Origin: Pontederia crassipes
Taxonomy: Eukaryota; Streptophyta; Magnoliopsida; Commelinales; Pontederiaceae
Assembly: GCA_030549335.1 (NCBI GenBank)
Contig: CM060189.1
Coordinates: forward strand, 52,670,917 to 52,734,916
Length of the DNA: 64,000 bases
Direction: 5' to 3'
The position numbers and the translations under genes were made by a program. Positions 1 to 64,000 of the stretch are shown here, piece after piece (position 1 is the stretch's first letter; every line of letters starts with the position of its first letter). Below the pieces are notes generated by a model, which saw only the letters and a list, made by a program, of their open reading frames with translations, was not told where the DNA came from and did no database searches.

Positions 1-1313
1 ATCTTTTTCATTATGCTACATTTGTCATACCATCATCTGAATTAACATTCATATCAGTTATCCAAATATGCCATAGTTGAATTTTAGTGAATTTCAAAAA
101 TTTCCAATGCATTGTTGAATTGTGCACTCAAAAATCTGATTTTACTATTTCACTTATATCCTTTGTTTCTCTGCAGGATTAGTTGCAACTAATGAAGATT
201 GGATCACCCAAAACTTCTGGTTGAAATTCCAAGAGGATTCAAATGCCCAATTCCATGCAATTCATACCCTCCCAACCCTCTCCCTTGCCTTAATTTCCAA
301 CACTAGGGACAGTGTTGAGGATAAGCTTGGGGGAGGAAACCTGGTGCTTTTCTAACCTTTACACTATGTTTTCAATTGATTTTAATGTCCATATATCATT
401 TAATACTAGGTTATCAGTAGGTTTTGCAAGTTATCATTGGTTATCACTAGTTATCACTATTCAAGTCCAATCAAGTATTGCCTTTATTTTGACTCTAAAA
501 TGGGTGAAATACATTATATGACAGTGAGTACACTCCAATACCAAGTGGCCAACTTGGCCATTAGCCTTCTTGCTTTAATTGGCATTATAAATTCAGATGC
601 ATTTGAATGAATTTTCAGCTGAAGCTTTTTCTTTTTGTGGGTAACACTAGCTGACATTCATGGATTAATTGGAAAGTAGAAGATGTCTAGAAAGGAGTCA
701 AGGATCTTGCTGCCATGTTAAATAGAAAATCTTGACTATTTGCATTTAAGGATCTAATCTATACTTGAGTTTGAACCATTGCTCACTTCATGAACAGAAT
801 GGAAAAAGAAAAAAATGAAAAAGGAAAAGTGAAAGTTGCATTTTGCATTGCATGCATACATGAATAAAGAGAGTAAAAATTCTAAAAAGGAAACTCTCCT
901 GAATAAAGCCAGAATTTTTATCCTGTGATCAGCATGAATAAAAATCAGGTTCAAACCTATTTATTGCATCCTCATGAATAAAAGTCAGGTTTTCAAACCT
1001 GCTTAAGCAATAAAAAAGGTATGTTCATGAAGAGATTGATGTTTCAAACTTTTTAGTAAAGTTGACAATCCTTATAATCCAAATCAGTTAATGTTAGTAC
1101 TTCTATCATGGCTTAAATTTGCTTTAACCTTTGTGACTCCTCAGCTAGAATTGGGGATTGGAAGGAATGGGATGGAATGTTAGCAAAGTGGGAAACTCAT
1201 TTAGATCTTATTCAGCTGATTTTTCTATTCATTTGTGGATGGTAAATTCAAATTCATCCTTAATTTCTGAATGTTTACTTGAGGACAAGCAAAAGGCTAA
1301 GCTTGGGGGAATT
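1..1313 (+). mobile_element. Element A1: 3' end of internal region, Athila-like Ty3 fossil
   Basis: This is the last part of the internal region of an Athila-like Ty3 retrotransposon whose 5' half lies before the window. The motif AAGCTTGGGGGAG occurs near 325, and a purine-rich tract, AAGCTTGGGGGAATT, lies at 1299-1313. The second tract sits directly before an LTR that begins TGATCACTAG, as expected for the plus-strand primer. No long reading frame is left and the region looks old. The family assignment rests on the purine tract and on the matching LTR of the A2 copy on the other strand at 38453-40889. Confidence 0.7.
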
Positions 1314-2513
1314 TGATCACTAGCTGATCATAGTATGTTTTTAACCCATTTTCTATTCAAATCATACATATCGAGCCCCTATTTTGCATAACTTTTGGCA
1401 AATTATGTTTGGAATGCATGGATTGTGATAACTAGTTGATCTTCCTCCTTTTATACTTAATTCCATGTGCATAGAGGCTCTGAAATGCTAAAATACATAA
1501 ATAATTCAATTCTATGTCAAGTTATCATTTTTAGGACAAGTTATCACTCCAATATGCCAGGTTATCATTATTTTGAGTGAACTAATTTTCAATGATTTTC
1601 TTGCCCTAAATCCATTATTATCATGAATGAATCATATTTGGATGGTCACATCTCAACTTGTGTAAACTTTTAAGTCCATTTGAACAAGTTATCATTTTTC
1701 CAATGCCAAGTTATCGTTAAAGGGAAATTCTATCATTTCGACATGCAACACCATTAATTCTGCACAAAGGCCTTAGGCAATCATTATATTATTATCTTAA
1801 CTCTTTGCTGTTCAAATTTGATCACATTTGGATAACCACAACAAAAGTTATGACAAGTTATCATTTTTAAGGTAAGCAAGTTATCATTTTGGCACCTAAG
1901 TTATCATTTTTATGAAATCATATTCATATTTGATTTCTGACTTCACTCACTTGCCACCCTAATCCATTTGATGCCTCTAATGCTTTGAATCACTTGCAAT
2001 TGGATAATTTCCATGATTAGTGCCAAGTTATCATTTCCGGGTTTCAAACCATTAGTTTTTCATATTGATTTCCACCCTTTGTATAACACCAAACTCCTTT
2101 TGATTATTGAGCTGAGTTTACTTGTTGTTCTTACCCTTATTTGTTTATTTCTTATTAGAGGACCTTGATACTTGCTGTTATGTGTCTTCTAGCAGGAAAA
2201 TAAATTGCCAAAAAGCTAGAAAAACGTGGGGGGGACCACTGGTTTACTGCCCAAAAGTTGTGCAGTCAGCTGGAATCTTCAGGACCAGTGGACAGGTGGC
2301 TGCAATCAGAGAGAATAGAACATTCTGATGAGGATCAAATGTGTACATGAGACATATAGAAGCTGGAATTTTTGGAGTAGCCAGGGGGGCTGGACATTGA
2401 GGGTTTGGAGCAAGGGTTTCTGCACCAGAGAGCTGCTGCTGCTACTAGAGTTGCTGCTGGCTGCTGAAGATCCTGCCAAGAAGCTTCAAGCAAGGATGAA
2501 TTGTACCTGTTCT
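1314..2513 (+). mobile_element. Element A1 3' LTR, first part (interrupted by element B)
   Basis: The LTR starts TGATCACTAG right after the purine tract. It matches, read by eye, the reverse complement of the LTR at 38453-40889, including GTGATAACTAGTTGATC, the stretch TTCCATGTGCATAGAGG and many copies of AAGTTATCA. It is interrupted at 2513 by element B and resumes at 10995, with GTTCT duplicated on both sides (2509-2513 and 10995-10999). The numerous AAGTTATCATT phrases lie between about 1530 and 2030. Confidence 0.82.
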
Positions 2514-4243
2514 TGATGCATGCAAAATACAACATATTTTAGTTAATTATTTTAATTAAATTTTCTATAATTTAATCATGGCATGCATCATTTTTAGTCA
2601 CTTTTAATCATAATTCCGGATTTATCAATTTTAATTATTAAATTCTCTGAATATTTTAATTGTGGATGGATTAACTAAATTTTGATAATTATTTTGCAGG
2701 AAAAAATGAGATTAAAATGGATTGTGCTGTATCGGCCAAAATTTCAAAGAATTTATCATTACGGCCGAGATTTGGCTTTACACCCAAGTCGTTACGGCCG
2801 AGATTCAAAAGGAGTAACAAGTTTAAATTCTTTGTTACGGCCGAGATTTAAAGGGGGTAAAGATAAATGGAATTTTATCTTTTGGGCGTAATGGCATGAA
2901 GATGAAGATGTTACGGCCGAGATTTGGAGGGGGTAATGGCAATGAAATCATCCGTTTGGCCGATATATGAAGGTGTAAAGATAAAATTGTTTGGGCGTAA
3001 AGATAAAAGGATTTTTATCTTTTGGGAGTAATGAAAAGGAGTAAAGATAAAATAATTTCCTTTCGGTCGAGACTCTAAGGGAGTAAAGATAAAAAGGATT
3101 TATCTTTGGGCGTAATGATAAAAGGATTTATCTTTGGCCGAGTTTATCTTATAATTTTAAAGTCAACCGTACGATGTTACGGCCGAGATCAAATTGAAGG
3201 CCGTCCACACCCTATAAATACGTGAAGAAATCCGTCGTTTCAATTGGTGCTTTGAAGTTCAGGTTTCTTCCACGGTGAGTCGTGAGCTCTGCAGGCTACG
3301 ACCAAAAGGAGAGAGGTGCGACGGCTGGAAGTTGATCGCGACCCTGATCAAGTCCGAGAGGCTGCCCGACTGTCTGCTCGTGATCCGAAGCTTCGACTTT
3401 TATCTATTTGGGTGTAATTCTTCTAATTATTATTATTTTGTTATTATCTCTCCAGAATTTCTAGGATGAACTCCATATTTTTAAGATTATTCATTTTAAG
3501 AGATTATTATTGAAGGGAAACTATTTGGACCCTATATTATTTATTTTATTTTTTTCCGATCAGTTAATTAATTATGCTTAATGCTTTTAATTTAATTACT
3601 TGGATTTCTGAATTGAGTACTTACCAGTTTGTGGATTATTTAATTTCAGAATTCATTAATTAAATTAATTGATTTATGTGAAATTAATAATTGACATAAA
3701 TTTGATAACTAGTGTGTGGAGAATCAAGTTTATGTGGTCTGTTAATCTAACCAGTTTGTGGAGTGATTAATAGTCTAGGATTTTCATATTAATGCATCTT
3801 AATTTCAATCTTATCTGACGAATACCAGTTTGTGGGACTTTAGGTTTGATTAAATTTAAGATAGTTTGATTTACCGGATTAAATAGTAGAATTACCAGTT
3901 TGTGGACCCTATGATGTTAATCTTGTAAATTAATAACTTGAGAAAATTCCTAATCCATCTTTAAAGATTAAATTTATCTTTTATGGTTCAAATATTTATC
4001 CTGATCTATTTTCATCCTAAGGCCTAATTTCAACACCATTATCTTATCTTTATCTTATTTTCTTTATTTCATAAAACCTCTTTTCCAAAAATCCATGTTT
4101 TTCCTCTCTTATTAATTTATAAATTCAGATATTGAATTAATAATATTCCTCGTGGGTTCGACACTCTTACTCCTTTTTACTATATTACTTGAGCGACTAG
4201 TGCACTTGCTAGCAAATTTTATTGTTACAAATACAACGCATCA
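2514..4243 (+). repeat. LTR of element B
   Basis: The LTR begins TGATGCATGC and ends GCATCA, two bases before the tRNA-Asp primer site. A TATA box, CCTATAAATA, lies at 3211-3220 and implies transcription starting near 3245. The U3 part (2740-3190) has about seven copies of TTACGGCCGAGATTT or close variants alternating with GGGCGTAAAGATAAA. The part after the start site holds four copies of ACCAGTTTGTGG (near 3634, 3750, 3826 and 3892). The first 487 bases are repeated in inverted orientation at 10508-10994. Confidence 0.85.
3211..3220 (+). promoter_or_regulatory. TATA box of element B LTR
   Basis: CCTATAAATA follows the phrase-rich U3 region and precedes a GC-richer transcribed stretch. Position and sequence fit an LTR core promoter. 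Confidence 0.6.
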
Positions 4244-4249
4244 AGTTTT

Positions 4250-4266
4250 TGGCGCCGTTGCCGGGG
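4250..4266 (+). other. Primer-binding site, tRNA-Asp
   Basis: TGGCGCCGTTGCCGGGG is the exact complement of the 3' end of plant tRNA-Asp, including its CCA tail. This is the known primer of Athila-type Ty3 elements. It fixes the LTR end at 4243. Confidence 0.9.
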
Positions 4267-4267
4267 A

Positions 4268-5700
4268 ATATTTTTATTAATTAATTTCTGATTTTTATGA
4301 ATTATTAAGAGATGTAAATAAAGTGTAAATAATCTTTTATAAATATGTATTAATTGTTTTAATTATTTTTTGTGAATAAACTGACATCTTTTCTTTTGCA
4401 GATAAAGGTCGCGACATTTTAGATTAAAATTGTTGACTTTGGCTAATGCTTTACGGAATTTCGGATTACTGTTGACTTATGGTTTTACGATCGAGATTGA
4501 TTTTTGTCGGCTTTACTGGTTTTACGGCTCGCAATATCGATTGAAATTTAATCTTCTGTTTTATAGCCGTAATTTTATCCGAACGTTGTCTTACGCCATG
4601 GATTTGATTTCGTTTTGGCCAAAGTAGTTTGTTCTATTTGATTTAATTTCGTTGTTTTACGGCCGTAAAAAAAATCGACTCAATTCACTTTCGGTCGTAA
4701 TGATTCAATTTTCGACATTTGAGTGGAGTAATATTCTCAAGTTTCATTCGAAATTATTTCGGCCGAAACCCTATTTTTCTTTACGGCCTCGTGTTGACTT
4801 CATCTCGGCCGATGTGACCTCGTCTTAATTGACAATTTAATCTTTTTACGGCCGAGAATGATCAAATGTTTTCTTTTTACGGCCGAGAATTGATCTCATA
4901 ATTTTACGGCCGTAAAATTTCTGAACATTTGTTTTTACGCCATCTTACGACCTTTTAGGCCAATTTATTTGTGATTTTTTTCATTCTCGGCCGTAACATT
5001 ATAACAGTTTAAACTTTTGATTTCACTTTGTTTTGGCCAAAGCGATTTAGTCTGTCTCGGCCATAATGGATCATCCGACATGGATTTTACTTCAACTCGG
5101 CCGTAATATATTTCTGAACGAATAAGTTTGATTTAATCTCATTTCGGCCGATTTATATGTGTTGATGTTTTACCTCACGTTCGACTTAATTTTCATCGAT
5201 TTACGACCGATATGAATCTTACTCGTCTTCGGCCGTAAAAATCGTCGACGTTGCATTCTCATTTTTATTTCGGTCGAACACCCTGTTTAGTTTTCTGCCG
5301 TATCGGCCGAAATTCCACGATAACTAGTTTGTTACGGCCGATCAATCTTATTTCCTCTCTGAAAATAATTTTTGATTATGTCTGATTATTAACTTTACGG
5401 CCGCAAATTAGTTTCGACTTATTTTGTCCCATTTGTTACATCATCATAAATTCTTTCGGTCGATATTAATATTTGGTATTTGTATTGGTTTGAAGAACCT
5501 TCGTTTGCAGTCGTAATTAGGTTTCTGAAAAGTTCCTCTCGAAAATTAATTTTAATTTTATCAGGCCGAAAGACTTTATTTGTTAAAAACTCATTTTTCG
5601 TGACCTATTATCTGAATTTCTTTCTTCTTGTATATATTTTCATTTTATTTTTTTTATCGTACTGAAAATTGGTTGTTGCAGGTACTAATTGAAAATTAAA
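4268..5700 (+). other. Leader of element B with CGGCCG phrases
   Basis: This noncoding leader lies between primer site and gag. It contains many copies of TTTACGGCCGTAA, TTTCGGCCGA and decayed variants in both orientations, so much of it is locally self-complementary. A T-rich stretch ending TTGCAG near 5682, just before gag, resembles a splice acceptor. I see no credible coding frame here. Confidence 0.6.
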
Positions 5701-5704
5701 TCAC

Positions 5705-7077
5705 AACCAATCCTGGAATCTTCTGATAAGCGCACTAGAAGTTCAAATCCACTGTTGGAATTTGATCCTGAAATTGAAAGAACCTATCATCGATTACGAA
5801 GAAATATAAGAAAAATGGCGGAACAAGCACGCGACAATCAGAGACTGTAGCAACAGAATGAACTGGTTCCACCACATAATAATCGGCAAGAAGATGAAGC
5901 AAAACTTTCTATGAGAGAATATGTCTCGGCCAGATACAGTGACCGAGAATCATGCATCGTGCTGCCTGACATTAACGCAAATAATTTTGAGATAAATCCC
6001 GCAATCGTGAGGATGATACAAGCATCCCAATTTGGAGGAGGATTTCATGAAGACCCTCACGATCTCCTTGACAAATTTCTTGCTACTCTGAGCACCTTTA
6101 GAAATAATAATATTTCTTCTGAAGTTATTCTTTTATTATTATTTCCTCAATCTTTACGTGACAAAGCTTCCACTTGGTTTAAAACTTTGCCTGCAGGATC
6201 GATTCACTCATGGTTGGAGCTGGTAGAAAAATTTGTTGGAAAATATTGCCCACCACAAAAAGCAGGCAAATATCGAAGGGAGCTGAGGGCATTTGTTCAA
6301 GACGATAACGAGATGTTATATGAAGCCTGGGAACGATATAAGGAACTGCTGGCCAGAGTTCCTGATAATAGAATTCCAAAGTGGCAAGTGATGGAAGATT
6401 TCTACCATGGATTATGACCTGCAGATCAAGACAAACTCGACCAATCAGCAGGAGGGACAGTGCTAGGATCTAAACGTCCTAGTGAGATACAAGATATAAT
6501 TGAAGCTGTAGCCCTCAAGTCGAGCCAAGAAAGGAGACCATCTCGCCGAACTCATGATGTACATGCTACACAAGGAATACAATCTTCAGAAATAGTGGCT
6601 CAGCTGGAGTCACTTAATCAAAAATTCGAGCAGATGATGTCACTAATGGGAAACTCTAGCAATTATAGCCCTACAGGTAACACTTCAGATTCAAATCAAA
6701 TTGAAAATGCTAACTTTATTTCCAATCCATTTTACAGGAACAACGATTATGGTTGGAGACACAATCCGAAGTTTGCCTATAATCAGAATCAAGGCCAATC
6801 TTCTGGTCCATCAAAAGATTATATACCGAAAAGGCAACCTGATACTCCCCAATATCAATCATCAAATCATATGCAGGAGATGATGGCACAGATCATAGAT
6901 ACAATGCAAGCGTTGCAAAAGAATATGGAATCTAGAGCCACGAGTCAGGATGCATCCATTCAAAATCTGGAAAGACAACTGGGCCAGATGGCGGCACAAC
7001 TAACTGGACGTATACCAGGCTCTCTCCCAAGCAACACAGAGAAAAATCCAAGAGGGGAAGAGCAAAATAGGCCTTGA
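5705..7077 (+). mobile_element. gag region of element B (fossil)
   Basis: This is an Athila-type Gag. The retrotransposon gag domain (about 5970-6417) shows the family signature: a FEINPA-type start, SLRDKASTWFKTLP, and the YEAWERYKELL stretch. The downstream part (to 7077) is rich in N, Q and S and ends in a predicted coiled segment with a RQLGQMAAQL motif, as in Athila Gag tails. I see no CCHC knuckle. The region is broken in about two places. No protease or polymerase follows, unlike complete Athila elements. Confidence 0.82.
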
Positions 7078-7344
7078 TTTTCATCAGAACTAAGTCAAGC
7101 TAACGACTATAAATCAAAACTATTTCTATCCTTTTTATTTTATTTTTTTAGATTAGTCTAATTAGTTGTTAATTAATATCTTAGTTTCGGTGATAGTTTT
7201 ATTTTTATTTTTAATTTTAATTAGACATTTATTTTATTATGGAGTCATTTAATTTAATTAATATTTAATTTTTGTAAGGAGAGGTAAACTCAGGGGCGTC
7301 AACTCCAAGCATGGGCGTAAATTCCAAGAATTGATTCCCTTCAC
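7078..7344. other. AT-rich spacer after gag of element B
   Basis: This T-rich noncoding stretch joins gag to the phrase-rich spacer. A similar T-rich stretch follows the gag-like part of fragment C1 (about 14470-14700). Nothing else is visible. Confidence 0.4.
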
Positions 7345-8270
7345 GTGACAAGACGAGGCTATTACGCCCTGCCACCTGTGCTCTCTACGGCCGAAGCTCG
7401 GACATTACGCCCTGCCACCTGTGCTCTCTACGGCCGAAGCTCGGACATTACGCCCTGCCACCCATCGTTTCCGTTACGGCCGAGATGCCACACCGGCCGC
7501 CACCTGACCGAAGAAAAGACAAGCTACCACCGTCGTTACGCCCTGCCACCATTCCGTTACGGCCGAGATGTCACACCAGCAGACCACGGACGTGCCTTGG
7601 AAATCGTCAAAGCTCCGACATGACAGGGAGACCACGGACGTGCCTTGGAAAAATGCATGCTTTTACGCCCGGACATGACTTTTCACTGCGTCGTCACGTG
7701 GGACAAGTCAGATTACGCCCAGAAATTCATCTATAAAATCCTACCCCCTCTTGTATGTTGCAGATCATTGCTTCTTTACGGCCGAAGCCACCGCGCGCCG
7801 CCCTCTGTGCATTACGGCCAAGGTGCTTCCGCTACCCTTACGCCTTTTCTTCTCTACGGCCGAAGTCTCAACACCATCACCGCCATTTGTTACGGCCGAA
7901 ATCTACAGGTTCATCTACTCTTACGGCCGAAGTTCCAGCGCCTCCCGGGTGCGTTACGGCCGATCAAAAACACCGCGCATCGAGACTTCTTTACGGCCGA
8001 GATTCCTCATCGACTTTCCTTTTTACGGCCGACACTTATTACGGCCGAGTTTCCACCGGAGCTAACTCCCTTACGGCCGAAGTTCCAGCGCCTCCCGGGT
8101 GCATTACGGCCGAGCCTCAACACCGCGCATCGACTTCTTTACGGCCGAAATCTCACCTCCATTTGTTACGGCCGAAATCTACAGGTTCATCTACTCTTAC
8201 GGCCGAAGTTCCAGCGTCTTCCCGACATTTTTTACGGCCGAGTCACCTCCGACCTTCAGCCGGTTCTTCA
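7345..8270. repeat. CGGCCGA phrase array in the internal spacer of element B
   Basis: About 19 copies of TTACGGCCGA(A/G) are spaced roughly 15-45 bases apart in a GC-rich spacer. Larger duplications are superimposed. One unit of about 45 bases (ATTACGCCCTGCCACCTG onward) is repeated in tandem at about 7360-7449. A block near 7919-8000 recurs at 8068-8150, sharing AAGTTCCAGCGCCTCCCGGG. All frames look open here because the phrase reads as YGR, TAE or LRP depending on frame; this is not evidence of a protein. A TTTTTGTCCAG acceptor-like site lies at its end (about 8342), before the ORF-1-like frame. Confidence 0.8.
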
Positions 8271-8491
8271 TCGAATACTACGGTCAAAACCTCAGCCGCT
8301 TCCACCGAGCCGGTACCTTTTCTTTGTTTATTTTTGTCCAGATCAAGATGAGGCGATTTGCTAATATATGGAGGGGACGTCATGAACGACGACATCCGAA
8401 TGCTTAGCCGGCCCCACAGCCCTCACAATTAATCTCCTACCCCGGAGATTATTATTGGACTAAGCCGGAGTATCAAGCTCGATATGAACGG

Positions 8492-10021
8492 ATGTGTGAT
8501 ATTCGAATTCATGCCACCAGATTTTCAGATACTGAATTGCTTAGGGAGTATAATTTACTTGCAGATATTCATCTATTATTTTCTCAAATTAGACTATCTG
8601 ACTTTGTGCATTCTTGGTGGCCAACTTATGAAGTACTAATTATGAAATTCCTCTCATCTCTGGAAGTCTTTAATTTAGATGGCAGGAACTATGATCAGCC
8701 CCGCATTTCATTTCAACTTTATGGACGGCCATTTACTCTCACTTTAGGAGAGATTAATAATATCTATGGATTTCCCAACCATGGATCTCTTTCTGTACCT
8801 GCTGACTTTGATGCTGAAACTTTTTGGAAACAGATAACAGAAGAAGACCGATTGGTTTGGAACACCGCTAAAGATAGCTCAATTCAGAATCCTGTTCTGC
8901 GCTACGTCCATCGCATGCTAAGCAACACCATAAGTGGACGCAGTGATAATGATGGTGCCGTCTCAGAAGGAGAGTTATATCTCATCCACAGCATGCTTCA
9001 CAGAACTCCTGTTAATGTGGGTGCCTTCCTCATTCGTCGATTCCAGCGCTGCACTACTCATCGTGGCGGTAGCATTAATATGGATGCCCTTCTCACACCT
9101 ATCGCTCAGCACCTACAACTTGACTTGGATGATCTTGAAGTTGTGCCAGGAAACACTCACCTCACTCGTAGGACCATTCAAGCTATGGGTCTCGTGAAGA
9201 CCAACAACTCAGGGATCAAAGTTTTTATTTTTAAAGGCCACCATCAGGAGGTGCCCTGCTCAGATCGAGATGCTTTTACGCCGATTAATTCAAATAATTG
9301 GCTCCTTTTTAGGCAGGTCATAGCTCCAGTAATCCCACCTGCAGGACCATCTACCTCTGTCGGACAGCTACACCAGGATGAACCTTTCTCCTGGTTTGAT
9401 TCTACTGATTATGCGGCAGCCCAACCCTACCTTCAACAGCAACAAGGATTCCAGGCTGCATCACCGGCAGCTTCCCAATATGCCACATCCGTCCATTCAC
9501 CTTATATGCCGGTGCCTTCTCCGATTCCATCTCCAGCACAAGAGAGCTCTTCTGATTCCTCGTTCATACCTTCTACTCCTTATGAGGAACGCGATTCGAT
9601 GGAAGTATCTGCCCCTTTACAAGAACCTGTGCAGAATCGCTATATAGCACCGGAGCCCACTTTTACTTCAGCCCCAGAGCAGACTTACTATCCACCTCCG
9701 CCACCTCAGCCTGACTATGCTTCCATGCAAAACTTATGGGAATCAATGTATGATGAACAACTTCGTCAAGCAGGGGAGTTTCACACTTTTCAAGAAGAGC
9801 AACTTCGTCAGTCAGGGCAGTTGCACGCTATTCAGGAAAAGCAACTTCGACAAGCACAAGAGTTGACCAACATTCGAGCTAATTTTAGAAATATGGATGA
9901 TCGTCAGGGTCGCTTCGAATCCCTTCAGAATCAACATGCGCGCCTGAAGAGACGCATCCATGAGTATCATATGTGCCAAGGAAATCTCGGCTACCATCCA
10001 CCATCGCCACCCCGCAGATAG
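8492..10021 (+). mobile_element. ATHILA ORF-1-like protein of element B
   Basis: This 509-residue frame sits after gag. Residues 1-250 resemble the plant ATHILA ORF-1 family and related mobile-domain proteins: WPTYEVLIMKFLSSLEV, then ISFQLYGRPFTLTLGEINNIYGFP, and a C-terminal helical part of the domain with a DLDDLEVVPGNTHLTRRTI stretch. Residues 300-400 are rich in proline, serine and glutamine. Residues 410-470 hold three or four 16-residue repeats built on EQLRQ-G-H-Q, which would form a coiled coil. The function of this family is unknown. Its placement behind a possible splice acceptor suggests a spliced subgenomic RNA, as known for the downstream gene of Athila relatives; that is inference. 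Confidence 0.7.
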
Positions 10022-10507
10022 TAAATCCGGTTGTGTCTTTTCCCTTTTCTTTATTTTTGTTTCTTTAAATTTTCCTTTTTATTAAGTATGTATCACTTTC
10101 CCTTGCTGGCTTAACACTGAGGACAGTGTCTAGTTCAAACTTGGGGGAGTTTGCATTTCACGCATTGCATGTTTCTTTCTGTTTATTTGCTTATGTTTGC
10201 ATCTATTTATAAAAAAATCCAAAAAAATTGAGAATTTTGAAAATTTTCTAAAAAATACCATTGCATGCATTTATTTTTGCTACCATCTAACAAACTCTTG
10301 TCTTATTGTTTTAATTGTCTTTTAGTAGAAGTTCAAAGACATGTCGTTAATTGATGAAATTTGAATACTTTTCTTTCTTATCACTTGCTATTTTAGTATC
10401 AAACTTATGGACTATGTGCCTATGCTAAGTAGAATTATGAATGACTAGACGACAAAATCATATTCATGCCTTTTTATTTCTTTTAAGTCTTGATAGTCGT
10501 AGCCTTC
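10022..10507 (+). other. 3' noncoding region of element B with purine tract
   Basis: GAGGACAGTGTCTAGTTCAAACTTGGGGGAG (key core CTTGGGGGAG, about 10140) matches the purine tract style of the A1 element near 325. A normal 3' LTR would be expected after this stretch. An inverted LTR terminus follows instead at 10508. Confidence 0.55.
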
Positions 10508-10994
10508 TTACGCCCAAACAATTTTATCTTTACACCTTCATATATCGGCCAAACGGATGATTTCATTGCCATTACCCCCTCCAAATCTCGGCCGTAACAT
10601 CTTCATCTTCATGCCATTACGCCCAAAAGATAAAATTCCATTTATCTTTACCCCCTTTAAATCTCGGCCGTAACAAAGAATTTAAACTTGTTACTCCTTT
10701 TGAATCTCGGCCGTAACGACTTGGGTGTAAAGCCAAATCTCGGCCGTAATGATAAATTCTTTGAAATTTTGGCCGATACAGCACAATCCATTTTAATCTC
10801 GATTTTTCCTGCAAAATAATTATCAAAATTTAGTTAATCCATCCATAATTAAAATATTCAGAGAATTTAATAATTAAAATTGATAAATCCGGAATTATGA
10901 TTAAAAGTGACAAAAAATGATGCATGCCATGATCAAATTATAGAAAATTTAATTAAAATAATTAACTAAAATATGTTGTATTTTGCATGCATCA
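10508..10994 (-). repeat. Inverted copy of the LTR 5' end of element B
   Basis: The reverse complement of this segment matches bases 2514-3000 over the same length, 487 bases, with about five differences by eye. It ends at GCATGCATCA, followed by the duplicated target GTTCT. Both outer ends of element B are therefore the same LTR terminus, facing in opposite directions. Confidence 0.9.
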
Positions 10995-13488
10995 GTTCTC
11001 CATTCCATTTTATGTCAAGCTTTGTAAATATGAGGAGCTAAACTCCATTTCTTCTAGGATAGGGTAGTAGTCTAGGTTAATTTTGGATGGATATGGACTG
11101 AAATTAATCCTGCACTGCAATCATTTCTGGTTTTCAGATTTTAGCACTGTTTTGAATTGAATCTTGCAATTGTTAGATCCCATTGTAATGTATAACTGAG
11201 AAGTTATCATTTGATCTAATCTTCCTTCAGAAATGAATTAAGAGTCAATGTCAAGTTTCTGGATTCCATTTTATTTGAAAATCTGATTTTTGATTTCTGG
11301 TTTCTTGATTTCCTGGTTTTCTAAAATTTCTGAATCTGATTTCTAAGGCTGTTTGAATCTGTTTGTCATTCTCAATCTGATTAATTAAGCAACTGAGAGG
11401 TTGCTATTGCCCCCCATCTTGTTCAGAAATGAATCAAGATGTTTGGCATACTTTTGATTCAAATTAGTTTGCTCTTATGATTTCTGAATTTTAATTCTGA
11501 AATCTGTTTTTTGATTTCTTTGGAATTTGTCTTGCCAATTGAACCCCTGATTTCATTCAATCACTGAGAGGTGAGCCTTAGGGATTTCTTGCAGTCTAGA
11601 GATGGGTCAAGAAGCAATTGGCAAGCCTAAATTCCATTGATTAATATTTCTGATTCCTTGAATTGCTGATTTCTTTTTGAATTCTGATTTCAATTGTCAA
11701 GCCTCATTTTAATCCACTACTGAGAGGTAGTCTTAAGGTCTTCCTTGAAGAGTCAGAGATGAACCAAGGAGCATTGGATTATCACTGAATTCTCCATTTT
11801 AGATAGGATGTCTTTTAACCCTAATTAATTAGAGTTTGTGTGGTTTCATTTTCTTTTGCAACCGAGAGGTTGATTTCAAATACCCCTGAAATTCAGAGAT
11901 GAACTAAGGAGCACAAGCACTATTATTGGGTAGATTTCATCATAGTTTAACTAATTGAAGTGATTTCATTATTTTATGATTGCGATTACAAGTTATCACT
12001 TCAGATTTCCTTGAATTGTAAAAATCAGCAATGAACTTTCATTTGAGCCCAACGATAACTTGATTTTCTGTGAAGATCCTCTTCTGATTCAACCTAACTA
12101 ACAATTATATGATAATATGTTGCTTAGTTAAAGGCCAATTGAGCTGTGAGAGCAGCAATATTTCAGGTTGAATCAAAATTGAACTTTTAATGATAACTTG
12201 ATCTAATCCATCCTTAATTAATTTAGATGAACCCCAACTCCTAGGAGAACCTTCCTCATTGATAGTTAAACCTTTTTAGTCTTTAATCTAGCATTTATAA
12301 TTTAGTTTTGACAAATTTCCAAAACCCCAAAAATAGTTATCATTTTGCATTTCATTAAAAATTTGTTTTCACTTCTAATTAAAATTTGTTTTTTTCTATT
12401 TTAAATAGGATTAGTCTAAATTGTTTTTAGGTAGTCTAGGACTTCAAATTATTGTGGATATGACATTTAGGGTTACTACAATTGACTTGTGCACTGCAGT
12501 AGAGAGTGAGTTAGGGAGTTGAAATAAAAATTGGAAAAATTGACTTTTGACTTAAAAATCAGCAAGTTATCATTCAACCCCTCAATTTCACTTATCACTA
12601 TTGAAAAACCCCTGATTCCATCATCACTTAGAAGTGAACTTAGGGTTATCTTGTTGTTCAGAGATGGACCAAGAAGCAATGGCATGTGTTGAATTCCAAT
12701 GTGTGATATGTGCTGGTTTTATCCAATTGATTAGTACTAATGTGGATTTCATTTCAATTTACAACTGAGAGGCTGATTTAAAATTCCCTTGTTGTTTAGA
12801 GATAAACCAAGAAGCATTAGCATTTGGATTGGATTCAAAGCATTTCTGAGTAGTTGACGTGTGGTTTGGTTGAACTGTCAAACTGAAATTGCCAAAATCT
12901 GAGAAGAAATGGCAAAATCAGTGAGGGACTTGTGCATATGCTAATGATAACTTGACATTCAGTGGGGATCCTTCTCTAATCCAACCTAGCTAACATTTAT
13001 ATGAGAATATAATGATTAGTTTTGGACTAATTAATCTGTGAGAGCAACCATACTTAAGGTTGAATCAGATTTGATTTAAAATTGTTAAAATGTTCCATTC
13101 CATCCATAGCTGAATTAGATGAACCCAACCCCTAGGAGAACCTTTCCATTGATTGACAAACTCTTTTTAGTCCTCAATTCAGTAATTAGATCTCAGTTCA
13201 TTTCTATTATCAAAACACAAAAAATAGTTATCCTTTTTGTCACTTTTAAAAATATGTTTTCACTTTCCTTTAATTTCCTAATTTTGTCACTTTAGTTAGG
13301 TCTAGTTTAGATTGTTTTAGAGAGTCATTGGCTTCAAATCACTGTGGATACGATATTTGGGTCTATTACAATTGACCTGTGCACTTGCAATAAAGAGTGA
13401 GTTTAGGGAGTTAAATAAAAAATTGAAAATTTCCAATTCTGACCACAAAATCAGCAAGTTATCACTATACTCTACTTAAGTCACATCA
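10995..13488 (+). mobile_element. Element A1 3' LTR, second part
   Basis: This is the continuation of the A1 LTR after element B. It ends TCACATCA at 13488; in the A2 copy the matching point is followed by the tRNA-Asp primer site. Between about 11190 and 12830 there are six or seven diverged modules with the layout ACTGAGAGGT, about 30 bases, CAGAGATGAACCAAGAAGC. A larger tandem duplication with an offset near 890 bases is also visible: about 11700-12570 against 12600-13470. Landmarks are CTCCTAGGAGAACC at 12238 and its partner near 13130, and GTGCACTGCAG near 12490 against GTGCACTTGCA near 13380. Confidence 0.8.
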
Positions 13489-14700
13489 TGAGTCGAAACA
13501 ACATGATGCCTCAACAAATAGATTATGAAGACTTCTCTTTGGATCTAGAAGCTATCATCTTAAGCAAGTTGAATTTCATGCTGAAAAGCAATCATATCAA
13601 ATCGAAAATCTGAAGAGTCAATTTTCAAACTCGCAACATCGAAGCAACGAGTCCAAGGATGTCATCACATCACTTCTCGAAGCAAAGTCTTCAATTGAGC
13701 CAAAAGTCAACCTCGAAGGGATGATGACCAAACTTATTAAAATAATTAAAAGGAAGCTCAAAATATAGGATCAACACATTCAAAATTTGATGGCTCAATT
13801 AACACAAATTCAAAAGCAAATCGAAGTAGATTATTCGATACGGAGCTCAAGTTCGATGCCTTGGAAGAAAAGTTACATGCATTAGAGAGTCAAGTTGTAC
13901 AATTGACTAAATTAAATTCTAAAGCACCAAAGCACAACAACGAGAGCCCAATCATCATTATGTGCCCATGCCACCATCAACATCCATATTAAAGAAGTGG
14001 GCATCCAAGAACAAAGACTTTAGTTAGGACAGCAACTACGCAATAGCGTATTAAGGAGCTCGCCTTCGGAGGTCCCCACTATTCAAACTTCGTCTCCAAC
14101 ACCAACATCATCATCAACAACACTGACAGTCACATCTTTACAAATTCAAGAATCGCCAAGGAGAGAAAGAACGTCATTGACATCAATAGAGACCTCTCCG
14201 ACTAATACACAACAGTGAAAAATCAAAGGAAAACAAAGAAGCACATCACCGACCTCAAACACACCAACCACATTAGTCCAATGGTGAATAAAAAAGTCAC
14301 TCAATTATCCATGATAATCGACAACACAACTCACAAATTAAGAATGTTGCTATGCTTAAGAACCATCACTACTGGACGATGGCAGAAAAGTGAAAACTTT
14401 GGACGTCATCCACCAGTATACTTGCTGAGCCTCACCATGATAGGGGTTCACGATCACATCAAATAATTTTGGTGAGATTGTTCCTTAATTCCGTAATTAT
14501 TTATTTGAGTGTTTGATTATCTTATATCAGTCTTAGCATGCATATTATAGTCAAGCTAAAGACTTTAAATTAGATATATTCTCTCACCTCTATCTCTTAG
14601 TTTGAATTTTATTTTTCATTTGATTAGATTAGTTTCTCTTTCATAATTTAGTGTCTTGTTTGATTTTTATTTTTGTTATTTTTATCAGCAGGTTCAAAAA
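13489..14700 (+). mobile_element. Fragment C1: gag-like remnant of an older LTR element
   Basis: This is broken coding DNA with short frames rich in K, Q, S and N, including an EAKSSIEPKVNLEGMMTKL stretch and LMAQLTQIQKQIE. This resembles the C-terminal half of an Athila-type Gag. A1 inserted its LTR end directly into it at 13488/13489. A T-rich spacer follows (about 14470-14700), then a phrase-rich spacer, which is the same order of parts as in element B. Old, with several breaks. Confidence 0.5.
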
Positions 14701-14739
14701 AATTGTCATGAGTAATTATTTACATATCACGAGCGTTAA

Positions 14740-15900
14740 TTCTATACTTACGCATACAAGCTCACGGGCCGTAATCCTTATTTCACAGCCCCATCATTAG
14801 ATTTCATGGGTCATTAGAGATTTCTCACGGGTCTTACAGTAGGTTTAGACATCTATCATGGGTCTGTTACATGACATTCACGAGTCTTACAGAGTGTTCA
14901 CATGTTAGAATTTCAGTAGACAAATGATCAACTTTTCACGAATATTCAAGTAGATGAGATCGGGCGAGTGATCTCAATTGAGGATGGGATTGCACGTGTT
15001 TATGGATTGAACGAGATTCATTTCATGGGTCGTTATCACCTCATCATGGGTCTTACAGTAGATTCTAATATACGTACTCTTTATTTACGAGTCGTTAAGC
15101 GTCAATCACGACACTTACGGTGAGTAGTTTACTAGTTTCACGGGTTGTTACCACTTTGTCACGGCCTGTAAGTCAGTTGATTCTCACATCTGTGTCTAGT
15201 TTTGCTCGATTCTTGACTCTTTCAAAACTTACATGGGGCGTCATGTCTATCATGAGGCGTTACATTATCCTCACGGGCCGTTACAAGTTCACGCCTGTAA
15301 CACACCCTCACCTCTTTTATTTATGCAGGCCCGTGAACTATGATTCACGACACCACTGATGCTCCTTCACGCCCCATCATCTAGCAGTTCTTCCTCTTTG
15401 ACTGTCAGGCACTGACGTACAACATCAAGGAACCTGACGACCTCCACGCATCAAACTCTTCAATACCGACAAGTCACCATTGGCGGGTCGTCTCGATCTT
15501 CTTCTCCATGGTCGGTGATCTATTCACAAAGGCATCGCCCCAGCACTCCGTCTACCAACCCCTTCGACCGCCTCTAAGTCGACAGGGACCTCCACGACAT
15601 TGATGAACTCCGATCGATGACTTCCATAGCGCCGATCTTTCTTATTTCTGATCGTCACCACCGAACAGCTCTCTCGGCATCACTCTCCTTATCTCTACAA
15701 TAATTTAGCAATCTATCAACTCGAGGAAGGAGACGAAGTTTCACGGGCCATTATTGCGTTTTCATGACCCCTGGCAGCAATTGACTAGATTTCCATACAC
15801 ACTGTAAGAGGCATGAACAACACAACACGAGGGTCGTTACCTTTCTACCATGCCCCGTGACGAGATTCTCATGGGTCATTACCCATTTTTCACGATCGTG
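14740..15900. repeat. CACGGGYCGTTA phrase array of fragment C1
   Basis: Around 20 copies of variants of TCACGGGTCGTTA, TCATGGGTCTTACAG and CACGGGCCGTTAC are spread across 1.1 kb. Examples lie near 14763, 15025, 15137, 15272, 15741 and 15880. A GC-richer, phrase-poor part lies at about 15400-15720. The arrangement mirrors the TTACGGCCGA spacer of element B but with a different phrase. The same phrase family occurs in the LTR of element C2 at 42470-43060. The fragment breaks off near 16020. Confidence 0.6.
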
Positions 15901-16019
15901 ACCTGCAATCTTGCATCATGTCGCCCTGCATTAAGGCCCTGGATTGTCATCGCCGACGTACTAAAGAGTCATAAGCTGTTGAAGAAAGCTGCTTATATCG
16001 CACTAGTGATCCTGAGGAG

Positions 16020-16412
16020 CATGCCATTTTCACATTCTGAAGGAGTCCAACCTAGGTCTGAGCACGGTCCAGGTCGACCCGGAAAACCTGGAAAATAACC
16101 CGGCCCGGATCTAATCCGGGTCGGGACCGGGTTCAAATAATGAAAAACTCATCGGGTATCGGATCAGAACTGGGTTCACAGTCCAGATACCCGACCCGGA
16201 CTCGGCCCGGGTTATTAGTATATAAACCCATCTCACGTTCAATATTTCATTTCACACTGTCTTTTTCTCTCTCCCATCTCTCACCGTCTCTCACCCTCTC
16301 GGCTCTCCCTCTCTCTCAATCTCTCACGGCGGCGGCGGTGAGGGTGGCAGCGACTCCGACCACCATCCCCTCTCCTGACTCCCTTTCTCTCCCCCGGGAT
16401 CCGACCGCCATG
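16020..16412. mobile_element. GC-rich hAT-like debris with promoter-like stretch
   Basis: Bases 16045-16215 are full of GACCCGG and GGCCCGGGT, the composition of many plant non-autonomous hAT elements. A TATA-like GTATATAAAC at 16218-16227 and a long CT-rich stretch (16250-16330) resemble a promoter with a pyrimidine-rich leader. A short frame begins here, but I recognise no protein in it. Ends could not be defined. Confidence 0.35.
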
Positions 16413-16413
16413 T

Positions 16414-16604
16414 GCCACGATCTGGCAGGTGGCGGCCGGATCGGCCGTCAGGCGCCACGATCCGGCATTTGGCTGCCGAACTAGGCGCCGGATCTAGCCA
16501 TTGGCGGCAGATCCGACCGCCAGGAGCCACGATCCGGCACCGGCGGTCAAATCGGCCGCTAGGAGCCACGATCCGGCACCTGGCGGCCGATCTGGCCGCC
16601 AGGC
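16414..16604. repeat. Tandem GC-rich repeat, unit 33-40 bases, five copies
   Basis: Units start GCCACGATCCGGCA or a variant at about 16414, 16454, 16487, 16526 and 16565. Each contains TGGCGGCCG or a relative. Three frames stay open across the repeat on the plus strand because of its composition. I see no known protein domain. Confidence 0.75.
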
Positions 16605-16639
16605 GTCGGATCTTTGCCTATTTACTCTCACTTTGCTAC

Positions 16640-16868
16640 TACTATCAATGTGGGACTATTTTTATACACTCAATTGTTCTTTAGAGTGCGGAGATTCGGG
16701 GCCCCGCGAGGCGAGGATAATTCCCCCGCCCCGATCCCCGAAAGAGGGTTCAAAAATAATTTTCCCTCATTTCCGACCCCACGAGAAAAAAATTCTCTGA
16801 GTTCAGGGCCCCGATCGAAAATTCTTCGCGAGGGCCCGTAGGAGAGCGGGGGATATTGCCATCCCTAG
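16640..16868 (-). mobile_element. hAT-like non-autonomous element, one end
   Basis: Read on the minus strand, the end is TAGGGATGGCAATATCCCC, followed by CGGGG-rich sequence with GGATCGGGGCGGGG. This is the typical form of a plant hAT terminus and sub-terminal region. No partner terminal repeat or 8-bp duplication was found, so the other end is lost or lies in the debris to the left. Confidence 0.45.
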
Positions 16869-16869
16869 T

Positions 16870-18900
16870 GGCCATGATATGTGGCAAGGTGGCTTCTTCA
16901 ACTCTCTATCCCTTTCTAGATGCACCGTCAGCCACGTCTTCTACACCTTCCATCGACCACCATGGACCCCATATCGCAGCCAGTGTGGCGGCATGGTGCA
17001 TCAATCTTAAGCCATCAAACTTGCTAATCTTTCCCAGACAAACTTCAAACAACAATGATGGGCGAGCGAAAGGGGAAATGATGATGTCAACATGGAAAGA
17101 GGGAAAACTAATGGATGGCAAAAATAGGGAAAAAAGAATATCAGAGACATGAATTGAAAAAAGGATGTTATTAGCCACATTAGAGAGGAAAAACATGTGG
17201 AAAAGAGAGAAAAAAATAGATAGATGACATTTACGTTAATTGGACAACCGGCAAACGGGCTACGACAGGTCAAAATAATTTTATGTACAATAAGTTATTA
17301 GTTGGATAGACTTATTACAAATTAAAGTTTTAGTATTGAATTGAAAAAGAGGATAAAGTTTGAGGATGAATACTAAAATTTACCTCGAAGGATGTCTTTC
17401 CAGCAATTTTATAGATCACAATGAATTTTATAATATGACAAAAAAATCTCGAAACGATCATTTTTTGAATGGTGCTTCTCCATCAAAAAACCCATAAAAG
17501 TAAATTTTGAGGGATTTAGCGTAATTTTTGACGGAAAAATATATCACATGATATTTTTTGTAGTGATTAAGAGTCATTCTTTGCTTATTGGAAGTCAATG
17601 ATAAAAAGGTTAGACCATTAATAGGATAAGTCTATTTAAGTAAAAAAAAACTTATTTTTAAAATTCAGCTTGGCTTGTTTGTTGTCACTTGTCACCCTTG
17701 ATCGCTTGCTTGTACAAGAAACTATATATGTCTAAAAGCCTTAGAACAAGATTAAAAAATTAAAAATAATGATATTAAAAAATAATATTTTAAAACTAAT
17801 TACTAATAATTTTATTTAACTTTTATGTTGAATATAACTATCTTAGATTAATAAATTAATATTCTTAAAGATAAAAATAATATTACTTGAAGGAATTAGT
17901 AAATTTAGAAGGATCTTTTCCACTTAGATCTTCTAAACTCTCATATTAGCCATTTTTTCCTAAGTAACCACTAATGTTTTCTAAACTAGCTTCTAACTAA
18001 TTATTTTAGTTACTCGACCTTTTTCGACCTAGCCCATAAACTCGTATAAATTGTTTCACTAAAAAGTCCCTATAAAATCCAATGAGTGAACAATTAGGAA
18101 ATTATTAATTTTATTTTTTTTAATATCTTTCATTTTATTTGTTTCTTAATTTAATTATTTATCCTATTAATATATTTCCTTTTCACATTCTATTCATTCA
18201 ATTATTTCTTCATTCTTTTTCCTTCCATTCAATTATTTCTCATTTCTTTCTATTTTAATTTTCCCTATCTTGCTTCCTCCTTTTTAGGTTTTTTTTTCTG
18301 TTTTTTATTTGTAATTATACAACATCATCTTCCTTTTTTCATTTCCCAATTCTTTATTATCTTTCCATTTATTTTGATTCTATCATTCAAATTTCCAGAA
18401 AACATTATTGTTAATTAAAAATTAAAACCTGTATTGAATCGATTCAAGTGGTTGAACTAATTTAATCTGACTTTTAAAATTTTTTATTTTGAAAGAAAAC
18501 CAAACCGAAGTGACGATCAGTTGGTAGTTTGAACCAATCAAATCAAATCAATCGAACTCGTCAGTCTGATTTAGTTTTGCAAACTGTTGATGCTAGGTAA
18601 TGATTTCACTACTAATGTGATTCTCTATATTATTTACGGTAGTTCATATAATAGACTTTTGACTGATGAATCTAAACGAATTGACCTTAGGTTGTCAAGA
18701 AAGAATTTCCTACATGTTTAATTGTAAAAAGCAAGATTTCAAATAACAATTACAATCTCATCAGTTATTTGACAAATTTATTTTGTATTTTTTCATCTTT
18801 TTATTTATCATCATTTCAATTTTAACAAAGTACTTCATGTGTTTAATAAAATGACTATTATTAGCATGAACATAAACTTACTCTAAGAATTTATAGTTTT
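16870..18900. other. AT-rich intergenic stretch without recognised genes
   Basis: Bases 16870-17250 hold short, unremarkable open frames on both strands with no known domain. Bases 17480-17570 end in TTTTTTGTAGTG, which resembles one CACTA terminus without a visible partner. Bases 18100-18400 are T-rich. Near 18430-18590 a run with CGAATTG and GAACC motifs may be SINE or hAT debris. No gene is supported. Confidence 0.4.
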
Positions 18901-19472
18901 CCTAATTCTACCAAATTGATAAGAAATAAAGAAGTAATTTTTTTTGAAAAAGGCACAAAAATGATAAGAAAACTATTTCACATGCATTTAGAAAGAGGTG
19001 AAATTTATGCATATCATTGCAAAGTGAGAAAGCTCATTCGATATGGAATGATATGGTCTCTAAAACAAACCTTGACTAACAAAACTGTATCCAAAGAAGT
19101 TTGGGTACCAAAGTTCAAATAATTTTTTTTTATAAGTTTGCCTCACATGACAAGAAAAGGACAAGTGGATTTGAATGTGTGAAGGTACAAAGTATATGGT
19201 AAAAGTATCATTTTGAACAAACTAAAATGTAGACCTATTTTGATGTCACACTTATTTGTGCTATGAATTTGCTCACTAGTTATCACATTTTGTGCACAAG
19301 TTTATTATTGTGAAAAGACAATTTTTGTGCATACTTGAATTATTTTTCATATTTAGCTTTGGAAAAGCATATGTTCCTTATTATGTATACATATGCTTGA
19401 CACTTACAAAAAAAAAATGTCACCATGTATAATTGGTTATCCTCTTAATAGTTCTCATTTTGACATTTGATG

Positions 19473-22400
19473 CACTACAAGAAAACAAGGTATATGTGAT
19501 GGATAATTCCGTTACAACATAAGTGTATTCCATCACAGATATTCTTCGGTGATAAACTTGTGACAATCTGCATCCGTCACCGATTTTTGACCCACAAATT
19601 TTGTTGTGACGGAATGCTTTCGTCACAAAGATAATTGTGACGGCTATGATCGTCACAAGATTAAAATATTTTTGTCACAAAAGTTTGATAAAATAATTAA
19701 TAAAATGAGTATTCCGTCACAAATGTGATGGTTTTTTGACGGATTACTGACTATTAATTTGTTACGGATATATGTTGTGATAATTTTTATGATAGATTTG
19801 TGATAATTATTTGTGATCATTTTGTGACGATTACGATTGTGATAGACTTGTGACAAATTTTACGTCGACGTTTTGTAACAAAATTGTGATGATTCGCTAT
19901 TAATTATTTTGACGAAGTTGTGACAGAATTTTATGTAATTATTTAATATAATAAATTTACAAAATTTTTAGTGAATCAATAATTATGTGACAATTTACTT
20001 TCTAAATATACTACTACACATAAAAATTATACAATAAAAATAATACAATGCAAGATATTCATTTCTAAACATGCCAAAGATCATATAGTTAAAACATTTA
20101 TAATTAAAATATCAAAATATTGAATCCACTACATAAAGTTTTTATTATCCAAATTTAAGAATGAAACTTTAAGCAAATTGTAGCCACACAATATATCCAC
20201 TTTTTTCCTTGATGAATTGTGATCACCTCTTCATATAAAAAGTTGAAACCTGTAATCAAATATATTCATAAAATATTAAAATCTAGTGATTTAAATAGAG
20301 AAATATTAAAATAACGAAGCATCATAAGATAGTGATATATAAATAAGATGAATTACCTTATTGACGTGGAACAGAATCTCTAGAAAGTGATTGACTACTT
20401 GCTTGAGTAATTTGTAATACAAGTGCACGAACACGTTCTTCCGTTTCAGCATTCACTTTTTTAATGTGAGCATCTAATTCTTGTTGCAATTTTTGTCGCA
20501 CTTCTTCACGCACTTCATCTCTTATACGTTGCATATCATCCTCAAAAGAAACATTTGAAGAAGAGTCATCCATATGCTTTGATATGCCATAACTTAAATT
20601 ATTTACTAGTGATTGAGCATATTTTCCAACACCAAATCCATATACTCTTCCTTTTGTTGGAGCTCCTACCGCATCAATCCACATAGAAGTATCAAATCCT
20701 GATTTAGAGCTAACATCTTAACCATATTTGGTGTTAAGAGATGCATTGTAATCTTTCTGAATTCAGTACAAACATAATATGTTAGAAAAAGTAAAATAAT
20801 ATATAAGGTGGATGAATAAATATCTTTTGTATAAAAACTTACACAAACTTTTTTTTTATTTTCCATCAACATATTCACCAGTTTTTTCTTTGCCTGACGC
20901 TTATGAATTACATAGGAATGAAACTACATGATACAATAAAAAAATCATTAGATGTAAAAATGTGAAAGATATGTATAAACTTTAAAAAATAGCACAATAG
21001 TGAAAAAAAGCTTACCTTCCAGTTGGTTGCTAGTGAAATAGAAATCTTTCTTCCATGGTCTTTGGCTAGCGAAGGGAAGAGGCCATCAAATGTAGGTTCA
21101 GGCAGTATACTAATTTTTATGCAACACTAATAATCTATTTAGAAATAAGGTGAATTTCTCAATGAAAATAGATGGAGCTTGATTTGCATCTTGAAGAAAT
21201 AGGTAATCATAATATTCTGAAAATAGGCAACTATAAAATCTGTGGAGAGTTAAGGTGTCCTAATTACATAACATCCCTGCATATTTGTAAGTTGTAACTC
21301 AAGGGTTGGACTTAGAATGGGGTGTCCTAATAAAATACTATAATTGTCATTGTTAAATGCCGTTTAAGACTTTAGACTCCTCAAAGGAGGTAATGGCCTA
21401 CTGGATAACAGGATTCACATAAAATAATCACAGGCAAAAAAAGATAGAACAATAATGCACTTGTACCATTGAAGAGAGACAAATGTATCATTAGAATTTT
21501 AAATAGAACAAATCATCAACAACTTTCAGCAACAAAATTCAAGGGCTCTGAAGACGGTCAACACTTCTAAAAAGATCTAATTCCAAATTACTTCTTTAAC
21601 AAGAAAGTACTAACGAAAAACAACAACACATTTAAGTTCATCCTCCTAATAAGCTCATTAATATAATTCTCCTTGTTTCTGCATCACCACCTTCAACATA
21701 GTGCCTCCTCTTCTTCTTCAGACCACCGAGTGGAGCCTAAAATATGAGTTAACAGTTGAAAACAGCTAAGTTGAAGAAAAAGGAGTTCATGACAACATAC
21801 TTGTTCAACAATTGAGTTCTCGGACAAAGGAGTTCTTTATTTCTCCACCTTCCCGAATCCTCTCTCGGACAAATATTGCATTTTCCATTCATAGCATAAA
21901 TACATTTCAACAAATTTGTATAATTTGCAGTCGACTGCGCCTGACGCAGGGCTTCGGGCGAAAAAAACTGGCATTGCGCCTGACGCAGGGTTGACGCAAG
22001 CGCATGAAAATCAGGCAGCAATTCTTGACGCCAGCAGAGACTCACCTTTGACACAAGGAGACGCCAGCGGTAGAGATGAGAGAGGAGAGGAAGAAGAGAA
22101 AAAAATATCAGATTAGATGAAAATTAGTTTGCCCTAGGTACGATTAGGTAGAATTCTTTATTTCTTTTACATAACAATAAAAATATTTGATAAATTAGAA
22201 AATTAAATTTGTGATAATATTGTGACCAAAGATAAAATAAATAAATGTGACCATAATGTGACAAATATGTTGTGACGCTTTTATATTTATCACTTTTGAG
22301 TCACTAAATATTTTAGTTAAAACAATAGTCACAATAACGTCACAAAAATATGACGGATTTCTGACGGACGATCTTGTGACAAATATTATCATCACATATT

Positions 22401-22517
22401 AGTCACTAAAACGTTAAATTTATACCGGTCACAAATTTCTCACAAATTTATTAAATATTGTGACAAAATTAGTTCGTCACAAAATATCCGTCACAGAAAG
22501 TATGTTTTCTTGTAGTG
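19473..22517. mobile_element. CACTA (En/Spm) DNA transposon, 3045 bp
   Basis: The terminal inverted repeats are CACTACAAGAAAACA at 19473 and TGTTTTCTTGTAGTG ending at 22517. The 3-bp target duplication is ATG (19470-19472 and 22518-22520). Both sub-terminal regions (19480-19930 and 22200-22510) are packed with TTGTGACGG and GTCACAA units in both orientations, the usual transposase-binding arrays of this superfamily. The inside keeps only a short piece of the Ptta-type protein on the minus strand, so the copy is non-autonomous. A 15-base unit GCGCCTGACGCAGGG occurs twice near 21940-21990. Confidence 0.92.
20358..21120 (-). pseudogene. Ptta/En-Spm plant transposase fragment inside CACTA element
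   Basis: The frame at 20684-20358 contains WIDAVGAPTKGRVYGFGVG, matching the conserved W-D-V-G-G-KKGRVYG region of the plant Ptta/En/Spm family (Transposase_24). It is followed by a charged coiled-coil tail with RIRDEVREEVRQKLQQEL. Upstream pieces at about 20840-20940 and 21015-21120 (PEPTFDGLFPSLAKDHGRK) lie in other frames and look like earlier exons or decayed coding sequence. The TPase and TnpA-type genes of a full CACTA element are missing. It is therefore a remnant. The catalytic transposase is not in this piece. Confidence 0.7.
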
Positions 22518-25383
22518 ATGCTTTATAATTTTTAAATTGAGAGAATTCATAATTTTAGTTTAAGGATTGAAATTATTTTAAATTTTGAAATAAGAACTTA
22601 AGGAGAAATTTTAAAACTTGACATCACATCATTTTGACTTGTGATAGTATATTTGTAAAGTATATTTTCTTCTCATGTCAAATAATTGAAAATATATATT
22701 TATTATCACCTTTGTCATGCTAATTATCATTATCATTATTATTTTGATTTGACAAAAGTAAATACACATAGAAATACGTTTGTAAGTCTCCTAAACTTGA
22801 ATTATTGTTATTTACCCATGAAAGAGACCTCATATTTATTACAAGTACTTTGTCATAATTTTTTAATATCTTGTACTATGAGATTTATGTGCATCAATTT
22901 ATTATGAATTTTGACTTATTACACTTTCATTTGTGTATACATGTGATTTTTAACAAATATTGCATAAGTCACTTAATTGTCAAACTCTATATTGATGCAC
23001 ATGTTTGAAATAAAGCATGTTACTAAAGAAATAATTTTCAACTTGCCACATACATCTCATATCAAAATTTATTTATATGTTCATCTTTGTGAAATATTGA
23101 CATGACTTTGCATTTTCTATCATCATGTCTTGTAATAAGATTCTTTCCCCTCGTTCATAATTTGAAATAACTACTATTATTTTAAGAAAAGGGGAGCATG
23201 TAAAAGACTGAATTTTGAATATCTTTCTAGTTTCATTTGTTATTTCCTTACCACTAATTTTGATTATTATCGTATGACAAAGAAAAAATGAATAAAAAGA
23301 AAAAGAAAATGACTATAATGATAGAGGGAGTTTATTCAAAAGTTTGAAGTATTAATTTCTCCACTTATCTTGTACATTGTTTTGTTAAATAAAAAAGTAT
23401 TAAAGACTTTTGTTTTTATCAAGCCTTAAACTATTTGATACAATTTAAATTTGACATATTATTGTTGTATCAAAGTATTATGTAATATTTTGATTCTTTA
23501 CATAAGCTCTTGAGACTTATATTATTTATTACACCAAAATTAATTTGATTTCATATTTTGCTCTTATGAAATGATCATGAACTTAAGGGAAGTTATTTAT
23601 GTCTATCACATATGTTACACTAATATTATTCTTTATGCTATTACAAAATAATGAAAAACATTTTGTATTTACCTTTGATATTAATACGTATTATTTCTTA
23701 TATGATAAAAGGGAGAGAATGAAAAATTTAGGAAGATGGCATGATTAAAGAGAGTTATGATTTATTTCGCACTTATGTTTAATGTGAAAACTATTGTTTT
23801 ATGAGACAAAAGGGGGAGATATATAATAAGGACGTAGGAGAAATTTATATAGGAGAAATATAATTCAAAAGTATATAACTCCTAATTTATTGTGTGGACA
23901 TAATGAATATAACCTATTTGAAAAGAACCTTACAATTAAAACTTATGTGTATATCTATTATAGTAAGGAAGGCTTGGTTTTAGGTGAAGTAAAATTGACT
24001 TCAATATCTTCTCCTTCCCAACTTATATACTTTTCATATTTCTCGATTTGTCTTCATAAAAAAAGTGAAAATTATTTGAAAAAAGTGTTTATACCCTATA
24101 TAATTATATTTTTATGATATAAACCTCGAAAGATTAAAGTTATATTTAAAATACTAAAAACTTTTAAATAAGAATGAGTTTCTTCATGTACTAAACTTTC
24201 GGTTAATACTTGTCCATGAGATTTATATTAAAAGGTGAATATAAAAGTTATAGATAGTTCTGATTCATAGTATGTACGATCGAGAAGGTAATAGAATGTT
24301 TGCAAAACTACAAGAGTTGAAATAGATGATTGATTCATGGAACAAACACTCGTTATATTTGAGTAATGACTATATTTCAACGGCTAGTACAAAACGTGCG
24401 TCCGAAGGAGGAAATGAACATTCATTTCAATGCAGAAAGTACAAAATGTTTAGTTTTAAATATCAAAGACTATGAGGAAGATTGAAGACTATAAAATATG
24501 TTTAAAACATATTGAGAAGGCAAGACTTTTGAGGAAACTAAAGGAGAACATTTGTAAAGTTCTCTTGAGCACCAAGTTGCAAAACATTTTTCTCACGTTT
24601 ACTCTTGTGTGATATTTCAAATTGTAAAAGAGATATTGGAGAGTGTTCATGTATATTATAACAGTTGTTTAACTCTTGAGTGAAAAGATATTGTCTTATA
24701 TCTTGAGCGATGAAAAAATGGGTGAAAGTTTATGAGTAGGAGAGGTGTCTGACCTCTTAAAGCAGAGAAAAGGCAAAAATTGTAAAAGGTTTCTTTGTTG
24801 CCCCAATTGGAATGAAGGAAGAGTGTTAATGAAATCTCCGACGGTCTCGAGGTCGAAAAGTTTGAGTGGGAACGTAGGCAAGGGTATGGCCGAAATTCGT
24901 CAACAACTATCGTGCATCTTTAGTTTGCTTTTCTCTCTCCCTTTCCTTCATATTATATTATGCATATTATTGTGTCTGGTTTTAAGTTTACCGAATTAGT
25001 TTTATGCTTCCACAAGGTATTTCATAAAATTGATATTTTTGGTAAAACACCAATTCACCCCTCCCTTCCTCCCCCTCCCCTCCCTCTTGGTGCATTATGA
25101 TCCAAAAAACACAGCTCACATACTTAGGAGGAGTACACTAGTACCTCTCTAAGATCACGTCTTAATTCTAGTGTTTGTGCCTTGTATGACTCTTCATATG
25201 ATCATTCAAATGTCAAGCGCTCAAGCGCCTGCATTGGTTTCTCAATGCACTAGTGCCACGATTTCATGACGAATCGTATAACACCCTCATTAAACTTATA
25301 AGAGCAACTGTCGATAAGTTGTCTTGACCATAATACTTCCGTTGTATGCTCAGAACAAACTTGGTTAGGTGTCTCTTCTCTTA

Positions 25384-26039
25384 GGGGTCGTTTGGAAATG
25401 GAATCGCAGTTCTTCCTAAGTTTTAGTGCACGGTTGAATTGACAGATTAGTTCGGGTTGTATTTGATTGAAATGAAATTTGATGATGAGGAATAAAGTGG
25501 TTGATGTGATAGGAAAAAATAGATGCGATGGATAAATTTTTGGTGAATTTTAAAGTAAAAATGATTATTTTATTATGAAGTATAATTATATTATTAATTG
25601 AAATTTTATTATAAAATAAAATTTTTTATGGGAAAATTTTGTTAAAACGTATATTATTTAAATATAAAAAATCATTTTTAAATTAATTATATTTAATGAA
25701 ATAGTAAAATTTTTTAAATAATAAATAATAAATAATAAATAATATTATATTAATTCCTAATTAAAATTATTTTATATTTATTAAATAATTTATTTTATAA
25801 ACAATATGGTGTGAGAGAAAAGAAAAAGAAAAAAAGAAAATGAATTTTAAAAAAAAAACAAAAACGGTCACGTCAAACTTAAAACACAAAAAAGTTAAAA
25901 AATGTAACACCTCCCGGTTCCACAAAAATTGCTGGAACCAGGAGTGTGAAACTGGGTCACGTGACCCCGGTTCCACCAATCTTGTTCTCAGGCACAACAA
26001 GATCACAGTTCTCGCCCGATTTCGCAAACAAACAGGCCC
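25384..26039. mobile_element. Tourist-like MITE (PIF/Harbinger), 656 bp
   Basis: The left end GGGGTCGTTTGGAAATGG and the reverse complement of the right end, GGGCCTGTTTGTTTGCG, form imperfect terminal inverted repeats. The target duplication is TTA (25381-25383 and 26040-26042), as PIF/Harbinger elements produce. The inside is AT-rich at 25550-25800, with a GC-richer sub-terminal part containing CCGGTTCCAC twice. No coding capacity. At 656 bp it is long for a Tourist element, which usually is under 500 bp. Confidence 0.8.
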
Positions 26040-26184
26040 TTAGTCGCAGCACGTGGTCTTATTTCTAAAAATTACCACTATGACCCTAGACCGATTGCAA
26101 TTCTAATCAATTACTTTTCTTCCCTTGTTTCAAACAAAAAAAGTGTCCTTGCATTTTCAGTGAAAAAGAATTGTCCTTGCATTC

Positions 26185-26710
26185 AACTAGGGGTGTTCGT
26201 CGAGCTGCGTCCACTTGGCAAACCTGCCAACTCAACCCGATCCGACCTATGTTGATCGTATCGGATTGATAATCGTATTGAACTCGATCTGACCCAAACA
26301 TGATCGATCAATGGTGAGTACTGATTATAAAATTTTAATCCGAGTCAATCCGATCTAACTGATGATTCGACCTTTTTTTATTTACAATTAAATTATTTTT
26401 ATTTACATTAGAAGTTTTAGATAATTTAAAATATATGAAAATAAATCACATGAAATATAGAAAATTATTTACAAACTTTAAAACTATTTTTATGCTTTGA
26501 ACAAAATATTGAATATATTTTAATTTTAAAATAAAAGTACATATTAAAATAATATCGTCAAGTAATTCAATCATCCCCAACCTGTGTCAATCACATCATA
26601 TTTCAATCCTAAAAGCCTCTCAACATGACTTGGCCCATCTGAACTAAAATTAATCGAGAGTTTGGAGTGGGGTAGGGTCAGCCCGACTCATGAATTGCCA
26701 TAATGGAAAA
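26185..26710. mobile_element. Possible hAT-like non-autonomous element
   Basis: The left end CTAGGGGTGTTCGTCGAGC and following ACCCGATCCGACC runs match common plant hAT non-autonomous elements. The right end may be near GAATTGCCATAATGG at about 26693. The two ends do not form clear inverted repeats by eye and no 8-bp duplication was found, so the call is tentative. Confidence 0.35.
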
Positions 26711-26724
26711 ATAAAGTTAATAGT

Positions 26725-28922
26725 TGTAATAACCGACAACAGGCAAGATAAAAAAAAAAGAAAAAAAAAGAAAAGAATTTGAGTTCAATTGGGAACAGTC
26801 GGTTGGAGATAAAATCCAAGGCCAATTGCATTAAAGACTCAACGTATTGCTGATCTCCACAAAATCAGGGATTAAATCTAATCTCTTTAAATTAGATTAG
26901 GAGAGGAGACATATAAACCAGAATTTCGTTAAACCCTTTTCTTTTTCCCAAAGAATCCCACAACCCTTCTTTTCTCCCCTGGCTGTTGTCTGTGCACGAC
27001 CGAGCAGAGACGCCCCTCTCATCTCAATTACACGCAGTAATGGAATTCCCTTTTTCTCCCATCATCTTCTCACATTCTATCCCTCTCATGCCCTTTTCGT
27101 TGTAACCTTGCAAACGGTGACCGAGAGGGAGGACGGGGAGGAAATAGGGGAGGGCGCCGTTAATCGAATTGCCGACGAACCGAGGAATGGATTAATTGCG
27201 AACGGAGGTGGGTGAATTGAAATCACCTTGCATGACCTCTGAATTATTCCAATTCATGCCCTAATCGTTATGAAAAGAAAAGAATATGAATAGAGTCCAC
27301 GTTATCGTTTTAAATTGTTTGATTTCTTGAATTCTTTATTTGGTTGATTGTTTGCATGCATAGTTATTTCTGTTTGTTCTATTTATGTATTATTGATTGC
27401 TAGGATGTAGGATTTAGAGTAGGGCAAAAGTACGTTAAGGATCCATATAATTTTCGGATTGAAACCGGCTGGAACCGGCCGCCGTCATGGCCATGCCACT
27501 GTCTGGCACGCCTGTGCCATTATGGTTACAATCGTTCCATGCCATATGCACGCCCATGTCATCACTCGACAGAACCTAAGTAAAAGGTCGGCCGATGTCG
27601 GTCGACCGAGCGCTCAACCGATCATGGCCGTACCACCCTTCCGGCACGGCCGTGCCATGACTAGCCTAGTCGCATGCAGGATAATCGGTTGACTGGTCTC
27701 ACCCTCTTTCACGGCCATACCCTCATATGGCACGCCCGTTCCACCTCCTAGAACCTGACAGTCATCCAGATCGGCACGGCCGTGCCACTATGTTGTCACG
27801 GCCATGCTGGGCCAGAAAACAACCCTTGATTTTCTCCCTTATTTTAATATGAACATTATCAATTGCCTTATGATTCCAACATGAACTCTTTTTCTTAATT
27901 TACCTCATACCGATTTCTAGGAACCTTTTTATTAGATTTATTAATTAATTATATTTTTAATCTGAATATTGTCTATGTACAATTGATCCTATTTTCCTGA
28001 CCCTACAGGGATCCCTCACTGATTTTCAAGATCTATTTTCTCATTGATTTATTTTCTTATTGATCTTATCGTATTCATTGAACAAAGAACAAAGAGCTAC
28101 AAGTTATTCAAAGCGATTAATAAGATCAGATGAAAAATTAACAATGTGTTGCCAGTCCAAGCCAAGTGCATCAAGAGAAGGGTCGCTCCCTTGGTCATGG
28201 TTTGATCACCCACTGACCCGCACAAGGCCGTATCATTTGCTCGGCATACTTCAAGAATTAAAGGCACCTAAAGTCACCCTGATTTATAATAATAATCCAA
28301 GATCAAGAAGCATGTTCAAGTCAAGTCAAGTATGCCATGATTCCAAGTTTACTAAGCAATATTGATTCTCATGATTCATGTTCTATTCTAATTCTTATTA
28401 TTATTCCTATTATGATTCATGATACTGACATGTTATTCCTTTCACGTTCAAGTTAAGCATGATTATTTACCATTGATTATTATATTCATATCATGCATTG
28501 TATATCATGTGGTTCCCCACTAGGCTGTAAAGCTTACGGGAGGACTTTCTCCCCTATGTCTGATTTTCACAGGACCAGGTTAGTGACGTGGTGGAGTAGG
28601 CATGTGGTGATGAAGCTCTAGCGGTAGGACAGCACATGAATCATAGGGCTTTTAGAGTGTTTATTGGTTTTCATTTACCTTCCGCATTTCAAAATCATGA
28701 TGTAAAACTTATTTTATTTCTTAGCAAGGATATAGCCACTTTTAGACTTCCGCAAACTAAAGTTATTTTTTTATTATCTTTATTTCTTTATTTTCTTTCT
28801 TCCGCTGACGTGTCTCAGTTCTTGACTGAGATATGATCAACATGATGGTCAAAGTCATAGCATGTCGTAGCGCTTCCAGGTTGGTCTTCGCCACGTGATG
28901 GGGGTCGATTGGGGGTGTTACA
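26725..28922 (+). mobile_element. Solo LTR, chromovirus (Tekay-like) Ty3 family
   Basis: The segment starts TGTAATAACCGAC and ends GGGGGTGTTACA, with near-complementary tips as in Tekay-type LTRs. It is flanked by ATAGT (26720-26724) and ATAAT (28923-28927), a 5-bp duplication with one difference. ATATAAACCAG at about 26911 could be its TATA box. A cluster at 27470-27800 holds at least six variants of CACGGCCGTGCCA or CATGGCCATGCCA. No internal region adjoins either side, so a solo LTR left by recombination is the simplest reading. Confidence 0.6.
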
Positions 28923-29699
28923 ATAATTGCCCATTTATCATTCATAAGGAACATTGATTGTCTAAGTAACATTCTAATAATTAATTAATTAAAAAAACAT
29001 TTATTATCATTCGATCATTTGCCACTTTATACCATTAGTTCCTAATTCTCTTTCCTATTTCTGATCCTCGGCTCATTGCCACCTTGCACCTGCCATCATT
29101 GTGCATCTCATCATCAATCCAAACACAGACCAAGAGTCAAATTTAGAATTAATGATCTACGAAAAAATTATATATGTGTGCATGCTCTCCAACAAGATAA
29201 GAAGAAAAAAAATGTATGATAGGAAATATTTATTAGAAACAAACAAATTTTAGCCAGCTAGCTTAACAAATTAAAGAAAAAATCAATTAATATGGTTGAA
29301 CAATAATAATTTAAATAATAATTAATACATTAATTCTTTTCGGGGCATGTTTATGAGATTTGCCAGTTTTCTAGTGATGATAAGGAACATTAAACCTCTA
29401 CTTAAATGAGTGGGGTGTATCATTTAATCACATGCATTTACTTTGTTCCAAATATTTGCAAAATTAATGTAAATATATACATCTAAGCAATTAATTCCCT
29501 TCCCTTTTTTGGGTCCTCGTGTATTATCACGTTCATGTGCCTCCTCTAATGCATGCCTCCCCCAATTCCATTGCATATCGAGTGTTTTCTTTTTGTTATC
29601 TCTTATCATCTTCTTTGCCCTTCTGCAATCACAATCCCGCCCTCTCCTTTGTACTGCAACCTCTATCTACTTCGTATATCCTTTCGAAATTCCATTAAC
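28923..29699 (+). other. Upstream region of the MBD-like gene fragment
   Basis: This AT-rich sequence lies between the solo LTR and the MBD-like start codon at 29700. The frame stays open upstream to 29553, but the residues before the internal methionine are hydrophobic and unlike the rest, so they are probably untranslated leader. No clear TATA box was identified. Confidence 0.4.
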
Positions 29700-30574
29700 A
29701 TGGACGGAAGTGCTCCAATGAACCAGTCCTTGAACAACAATTCTCATTTTCATGTCGAAAAAAATTCAGTGAGAAAAGATCATGAGGTAGAGGGCACCGA
29801 GAATACCCTTACGAAGAATCTTGAGAGTGTGAAGGAGGTAGGGGAGGTGGAACATCCAATGGTGGTGCAAGTTGAAGCATCAGATGATCCTTACGATAGC
29901 TTGCTCTTCGACGAGGAGTATTTGATGATGGACATCGACAAGATCTTGGAGATGCAGGCTGACATTGACAACCAAATAACGATGCCCGCCGCGAACCAGA
30001 ACTCCATGGATGAGCAAGCAAAGGTTCCAAGAGGAGTAATGCAACCCATTAACATGGCCGGAATTGCTCCCATGAACCAGTCCTTCAACAACAATCTTCA
30101 TGTTCCTGTCGAGAAAGATCTAATGCGAAGACATCATGAGGACAAGAGCACCCAGAATACCCCTACGGAGGATCTTGAGACTGTGAAAAAGGTAGGGGAG
30201 GAGGAACATCCAAAGATAGTGCAACATGAAGCGTCAGAAGATCCTTATGATAGTTTGCTCTTCGACGAGGAGTATTTGATGATGGAGGAAATGCAGGCTG
30301 GCATTGAAACCAAGTAATGATGTCCGCTGCAAACCAAAACTCCATGGATGAGCAAGCAACGCAATCCAACTTCAAACCGTTGTTGGCTCCGGAGAATGAT
30401 GAGGTTGATAACAAAGGTTCGGCGACTCAAGCGCACGGGGATATGGAAGAGGAGACTTCCACCAGCAACGTCATGGAGTACGAGGAGGTCGCAAGAGGGG
30501 AATGGCTTCCGGAAGGATGGAAGCCAGTAGTTGTAGCAAGGAAGTCCGGGAAGAGCACAGGCCACAAGGACAAG
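29700..30574 (+). pseudogene. Methyl-CpG-binding-domain (MBD) gene fragment, first exon only
   Basis: Starting at the methionine at 29700 (MDGSAPMNQ), the frame encodes an acidic protein with an internal duplication of about 120 residues: each half has APMNQS, an EHP stretch, DPYDSLLFDEEYLMM and NQNSMDEQA. After the second copy the frame shifts. One A appears to be missing in GAAACCAAG relative to the first copy (about 30305-30310), giving a stop at 30315. The next frame, to 30574, carries EWLPEGWKPVVVARKSG, the start of a plant MBD domain (methylated-DNA reader of chromatin), and ends at a good donor, AAG|GTAATT. The following exon with the YY-DP and FRS motifs was not found up to 35170. I read it as a broken, partial host gene of the MBD5/6 kind. 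A sequencing error at the shift is possible. Confidence 0.65.
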
Positions 30575-32500
30575 GTAATTAGTTTAGTTAATTATGTTTG
30601 GGTTTTCTATTGACATTTTTTTATTATCGTTACTTGCCACCAGAGATTGTCTACATTTATATGAAATATAAACATTCTCTATACATTAATCCACAATGAT
30701 ATTACATGTCATAAATAAGTATGTTGCATGTCTCCAATATTATTTTCTCATTGTCTCAATAGATGAATTCTATATTGTTTGTTAGATGCATTTCATGTGA
30801 TTCTTATGAACGTTGATGAAATAATTGTAACATATGGGATTTCATCTTATATACGCGTAGATAGATCAGTCTTAATTATGGGTAAAACGTGTCACTTATA
30901 GGAAACTTGTTTTTATCCATGGATCTCTATATATGATGTAAAGCATTATTGTACGAGATTTGGATCACCAAGCTCATTCAGATTTTAAGGAATTTCAGAT
31001 GGAATAACATTTCTTTACATAATGATATATAAAAAATTTTGACAACAAAAAATGAAGGAAAAAAAGATAACAAATTAACAATCATTAGAGCTCCATCCTT
31101 TCCATATTATTTTTCTAACTTTTTTGTGAAATAAAAAGGATAAGTGAGAGATATCCTCTTGTTTCTATTAATTTATTATTCCAAGGAGGTTAACTAGAAA
31201 GACACCCAAAATTTTGTGTTAAATTACAATATCATTTCCATGAGTTAGCTGAACGTATGAAAATATAATTTTTAGGTTAATCTCTCCTCACAAGTTCAAT
31301 GGGAAGTGTAGATCTACATACCAATTAGGGTTGACCTTGCTCGGTCATCTTTCCTTCAAATAGATGGGTTGGTCAAGGTCTTTACTTTCAGTTAGATAGA
31401 GTAGTTATCATAAGGTTTTGAAATTTATATATGTATTTGATGCTTGTATATTTGGAAATCATTTAACTACTCTGATGTTCAAAATGATAAATAGAAAGGG
31501 AACTAGATGTTTAAACATCATATGATTTAATTTAAAAAAAAATGAATGGTTATTTTCCTAATCCTATATGTACTATAATTCTTTTGTATTTGATATTAAA
31601 TTATAAACATCAAAACCCTAAATAGAAAGGGAACTAGATGTTTAAACATCATAAGATTTAATTTAAAAAATGAATGCTGATTTTCCTAATCCTATATGTA
31701 CTATATTTTTTTTGTATTTGACATTAAAATATAAACTTACAAACATTCTTATCCTGGGTACTTAAGTTTTACCATTAACTTTCACCTAAAGCAGTTTTAT
31801 TTTTTTAATTATTAGAAATATAAATTTTAGCTTTACTCCTTTGTTACAACAAAAATCTTTAAAAGAATAATTAATATGGATAAAATATTATATTTATATA
31901 TCAACGCTTATAAATGTTGTGTTTATTAAAAAACTTTCTTATATCAAAGAAGTAGAGGTAAAATTGGCATTTATATTATTACAAAATGGCTTGACATAAT
32001 TTTTTATGCAACTTATGATGGAAAGACCTCAATATCAATTCGACATAAGTTCATACACTAGAATTTGTAAGTTTGTAGTAAAACATTAGATGCATAAAAT
32101 TTTATAATTAAATGGTGTCAATGGAAATAAACATAAAAATGGTTTGCCTTCTTTTCAATAGTAAATATTAGTTGATGTATACATGTGCATATACACAAAA
32201 AAAGGCATTTGAAAAAAGCATTGTTTTGTTACGGGCGGTTAATATATGAATATTTTATTTAACTCATAGAGCTCTTATGTTTGAAAAGTATTATATTCTA
32301 GTATAAAGTACATGTATATTATATCATCCAAGATCTTAAATGCAATTGCAAGTTTGTTTTGTCAACCATTTATCATTGCTTGTTTTGTTCTTTTTTAGAA
32401 CTTTTTACATTGTTATTAAATTTAATTTAGAATTATTTTTAAATAATTTAAACAATGACATGATCTTTGCCTTTAGGGAGAATGATGAGAGAGACAATTA
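30575..32500. other. AT-rich stretch after the MBD-like exon
   Basis: This may be intron or intergenic sequence. A segment of about 120 bases near 31490-31600 (AATAGAAAGGGAACTAGATG) is repeated in tandem near 31618-31730. No other gene, RNA or transposon end was recognised. Confidence 0.5.
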
Positions 32501-34284
32501 TACATAAAGATTCAAACTATCAATTGACAAAGACAATGAAGTTATGAAGCAATCAATTTACAGGTTGCAAACATTTGTCAGAGATCAAACAATAAGGGAC
32601 CTAAAGCCATCTAAATCTCGACAGATAAACAAGCACCTTAAATTTTTAGTTGGGTTATTACTAACACTAGACAGTTGGTGTTGTAGTCACATGTAGCAAA
32701 GTTGAGTTTAGGTTTTCCCAAAAGATAGATTCGAAAATGTATCATAGATTCTTGTATTGTTGTTGATACAAAGTTGTATTGTTAATACAAAGTTGACAAG
32801 CCATCTAACTTCATTTATGTGGAGTAAAAAGCAATAGAGGGAAGGAACCTAGAAGATATTGGATTTGACATGGATACTATTGTTAGAATTGTTATTACAT
32901 TAATATGCTTGCAATCTTCTCAAGAAAAGTTTAGCTTAATGAGATTGTGGGGGAAATATTTCTTACATAAGTGATTTTATCCTCATAATGTTTTACATAT
33001 GAACGAAATGAAATAGGCTTAGAGAGTACAAAAACTTCTAACATTTACCTTTATTATCATTTTTAATTGAAGAAAAAACTACAAATGTGTCTTTTGGAAT
33101 ATATGCATATATCATCATATCACCTTCAAAATGGCAAGAACTATTCGTGAAAATGGCCTGAAATGTGAATACAATTATGCATAGACCATGCAAATGTCTC
33201 TTTACTCCATTCTAATATTAGTTGTCTTTCATTCAAAATTGTATTTTTATTTTTCTAAAATGATAATAAAGATGAGTAACTATTTGCTATTTATTGCTAC
33301 CACTATGAGGTCGAGAAGAATAATACAATTCAAAAAATACCCAACTGTCCGATCGTTTGATAGAGCTTATACCCAAATATTTTTCTTCTTCGTTAGATAT
33401 CACGATCCATGGCATCGAAAGAAAAATATATAGCCACCTTCCGAAAAATAAATAAGTGACACGAAAGTTTATAGGTAAAAAGTGGTGTAATGCCGCCGAA
33501 ATTAGCCCCATGACATGTGTCGCGAGTAGGTCCCGAAGCGCGTTACACGGTGGACAATACAATAGTTGACCCAAAGTCAACAAAACACATGACAATAATA
33601 TGTAGCAAAAATGAAAACAATTAAAAACTATTCTACTTGAAAACATAATGGAAGTAATAAAACAAAATGGGCCCTATAACACTAAGCCCAATAACATCAA
33701 ATATGTCATGGCGGATAGTCCAAATACAAAGAGATTTGAACTCCACAACATAACGACTCATAAACGTTCCATACATGAGGACATGCGACAGAATCCATAG
33801 GCCGACTCATACATAGTCCGTAAACAATATAAAATACTATGACCTATCGGAAAGATTCAAACTGTTGATTGACAAAGACAATTGAAGTTATGAAGCAATC
33901 AATTTGCATGTTGCAAACATTTGTCAGAGATCAAACAATAAGGGACCTCAAGTCGTCTAAATCCTAACAGATAAACATGCACCTTAAATTTCTAGTTAGG
34001 TTATTACTAACACTAGAAAGTTGGTGTTGTAGTCACCTGTAACAAAGGTTGAGTTTAGGTTTTTCCAAAAGATAGATTTGAAAATGTATCATAGATTCTT
34101 GTATTGATGTTGATACAAAGTTGTACTATTAATACAAAGTTGAGAAGCCATCTAACTTCATTTGTGTGGAGTTAAAAGCAATAGAGGGAAGGAACCTAGA
34201 AGATATTGGATTTGACATGGATACTATAGAATTGTTATTAAATTAATATGCTTGGAATCTTCTCAAGAAAAGTTTGGTTTAATG

Positions 34285-34328
<44 letters not shown>

Positions 34329-35170
34329 CATTCAACATCCCAAGTCTTTAAATGAAATCTCAAATTTTATAGAAAATTTTGACAATTCATTTATCATGAC
34401 CTTTTTCTCTTACAAACTAGAATTGTGGTTCTAGTGGCCCTAAATTTGATTTTGAAAAAAAAAAGAGCAATGACAATACCAATAAACCACTATCTAGGAT
34501 AATTATCCAAGTGGATAATTTACGGCTTAAAATATATAAAGACATCGATAAAAAATGTTAGAACTAGGTTATTAAGTAATAATAGGAAATGTGGAAATGT
34601 TGATGGGCGAGAAAGACAACTAAGATCCTCAAATCATCTAAGCTCTCGTGAACAAATATGCAACCTCTAGAGCATTTCTGTTCATATCACTTCAGTTATA
34701 GCAAATTATAGTCATCAATCAAATCGTTAATATGTATAATATATACATATCTATATGTATATACTTGGAATCTCATTTGCATGAAGAAATATATGATTAA
34801 CTTACATTTTAGAAAGAGAAAAGTAAGAGATTTATATAATTTCACAAACTATTTTTTGTCCAAATAATATTATGTCATGATCACAAAATTGACATCTTAT
34901 CATAACTTCATTGTCATGTAACAGAAATCATACCTTAGTAAAGAAGGAATCCAAAAGATATTCACATTATACATATCCCTAATAGTAAGAATTGTTATTG
35001 CCTAGAGGGCACGCTTGCAATTTTTTAGAAAAAAAAAATTGCTTAATGAGACATGCAGATGGAAGAGATAAGAAGACATACAAATAATGAGAGACTGTGG
35101 GGGAAAGAGGTGCAATGGATCTTCATGCCATTTCTTACATAAATGATTTTATCCTCATAATGTTTTACAT
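32500..35170 (+). repeat. Three diverged copies of a local repeat downstream of the MBD fragment
   Basis: Copy 1 (about 32505-33000) and copy 2 (about 33849-34285) share long near-identical runs such as TTGCAAACATTTGTCAGAGATC and AACCTAGAAGATATTGGATT. Copy 3 (about 34600-35170) is more diverged and ends with TTATCCTCATAATGTTTTAC, which also ends copy 1. The unit is noncoding as far as I can see. It has the direction and position expected if an intron or downstream part of the MBD locus were duplicated, but that is a guess. Between copies 1 and 2 lie unrelated AT-rich bases with short, unconvincing frames. Confidence 0.7.
34286..34325. repeat. TA microsatellite
   Basis: An unbroken run of alternating TA of about 40 bases lies at the point where repeat copy 2 loses similarity to copy 1. 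Confidence 0.95.
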
Positions 35171-35939
35171 CTAGGGGATGGATTGGAATCTGAAAAAACC
35201 CTGAGTAGCCATCCAGATAGCAAAAATGAGAGTGCTTGGCCAACCTCTCTAGCATCTGATCAATAAAGGGAAGAGGGAAGTGGTCCTTCCTGGTTGCCTT
35301 ATTCAATTTCCTAAAATCAATGCACATTCTCCACCCAGTCACTATCCTAATAGAGATCAATTATTCTGAATCTGATTTGACTACTATAATCCCTCCTTTC
35401 TTTGGCACAACTTGGACTGGACTGACCCATTCATTATCTGAAATGAAATATTTAATTCCAGCATTCAACAATTTCAAGACTTCCTTTTTGACAACTTCCT
35501 TCATCATTGGATTCAATCTTCTTTGGCATTCAATTGTGGGCTTGTAATTGTCCTCCATGGGAACCTTATGCATGCAAATTGAAGGATTAATCCCTTTGAT
35601 ATCTTCAATTGAGTAGTCAATTACTTCCTTATACAATTTCAGTCTCTTTAGTAACTCTTGAACTTGGTCTTGAGGCAAATTGGTATTAATGATAACTAGA
35701 AATGTGGAATTCTCTCCTAAGAATTCATACTTGAGATTGCTAGGGAGAGGTTTCAACTCCAATTTAGAAGAGTTGTCTTGAGTTGGAGTGGCTTGGAGTT
35801 CACTAGTGAAAACTTTCTGCACCACATTCTGAATTTCATATTTGTCCACTGATTTGAATGAATTCAGCTCAGATTGGCATGCCTTAGCCTCTGGATCTTC
35901 TAGTTCCTTCAAGTGATCAAACATTAGACACCTTTGCAA
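35171..35939 (-). mobile_element. Polymerase start of element A2 (linker and part of RT; fossil)
   Basis: This contains the linker between protease and polymerase (ELKPLPSNLKYEFLGEN and YSIEDIKGINPSICMHKV, typical of Ty3 plant elements), the QRRLNPMMKEVVKKEVLKLL stretch and the first part of the reverse transcriptase (CIDFRKLNKATRKDHFPLPF, then GYSGFFQIPIHP). Broken. Confidence 0.88.
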
Positions 35940-36014
35940 GGGGTCTTCAATAAGAATTATTGCAGAAACTTGCTTTACAATCTGATCAAGTTGTGCATCT
36001 TCAAAATCATTTTG

Positions 36015-36960
36015 CTAAAAATTTGGCCTGCTGATAACTTGAGCCAGGTTGAACTCTACCTTGTCCTCTCCAATTTGAAATGTCAATCTACCCTCCTTAA
36101 CATCTATGACAACTCCTACAGTGGCTAGGAAGGGTCTCCCTAATAGAATTGGGGTGTTCAGGTCCTCATCCATGTCAAGTACTACAAAGTCCACAAGAAT
36201 ATAAAATTTTCCAACTTTGAGGAGTATGTCTTCAAGAATTCCATGTGGATACTTGATGGATCTGTCAGCTAGTTGCAAGGACATGTTGGTGGGCTTCATA
36301 TCTCCAACTTCTAACTTCCTACAAAGTGATAGAGAGATTACACTCACTGATGCACACAAATCACACATTGCCCTCTGAATTTTTCTATTCCCAATTTCAC
36401 AAGAAATTGAGAAGCTTCTTGGATCCTTTAGCTTGGGAGGCAACTTATTTTGGATGATGGCAGAAGCCTCCTCAGTCAAAGCTATGATCTCATGCTCCAT
36501 GATTCTCCTTTTCTTGGTCAATATCTCCTTTAGGAACTTGGCATATGAGGGCATTTCCTGAATTGCCTCCACAAATGGCACATTGATATACAACTTCTTC
36601 AAAATTTTCAGGAATCTCCCATATTGCTGATCTTGCCTAGCCTTGACCAATCTTTGTGGGAATGGCACCTTATCAAAAATTTTGGTCTTGGCTTCATTTT
36701 GAAGATTCTGATTTCTGGTTTCCACCACAGTCAGTTGACTTTTCAGCAGTTTTGGACTTTGATTTGCTTGGGCTGGATTGTTCTCAACATTCTTCATTGG
36801 TTCTTTAACAATCCTCCCACTTCTGAGCTGGACAGCTTGGACTTGCTCCTTAGGATTGACTTTTGGTTGTCCTGGGAAGAACATGGGTGGCCTAGTTGAG
36901 GTACTAGCTTGTTGGGCAATCTGATTTTCAAGAATCTTTTGGTGGGCACTCAAGGTCTCA
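36015..36960 (-). mobile_element. Protease region of element A2 (fossil)
   Basis: The segment contains the Athila-type aspartic protease domain: the active-site region at about 36365-36340, then SLQLADRSIKYPHGILEDIL, a VGKF-VDFVVLDMDED stretch, and ILLGRPFLAT. It matches the retropepsin-like domain of Ty3 elements. It is preceded by a linker rich in K, Q and P. Confidence 0.88.
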
Positions 36961-38257
36961 TATCCAGTGGTCAATTTATGCATTGCCTCCTCTTGCTTCT
37001 CCTGCTTCTTCAGAATTTGTTGCACTAACTCCTCCATTTTTTAGAATTGAGTGGCTTGAGCTTGTGGTGGCTCATATGGAGGTGGTTGATAGTTGAAGAC
37101 TGATTCTGATATAGAGGTGGTTGATTCCTTGGCAGGATCTTAGCCTGCCAATTAGAATTTTGCATGGGTGACCTTTGGTAATGATTGGCCTTGTAGGAGA
37201 AGTAGGGATGGTTCCTATTTTCTGGAGTATAGAACTCAGCAAGGGGCTTCACTCCATAATTCCCCACAGCATTCACTTGGTCAATGGATTGTTCATATTG
37301 CTGCATAATGAGGTTGCAACTCTCTGTGATATGTTCTTGGTTTCCACACACATCACACTTGGCTTCAGAATTGGATGCCTTTCCCACATTAGTTGACAAA
37401 TTCAGCTTCTCCAAGGCCTTTTGCAGGACTTCTTCAATCTGAATTGAAATATTGTTGACTTGGTTATCATTTGATGGCCTCCTTGTCCTATCATGAGCGA
37501 GGAAGTGGTAATTCTTGGCAATGTTCTGAATTAATTGGTAAGCCTTATCAATATTCTTGGATGCAAAAATCCCTCCTGCAGCTGTGTCTAGTGCCACCTT
37601 GGATGGATAATTTTGACCCTTGTGGAAATAGTTGACTAATTGCCCTTTTTTATACCCATGGTGTGGACATGCCCTCAACAAGCTTTGAAGTCTTTGTCAT
37701 GCATCACATATGTTCTCCTGATCCAATTGGTAAAACATGACAATCTGGTCCCTATAGTTATCAGTTTTGCTAGGTGAAAAGAATTCAGCTAGAAACAATT
37801 GAACTATGGACTCCCAAGTGGCAATCTCTTCAGGTTTGAGGGTCTTGTACCAAGTCTTGGCCATGTCCTTAAGTGAAAAGGGGAATAGCCTCATGTACAC
37901 AGCATTCATAGGGGTATTGTTGAAGTGGACAGTGCCGCATATCTCTTTGATGTTGTCAAGGTGTGAAGCTGGATCCTCATTCCCCAATCCAGCAAATTGA
38001 TATTGCCTTATCATTGTAACCAATGCTAGATTCACTTCAAAGTTAGCAACAGGTGCTAAGGCTCCATCCCCTTATTGATTTCTGACATTGCTGGGTGAAT
38101 AACAATCTTTGAGTGTTCTTGGTGCAGCCATGTTAACCTCTTCTTCTTCTTTTTCAAAAATTCTTTTTATTGCCTCTTCCCTTTGCAATCTCCTACTTCT
38201 CAAAAATCTCCTTTCAAGTTCAGGATCTGCTAGATAATAGTCCTCTTGATTATTCAA
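36960..38257 (-). mobile_element. gag region of element A2 (fossil)
   Basis: This is an Athila-type Gag: MNNQEDYYLADPELER near the start, the gag domain with LFPFSLKDMAKTWYKTLKPE and FFSPSKTDNYRDQI (about 37980-37730), then a zinc knuckle of CCHC type (CDVCGNQEHITESC, about 37350) and a coiled tail. The region is broken in more than one place. Gag forms the particle that packages the element's RNA. Confidence 0.85.
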
Positions 38258-38452
38258 ATCTTACATAAATAAATTCAGAAGTATCGAATTCAGAAAAGAA
38301 AGAAAACTGGACAAAAATGAAAAATTCATAATGATAACTTGCAAAAGCTGAAAATTGGGTTAATAAATGGGCTGATAACTAGTCTAAAATTAATCTAAAT
38401 TATCTAAGTTAATCTAATTGATCTTAAATCTCCGATAACGGTGTCAAAAACT

Positions 38453-40889
38453 TAATGTGAGTTAAGTAGAGTATAGTGATAACTTTCTGATTTTGTGATC
38501 AGAATTGGAAATTTTGAATTTTTGATTTAACTCCCTAAAATCACTCTCTACTGCAAGTGCACAGGTCAATTGTAATAGACCCAAATGTCATATCCATAGT
38601 GATTTGAAACCAATGACTCCCTAAAACAATTTAGACTAGCCTTAACTAAAGTGACAAAATCAGAAAATTAAAGGAAAGTGAAAACAGGTTTTTAAAAGTG
38701 ACAAAAAGGATAACTATTTTTGGTGTTTTGATAATAGAAATGAACTGATATCTAATTACTGAATTGAGGACTAAAAATGGTTTGTCAATCAATGGAAATG
38801 TTCTCCTAAGTGTTAGGGTTCATCTAATTCAGTTATGGATGGAATGAAACATTTTAACAATTTTAAATCAAATCTGATTCAACCTTAAGTATGGCTGCTC
38901 TCACAGCTTAATTAGTCCAAAACTAATCATTATATTCTCATATAAATGTTAGCTAGGTTGGATTAGAGAAGGATCCCCACTGAATGCCAAGTTATCATTA
39001 ACATATGCACAAGTCGCTCACTGATTTTGCCATTTCTTCTCAGATTTTGGCAATTTCAGTTTGGCACTTCAACCAAACCACACATCAACTACTTAGAAAT
39101 GCTATGAATCCAATCCAAATGCTAATGCTTCTTGGTTTATCTCTAAACAACAAGAGAATTTTAAATCAACCTCTCAGTTGTAAATTGAAATGAAATCCAC
39201 ATTAGTATTAATCAATTGGATAAAATCAGCACATATCACACATTGAAATTCAGCACATGCCATTGCTTCTTGGTCCATCTCTGAACAGCAAGATAACCCT
39301 AAGTTCACTTCTTGGTGATGATGGAATCAGGGGTTTTTCAACAGCAAGACAGATTCCACAAATTTCAGGAAATCAGAATTTGAAAATCAGAAATCAGAAA
39401 ATAAGAATTTTGCAACAATTCAGGGATTGAAATCTTAGAAATACCATTGTTTCTTGATTCATTTCTGAACAAGAATGAAACCATAAAGCAACCTCTTAGT
39501 TGTTAATTCAATTAGGGCTCCACAATGATAAAAATAGATTCAACAAAAATTCAGGAATCAGAAATGGAAAATAGATTTTAGAAATAAATGAATCAGATTC
39601 CTAATTGGGGATTGAACTTAGAAACTTGACATTGGTTCTTGATTCATTTCTGAACAAAGAGTAGATCAAAGGACAACCTTTCAGTTGTAAATATAAGTAG
39701 GACCTCCAATGTCAAGAACAGATCCATAAAAATCAGAATTTCAGAAATCAGAAAATCAGAACTTGAATTCAGTGCAGGAAATCAGATTGGTTTTTCATCC
39801 ATCCACAACTAAATTAGACTACTACCCTATCCTAGGAGAGATTGGATTTGCTCCTCATAATTACAAAGATTGATACAAAATAGGAGAAGGAATCCATGCT
39901 AAACATTCTGAATTTAAAAAATAAAATTCTGTCCAAAGGAATCAGATGTAGATCCCTTCTTCAGCTCTTGCCTTAGCTCTCTTCTGATCCAGGAACCCCT
40001 GCAATGGCTAGCCCCCCTTTCCATCTAGATTCTACAGCTTATATATGATCTTGTCCACCCTTGGATGAAGATTAGAATGTTCCATTCCCCTCTGATTATG
40101 CCAAGTGTCATGGTCCAGAAATAATGGCAGGTGCAGTAGCTTTTGGATAGCAAAAAGCAAGTGGTCCCCCCTCCTTTTCCAGCCTTGTTTTCTCTGCTAG
40201 AAAGGCGAAAACAACAAGCATCAAAGTCCTTGAATAGGATTTAAACAAATAAGGATTAGAACAGCAACTAGTATCAGCTCTATTGTCAAATGAGATTTGG
40301 TGTTGTGCAAGAATGAAATCCTTATTTGTTTAATGATAACTTATTGCCCGAAATGATAACTTTGTACCATATCATCAAAATTGTCCAAATATGAGTGGTT
40401 CAGAGCAAAGGGATTAGGATAGTAAGTAAATGAGGTCAATTATCAAGTGTGGATAATATTTCATAGGAATGATAACTTGAGCCCGGAATGATAACTTTGC
40501 ACAAAGAATGATAACTTTTGAAATGGGATGATTACTTTGCACAAATTGAACAATGAACATCCAAATATGATTAATTCATAATAGCAAGGGATTTAGGGCA
40601 AGATAACCGCTAGAAATCAGCTCAATTAGTAAAATGATAACTTCATGACTTGGAATGATAACTTGCCCAAAAACTAATAACTTGGCATAGAATTGATAAC
40701 TTTATGGATTTTAGCAATTCAAAACCTCTATGCACATGGAATTAAGTGTAAAATGAGGATGATCAGCTGGTTATCACAATCCATTGCATTCCATGCATAA
40801 TTGGCCAAAAGTAAGACAAAATGAGGGCTCGACAAGGGTGAAATGAATGGAAAATGGAGTAAAAACTTAATATGATCGACTAGTGATCA
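38453..40889 (-). repeat. LTR of element A2
   Basis: On the minus strand it runs from TGATCACTAG (40889) to CACATTA (38453). It shares with the A1 LTR the AAGTTATCATT phrases (about 40890-40250), the block GGATAGGGTAGTAGTCTA, and the modules ACTGAGAGGT to CAGAGATGGACCAAGAAGC. It is about 2.4 kb against about 3.7 kb for A1. The difference is largely the number of modules and the 890-base tandem duplication in A1. Confidence 0.88.
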
Positions 40890-43166
40890 ACTCGTTGTTA
40901 TCTTATTGTGAACTTTATATTGCTGGACAACAACTTTGTCTTCCTCAATTTGTTGTTGTGACTCGTTGTTATCTCATTGTGAACTTTAAGTTGTTGCATA
41001 GCAACTTTGTCTTCATCCATTTGTTGATTGGTGGATGTTTTCTTCTTTCCCATTGAGGATGTAGTGATATGAGCGTGATAGTTGAGTCGTGTACTAAAGA
41101 TGTAAACCTGAAAACTTAACACAAGTAAGAGAAAAGGTGAAAGCAAAAAATAATAATAAAGTTTCAAAATACCATAAAATTAGACTAGTAAGTAAAGAAT
41201 AATTTTCCGACAACGGCGCCAAAAACTTGATGCAAGAATTGATAACAATTAAATGCTAGAAAGTGCACTAGTCGAACCCACAAGAAATTAACTTACTTAA
41301 TTAAACATATTTCAAAGGCTCATAGGAGACAACATGGTTTGGGTAAAAGATGTGCATAAAATAAAATTGTAGAAAAGTAAATACTAAAATTAAATTAATC
41401 TAATCTAATCTACTGAAGCATAGGGCTTAGGATGATAAAAGAAATTGTAGACAAACTAAATTGCCCAAATATTACAAGTTAGTTTTTGATGACAAATTAG
41501 AGTCTACTCAAATTATTGATTTCCTTCTAGTATCAGTCACCCTACCTTAATTTAAATTAGATTAAGACTACTCCATCATGGATCATAATCTAATCAAATC
41601 TAAAATTAAGATGCATTAAAATGTAGTCTCTAAACTATTATCACCCATACCACGATAATGATTAATAGATCGCACAACTAATATTCCGTCAAAGATTATA
41701 CGAGTTGTGACATGCAATACTTGGACTTAAAAGTCAAGAAATAATTTCACAGAAATCATACAATCAAAAGTAACTACTCCAACAAGGACGATAGCTAACT
41801 ATAGAAGGCAATTAATCTAAAAATCATTAATAATAGCATGCATATTCGAAAGAAAACTGAACTATAATCGATTATGAAATAAGATTTAACAGTTTGCTTT
41901 TAACGATTAAAATTGTTACAATTGTCTCAAACAAAAAATGAAACTAAAAGAATCCAAATTACTAAAGATAGAATAATGTATCAATTAAACATAAAATCAT
42001 CCCAATAGAAGGTAGAGCGGAGAGTTCTCTCGGGAACATCGAAGAACTGTTGCCCGATTTTTGTCTCGAGTCAATCGTGTAGAAATTATTTCAACGAGCC
42101 CTCTGAAGTTCTCCCATGTTCTTAGCTTCAAAGCTCTAGTTGTAGGCCCTAGAATTCTGGCTACTGGATGTCCCTTTTTATAGAGGGCCAGGTTTCCATG
42201 AGGTTTGAAAATAAACGAAAACCTTTTTCCATGTGAAAAAAAGTAAATTCGAAGTTCTATTGATTATGAAAGTTTTGCCTTGTAAAACTCTAAAATTTCT
42301 AATCTAATTTGTTTCCAATTGATCTCTATGACATGTGATAAGAGTTGGAGTCTTGGTGCATTGAGAATTCTTTCTAAAATAAACTATGAGTTGAATTTTG
42401 TGTCTACACGCTCCCTGTAATTGATTTATGGCTCAATCAGAATCAAAATTAGATTTTCCTACTATCTTCACGGGGCGTGAGAAGAGTTTCACGGTCGTGA
42501 TTCGGGCGATTTTTCTTCGACCGCACGACTTTGTGTGATTTCACGGCCGGTGACAAAGTACTAATGGCCCATGAAGATTACTGTATCGATCTAGAGCATT
42601 CTAGTCAACCCATTAAGCGTAGATCATAGGCTATTAGTTGATGATCATCAATTCAAAACCTTCTGTGATGTCCGTGAAAACTATGTAACGGCCGGTAATA
42701 TCGTAATCTTTGGACTATAACAGTCCGTTAGTCTTGGCTCATGGCTCGTGATAATTCTTCCATATCTGCTTCATTATAGGAACCATGAGAATGTGCAATT
42801 TGTGAAAATCTGTTGTAACAATCGTAATAAATATGTCACAGTTCGTAAGTTATCTTCATTTGAACTGAGCACCGCTTGGTCCGTGAAATGCAATGGTTGG
42901 CGTGAAAGTTGGTCTTCACGGCCGTGATACATATGTAACGGCCCATGAAACCATGTTTTCTTCATTTGACTGTTTCTGGCAGAGCCGTGCGGATGGGCGG
43001 ATGAGGCGTGAGATTGTATATTACGGCTCATGAGAGGATGGTCACGGCCCGTGAAATCTATTTTTATATGTAAGCAATTCTATAAAAATAGATGCATGTT
43101 ATGAATAAATTACGCAAAATAAGCATAAATGCAAGTCTAATTATATGTTATAAAATGGATGCATCA
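40890..43166 (-). mobile_element. Element C2: LTR plus gag start, minus strand
   Basis: The LTR runs from TGATGCATCC (43166) to TGCATCA (41228) on the minus strand. It is followed by an excellent tRNA-Asp primer site, TTTTTGGCGCCGTTG (about 41225-41211), and a short gag start (MGKKKTSTNQQMDEDK, about 41050). At 40890 the sequence passes into element A2, which inserted here. A 71-base unit is repeated in tandem at 40890-41030. A TATA box CTCTATAAAAAGGG lies near 42170-42187 (minus). The LTR start resembles that of element B (TGATGCATGC). Confidence 0.8.
42460..43060. repeat. CACGGCCGTGA phrase array in LTR C2
   Basis: At least twelve copies or variants of TCACGGCCGTGA, GTAACGGCCCATGA and TTACGGCTCATGAG lie upstream of the TATA box of this minus-strand LTR. 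The consensus is self-complementary. It belongs to the same phrase family as the spacer array of fragment C1 at 14740-15900. Confidence 0.75.
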
Positions 43167-44500
43167 CTCTGCGTGAGAGGCGGCTCGTCGGTCGCCTCAC
43201 ACATTGGCGCGGCCCTCGGGAGCCGACTTTGCGCGAGAGGCTGCCACCCAGCGCGTGAGGCGGCCAGTGAGCCACCTCTCGCCAGGCACGAAGCTGCCAC
43301 AGCGCGCCGTCGGAAACGTAGAAGAGGAAGTGGGCGTACCTGAACGCGGATGAATAGGATTAGGAAGAAAATTGGATTAGGTTAAACAAGAATGTTTATA
43401 TCCTAATATTAATTAGTCTTTTGTTTGGGGTAAAAAAGAAAAAAAACATATTGAAATTTTATCTTAGAAATAAATATTTTTTTGTGTTCTAATCATTTAT
43501 TTAAGGAAATAAAAAAATGTGAAAATATGTAAATATGTATATATATAACTTAAATCCCAATCACATTTAATTAATTTTAAAAAGTTAGACATACATAAAA
43601 ATAAAAAGCAAAGAATTTAATTTATCATCTATGTAAGGAATAAATAAATATTATCATAAATAAAGAATTATTATCTAAGTATTAACATAAATAAATATTA
43701 GAATTTAAAAGATAAGATATTTAATTTATCTTTTATTAATAACACTAAAACATAAAGTATAATTATAATTTTTCATTTTTAAAATTTTTAAATAATAATT
43801 AATAATGTATTTACCAATATAGGTGTTAATTAGATCATACACTTTTTAAGCTCAATGTAAAAGAATAACAATTATTAATGTAATTTATTAACAAAACATA
43901 TATATATGTGTGTGTGTGTGTTTATATACACTTAATAATGTTGATACTCTTGAATATTAATAAAGTATGAATCACATATTAATCTTTTATAAAATCTTGC
44001 ATGTTATTTTCCACAAAATTTAAAAATGTAACAAATACATAGTGTTGTCTTCAACTATATTAGTTATGAAATTTTTGTTCCTAATATTGATGACAAAGAA
44101 TATAGTTTATTACAAAAATCAAAATTATCGCAATTACTTACATTATTTGCCACAAAATATATCTTCATAATTATTGTTAAATCATTATTCCCACGATATA
44201 AATTATTTATGACTACAAAGTCATTAATACTCACAAAAATAATAATCGTGACTATAAGAAATGATTATTATCACGAACTAGCATGTTGTGGTTATTAATT
44301 TGTGGACATAAACCACATGTGTCATAGTGAGGTTTGTTTCAGAGACGTCCACCCACCTCGGAGTTTAATTTATAATTTTCAATCTTTAGTTTATATTTTT
44401 TTCCTCGAATTTGATGTTAATTATTTCGATTATGAATTAGTTTAGTTGTTAGAGAAAGACTACGTTGAACCTCAATTTTTTCTTAATACATTTTATTATT
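43167..44500. other. GC-rich patch followed by AT-rich sequence
   Basis: Bases 43167-43345 are sharply GC-rich, with repeated CGCGAGAGGC and CGTGAGGCGGC motifs, and end abruptly in AT-rich DNA. The AT-rich part contains a GT microsatellite near 43905-43922. Near 44150-44330 there are scattered CACAAA and TTGTGG units ending in GTCATAGTG, which may be a decayed CACTA sub-terminal region. No gene is supported. Confidence 0.4.
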
Positions 44501-45373
44501 TAGACTTTTGAGAACATGGTTATGGTGTGCATTTCATGCTTTATCTGAGTTCATTAGTTTCTTGCATTATTTTTATATAATTTTGCATGATTTATGCAAG
44601 AGAAAATCGTTCAGAATTGCCTACGTGTGAAACCTGGACTGAGTTGGTACAACTCGAGATGGGTTCCTCCTTTATTTCCGCTGAACTGGTACAACTCGAG
44701 CTGGGTTCCTCCTTTATTTCCGCTGAACTGAACTTTTGTATATGACCCGGGCTGAGTTCCATCAGACCAAGTTCGGTTATTTTGATATTTTGGTTAGTAA
44801 ATTAGTTTTAATTGCTAACAATTGTGTCACTAAATGGAGATTTACAATTTAAAGCATCTTACATAAAGTATATTGGAGTTGATCGAGTTTTCGACATTTT
44901 AAATTTTACTTCTATTTAAGATAGTTAGGTTCTCAAGTTTTTTAGACCTTTACTTTAAGCAATCCTTCATATTAATGCATCTTAGTTCAGAGTATATTAA
45001 AGTGGATTGAGTTTTCAACGTTATTTGATTATATTCTTAATTATGGTAGTTAGGTCTTCAAGCTTTTGAGTCCTATACCTTTTATCCATTTATTTTCTAC
45101 AAGAAGTCTATTTTGATTGATTGTTAATTAAAAGAATACGAAGCCTAAACTCTACTTTCTCTCACATTATTAAGGGCATCATTATATCTGATTGTCATTG
45201 TTTGAATTACTTTTATCTAAAATCAATTCTTATTAATTTCTCAATTAATAAACTTAAGTTAGAAAGATAAGAATCTAAATCAATCCTCGTAGGTTCGACA
45301 CTCTATCACTCTTTATTATTTGATACAATCTAGTATACTTACTAGTATATTTGCGCTTAAATTGCACGCATTA
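44500..45373 (+). mobile_element. Decayed Athila-like LTR remnant
   Basis: The end of this segment, CCTCGTAGGTTCGACACTCT to TTGCACGCATTA (45290-45373), parallels the LTR ends of elements B (4140-4243) and C2 (GGGTTCGACTAGTGCAC). No primer site follows, so it would be a 3' or solo LTR. Near 44640-44728 a 47-base unit containing TACAACTCGAGCTGGGTTCC is present twice in tandem. The left boundary is uncertain. Confidence 0.45.
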
Positions 45374-45564
45374 GCATCTATGTAATCTCTTATTCTATTC
45401 ATAGCCTTAAAAAGCTTCATATTCCATATTGCATTTAAAATCTATCTAAGCTAATTTCAAGAAACTTACTTGACCCTTTTTTTATGATGCGGTGGTTTCT
45501 CATGACGTATGCACATGGACTCCATTTTATTAGAGACAATTAAGAAGTGTCTCTCATACTTTTA

Positions 45565-46787
45565 TAACATCCTGAGATTTTTTTTTCTTTGCCTGCCAAG
45601 AAGGCTATCTCGACGAGGCCACTCAATTCTATGACTTAGGACAATCAACATGCTGGTTTACAATGATGAAATATTTAATTTAAAATAATTTATACAATAT
45701 ACAAAAGCTATTTATACATCATCCAATAACTTGTGAGTTCATGGGTCCTACATCTATACAATAATGAACTCTATATCCATGTGCATGTCATTCGTCAAAG
45801 CAGCCACCAACTATCTCACCATCATCATCACGATCATTTGTACGGATCCAACTAGAGGGACAAAGCCAATAAAAAAACGTAGTACATAAGATCATCCATA
45901 ATAATAACTATATGAACCATAGTTAATATAAATATTAATACTATCAACAAATAATTATCCATAATAATATATCAATTATCCATCATCCACTAGGGCATAA
46001 TCAATGGTCCATCGGCCACTAGGGAGCAATTCAATTATCAATCAGTCACTAGAGCGAAATCAATTATCTATCAACCACTAGAGCACAATTTATTTTACAA
46101 CTTAATTCAATTAACAATTCAATTCAATCGACAACTCAATTCAATTACGAAGACGTCCATCGACCATAAAAGTATCCATCAATCACAAAAGGGTCTCAAT
46201 CGATCACAAGGATATCGACCACGAGACCCTCAATCGACCACAACGACCTCCATCGATCATAAAGGCATCAATAGACCATAAGGGCTTCCATTAATAATTA
46301 TGCATTAACAATCGATTCCTTGGGCCTCCATCGACTCAATGAGTCTCAATCGAAGACAAGGATCTTTATCGACTACGAAGGTCTCAATCAACCACAATGG
46401 CCTGAGTCACTTGGAACACGGACTGTGTTCCCAATTACATTTTTCCATCTCGGACAAGCAACATCAGGTCGGGTATGATGTGAACTTGGGCTGGGTTGGC
46501 CCGATTCAACTCAATCCACCTTATATATTGAAACCCGGGCCATGTTCTTTTAATCCAATTAAGCTCGGGTTCTCCAGAACTCGGTGTATATCGTAAAGTG
46601 TCTGGGCTGTGTCAAATGGGACTTGGACCGTGTTGAGCAGAACCCGAGCCGAGTTTTGTCGCCGTCATGAAATCGTATTTTTGATACAACTTTCAGCCAT
46701 TCTATCTATGCCATAGGATATCCCAACTTTCAGTCATCCTATCTATGCTATAAGATATCCAATCGATGCAAATAATATATTAATATA
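45565..46787. repeat. LTR-like region with short degenerate tandem repeats
   Basis: It begins ATAACATCCTGAGATTTTT, similar to the start of some plant chromovirus LTRs. Bases 45975-46090 hold about four units with CATC-CCACTAGGGC. Bases 46150-46400 hold about ten units of the form TCAATCGACCACAAGG. Bases 46400-46680 hold several CTCGGGCTGGGTT-like phrases. I see no matching other end or target duplication, so the element type is uncertain. Confidence 0.4.
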
Positions 46788-48309
46788 CATTATAAGAATT
46801 TAACGATGCAAAATAGTGATGCAAAATTATGCGACGCTAATTCGACGCTACTAGCATCAAAATAGCGACGACATTAGGTCGACTAGATCATACGCTAATT
46901 GCCTCCTAGTAGTGTCGACTTAGCATCACATTCGCATTACAAAAAGTCAACGCTAAACCCGACGCCATCACGACGCTATTATGACACACCAAGACTGGAA
47001 ATTGCGTGGTAAATTATAGCGTTGTATTAGCGTCGACAAGATGTGACGAAAGTTAGCATCAATAACAATGCGGCGGTAAATCAATGCAAGTTCAGGGGGA
47101 GATTTTGGCATCCGCAACTTACGTTGTATTGGCGTCGACTAGGTGTGGCGCTAAGTAGCATCAAAAAGCTTGCGTCTCTAAGTTGACACTAAGTTCTGTG
47201 TTGGCGTCAAGACATGTCGACGCTAATGTGACGCTGAATAATTTGCGACACTAATGTGAAGCTAATGAGGCGCCAACGTTAGAATTTTAAGAATATACAA
47301 GCACTTATATAAGTAATGTTAATTATTATTCGTATTTAGGTAATGTTAATTTGTATAACTATATAAGTATTTATACTCAATACAAACACATATATGCTAC
47401 CTATATTAATAATATATACACATATACACATACATATGCAATAGCCATCATGACGCTACTATACTATACTATATTATTTCATTATATAATATATAAAAAT
47501 TAATACACCACGCAATCCATACATTATACTTCAATTTTCAAATTCCAAAATTAGGAGAATAGTGCTTCTTTATTTTTCATGGGATTTAAATGGCGATTGC
47601 CAAAGATCCGACCATCGGATCATCATGAATTTTGTACCTCTTTTAGATCACGGCAACACAGATTTTTGAGTATTTTTTGACGATTTTAGGTGGGCAGAGT
47701 TAAGAACTTAGGAACATAAAGGCTTTTGACGGTCTCCAACATGAGTCCGATGGGAATCGGTCAAAACAAAAATTACAGACTCGTAGAGATCCACCTCTGG
47801 CCGTGCAAGAATCATGGCGTCTGAAGGTCAAAAGAAATTCAATAAAATGAGCAAAGTTTCATAATATAAACATACGGTTCTCCGCGATTCTCACTCGGAT
47901 TGCTACAAAAAATAGGCATTTCTAAGGGCTCGAGATGGTCAAAATACATATTTTTAATAATTATAAAAATTCCTCCGATTCTCAAAATATATATTTTTCG
48001 TAATTATAAAAATTTCTCAAAACTTCTGCCTAACCTAAGGAATCTAAAAATGCGCGTTCCAAAGAATCGAACCTTTCTAGAGCGCTCAGAATGATCACAT
48101 TTAGTTGACATAGAGTTTTCAAATTTTTTTTAAAAATGCTAATTTTCTTAGAATTTTTTATCCAAATTTAAAAAGAGTATTCAAGTGCCTATTTTTCTTT
48201 GTACAATTAAAAAATATTAGAAATTACTTTTTCTCGAAAATTGAACATCTCAGGACTTCTTAGAATGACATCATTTGATCGACATATGATTTTCAAATTT
48301 TTCGGACGA

Positions 48310-48450
48310 CATTGATAAACATATACACATATACACATATACATGTCCATATATACATATACATACCTATATACATATACATACATATATACATATACAT
48401 ACACACACATATATTTATATATATATTACATATATGCATACATATATACA
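48310..48450. repeat. TATACA microsatellite
   Basis: Repeats of TATACA, CACATA and TATACATACA run for about 140 bases. Open frames on both strands here reflect the repeat only. Confidence 0.85.
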
Positions 48451-48839
48451 TAGTTAATAATTTAGCGCCACCTTTGCGACCCATTAGCGCCGTATATCTA
48501 TAGCGACACAATGGCTTCAAACTAGCGTCTATAGTTTCGTCGCTACTCTCATAATAGCGTCGCTGTTTTGTGACGCTAGTTTAGCATCTCAGAATGTCGA
48601 CACCAATGCGACACTATAGAGCTTAGCGTCGCAACTTCTGGGTCGCTAATCTGCGATGCTATTTGACATATTTTAGAATTAATTATCTATCAAAATTGAA
48701 TTAACGTGGCGCCGCATTAGCAACACAATAGCGTCGACAGATTTGCGACGCTAAATGGCGATCTGTGTACTCATTGAAAAACAAATCCCAGCCGTCCTTT
48801 TGCTTAATCTGACGGTTCTGCCTTGTCGGCCGCCGCCCT

Positions 48840-49290
48840 TTTCCCCTTTTAACCACTCAGCCTGCCCGGACGACGCTGCCACATCCTCATCTCCTCCTCC
48901 TTCGTTGTTGCCTGCCTGTGGATGCCACCGCCGCATCCTCGTCTCCTCCTCCTCCCCCTCCTTTGCTGCTGCCTAGACGCCACCGCCATGTCCTCCTCCT
49001 CCTCCTCCGTTGATGCCTGTCCGGATGCTGCCGTCTCATCCTCATTGTCCTCCTCCTCCTCCATTGCTGCCTGCGCGGACGTCGTCGCTGCGTCCTCGTC
49101 CTCCTCCGTTGCTTCCTGCCCGGACGCTGCCGCTGCATCCTCATCCTCCTCCTCCTCCGTTGCTGCTTGCCCGGACGTCGCCGTCGTGTCCTACTCTGTT
49201 GCTGCCTGCCTGGATGCCGTCGCCGCGTCCTCCTCCTCCTCCATTGCTGCCTGCCCGGACGCATCTTCTTCCGGCTGGCCCAATTGGCAA
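48840..49290. repeat. TCC-rich minisatellite inside the CACTA element
   Basis: About seven to nine units of 45-60 bases share TCCTCCTCC, then GTTGCTGCCTGCCCGGACG. The plus strand can encode SSSSSVAACPDAAA-type repeats and the minus strand R- and Q-rich repeats. I regard both as products of the repeat. It could derive from a captured coding exon, as it is far richer in GC than its surroundings. Confidence 0.75.
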
Positions 49291-50009
49291 TCGAGGCGTT
49301 GCACGACGCATTCAAGGCCTGGGCGGCAGGGCTCAAGGTGGCAATGTAATTTGATGTAATTAGATCATCTAATTGTGATAGATGTAATTTGATGTAATAG
49401 AAATGAATATATGATGTAATGTAATTTGATATAATGGAAATGCATATGTACATGTAATGTAATTTGATGATGCTTCAACTGTAATGTGAAAATAATAGCA
49501 ATCAATTAATGGAGCGCCATTGTAATGTAATTTAATGGATGAATGAGCAAGGCGAGGTGGATGAATGTATTGTTCTTAGCATCTCTTTAGCGTCGCAATG
49601 GCGGCTGAATATTTAGTGTCACGTTAGCATCGCAGTAGTGACGTAGGAAAATCAAATTATAGCGTCCCATTAGAGTCTGATCAACATCGCAACATAATGC
49701 CAACTCGGCGTTCGATGAGCGTCGACAATTTCAGCGCCGCTTTAGAGTCGGAGTAGCGACGCATATTGATGCTTCACGATGACACTTTTTGCGTCATTAT
49801 AGCGTCACATTAGCGCCACGGTTCGATGGTAATAGCGTCGACATACCCGTAGGCACGAAGACGACGCTATTAGCATTGGAGAAATGGTGTCGCCAAGTAT
49901 GTGGTGCAAAGTCGATGCTAATGAGTCGATATTGTCTTCAACGCCGAGTTAACGACGCATTAAAGTCTATATTGTTGCATCACTAATCGATGATTTTCTT
50001 GTAGTGATA

Positions 50010-50569
50010 ATCTCTGTATAATAGAAAAGAGTACAAGGGTCCATGTCATGAAAAACCGACGCCATGTGGATCCCTCTACGTATCTTAAGTTGGTTGAAAA
50101 ATCAACTTATTTCTTGTGTCAGTTGGCTACATGAATGTCAAACTTTTGACGACAATCACTCCCGGTCTTCCCCTCTATATTTATATATTTCCTAGTCGAG
50201 AAATTTAATAAATGAACTTTCTTTATAAAAAAGGTCGTAAATGAAAGAAAAAATATATTCCTTCTTTCTTCATGTTTCTCTCTCCTCATCACTGTGCACA
50301 CATGTTTTTTCTCTCTCAGTCGATTCCCTTCTCCTCCTCTCTCTCTATTTCTTTCTCTCTCTACATCATGTTTACATATTTCCCTTTCTCTATTTTTGTC
50401 TCACGATCCTCTCCTTTCTCTCTGTACCTTCTCTCGGTCGTGATGTGTTTTTTTTCTTTTTCTTTCTCAGGTGCAAGATGACTCCTGATTTGTTTTTTTC
50501 TTTTACTTTTTCCTCTTCTCACCATCTCTCTCGATATCACCTGATTAATCACTTGAAATAATTAAGAAA
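50010..50569. other. Intergenic stretch with pyrimidine-rich low-complexity DNA
   Basis: Bases 50255-50520 are dominated by CTCTCT, TTTCTT and TCTCTC on the plus strand. Frames there encode S-, L- and F-rich low-complexity sequence. No gene supported. Confidence 0.6.
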
Positions 50570-51000
50570 ACATACTAAGAACCTATGATCCCCCGAAAAC
50601 GTACCTTGATGTCAGTCCCTCACTCGAGAAACGCACATCGTCGAAAGAGAAGCATCGAACCAATCTTGTGCCATGCCACATGCGAGAAAAATAACTTTCA
50701 TGAAACATGACCGACCCTAATACCTCTATTTATAGGGTTCACAAATTCCTAATTAAATTCGAACCATCATTTCAAATCCAAACATATTTAATCTTTTAAT
50801 TAGTCTCTTTAACTAATTCATCTTTATTCTTATTTAAATAAATTATGAAAATAATTAAATAATCCTGTAATATATCTTATCCTCAACTTAATTCCTCCCC
50901 AATTTCCCTTTATTTTTAAAATTATTAATTAACAATCATATTTTCCAAAATAAAAAAATAAAATATTATTTTATTAAATACAAAAATTAGGGTCGTTACA
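50570..51000 (-). mobile_element. LTR fragment, minus strand (Ty3 chromovirus-like)
   Basis: On the minus strand it starts TGTAACGACCCTAATTTTTG at 51000 and contains a TATA box, CTATAAATAG (50734-50725), followed by GC-richer sequence with TTCTCGAGTGAGGGAC. This is the layout of an LTR with promoter. The far end was not found, so it is partial. Confidence 0.5.
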
Positions 51001-51364
51001 TTATGGGTCACTAATAAATGGACTGCATAACTTAATTTTTTTTCCAACAACTCACTTGAAGAAGAAAATTGCATTCACTACATCTGATTCCTAAGTAATA
51101 AGTGGACTAAATAGTGCATGATGACGATGCTTGAACGATTGGCATACTCATGAACTTAAGGATCACACTTTTTTTCTTTCTTTCTAATACTTACAAATTT
51201 TGTTGTACAACATTTATACTTCTAAGTTGAGATTTTATATACTTCTACACTTAATTAATATTTTATATTTATTTACCAGTGGTGTGACATAATTCTTGAT
51301 CAATTATAGTTAATATCAAAGTTATAGCCATCCATAGCGTGAAGACGAAATTTGCCATATGACA

Positions 51365-53573
51365 CCGAATGGATACTAACATGTATTAAATCCCCAACCT
51401 TCTCTTGTGTCACCAATGGATACGTATCTAACCAGTTTAAGAGCTTTAGGGGCCTTCGTCAAGGGGATCCTCTCTCACCATACTTATTTGTTATCACAGC
51501 CATCGGATAAACATGAGTGTTATAACACCCTTTGTGCATAGAACCTTTAATCCCAGCCATTTATTCTATGCAGATGATCTCCTGATTTGTGTAGCTACTA
51601 CTAATAAAAATAGTAGGCGCATACATGATTTATTGAAGCTCTTCTTCTATCTCACAAACCTAAAAGCTAACCCGGCCAAGTCTGAGATCTTCATTCCAAG
51701 AAAATGCTCGTAGGAGAAATCTCATTCTCTCCAATCTGGGGTTCATCGAGGGGGCCTTCCTATTTAATTACCTTGGTGTTCCGATCTCGAACAAACTTTG
51801 TTGATCGCTCTTCTTCCAAACTTTCAGGTTGGGGTAGTAGGCTCTTATCAATGGCTGGAAGAGCTACCCTGATTAAATCTGTTATCACCTCCTTGCCCAT
51901 TCATGCCCTATCCTCTATGTATGTTTCCACCTGCCTAATTGAATCACTAGAAAGTTTATCTCGTAAATTTCTATGGGGTTCAAATGGGGACAAGAGAGGA
52001 CTGCACTTGATAAATTGGTCCACTGTCCAGCTCCCATTTGGGGGCTTAGGTATATGTAATCTTGAAAATATTAGAACTTCACTCATCACAAAGCACATTC
52101 AATGTTTCTAAATCGTGAAAGCTCGCCTTGGGTGCAATTCCTTCTTAGCAAGAATGGGCTCCTCCACACCTCGGATATGTGGCATTCTAAAACCAAAACC
52201 TCCATGACCTGGCATCTAATTCATCGTGTTATACCTACTATTAGAACTAGTTTCATTAAACAAATCAGAAATGGAAATCATACGTCCCTTTTGTACGATC
52301 CTTGGATTTTTTTGCACCCCTCTGATTTGGATGCCTACCTATGTTAATGGACATCTTAATGGAGCATTTAATGGTAGCACATCTATTATTCGATAGTAAA
52401 TGGAACACAAATGTCCTATCACTTTTCTTTGGCCGAGATCTCTATGACAAGATTATTCGTATTTTCACTACCTATGTTTGGGAGAAGGATTCCCTTGGAA
52501 TTGCAAACGCTAAATTAGTATATAGATCCTTATGCTGGTATGTGCCCACCGTGCCCCTAGCTGGACGACAGCCTTGGTTAGTGTGTGGTAGATCCCAGCA
52601 TAACTGAAGGTGCGCACATTCATATGGAAGCTTCTACAATGTAGGCTTCCCACTATGGATGTGATTATGAGGTTTAACTAGACTGTTCATCCTATATGCA
52701 TGCTCTGTGGTTTGGCCCCAGAAAATATCACTCACATATTTTTTCACTGTACGATGGCGCATCAAGTTTGGGACAAACTACATGTAGAATTAAATTTTAC
52801 TTTTGTTAATATTAATAGCTGGGAAACTAGAAGTTGGCTCAATGAAGGTGCATGTTTGGATCCTAAGGGAGTCCTAATCTCATTCTTCGTAATAATGTGC
52901 ACTTCAGATCACGACATGCAACCTTCGGTGCCATATGATCAAAGGTGCTAGCAGCATATCAGGATTATGCTGAATCCCATGCGCCTAAGGCTATTTGCTC
53001 TGCTTGTCCACCTCGTGCTCATCTTACATCATTACCCTCCGTCCCCTAACGGTCCATCCGGACTAGGTGGGAGCCTCCCGGCGCATCCTTATGTTGTCTC
53101 AACATGGATGGCGCTCTCACGGAATCCTATGAGAGGGAAGGTGTTGGTTCTACTTTAAGAACTCACTCCAGACTTTTTCTTTTTGCAGGAGCTACGACAC
53201 AGCCAATGAGCTTTGTTATGGAAATAGAGGCATGGGAAGTATTGCTGGGACTTCAAGCATGTGTTGAGCATGGCATCACTAGTATGCGTCTCTACTTTGA
53301 CTATCCTCATTTGCATCATCAATCAACACACTCGATATTCGTGGCGTATGAATCATTATGGACATTTGGAACACTATGGATTGCATACAAATAATTCAAA
53401 TAGCGCATTGCTATATCGCGAGGTGAATCACATTGCATATTTTATTGTTGTTTTTGCTCGAAACACTAAGTATGAATCCTTTTGGAATGAATGCCCTCCC
53501 CCGGTATCGTTTTGTTTTTGTATACGGACTCCATGAGTACCACTTAAGTAATGAAAGCTTTTATTTAAAAAAA
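51365..53573 (+). pseudogene. L1-type LINE, 5'-truncated and broken
   Basis: The coding region of a plant L1 LINE: reverse transcriptase with RGLRQGDPLSPYLFVIT (about 51440-51490) and FYADD (about 51560), a thumb with GWGSRLLSMAGRATLIKSV (51830), a zf-RVT finger with C-X2-C and HIFFHC (52700-52760), and an RNase H part (MDGALTESYE, about 53100-53390). At least five changes of frame separate these pieces. The tail is a short A run at 53566-53573. The duplication ATATGACA (51357-51364 and 53574-53581) marks both ends, so the insertion was 5'-truncated on arrival, starting inside the reverse transcriptase domain. Confidence 0.85.
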
Positions 53574-53581
53574 ATATGACA

Positions 53582-55080
53582 GTGGTCAACCAATCATTGT
53601 TACTAATAATCCAATCAGAAATTTAAGGTTTGAAAATTTTAACGACTTGAGATCTCTCACAAACAGCAAATTGACTGCTTTCTTTGATGTTATCAATCGG
53701 TGGCACTTTGGATCTTTCAATGGTACAATTGTTTCCTCTGCAACAATTTTTGGTTTTAGACTTTTAGTAACATTGCACATCTTGCAACATTGATGCATTT
53801 TGATAGCAGAACTTAAGTTCTAATTAGTTATCAAGAACTAATCCATTAAATAGAAAAAATTAAGTTTGATATTTGGATGAAAAATATAATTATGGAGATT
53901 TAAAAAGTTGATTTGATTGATAAATTTTAGTGGGTGTTTAGATAAAAAGTAAGAACTAAAAGAATATTTTAATATGTTATAAGATTAAAACATTATATTA
54001 GATAAGAATTATATTATTACTATATATATTTGATTTAATTAAAAATTTTGGCTTCCATTAAAAATTTAAGTTATGTCACAATATATTAATATTCGTTTTG
54101 ATTAAAAGGGTTTTATAATATGAAATTAATACTATAACGTGAAGAATATGTTAATAAGATTATAATATAATGTAAATTATATCATGTATATTTTTTTTCT
54201 AAAAGCAATTGAAAATTTTAATTAGTAAAATTAATTTGAATACAATAAGATTTAAATTAATTTTATCATGGAATTTCTTTTACTTTATTGTGCTATAATA
54301 CTAATTAGATACTTATTTATTAGATCTAATAAATTCCTTTTATAAGTTTTATAATATTATATTAATAAATAAATAACTATATATGTATATATAAATTAAT
54401 AGATATATAGGCCTAATATTAATAGTAAATATTAATTAATTATATTTTATTAACTATATTACTGAATAAAGTATAATGCATAACTAAGAAAATAATTATT
54501 CAATATTGGATTATAATATTTATTTTATGAGCCAAATTATTATGCGTTGATAAATAAATAATTATATAAATTTATAATACTAAGTAAAATATTATTAGAT
54601 ATAAAGAAAAAATTTTCTTATAATTTTATGATAATATATTAATAAATAGATAATTATATATTTAACATATAATATATACTATATATTAATAAATAGAGAA
54701 TTTTGGGTTACGTGACTATTTCACTAGAATTATTCTGGTGCAATTTTTTTACAGACGGTGTGGACAGGTTTTGTTCAAAGTTCCGCCATCCAAGTCTGTT
54801 GTTTATACTTATATTAACTAATTTAACAGTGCAAGCTATTTAAATTGTTTAAGAAAAATAAGAAACATGCAGAGCACTTTGTTACTCTTCACAAATGGAA
54901 TTAAGATGTGATATTAAAAGGGTGACTCCCAACTTATCCTTGAAGTCAATTATATCACAACCCGATGTCACTTTGTTTAATATCAAAATGATACGAATAG
55001 AATAGAATAGAAAACAGAGTTCATCAGATTAAATCTTTCGCGATAAAAAGAAATTTAAAAATAAAAACATTAATCTTTCG
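53582..55080. other. AT-rich intergenic DNA upstream of the splicing-factor gene
   Basis: Very AT-rich from 53800 to 54700. No coding frame, RNA gene or transposon end could be supported. Confidence 0.5.
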
Positions 55081-55245
55081 TGGGCCTATCAATGATAACC
55101 CCGTTTAAACTGGGCCGAAGATGGTTTGAATAGTCCTATTTAAATAACTAACCCGCACGGCCCGCGAGTTCGCTGCCTTCGTCGTTTCCTTTTCTCCAAT
55201 TCGAATCCCTCGTGAAAATCCCTCAGCCGAGCGATTCCACAGGCG
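55081..55245 (+). promoter_or_regulatory. Promoter and 5' UTR of the U2AF35-related gene
   Basis: TGGGCC occurs at 55081-55086 and again at 55111-55116. These are site II motifs, bound by TCP factors and common in plant housekeeping promoters. A weak TATA-like CTATTTAAATA lies at 55136-55146, about 100 bases before the start codon. The GC content rises sharply from 55150. The layout suits a constitutively expressed gene. Confidence 0.55.
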
Positions 55246-58200
55246 ATGGCTGACGTCATTCCCTCGGCAGTCGCCGCCGCAGGCGACGGCGCGACGAGGA
55301 AGGAGAAGCGGAAGGCGATGAAGAAGCTCAAGCGGAAGCAGACGAGGAAGGAGGCGGCGGTCAAACAGCGCGAGGAGGAGGAGGCCCGGCGCGACGACCC
55401 GGAGGAGCAGCTAAGGATCCAGATAAGAGAGCAGGAAGAAGCTGAGGCCGCGGAAATGGAGCGGAGGGCTTTCGAGGAGCGTGAGAGGCTGTGGCTCGAG
55501 GCTGCGGCAGCGAGGAAGGCCGCGGAGGAGGCTGAAACGGCTACAGAGGAGGAGAGGAAGAAGCTTCTACTGGAGGAGGAGAAGGTCCTCATTCCTTTTC
55601 GATTTCTGTTGTTCCTTTACTTTTTTTTCTGTATTCTACATAAGAATGTAACATTTGAACCTTTGGGTTGTTACCAATATTTGAGGTATTGTGTTTAACC
55701 TCTATATGGTGAACTAATATTAGATCATTAACCCACACAGTTAGCTTCTTGCACCTAGTTTGTATTTGCCTCAAAATATAATCTTTTCTGAAGAGCAGAT
55801 AGATCGTCTTTTGTCTCAATATACTATCATGATTAAGTACAATATTCAAATCAGATGCCAAACAACTGTACTTGTTTTTCTTTTTTTTTTGTGCGTAAAA
55901 TTCAGTGTGTAGGATTGATTAGTCATATAGAAAGAAACGTATAGACATGGCCTAATGAATCCTTGCATCTTCGTGTGAGATTTGTTGTCATTTGGTTTGA
56001 TGGTTTTGATAATGAAGGTGAAGTTATAATCAAGTTTGTTGTTTTAGGTGAAGCTAGAGTACATGAAAGCTGGGATGACCTAAATATACAAACTCGTAAA
56101 TGGCAAGGGGGGTCAGGGGCAGAGCTTCTGAATATTTTTTTTGGGACCTAATGAAAACTTTGTTTTTGTTGTTTCCTTGTTACATATATTATTTTTGGAC
56201 GGCTGCACATTGTGTGATTTATGCCAAAAACTAGACAAAATCTCGGCATCACATGTTGTATATATTAAATTTCATATAAAGTTGATTATGTTTTGTTAAA
56301 AAAAGTTCATATTAAAGCACTAACTAATAAATGTACAACTAAAACCAAAGTTTCAAGAAGTAATAAAATAATTATTGAGTTTTTTATTTTTGTTTATTGT
56401 TTTAGATCTAGATCATGGACTTGAAATGGTACTTAACACTTCGATTGCACATTATGTTACCACTTTCATTTTCTCTAATAAATAAATATAATATATATTT
56501 TGATTGTTTAGTTTCTTCTATAAACTTATGCTATATAAGTAGATAATATGTATACATTTGTACATATAGGTGTGTAAGAGGAGGAGGAGGGAGACCCCCC
56601 AATCTATAAGGTGGCTCCATTCCTGGATATAGTTAACAAGATTCTTTGTGAGAAATAGTCGGACTACATGGATCAAATTCTTACATACAACAAAATAACC
56701 TTAGATATCAAAGGGATATTATAATTATAGAGAATCAGTTAGGTAAAGTTTTAAAATAAAATGACAAGTCTCTGTATGGAAGGATTTCAAATGGTATAAA
56801 TTATAAGCAGAAAAAGAGATTCATGATTCAAAATAAAAATATCTCATTCAGAACATTTTCAAGTGGAAGAAGGTTCACCCCCAAATGCATGGACGCAGGT
56901 TTTGGCTATTTTGTTGTTATACATTAACCTTTTGAATGCCAAACAATATTCAACTTCTCTTTTTTTTTCATGTGCATTCAAAATCCACAAATATTTTTGG
57001 TTAAATTTACATGACAGGTAGGTTTGATCTTCATGAACTCAGAGAGTGGACAAAAGGAATGCTAAGTAAAATGTGGTATTGGTTGGTGGTTTCCTTACAT
57101 AACAATATTCTGTCTGATCCCTAATTTGCTGAACCATGTGGAGAAAATTGTGATACAGATCTGAATAGCATGATCCAAATGCATAACAACAACAACAACA
57201 AAGCTTATCCCACTAGGTGGGGTCGGCTACATGGATCATACGACGCCATTATATTCGTTGATTCATGTTCATAAGATTCGACAGGATTTTATGCTGGCTG
57301 TCTGGGCCTAACACAACCCTCCTCCTTTATCCGGGCTTGGGTTATCCAAATGCATAACAATAACAACAACAACAAAGCCTTATCCCACTAGGTGGGGTCG
57401 GCTACATGGATCATACGACGCCATTCCGCCTATTAGAATATATTCGTAGATCCATGTTCATGAGATTCGACAGAGTTTTACGCTGGCTTACGGGGCCTAA
57501 CACAACCCTCCTCCTTTATCCGGACTTGGGACCGGCTATAAAACATAGGCGGAGTTATATCAAGATGACAAATTTAATTCACCAAGCTTGCCTATGAGCA
57601 AAAGCTCAGGATAGAATATAGCAACACATTCCAAGTGTCTGCAGAAGAAGAAAGCACCTTGGACGTAGTCGGATACTTGCTCAACAGTATCTCTTTCAGG
57701 ATCAACAGAAATAAAGACAGGTACAATTTCAATTCCAGCATTATTTTTTATTTTATCAATTGCGCCAAATATTGCATTACGCCAAAATGTCATTTTTTTC
57801 TCCTGACAGGGTTTGGTACGAATTTTCTTTCGATTTTGTTTCAATAATAGGAGATCTTTCAATCAAACAAACTAAATAGATTACAATTGAACATTTATTG
57901 ATAAATACAAATTATAGAAGCTTCATAAATTGATCACATAACAAAAGGGGTAGACAAAAACAAACAAAAAAGACTCTTATTCCCTTAGAGATTCAGAAAG
58001 GAAAAAGATACTTCACATAAAAAAGGAAGATAAGTGTAAAAAACAAATGTAAAGAAAAGAAAAGCAGAAAGAGAAATGAAATAACAGGATAATAGTAGAA
58101 TACAAATATATAATAAACAAACTGAGGAAACAGAGAAAATATCACAAATACATAGCAAAAAAGAAAACAACACAAATAGATACAAAAAAGAAAGAAACAT

Positions 58201-61200
58201 AAATAACAAACCAAAAGAATACAGCACAAATGGATATCAATGGAAAGAGGCAAAAGACCCGACCTCTCTACAGGGAAGGGACTCATTTCAGCTGATTTGA
58301 AGAAATACAAGAGACCAACACACAATGACATGAAAAGGAATACCTCCGATGATAAATGTTTCTCACTGCCCCCAATGGCAGGGCCAACAACTACAGGCAG
58401 GTCATATTGCTCAAGATAATTCCAAATAGTGTCTTTCATGGCTGGAGAGATTCTAATGAAAGCAGCAACGGCATTTCGCAAGGCACCCTTCAAATGCATA
58501 ACAATGTCTCCTAAAAACAATGTCTATTACTGCAACAACAAACTATTTCCGAAAAAAATATTTGATTCTCTTGAATTAATTTAGTGTTCTTGTTGTGATG
58601 TTCTTTTTTGAAAAGTTTCTGTGATGATTCCAAACAGAAGCATAAAGAACGAGCTGATGATCCAGAAGAAAATGATGATTGGGAGTATGTTGAAGAAGGG
58701 CCTGCAGAAATTATCTGGCAAGGAAATGAGATCATTGTTAAGAAGAAACGTGTTAAAATCGCCAAGGAAGGTGCTAAAGTAAAACCAGTCCGTGAGGTTT
58801 GACTCCTAGCTCCATCGTTTCCTATTTAGTTGCTGTGTAAAGCCAGTTCTTTTTCTTTTGCTTCATTAGTATGGAAAGTATGTGTTCTGAACCTTAATAT
58901 CTCAGGATTGCGACAGGCCAACATCAAATCCACTGCATCCACAGTCTTCAGCTTTTGCTTCTTATGTAAATGAGCCATCTTCTTCTGCCCAAGCACTTGA
59001 AAAAGTTGCCCAACAAGTCCCAAATTTTGGAACAGAACAGGTATGTAAAAGCTTTTCTGAATTTTATTATAGGGTTGTTGGATTAAGTTGCTCTGTGCAT
59101 ATCATTGCTCTTTCTAAATCTTCAGCAGCAACAACAACAACAATAAAGCCTTATCCCACTAGGTGGGGTCGGCTACATGGATCATATGACGCATTCGTTG
59201 ATCCATGTTCATGAGATTCGACAGGGTTTTACGTTGGCTCCTCCTTTAGCCGGTCTAGCAAATTCCATAAAATATACATTCTAAACCTGTCTGATATCCA
59301 GGATAAAGCACATTGCCCCTTTCATCTTAAGACGGGAGCTTGTCGTTTTGGGTCAAGATGCAGTAGAATACATTTTCATCCCGATAAATCATGCACATTG
59401 CTCATCAAGAACATGTATAATGGCCCAGGCCTTGCCTGGGAGCAAGACGAGGGTCTTGAGGTTTGTAAGATGACACACTTTTGGATAATGTGGTATCCTA
59501 TTATTGATCTTTCTTCTTTGAGCCATCAGTTTTATTTCGGATAGATTTTGTCCTAAATTATGCATTCAGACTTGCATTATTATGAGTAGTCGTTATTCAT
59601 TAACTATAATTGTCACATTGTATTGACATTATGAATAAAATGGATATCAGACAAAAAGGTTTGACATCCTTCTTACCTTCAGAAAAGAAAGCACCGCATT
59701 CACTTCCATTAAGCATCCCGAGGATACAAAAGTCCTAAAGTCCTGCCTTTCGATATGTTCAGTTGACCGGAAGAATTATAGTGGTCTGAGTTGAGCCCTC
59801 CCTTTTAGACGTGGACACCTTTTTTTTTTAGAAGAAAAAGGATGACCACCATAGTTGTGGTTGTCATCCAGCAATGTATAGAACTATGACGAAATGTACA
59901 GGCAGTCGAAATTATTTCTTTCTGGAGACGAACAAGCAAACATGGGTTTCTTTGGAAAGTCGACTTCTCCAAGGCATATGATTCCTTAGATTGGTCATTC
60001 ATATGGAGCTCCCTTCAGCGACGTGGCTTCCCAAACGGTTGGATCTCTTGGATGAAACGGTGTGTATGCACTGTTACTTTCTCTCCTCTTATTAATGGAG
60101 GTCCTGTTGGTGGGTGGGTACAACCCCAACGTGGAGTTCGACAGGGGTGTCGCTGGCCCCTATGTTGTTTGTTCTTGCTGCTGATGCTCTGGCTAGATGC
60201 ACGCTCAGCTTGCAATGAGGGCATTCTCTCTGTTTTTTGCCCAATCCCAAACCAAGGTACACTTGTCCCTTTGTTACAATATGCAGACGATACCTTGTTC
60301 TTTATAGAAGGCTCCGAGGTGGCAACAAGAAGGATTGCTTTACTCATTGACATTTTTGACGAGTTTTCGGGCCTTTCCATTAATCATTCCAAGTCATCAT
60401 TCATACCATTTGGCATGGATACAGAAGAAGCAAGTCGGTGTTCTCTGGTGCTCCAACAGCTATTTGTAGTCTTCCTCTACCCCTACCTCGGATTACAACT
60501 CTCGGACAAAAAGTTACTATACAAGGATTGGACTCCAGTTATTGAGCGGGTGGAGAGACGACTAGAAGGATGGAGTTCAAGACTTTTATCGCGTGGTGGT
60601 AGGTTGATTTTATTCCGCTCAGTGCTGTCAGCAATTCTTGTATATTTCATGTCCCTCTTTCAGATGCCTGTTGGTGTTTGCAAACGCATTGATGTCTTAA
60701 GGAGGAGGTTTTTTTGGAGGCATTCTGGTAGCACAAGTCGGGGTCTACATCTAGTTGCATGGTTAGAAGTGTGTAGGACACAATCAGAGGGTGGGTTGGG
60801 TGTCCGAGAGCTTCGAAAGATGAATGATGCATTCTTGTCAAAATGGACATACCGATTATTGAGCCAACAACAAGATCTTTGGTCAGTTATCATACATGCT
60901 TGCCATGGTACGTCTCCACTTGACAATAGGACAACATCATCCCAGGGTCATTCGTCTTGTTGGAAGGTCATATTGTCAGTTACCGCAAAGCTTCGACGAT
61001 TCTTCTCCCCATCCTTAGGATCAGATCAACGAGTAGATGACCTCCTGTGCCTACTAGAGAGGTTGGACGGGTTAGCACTAGACAATTCCAGACGAGACTC
61101 TTGGGTATGGACTGCAGGTCAATTCTCCGTCAATGCTGTATATAAATTGTTGGATGAGGATAATAGGATGAATGATGATGAATTGCGGATGGATTGTAAC

Positions 61201-63277
61201 CTTATCTGGCGACTAAAAATTCCTCTTCGTATTAAAATCTTTGCATGGCTTTTTAGACGTCAACGACTGCCAACTAAAAACCTTATATCACAATGGTACC
61301 CTACAATAAGCATCACATGCACATTGTGTGAGGATAGTGATGAGAACCTGGATCATCTCTTTTTTGGTTGCACTATGGCAAGAGCTGTATGGAGGGAGGC
61401 AGTGACATACACAACTTCAACGTTGGAGAACATTTTGATTTGGAGGTCATCAACGAGATATCATCATCTATACATCGAAGCAACAACGAGCAATCCCAAT
61501 TGCGTTCCTGTGGTCCATATGGTCTCAACGCAATGGAGTCACATTTAGAGGCGAACGAATTTATACTGAAAACGTAGTGGCATTTGCTAAGCATATGGTG
61601 CATAGTTGGATGGTGTAATATAACATGCTTTGTGTAATGATATGATCCAATGTAACCTACTTTTGCATCAATAAATCTGGATGGTTGCACCTTTTGGCAA
61701 CCATCCTTCCCCTTCTCAAAAAAAAAAAAAAAGACGTTGACACATATGCTAAATGATAAACACATTTAGCAACAATGAATAAATTTTGACGTCTTGATAC
61801 AGAACTCTTGGAAGTTTTTTTAGGAGAAATCTTGGAAGTACTTTTTTTTAGGAGAAATCTTGGAAGTCGTTCAAAGAAGCAATATCTTGAAAGCTCTCTA
61901 GAGGAGAATCAGAAACTACAAAATCAAGTGAACTCGATCTTGTATTCTTCTATGCTCAGTGTTCCTGATAAAAGATGCCTTTAATAACCATGTTCTTAGG
62001 TCATGATTAATCTAATTGAAAGGGTAATGGACCCATGTAGCTGAACAAAATAGCTAAACATCCTCTAAAAGAAGTTAGAGATTCATGATTCTTTGTGGCT
62101 GCTGTTAATGATGCTGATGGACTGGTGGTAGTCCAGTGTTCTCAACATGCATTCATTTTGTATTCACAATTTCTTTTTGAGATTGTTGTATTCACAATGT
62201 TTCGTCATTGGGTTTACTCTTTACCGCAAACACTGTGTAGTATGCTACAGTCTGAAGGCTATATGCCCAGGAAATGGCACAATGTTCTGTATGCTGATTC
62301 ATCACATGAGCTTCTGTAAATACTGTCAAGATAAGCTGCATCACGATAGTGAACTTAAAGAATGTAGCAGTAGCATCCTAGTTCTACTTAAGAAAGCTGA
62401 AGGTTTCTATTTCTTATTACCTGATATTAAAAGTGACTGTGTTTTGGATTGTTTAGGCTTTTTTCTTATTTCCTGGGGTTGTCTGCCTCATTGCATTCTT
62501 TTGCCCTTTGATCCTGTGTTCTTTAACAAGATAAGCACCAGAAATCTCAAACGTTCCTGGACGGAGACACAAGATCTTGGTCTTGACTGTGCTGGAGAAT
62601 TACATTATCCTCTGTATCCTATGATATGCTTTGTTTATGCTTATACATTCTTTTACATTATTAAAAGTAAAATATGTCAAAACAATGTTTGTTGAACAAT
62701 ATTTCTAGTTTTTATTGCCTTATCAGAATATCAATTGATGTTATCTCAAGAATTTGGTTGCAAGTGGCATAAGGGATTTGATAATTTTACACAACTTGAG
62801 AGTTCTGAAGTAATTTATGTTGTCCATGTTTATTTTAGAATGCAATTCAAATGTTTAATAGTTTTTATCTGGGATAGTTATTGGGATGTTAACAATTTCA
62901 TGGTTCTCCATGTATCAAGTGCTTTTGCTGGCTCTCTCTAAAAAAGAATAATCTGGGTTGCAATAATAACTTGCATTTCTTGAAGGAAAATAATAAGCTC
63001 AATGACTGAAGAAATAAGTAAATTTATGGGATTTAAATCTTGTATGTCTTTTACTTTGTATTTTTAACCAATCTATTAATAACAAGTTTCTTCATATCTG
63101 AATCCAATCAGCTTGTGTCATGTCTTCCCTTCATTCTGTTTCGCATTGTGGCACTTATGTGCTCCTGCCTTGTAACCTTCCCAGTATACAGATGAAGAAG
63201 TTGAACGCTCTTATGAAGAATTTTATGAAGATGTACATACAGAATTCCTGAAGTATGGTGAACTTGTTAATTTCAAG
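55246..63277 (+). CDS. U2AF35-related splicing factor with CCCH zinc fingers (ZRSR2/Urp type), five exons, incomplete at right edge
   Basis: This matches plant C3H U2AF-related proteins of the OsC3H16 kind. The protein recognises 3' splice sites in the nucleus, in animals mainly for U12-type introns. Exons: 55246-55584, 58638-58796, 58906-59040, 59302-59460, 63185-63277; all junctions are phase 0 with GT/AG. Exon 1 encodes a basic then acidic coiled coil. Exon 2 carries [18 protein letters not shown]. Exon 3 has DRPTSNPL and ends NFGTEQ. Exon 4 has the first zinc finger (C-X8-C-X5-C-X3-H) and [16 protein letters not shown]. Exon 5 starts the RRM ([17 protein letters not shown]). In total 295 codons are present. 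The rest of the RRM, the second finger and the tail lie beyond 64000. The frame is intact throughout, so the gene looks functional. Confidence 0.93.
57190..57343 (-). mobile_element. Au-like SINE, 5'-truncated copy
   Basis: Read on the minus strand it ends GTGGGATAAGCTTTGTTGTTGTTG, the classical 3' end of Au-type SINEs (core ACCCCACCTAGTGGGATAA). It is flanked by the 17-base duplication ATCCAAATGCATAACAA (57173-57189 and 57344-57360). It lacks the 5' tRNA-derived part seen in the next copy. Confidence 0.85.
57361..57557 (-). mobile_element. Au-like SINE, near full length
   Basis: From AACTCCGCCTATGTTTTATAG at the 5' side to AAGGCTTTGTTGTTGTTGTTA at the 3' side (minus strand), about 197 bases. 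It matches the truncated neighbour over the shared part, including GTCGAATCTCATGAACATGG. The 5' part continues without a break into the SCO1-like piece. Confidence 0.82.
57658..57790 (-). pseudogene. SCO1 (copper chaperone) exon fragment
   Basis: On the minus strand the frame encodes [10 protein letters not shown] followed by [19 protein letters not shown] and a DYV ending. This is the thioredoxin-fold core of the mitochondrial copper chaperone SCO1, which loads cytochrome c oxidase subunit 2. The CxxxC copper site, the later histidine and the targeting peptide are not in this piece. Sequence beside it is unlike SCO1, so only about one exon is present. It lies antisense within intron 1 of the splicing-factor gene. 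Confidence 0.85.
58344..58491 (-). pseudogene. NUP205 (nucleoporin) exon fragment
   Basis: On the minus strand: [20 protein letters not shown], then [18 protein letters not shown], ending at a donor-like GAG|GTATTCC. This matches the conserved scaffold nucleoporin NUP205 of plants and animals. The piece is about one exon long and is followed by T-rich, intron-like DNA. It sits in the same orientation as the SCO1 piece although the two genes are unrelated. Confidence 0.82.
59041..59301 (+). other. Intron 3 of the U2AF35-related gene
   Basis: A 261-base intron between GAACAG|GTATGT and ATCCAG|GATAAA. Half of it is an Au-like SINE. Confidence 0.9.
59126..59258 (-). mobile_element. Au-like SINE, third copy
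   Basis: The tail (AAC)n AATAAAGCCTTATCCC (plus strand) and the block GTGGGGTCGGCTACATGGATCA match the copies in intron 1. It is 5'-truncated and carries an internal gap relative to the longer copy. No clear target duplication was found. Confidence 0.82.
59819..61731 (+). mobile_element. L1-type LINE in intron 4, 5'-truncated, with hairpin tails at both ends
   Basis: Flanked by AGACGTGGACAC (59807-59818) and AGACGTTGACAC (61732-61743). The 3' end has the plant LINE hairpin GGATGGTTGCAC-GGCAACCATCC, then an A run. The 5' end begins with a T run and a similar hairpin (GGATGACCACCA, TGGTTGTCATCC), that is, an inverted tail. Coding similarity starts near 59940. The insertion has the same direction as the host gene. 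Confidence 0.82.
59940..61619 (+). pseudogene. LINE ORF2 remnant: reverse transcriptase and zf-RVT
   Basis: Open from about 59940 with [20 protein letters not shown], then [10 protein letters not shown] and QYADDTLFF (catalytic YADD, about 60280), the thumb ([20 protein letters not shown]), and a zf-RVT finger with [18 protein letters not shown] (61315-61375). The frame from 60052 to 61548 is uninterrupted. After about 61430 the similarity ([16 protein letters not shown]) moves to another frame, which stops at 61617-61619. The endonuclease and the front of the reverse transcriptase are absent because of 5' truncation. Confidence 0.85.
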
Positions 63278-64000
63278 GTAACCTGATGCATTTTTTTCCT
63301 TCTGGTTTAAAACATAAGTGCAATTTGCTATTCATGTCGCGTGTTTCCTCTGTTTCCTAATTGAGTAGAGGTACTGGTTGAGGTTGTCAAAGTAAACTTG
63401 TTTGCATATTAATAAGGTTTCGCTGGTGTAGCAACTCATGTTGTGACTTGTGAGCATATTTATATATTTTTTCAGATCTGAAGTTTTGCACCTATCATCC
63501 ACTGCTCGTGGCTCCTGTATCTTAATCTACACATTTTATTGTTTCTTGACAACTGTTTCTGTTATTATTTACAAATGTTCAAGAAATGTAGTATTGTAAT
63601 TTCAAATTTCTTACATAGGGATGTAGCTAAATGATGTAGATTTTGCTTTTTGCTTTTCCAATCTCTGTTGGTTTTAGGTGATAGAATCTAAGCTGTGTAG
63701 TAATCTCAAAGTGTGCCTGTAAACTACGATGGAGTGTAACTGCCTAATCAAATGGCATGCTTCAAGTTTAATCGTTGAGGCATTCTCATTCCTATAGTTG
63801 ATCTCGATTCATTGGTTTGTAATAGTCTACTCAAGCAAGGCTGCTCTCAAAAAAAAAACTCATGAAATAGATTGAGTAAAGTCAATTCCTTATAAAATCA
63901 CAAATATGAGTAATTTGGAATTGCGATTGATGTCAGTAAAATTAGTTGAATCGTAGAGTTAAGTAATGAACCCTTCAATTTTAAGACACTTGTTTAATGT
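63278..64000 (+). other. Start of intron 5 of the U2AF35-related gene
   Basis: The donor AAG|GTAACC at 63278 opens an intron. The next exon, which should encode the middle of the RRM (a VCRNG-type start), was not found before the window ends. No repeat recognised. Confidence 0.7.

Follow-up and report, generated by a model that had tools for sequence, protein, structure and literature searches.

An LTR retrotransposon of 8481 bp lies at positions 2514-10994 of a stretch of 64,000 nt of the Pontederia crassipes genome (assembly GCA_030549335.1, contig CM060189.1, positions 52,670,917 to 52,734,916), which is referred to as the window. To judge from its sequence the element seems to be an Athila-type member of the Ty3/gypsy LTR retrotransposons, because it carries the ATHILA ORF-1 Pfam domain (PF03078) and a primer site near the end of its LTR. 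The following features were annotated (coordinates of the window, strand, feature, basis).

1314..13488, plus strand: target of the insertion, the 3' LTR of a different Athila-like element, now in two parts; preceded by AGCTTGGGGGAATT and matching the minus-strand LTR at about 38453-40889
2509..2513, no strand: left target-site copy GTTCT; sequence
2514..4243, plus strand: complete 5' LTR, 1730 bp, TGATGCATGC...CAACGCATCA, with the ends TGATGC...GCATCA; right boundary from the primer site and a homologous border of LTR and primer-binding site
2514..3000, plus strand: LTR bases 1-487, repeated inverted at the right end; self-comparison
4250..4267, plus strand: primer-binding-site motif TGGCGCCGTTGCCGGGGA, no mismatch; motif search
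5851..7077, plus strand: gag region, two successive same-frame stop-to-stop ORFs (5851-6417, 6418-7077); Pfam
7078..8407, plus strand: interval of 1330 bp between gag and the ATHILA ORF, in which no pol domain was detected, with many copies of the motif TTACGGCC; ORF and Pfam scan, motif count
8408..10021, plus strand: ORF of 537 codons with the ATHILA ORF-1 domain PF03078 (E 1.4e-20); Pfam
10119..10149, plus strand: GAGGACAGTGT...ACTTGGGGGAG motif of the 3' untranslated region; motif search
10508..10514, plus strand: inner breakpoint, where the right arm starts exactly with the family motif TTACGCC; motif search
10508..10994, minus strand: inverted copy of LTR bases 1-487, with the U3 terminus at its end; self-comparison
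10995..10999, no strand: right target-site copy GTTCT; sequence

Anatomy of the element and of its target

The primer motif begins 6 bp after the end of the 5' LTR and is presumably a match to tRNA-Asp. The right border of this LTR was set with the help of a related minus-strand LTR, which ends at 41228 before the same primer motif with 3 mismatches. The U3 and U5 ends of the element have TGATGC in common. The same six bases are likewise common to U3 and U5 in the related LTR (41228-43166), and TGAT is common to both ends in the host LTR. A leader of 1.6 kb, which contains no ORF of at least 90 aa, separates the primer site from gag. Retrotrans_gag (PF03732) was found in the first gag ORF (E 1.6e-18), and a stop precedes the second. 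The ATHILA ORF-1 domain scores 74 bits at a cutoff of 20.2. Motifs resembling that of the 3' untranslated region occur in the host element at 324 and directly before its LTR, at about 1300-1313. The internal part ends at 10507, 486 bp past the ATHILA ORF.

Concerning the presence of enzymes, Pfam searches of the 11 ORFs of at least 90 aa revealed no protease, reverse transcriptase or integrase domain, no match to a tyrosine recombinase and no transposase match above cutoff. PF20167 (putative plant transposon protein) remained below cutoff (30.3 vs 45 bits) and overlaps the ATHILA domain. By this ORF and Pfam scan the copy itself is pol-less, and its integrase would have come from a partner element.

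The host LTR extends from 1314, immediately behind AGCTTGGGGGAATT, to 13488. A second LTR of the host kind lies on the minus strand at about 38453-40889 and is followed by a primer-site-like sequence; beyond it, the stretch 38044-37616 is related to the gag of the element (36% over 143 aa). Athila-like elements are dense and nested in the window. In the comparison with this second copy, the left flank of the element is aligned up to 2406, which corresponds to 39994, and the right flank is aligned from 11007 onwards, which corresponds to 39881. Between these two points the flanks, joined with one GTTCT, measure 114 nt, as compared to 112 nt in the other copy, and therefore there is no sign that host DNA was lost between the insertion points. 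The comparison is a local one, with an identity of only 67-68% around the insertion site. The last 107 bp of the left flank align poorly, and the alignment ends are fuzzy, since at a laxer score the right-flank match starts at 10981, within the arm. Their total lengths are also unequal: the copies of the host LTR measure 3689 vs 2437 bp, a difference of 1252 bp, and they contain internal duplications elsewhere. Judged by the spacing and the right flank rather than base by base, the target looks like one continuous LTR at the insertion point.

Inverted arms, target duplication and inner breakpoint

Self-comparison of the window revealed an inverted repeat of 487 nt (2514-3000 and 10508-10994) with 99% complementarity. 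Aligned arm against arm, the two copies differ at 5 positions (2574, 2596, 2662, 2706 and 2707), contain no gaps and diverge by 1.03%. The U3 terminus TGATGCATGC forms the left outer edge of the element and the complement of TGATGCATGC its right outer edge. Both edges are directly flanked by GTTCT. The target duplication is exactly 5 bp long, as the bases before the two copies are T vs A and those after them T vs C. The preliminary description had reported a complete left LTR with primer site, an inverted 487-base copy of the LTR start at the right border, the same terminus at both outer edges with GTTCT on each side, and an arm divergence of about 1 percent. Every one of these observations was reproduced, and the inverted arm is confirmed as real. 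The breakpoint motif, the TGATGC common to U3 and U5, the nesting within another LTR and the lack of a detected pol domain are not part of that description.

With respect to the hallmarks of an intact LTR retrotransposon, TG...CA ends and a 5-bp target duplication are present; a direct second LTR was not found in the window by self-comparison. At a stricter setting, the only part of the window that matches any stretch of the LTR over more than 100 nt is the 487-nt inverted arm. Under laxer scoring the inverted match is extended to 535 nt at 94.8%, repeats of 119-229 nt appear inside the LTR and its arm, and 3573-4308 is aligned with a related minus-strand LTR at 60%. A direct repeat of 0.6 kb at 32.5-34.4 kb was considered as a normal LTR pair and rejected, as its aligned part, inspected by eye, has no TG...CA borders.

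Chance was rejected as the source of these structures. A fortuitous inverted repeat is ruled out by the length of 487 nt together with 99% identity. A fortuitous target duplication was dropped on account of its exact position; an exact 5-mer on both sides is expected by chance in about 1 of 1024 cases. The difference of 5 in 487 bases points to a recent event. Plant DNA accumulates substitutions at about 1e-8 per site per year. At this rate the event would be roughly half a million years old.

The inner end of the right arm is marked by a sequence motif of the family. TTACGCC at 10508 is the inverse of LTR bases 481-487. In the form TTACG(G)CC the motif is present in 53 copies in the element and in 2 copies elsewhere in the window. 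The element contains TTACGGCC 37 times and TTACGCC 16 times (both strands, with 2 palindromic places counted on both and the duplicated arm included). Both are absent from the 2513 bases on the left of the element, and each occurs once in the 53006 bases on its right. In 200 single-base shuffles of the element the mean counts were 0.1 for TTACGGCC and 0.7 for TTACGCC. Motif edges occupy 3 of the 1730 LTR positions in the observed orientation and 8 of 1730 in either orientation, a statistic made post hoc. A breakpoint at a motif edge would be the trace expected from a switch between motif copies, with the microhomology visible from the LTR side only.

Proposed origin from a cDNA with two U3 ends

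The GTTCT copies stand directly at the two U3 termini. Therefore, either the ends were joined as processed cDNA ends or a later event imitated such joining. With an exact U3 terminus and GTTCT at both edges, the joining to the target looks 5 bp apart, as in normal integration. In plant LTR elements 5-bp duplications were reported for 93.4%, at near-random sequence, with 1008 of the 1024 possible 5-mers represented (PMC6317226). The simplest history contains one abnormal joint (10507/10508), formed before integration.

We consider it probable that the element is a pol-less Athila-type copy derived from an aberrant linear cDNA both of whose ends were U3. This agrees with the preliminary description, in which integrase had joined two U3 ends of an aberrant cDNA, and this interpretation is still the preferred one. 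A switch of strands in the course of reverse transcription, which had been named as one possible source of such a cDNA, is a good route to it. We infer every enzymatic step of this origin. Plus-strand synthesis would have proceeded near the 3' end of the internal region, where the growing strand would have quit the minus-strand template at a copy of TTACG(G)CC. It would then have re-annealed to the inverted motif copy, LTR bases 481-487, in plus-sense U3. The partner in this second step would most likely have been the displaced plus-strand strong-stop flap at the 3' polypurine tract, whose displaced 5' end would be single-stranded, plus-sense and would end exactly at the U3 terminus. Copying of the flap to its 5' end would have created a second exact U3 terminus, and copying from base 487 to the end would yield exactly the observed right arm. 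Finally, the integrase of an autonomous partner, acting in trans, would have paired the two U3 ends and carried out a normal insertion with a 5-bp duplication. Integrase would have had to pair U3 with U3; the first 6 bases of these ends are common to U3 and U5. Copying of the flap is a tentative choice of route, which we put at somewhat less than an even chance. Alternatively, two broken cDNAs could have been end-joined at the motif, giving the same product.

The use of two identical ends finds some precedent in vitro. HTLV-1 integrase carries out concerted insertion of two LTR-end mimics, with donors that represent either the U5 or the U3 terminus (PMC6705210). That both mimics in one reaction represent the same end is our own reading of that report. 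It speaks against U3-U3 joining that U3-derived donors are strongly disfavoured by HTLV-1 integrase and that the integrases of HIV-1 and SIV prefer U5 (PMC6705210).

Imitation of cDNA ends by a later event is improbable. Here, a normal insertion would have come first, and microhomology-driven template-switch repair would later have replaced the 3' LTR. Repair would have run from the right flank across GTTCT and the terminal TGATGC and there have switched template to the same six bases of the 5' LTR; after 487 bases had been copied from it, synthesis would have returned to the internal region at the motif. Since TGATGC is common to the U3 and U5 ends, the duplication would be retained, and the inner junction does lie on the repeated motif. 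However, two switches are required, and one of these must fall in the terminal 6 bases of an LTR of 1730 bp; switching elsewhere would be expected to leave remnants of U5 or to break the duplication.

A history with two insertions is very improbable. In this region, where such elements are dense and nested, two oppositely oriented family members could have been fused by an intervening deletion which kept the outer U3 of each. The GTTCT match would then be due to chance, at about 1 in 1024, or to a second entry at the same 5 bp, and a second hit on the identical 5 bp is hardly to be expected. Moreover, the spacing of 114 vs 112 nt gives no indication of missing host DNA.

We give slightly less credence again to an assembly artefact, namely the erroneous attachment, at about 10508, of an inverted piece of LTR that belongs elsewhere. 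Such repeats can give rise to errors, but a wrong join would carry along the right flank of another insertion, normally without GTTCT or the same host LTR. The right flank does continue the host LTR, as the sequence from 11007 onward matches the second copy from 39881 downward.

Autointegration of the cDNA, the self-integration of the preliminary description, is well known for retroelements (PMC2644782), and we regard it as scarcely credible here: its products are reported to be deletion or inversion circles and are termed nonproductive, it would move ends without duplicating the U3 terminus on a linear molecule, and the inner joint lies at LTR base 487 and not at an LTR terminus.

The probable origin from a cDNA with two U3 ends suggests that the normal machinery of insertion did not reject a malformed DNA copy. 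If true, it would provide natural evidence that the integrase of a plant retrotransposon is able to insert a pair of identical U3 ends into a chromosome at the correct spacing. It would likewise be evidence that plus-strand strong-stop DNA is accepted as a template for copying. Apart from its unusual right end, the element belongs to a known kind of retrotransposon, of which it is a defective copy, and it is so far a single case. One may go further and suppose that two-U3 copies are recurrent, the dispersed TTACG(G)CC promoting switching onto the strong-stop flap, the common TGATGC letting a partner integrase accept U3 with U3, and the family spreading partly as inverted-end elements; we hold this to be unlikely. 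Structure-based LTR finders generally demand a direct orientation of the LTRs. Copies with two U3 ends would escape such finders, which require a 5' and a 3' LTR, as in the survey of PMC6317226.

Searches for further copies covered viral contigs, genome contigs and the literature. In the viral contigs, the ATHILA ORF had no pattern match, and the primer site and LTR terminus had no exact match. One viral-contig stretch matched gag by pattern and was rejected, as it does not encode a relative. Among the genome contigs, one contains the primer site, and its sole match to the window is 28 bases long. The search of open-licence papers dealt with strand switching, autointegration, inverted LTRs, the use of cDNA ends and the Athila lineage. 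Among the titles and abstract openings listed, none describes a chromosomal insertion of an LTR element that bears two U3 ends, which is no proof of absence.

Relation to known retroelements

The closest likeness is to the Athila lineage, including Athila, Calypso and Diaspora. The element shares with it a TG...CA LTR of 1.7 kb, a primer motif a few bases after the LTR, a long leader, gag, a downstream ATHILA ORF-1 domain and a 5-bp duplication. In Diaspora, as in Calypso, the primer site is reported 5 bp past the LTR end, and it corresponds to tRNA-Asp in Diaspora (PMC1142308). The ATHILA ORF-1 domain was reported in 16% of Athila elements (PMC6317226). Unlike this lineage, the element has no pol domain detected in its ORFs and no direct 3' LTR, and the inverted U3 of the 5' LTR forms its right end.

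The inverted ends had also been compared with those of DNA transposons. The resemblance as such stands, but it does not go beyond appearance: the right arm is plain LTR, its sequence is that of U3 and not an inverted repeat of another kind, and the transposase expected of a DNA transposon had no above-cutoff match in the 11 ORFs.

Inverted terminal repeats are also a property of DIRS-1 and other tyrosine-recombinase retrotransposons. To our knowledge, DIRS elements leave no target duplication, whereas the element described here has one of 5 bp and is otherwise an ordinary LTR element. In DIRS-1 the two inverted LTRs are the regular structure, and circular forms are believed to be inserted by its tyrosine recombinase (PMC5633606).

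Finally, the element resembles the aberrant cDNAs of retroviruses and Ty1, namely autointegrants and two-LTR circles with a near-palindromic junction, which likewise arise when cDNA synthesis goes wrong or when integrase uses the ends incorrectly. Those forms are described as circles (PMC2644782, PMC1905944), whereas the copy in P. crassipes is chromosomal and is bordered by a clean duplication.

Dispersed motif and the stretch downstream of gag

A count of the motif TTACGGCC or TTACGCC gave 53 copies across the element (2514-10994) as against 2 in the remaining window. The copies are located in the LTR, the leader, the inter-ORF region and the right arm, and at a single place within the ATHILA ORF. 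The 1330-bp stretch directly after gag (7078-8407) is rich in this motif, and no pol domain was found in it. Self-comparison of the window revealed that 7093-7224 is 69% alike to 14549-14688, perhaps a region normally located downstream of pol. A 43-bp perfect tandem duplication is also present inside the element, at 7361-7446.

Host LTR and other retroelements in the window

The host LTR is longer than its other copy, for which a diverged tandem duplication within it, at 11684-13522 (approximately 0.93 kb, 69%), may be a partial explanation. Two Athila-like LTRs lie in succession on the minus strand, each followed by primer-site-like sequence:

41228-43166, minus strand, first Athila-like LTR
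about 38453-40889, minus strand, second Athila-like LTR
within 35361-43166, minus strand, gag-like stretch, then protease domain (PF13650), after both LTRs

An ORF with RVT_1 and zf-RVT domains at 59890-61548 probably belongs to a LINE-type element; a more decayed relative is found at 51513-52828.

Primer-site match in a Streptomyces assembly

Outside the window, a 28-base match to the primer site of the element and its borders was found at positions 971-998 of contig BMWJ01000030.1 (3922 bp), which belongs to the assembly of Streptomyces clavifer JCM 5059. The contig has a G+C content of 36.5% and probably represents plant contamination.
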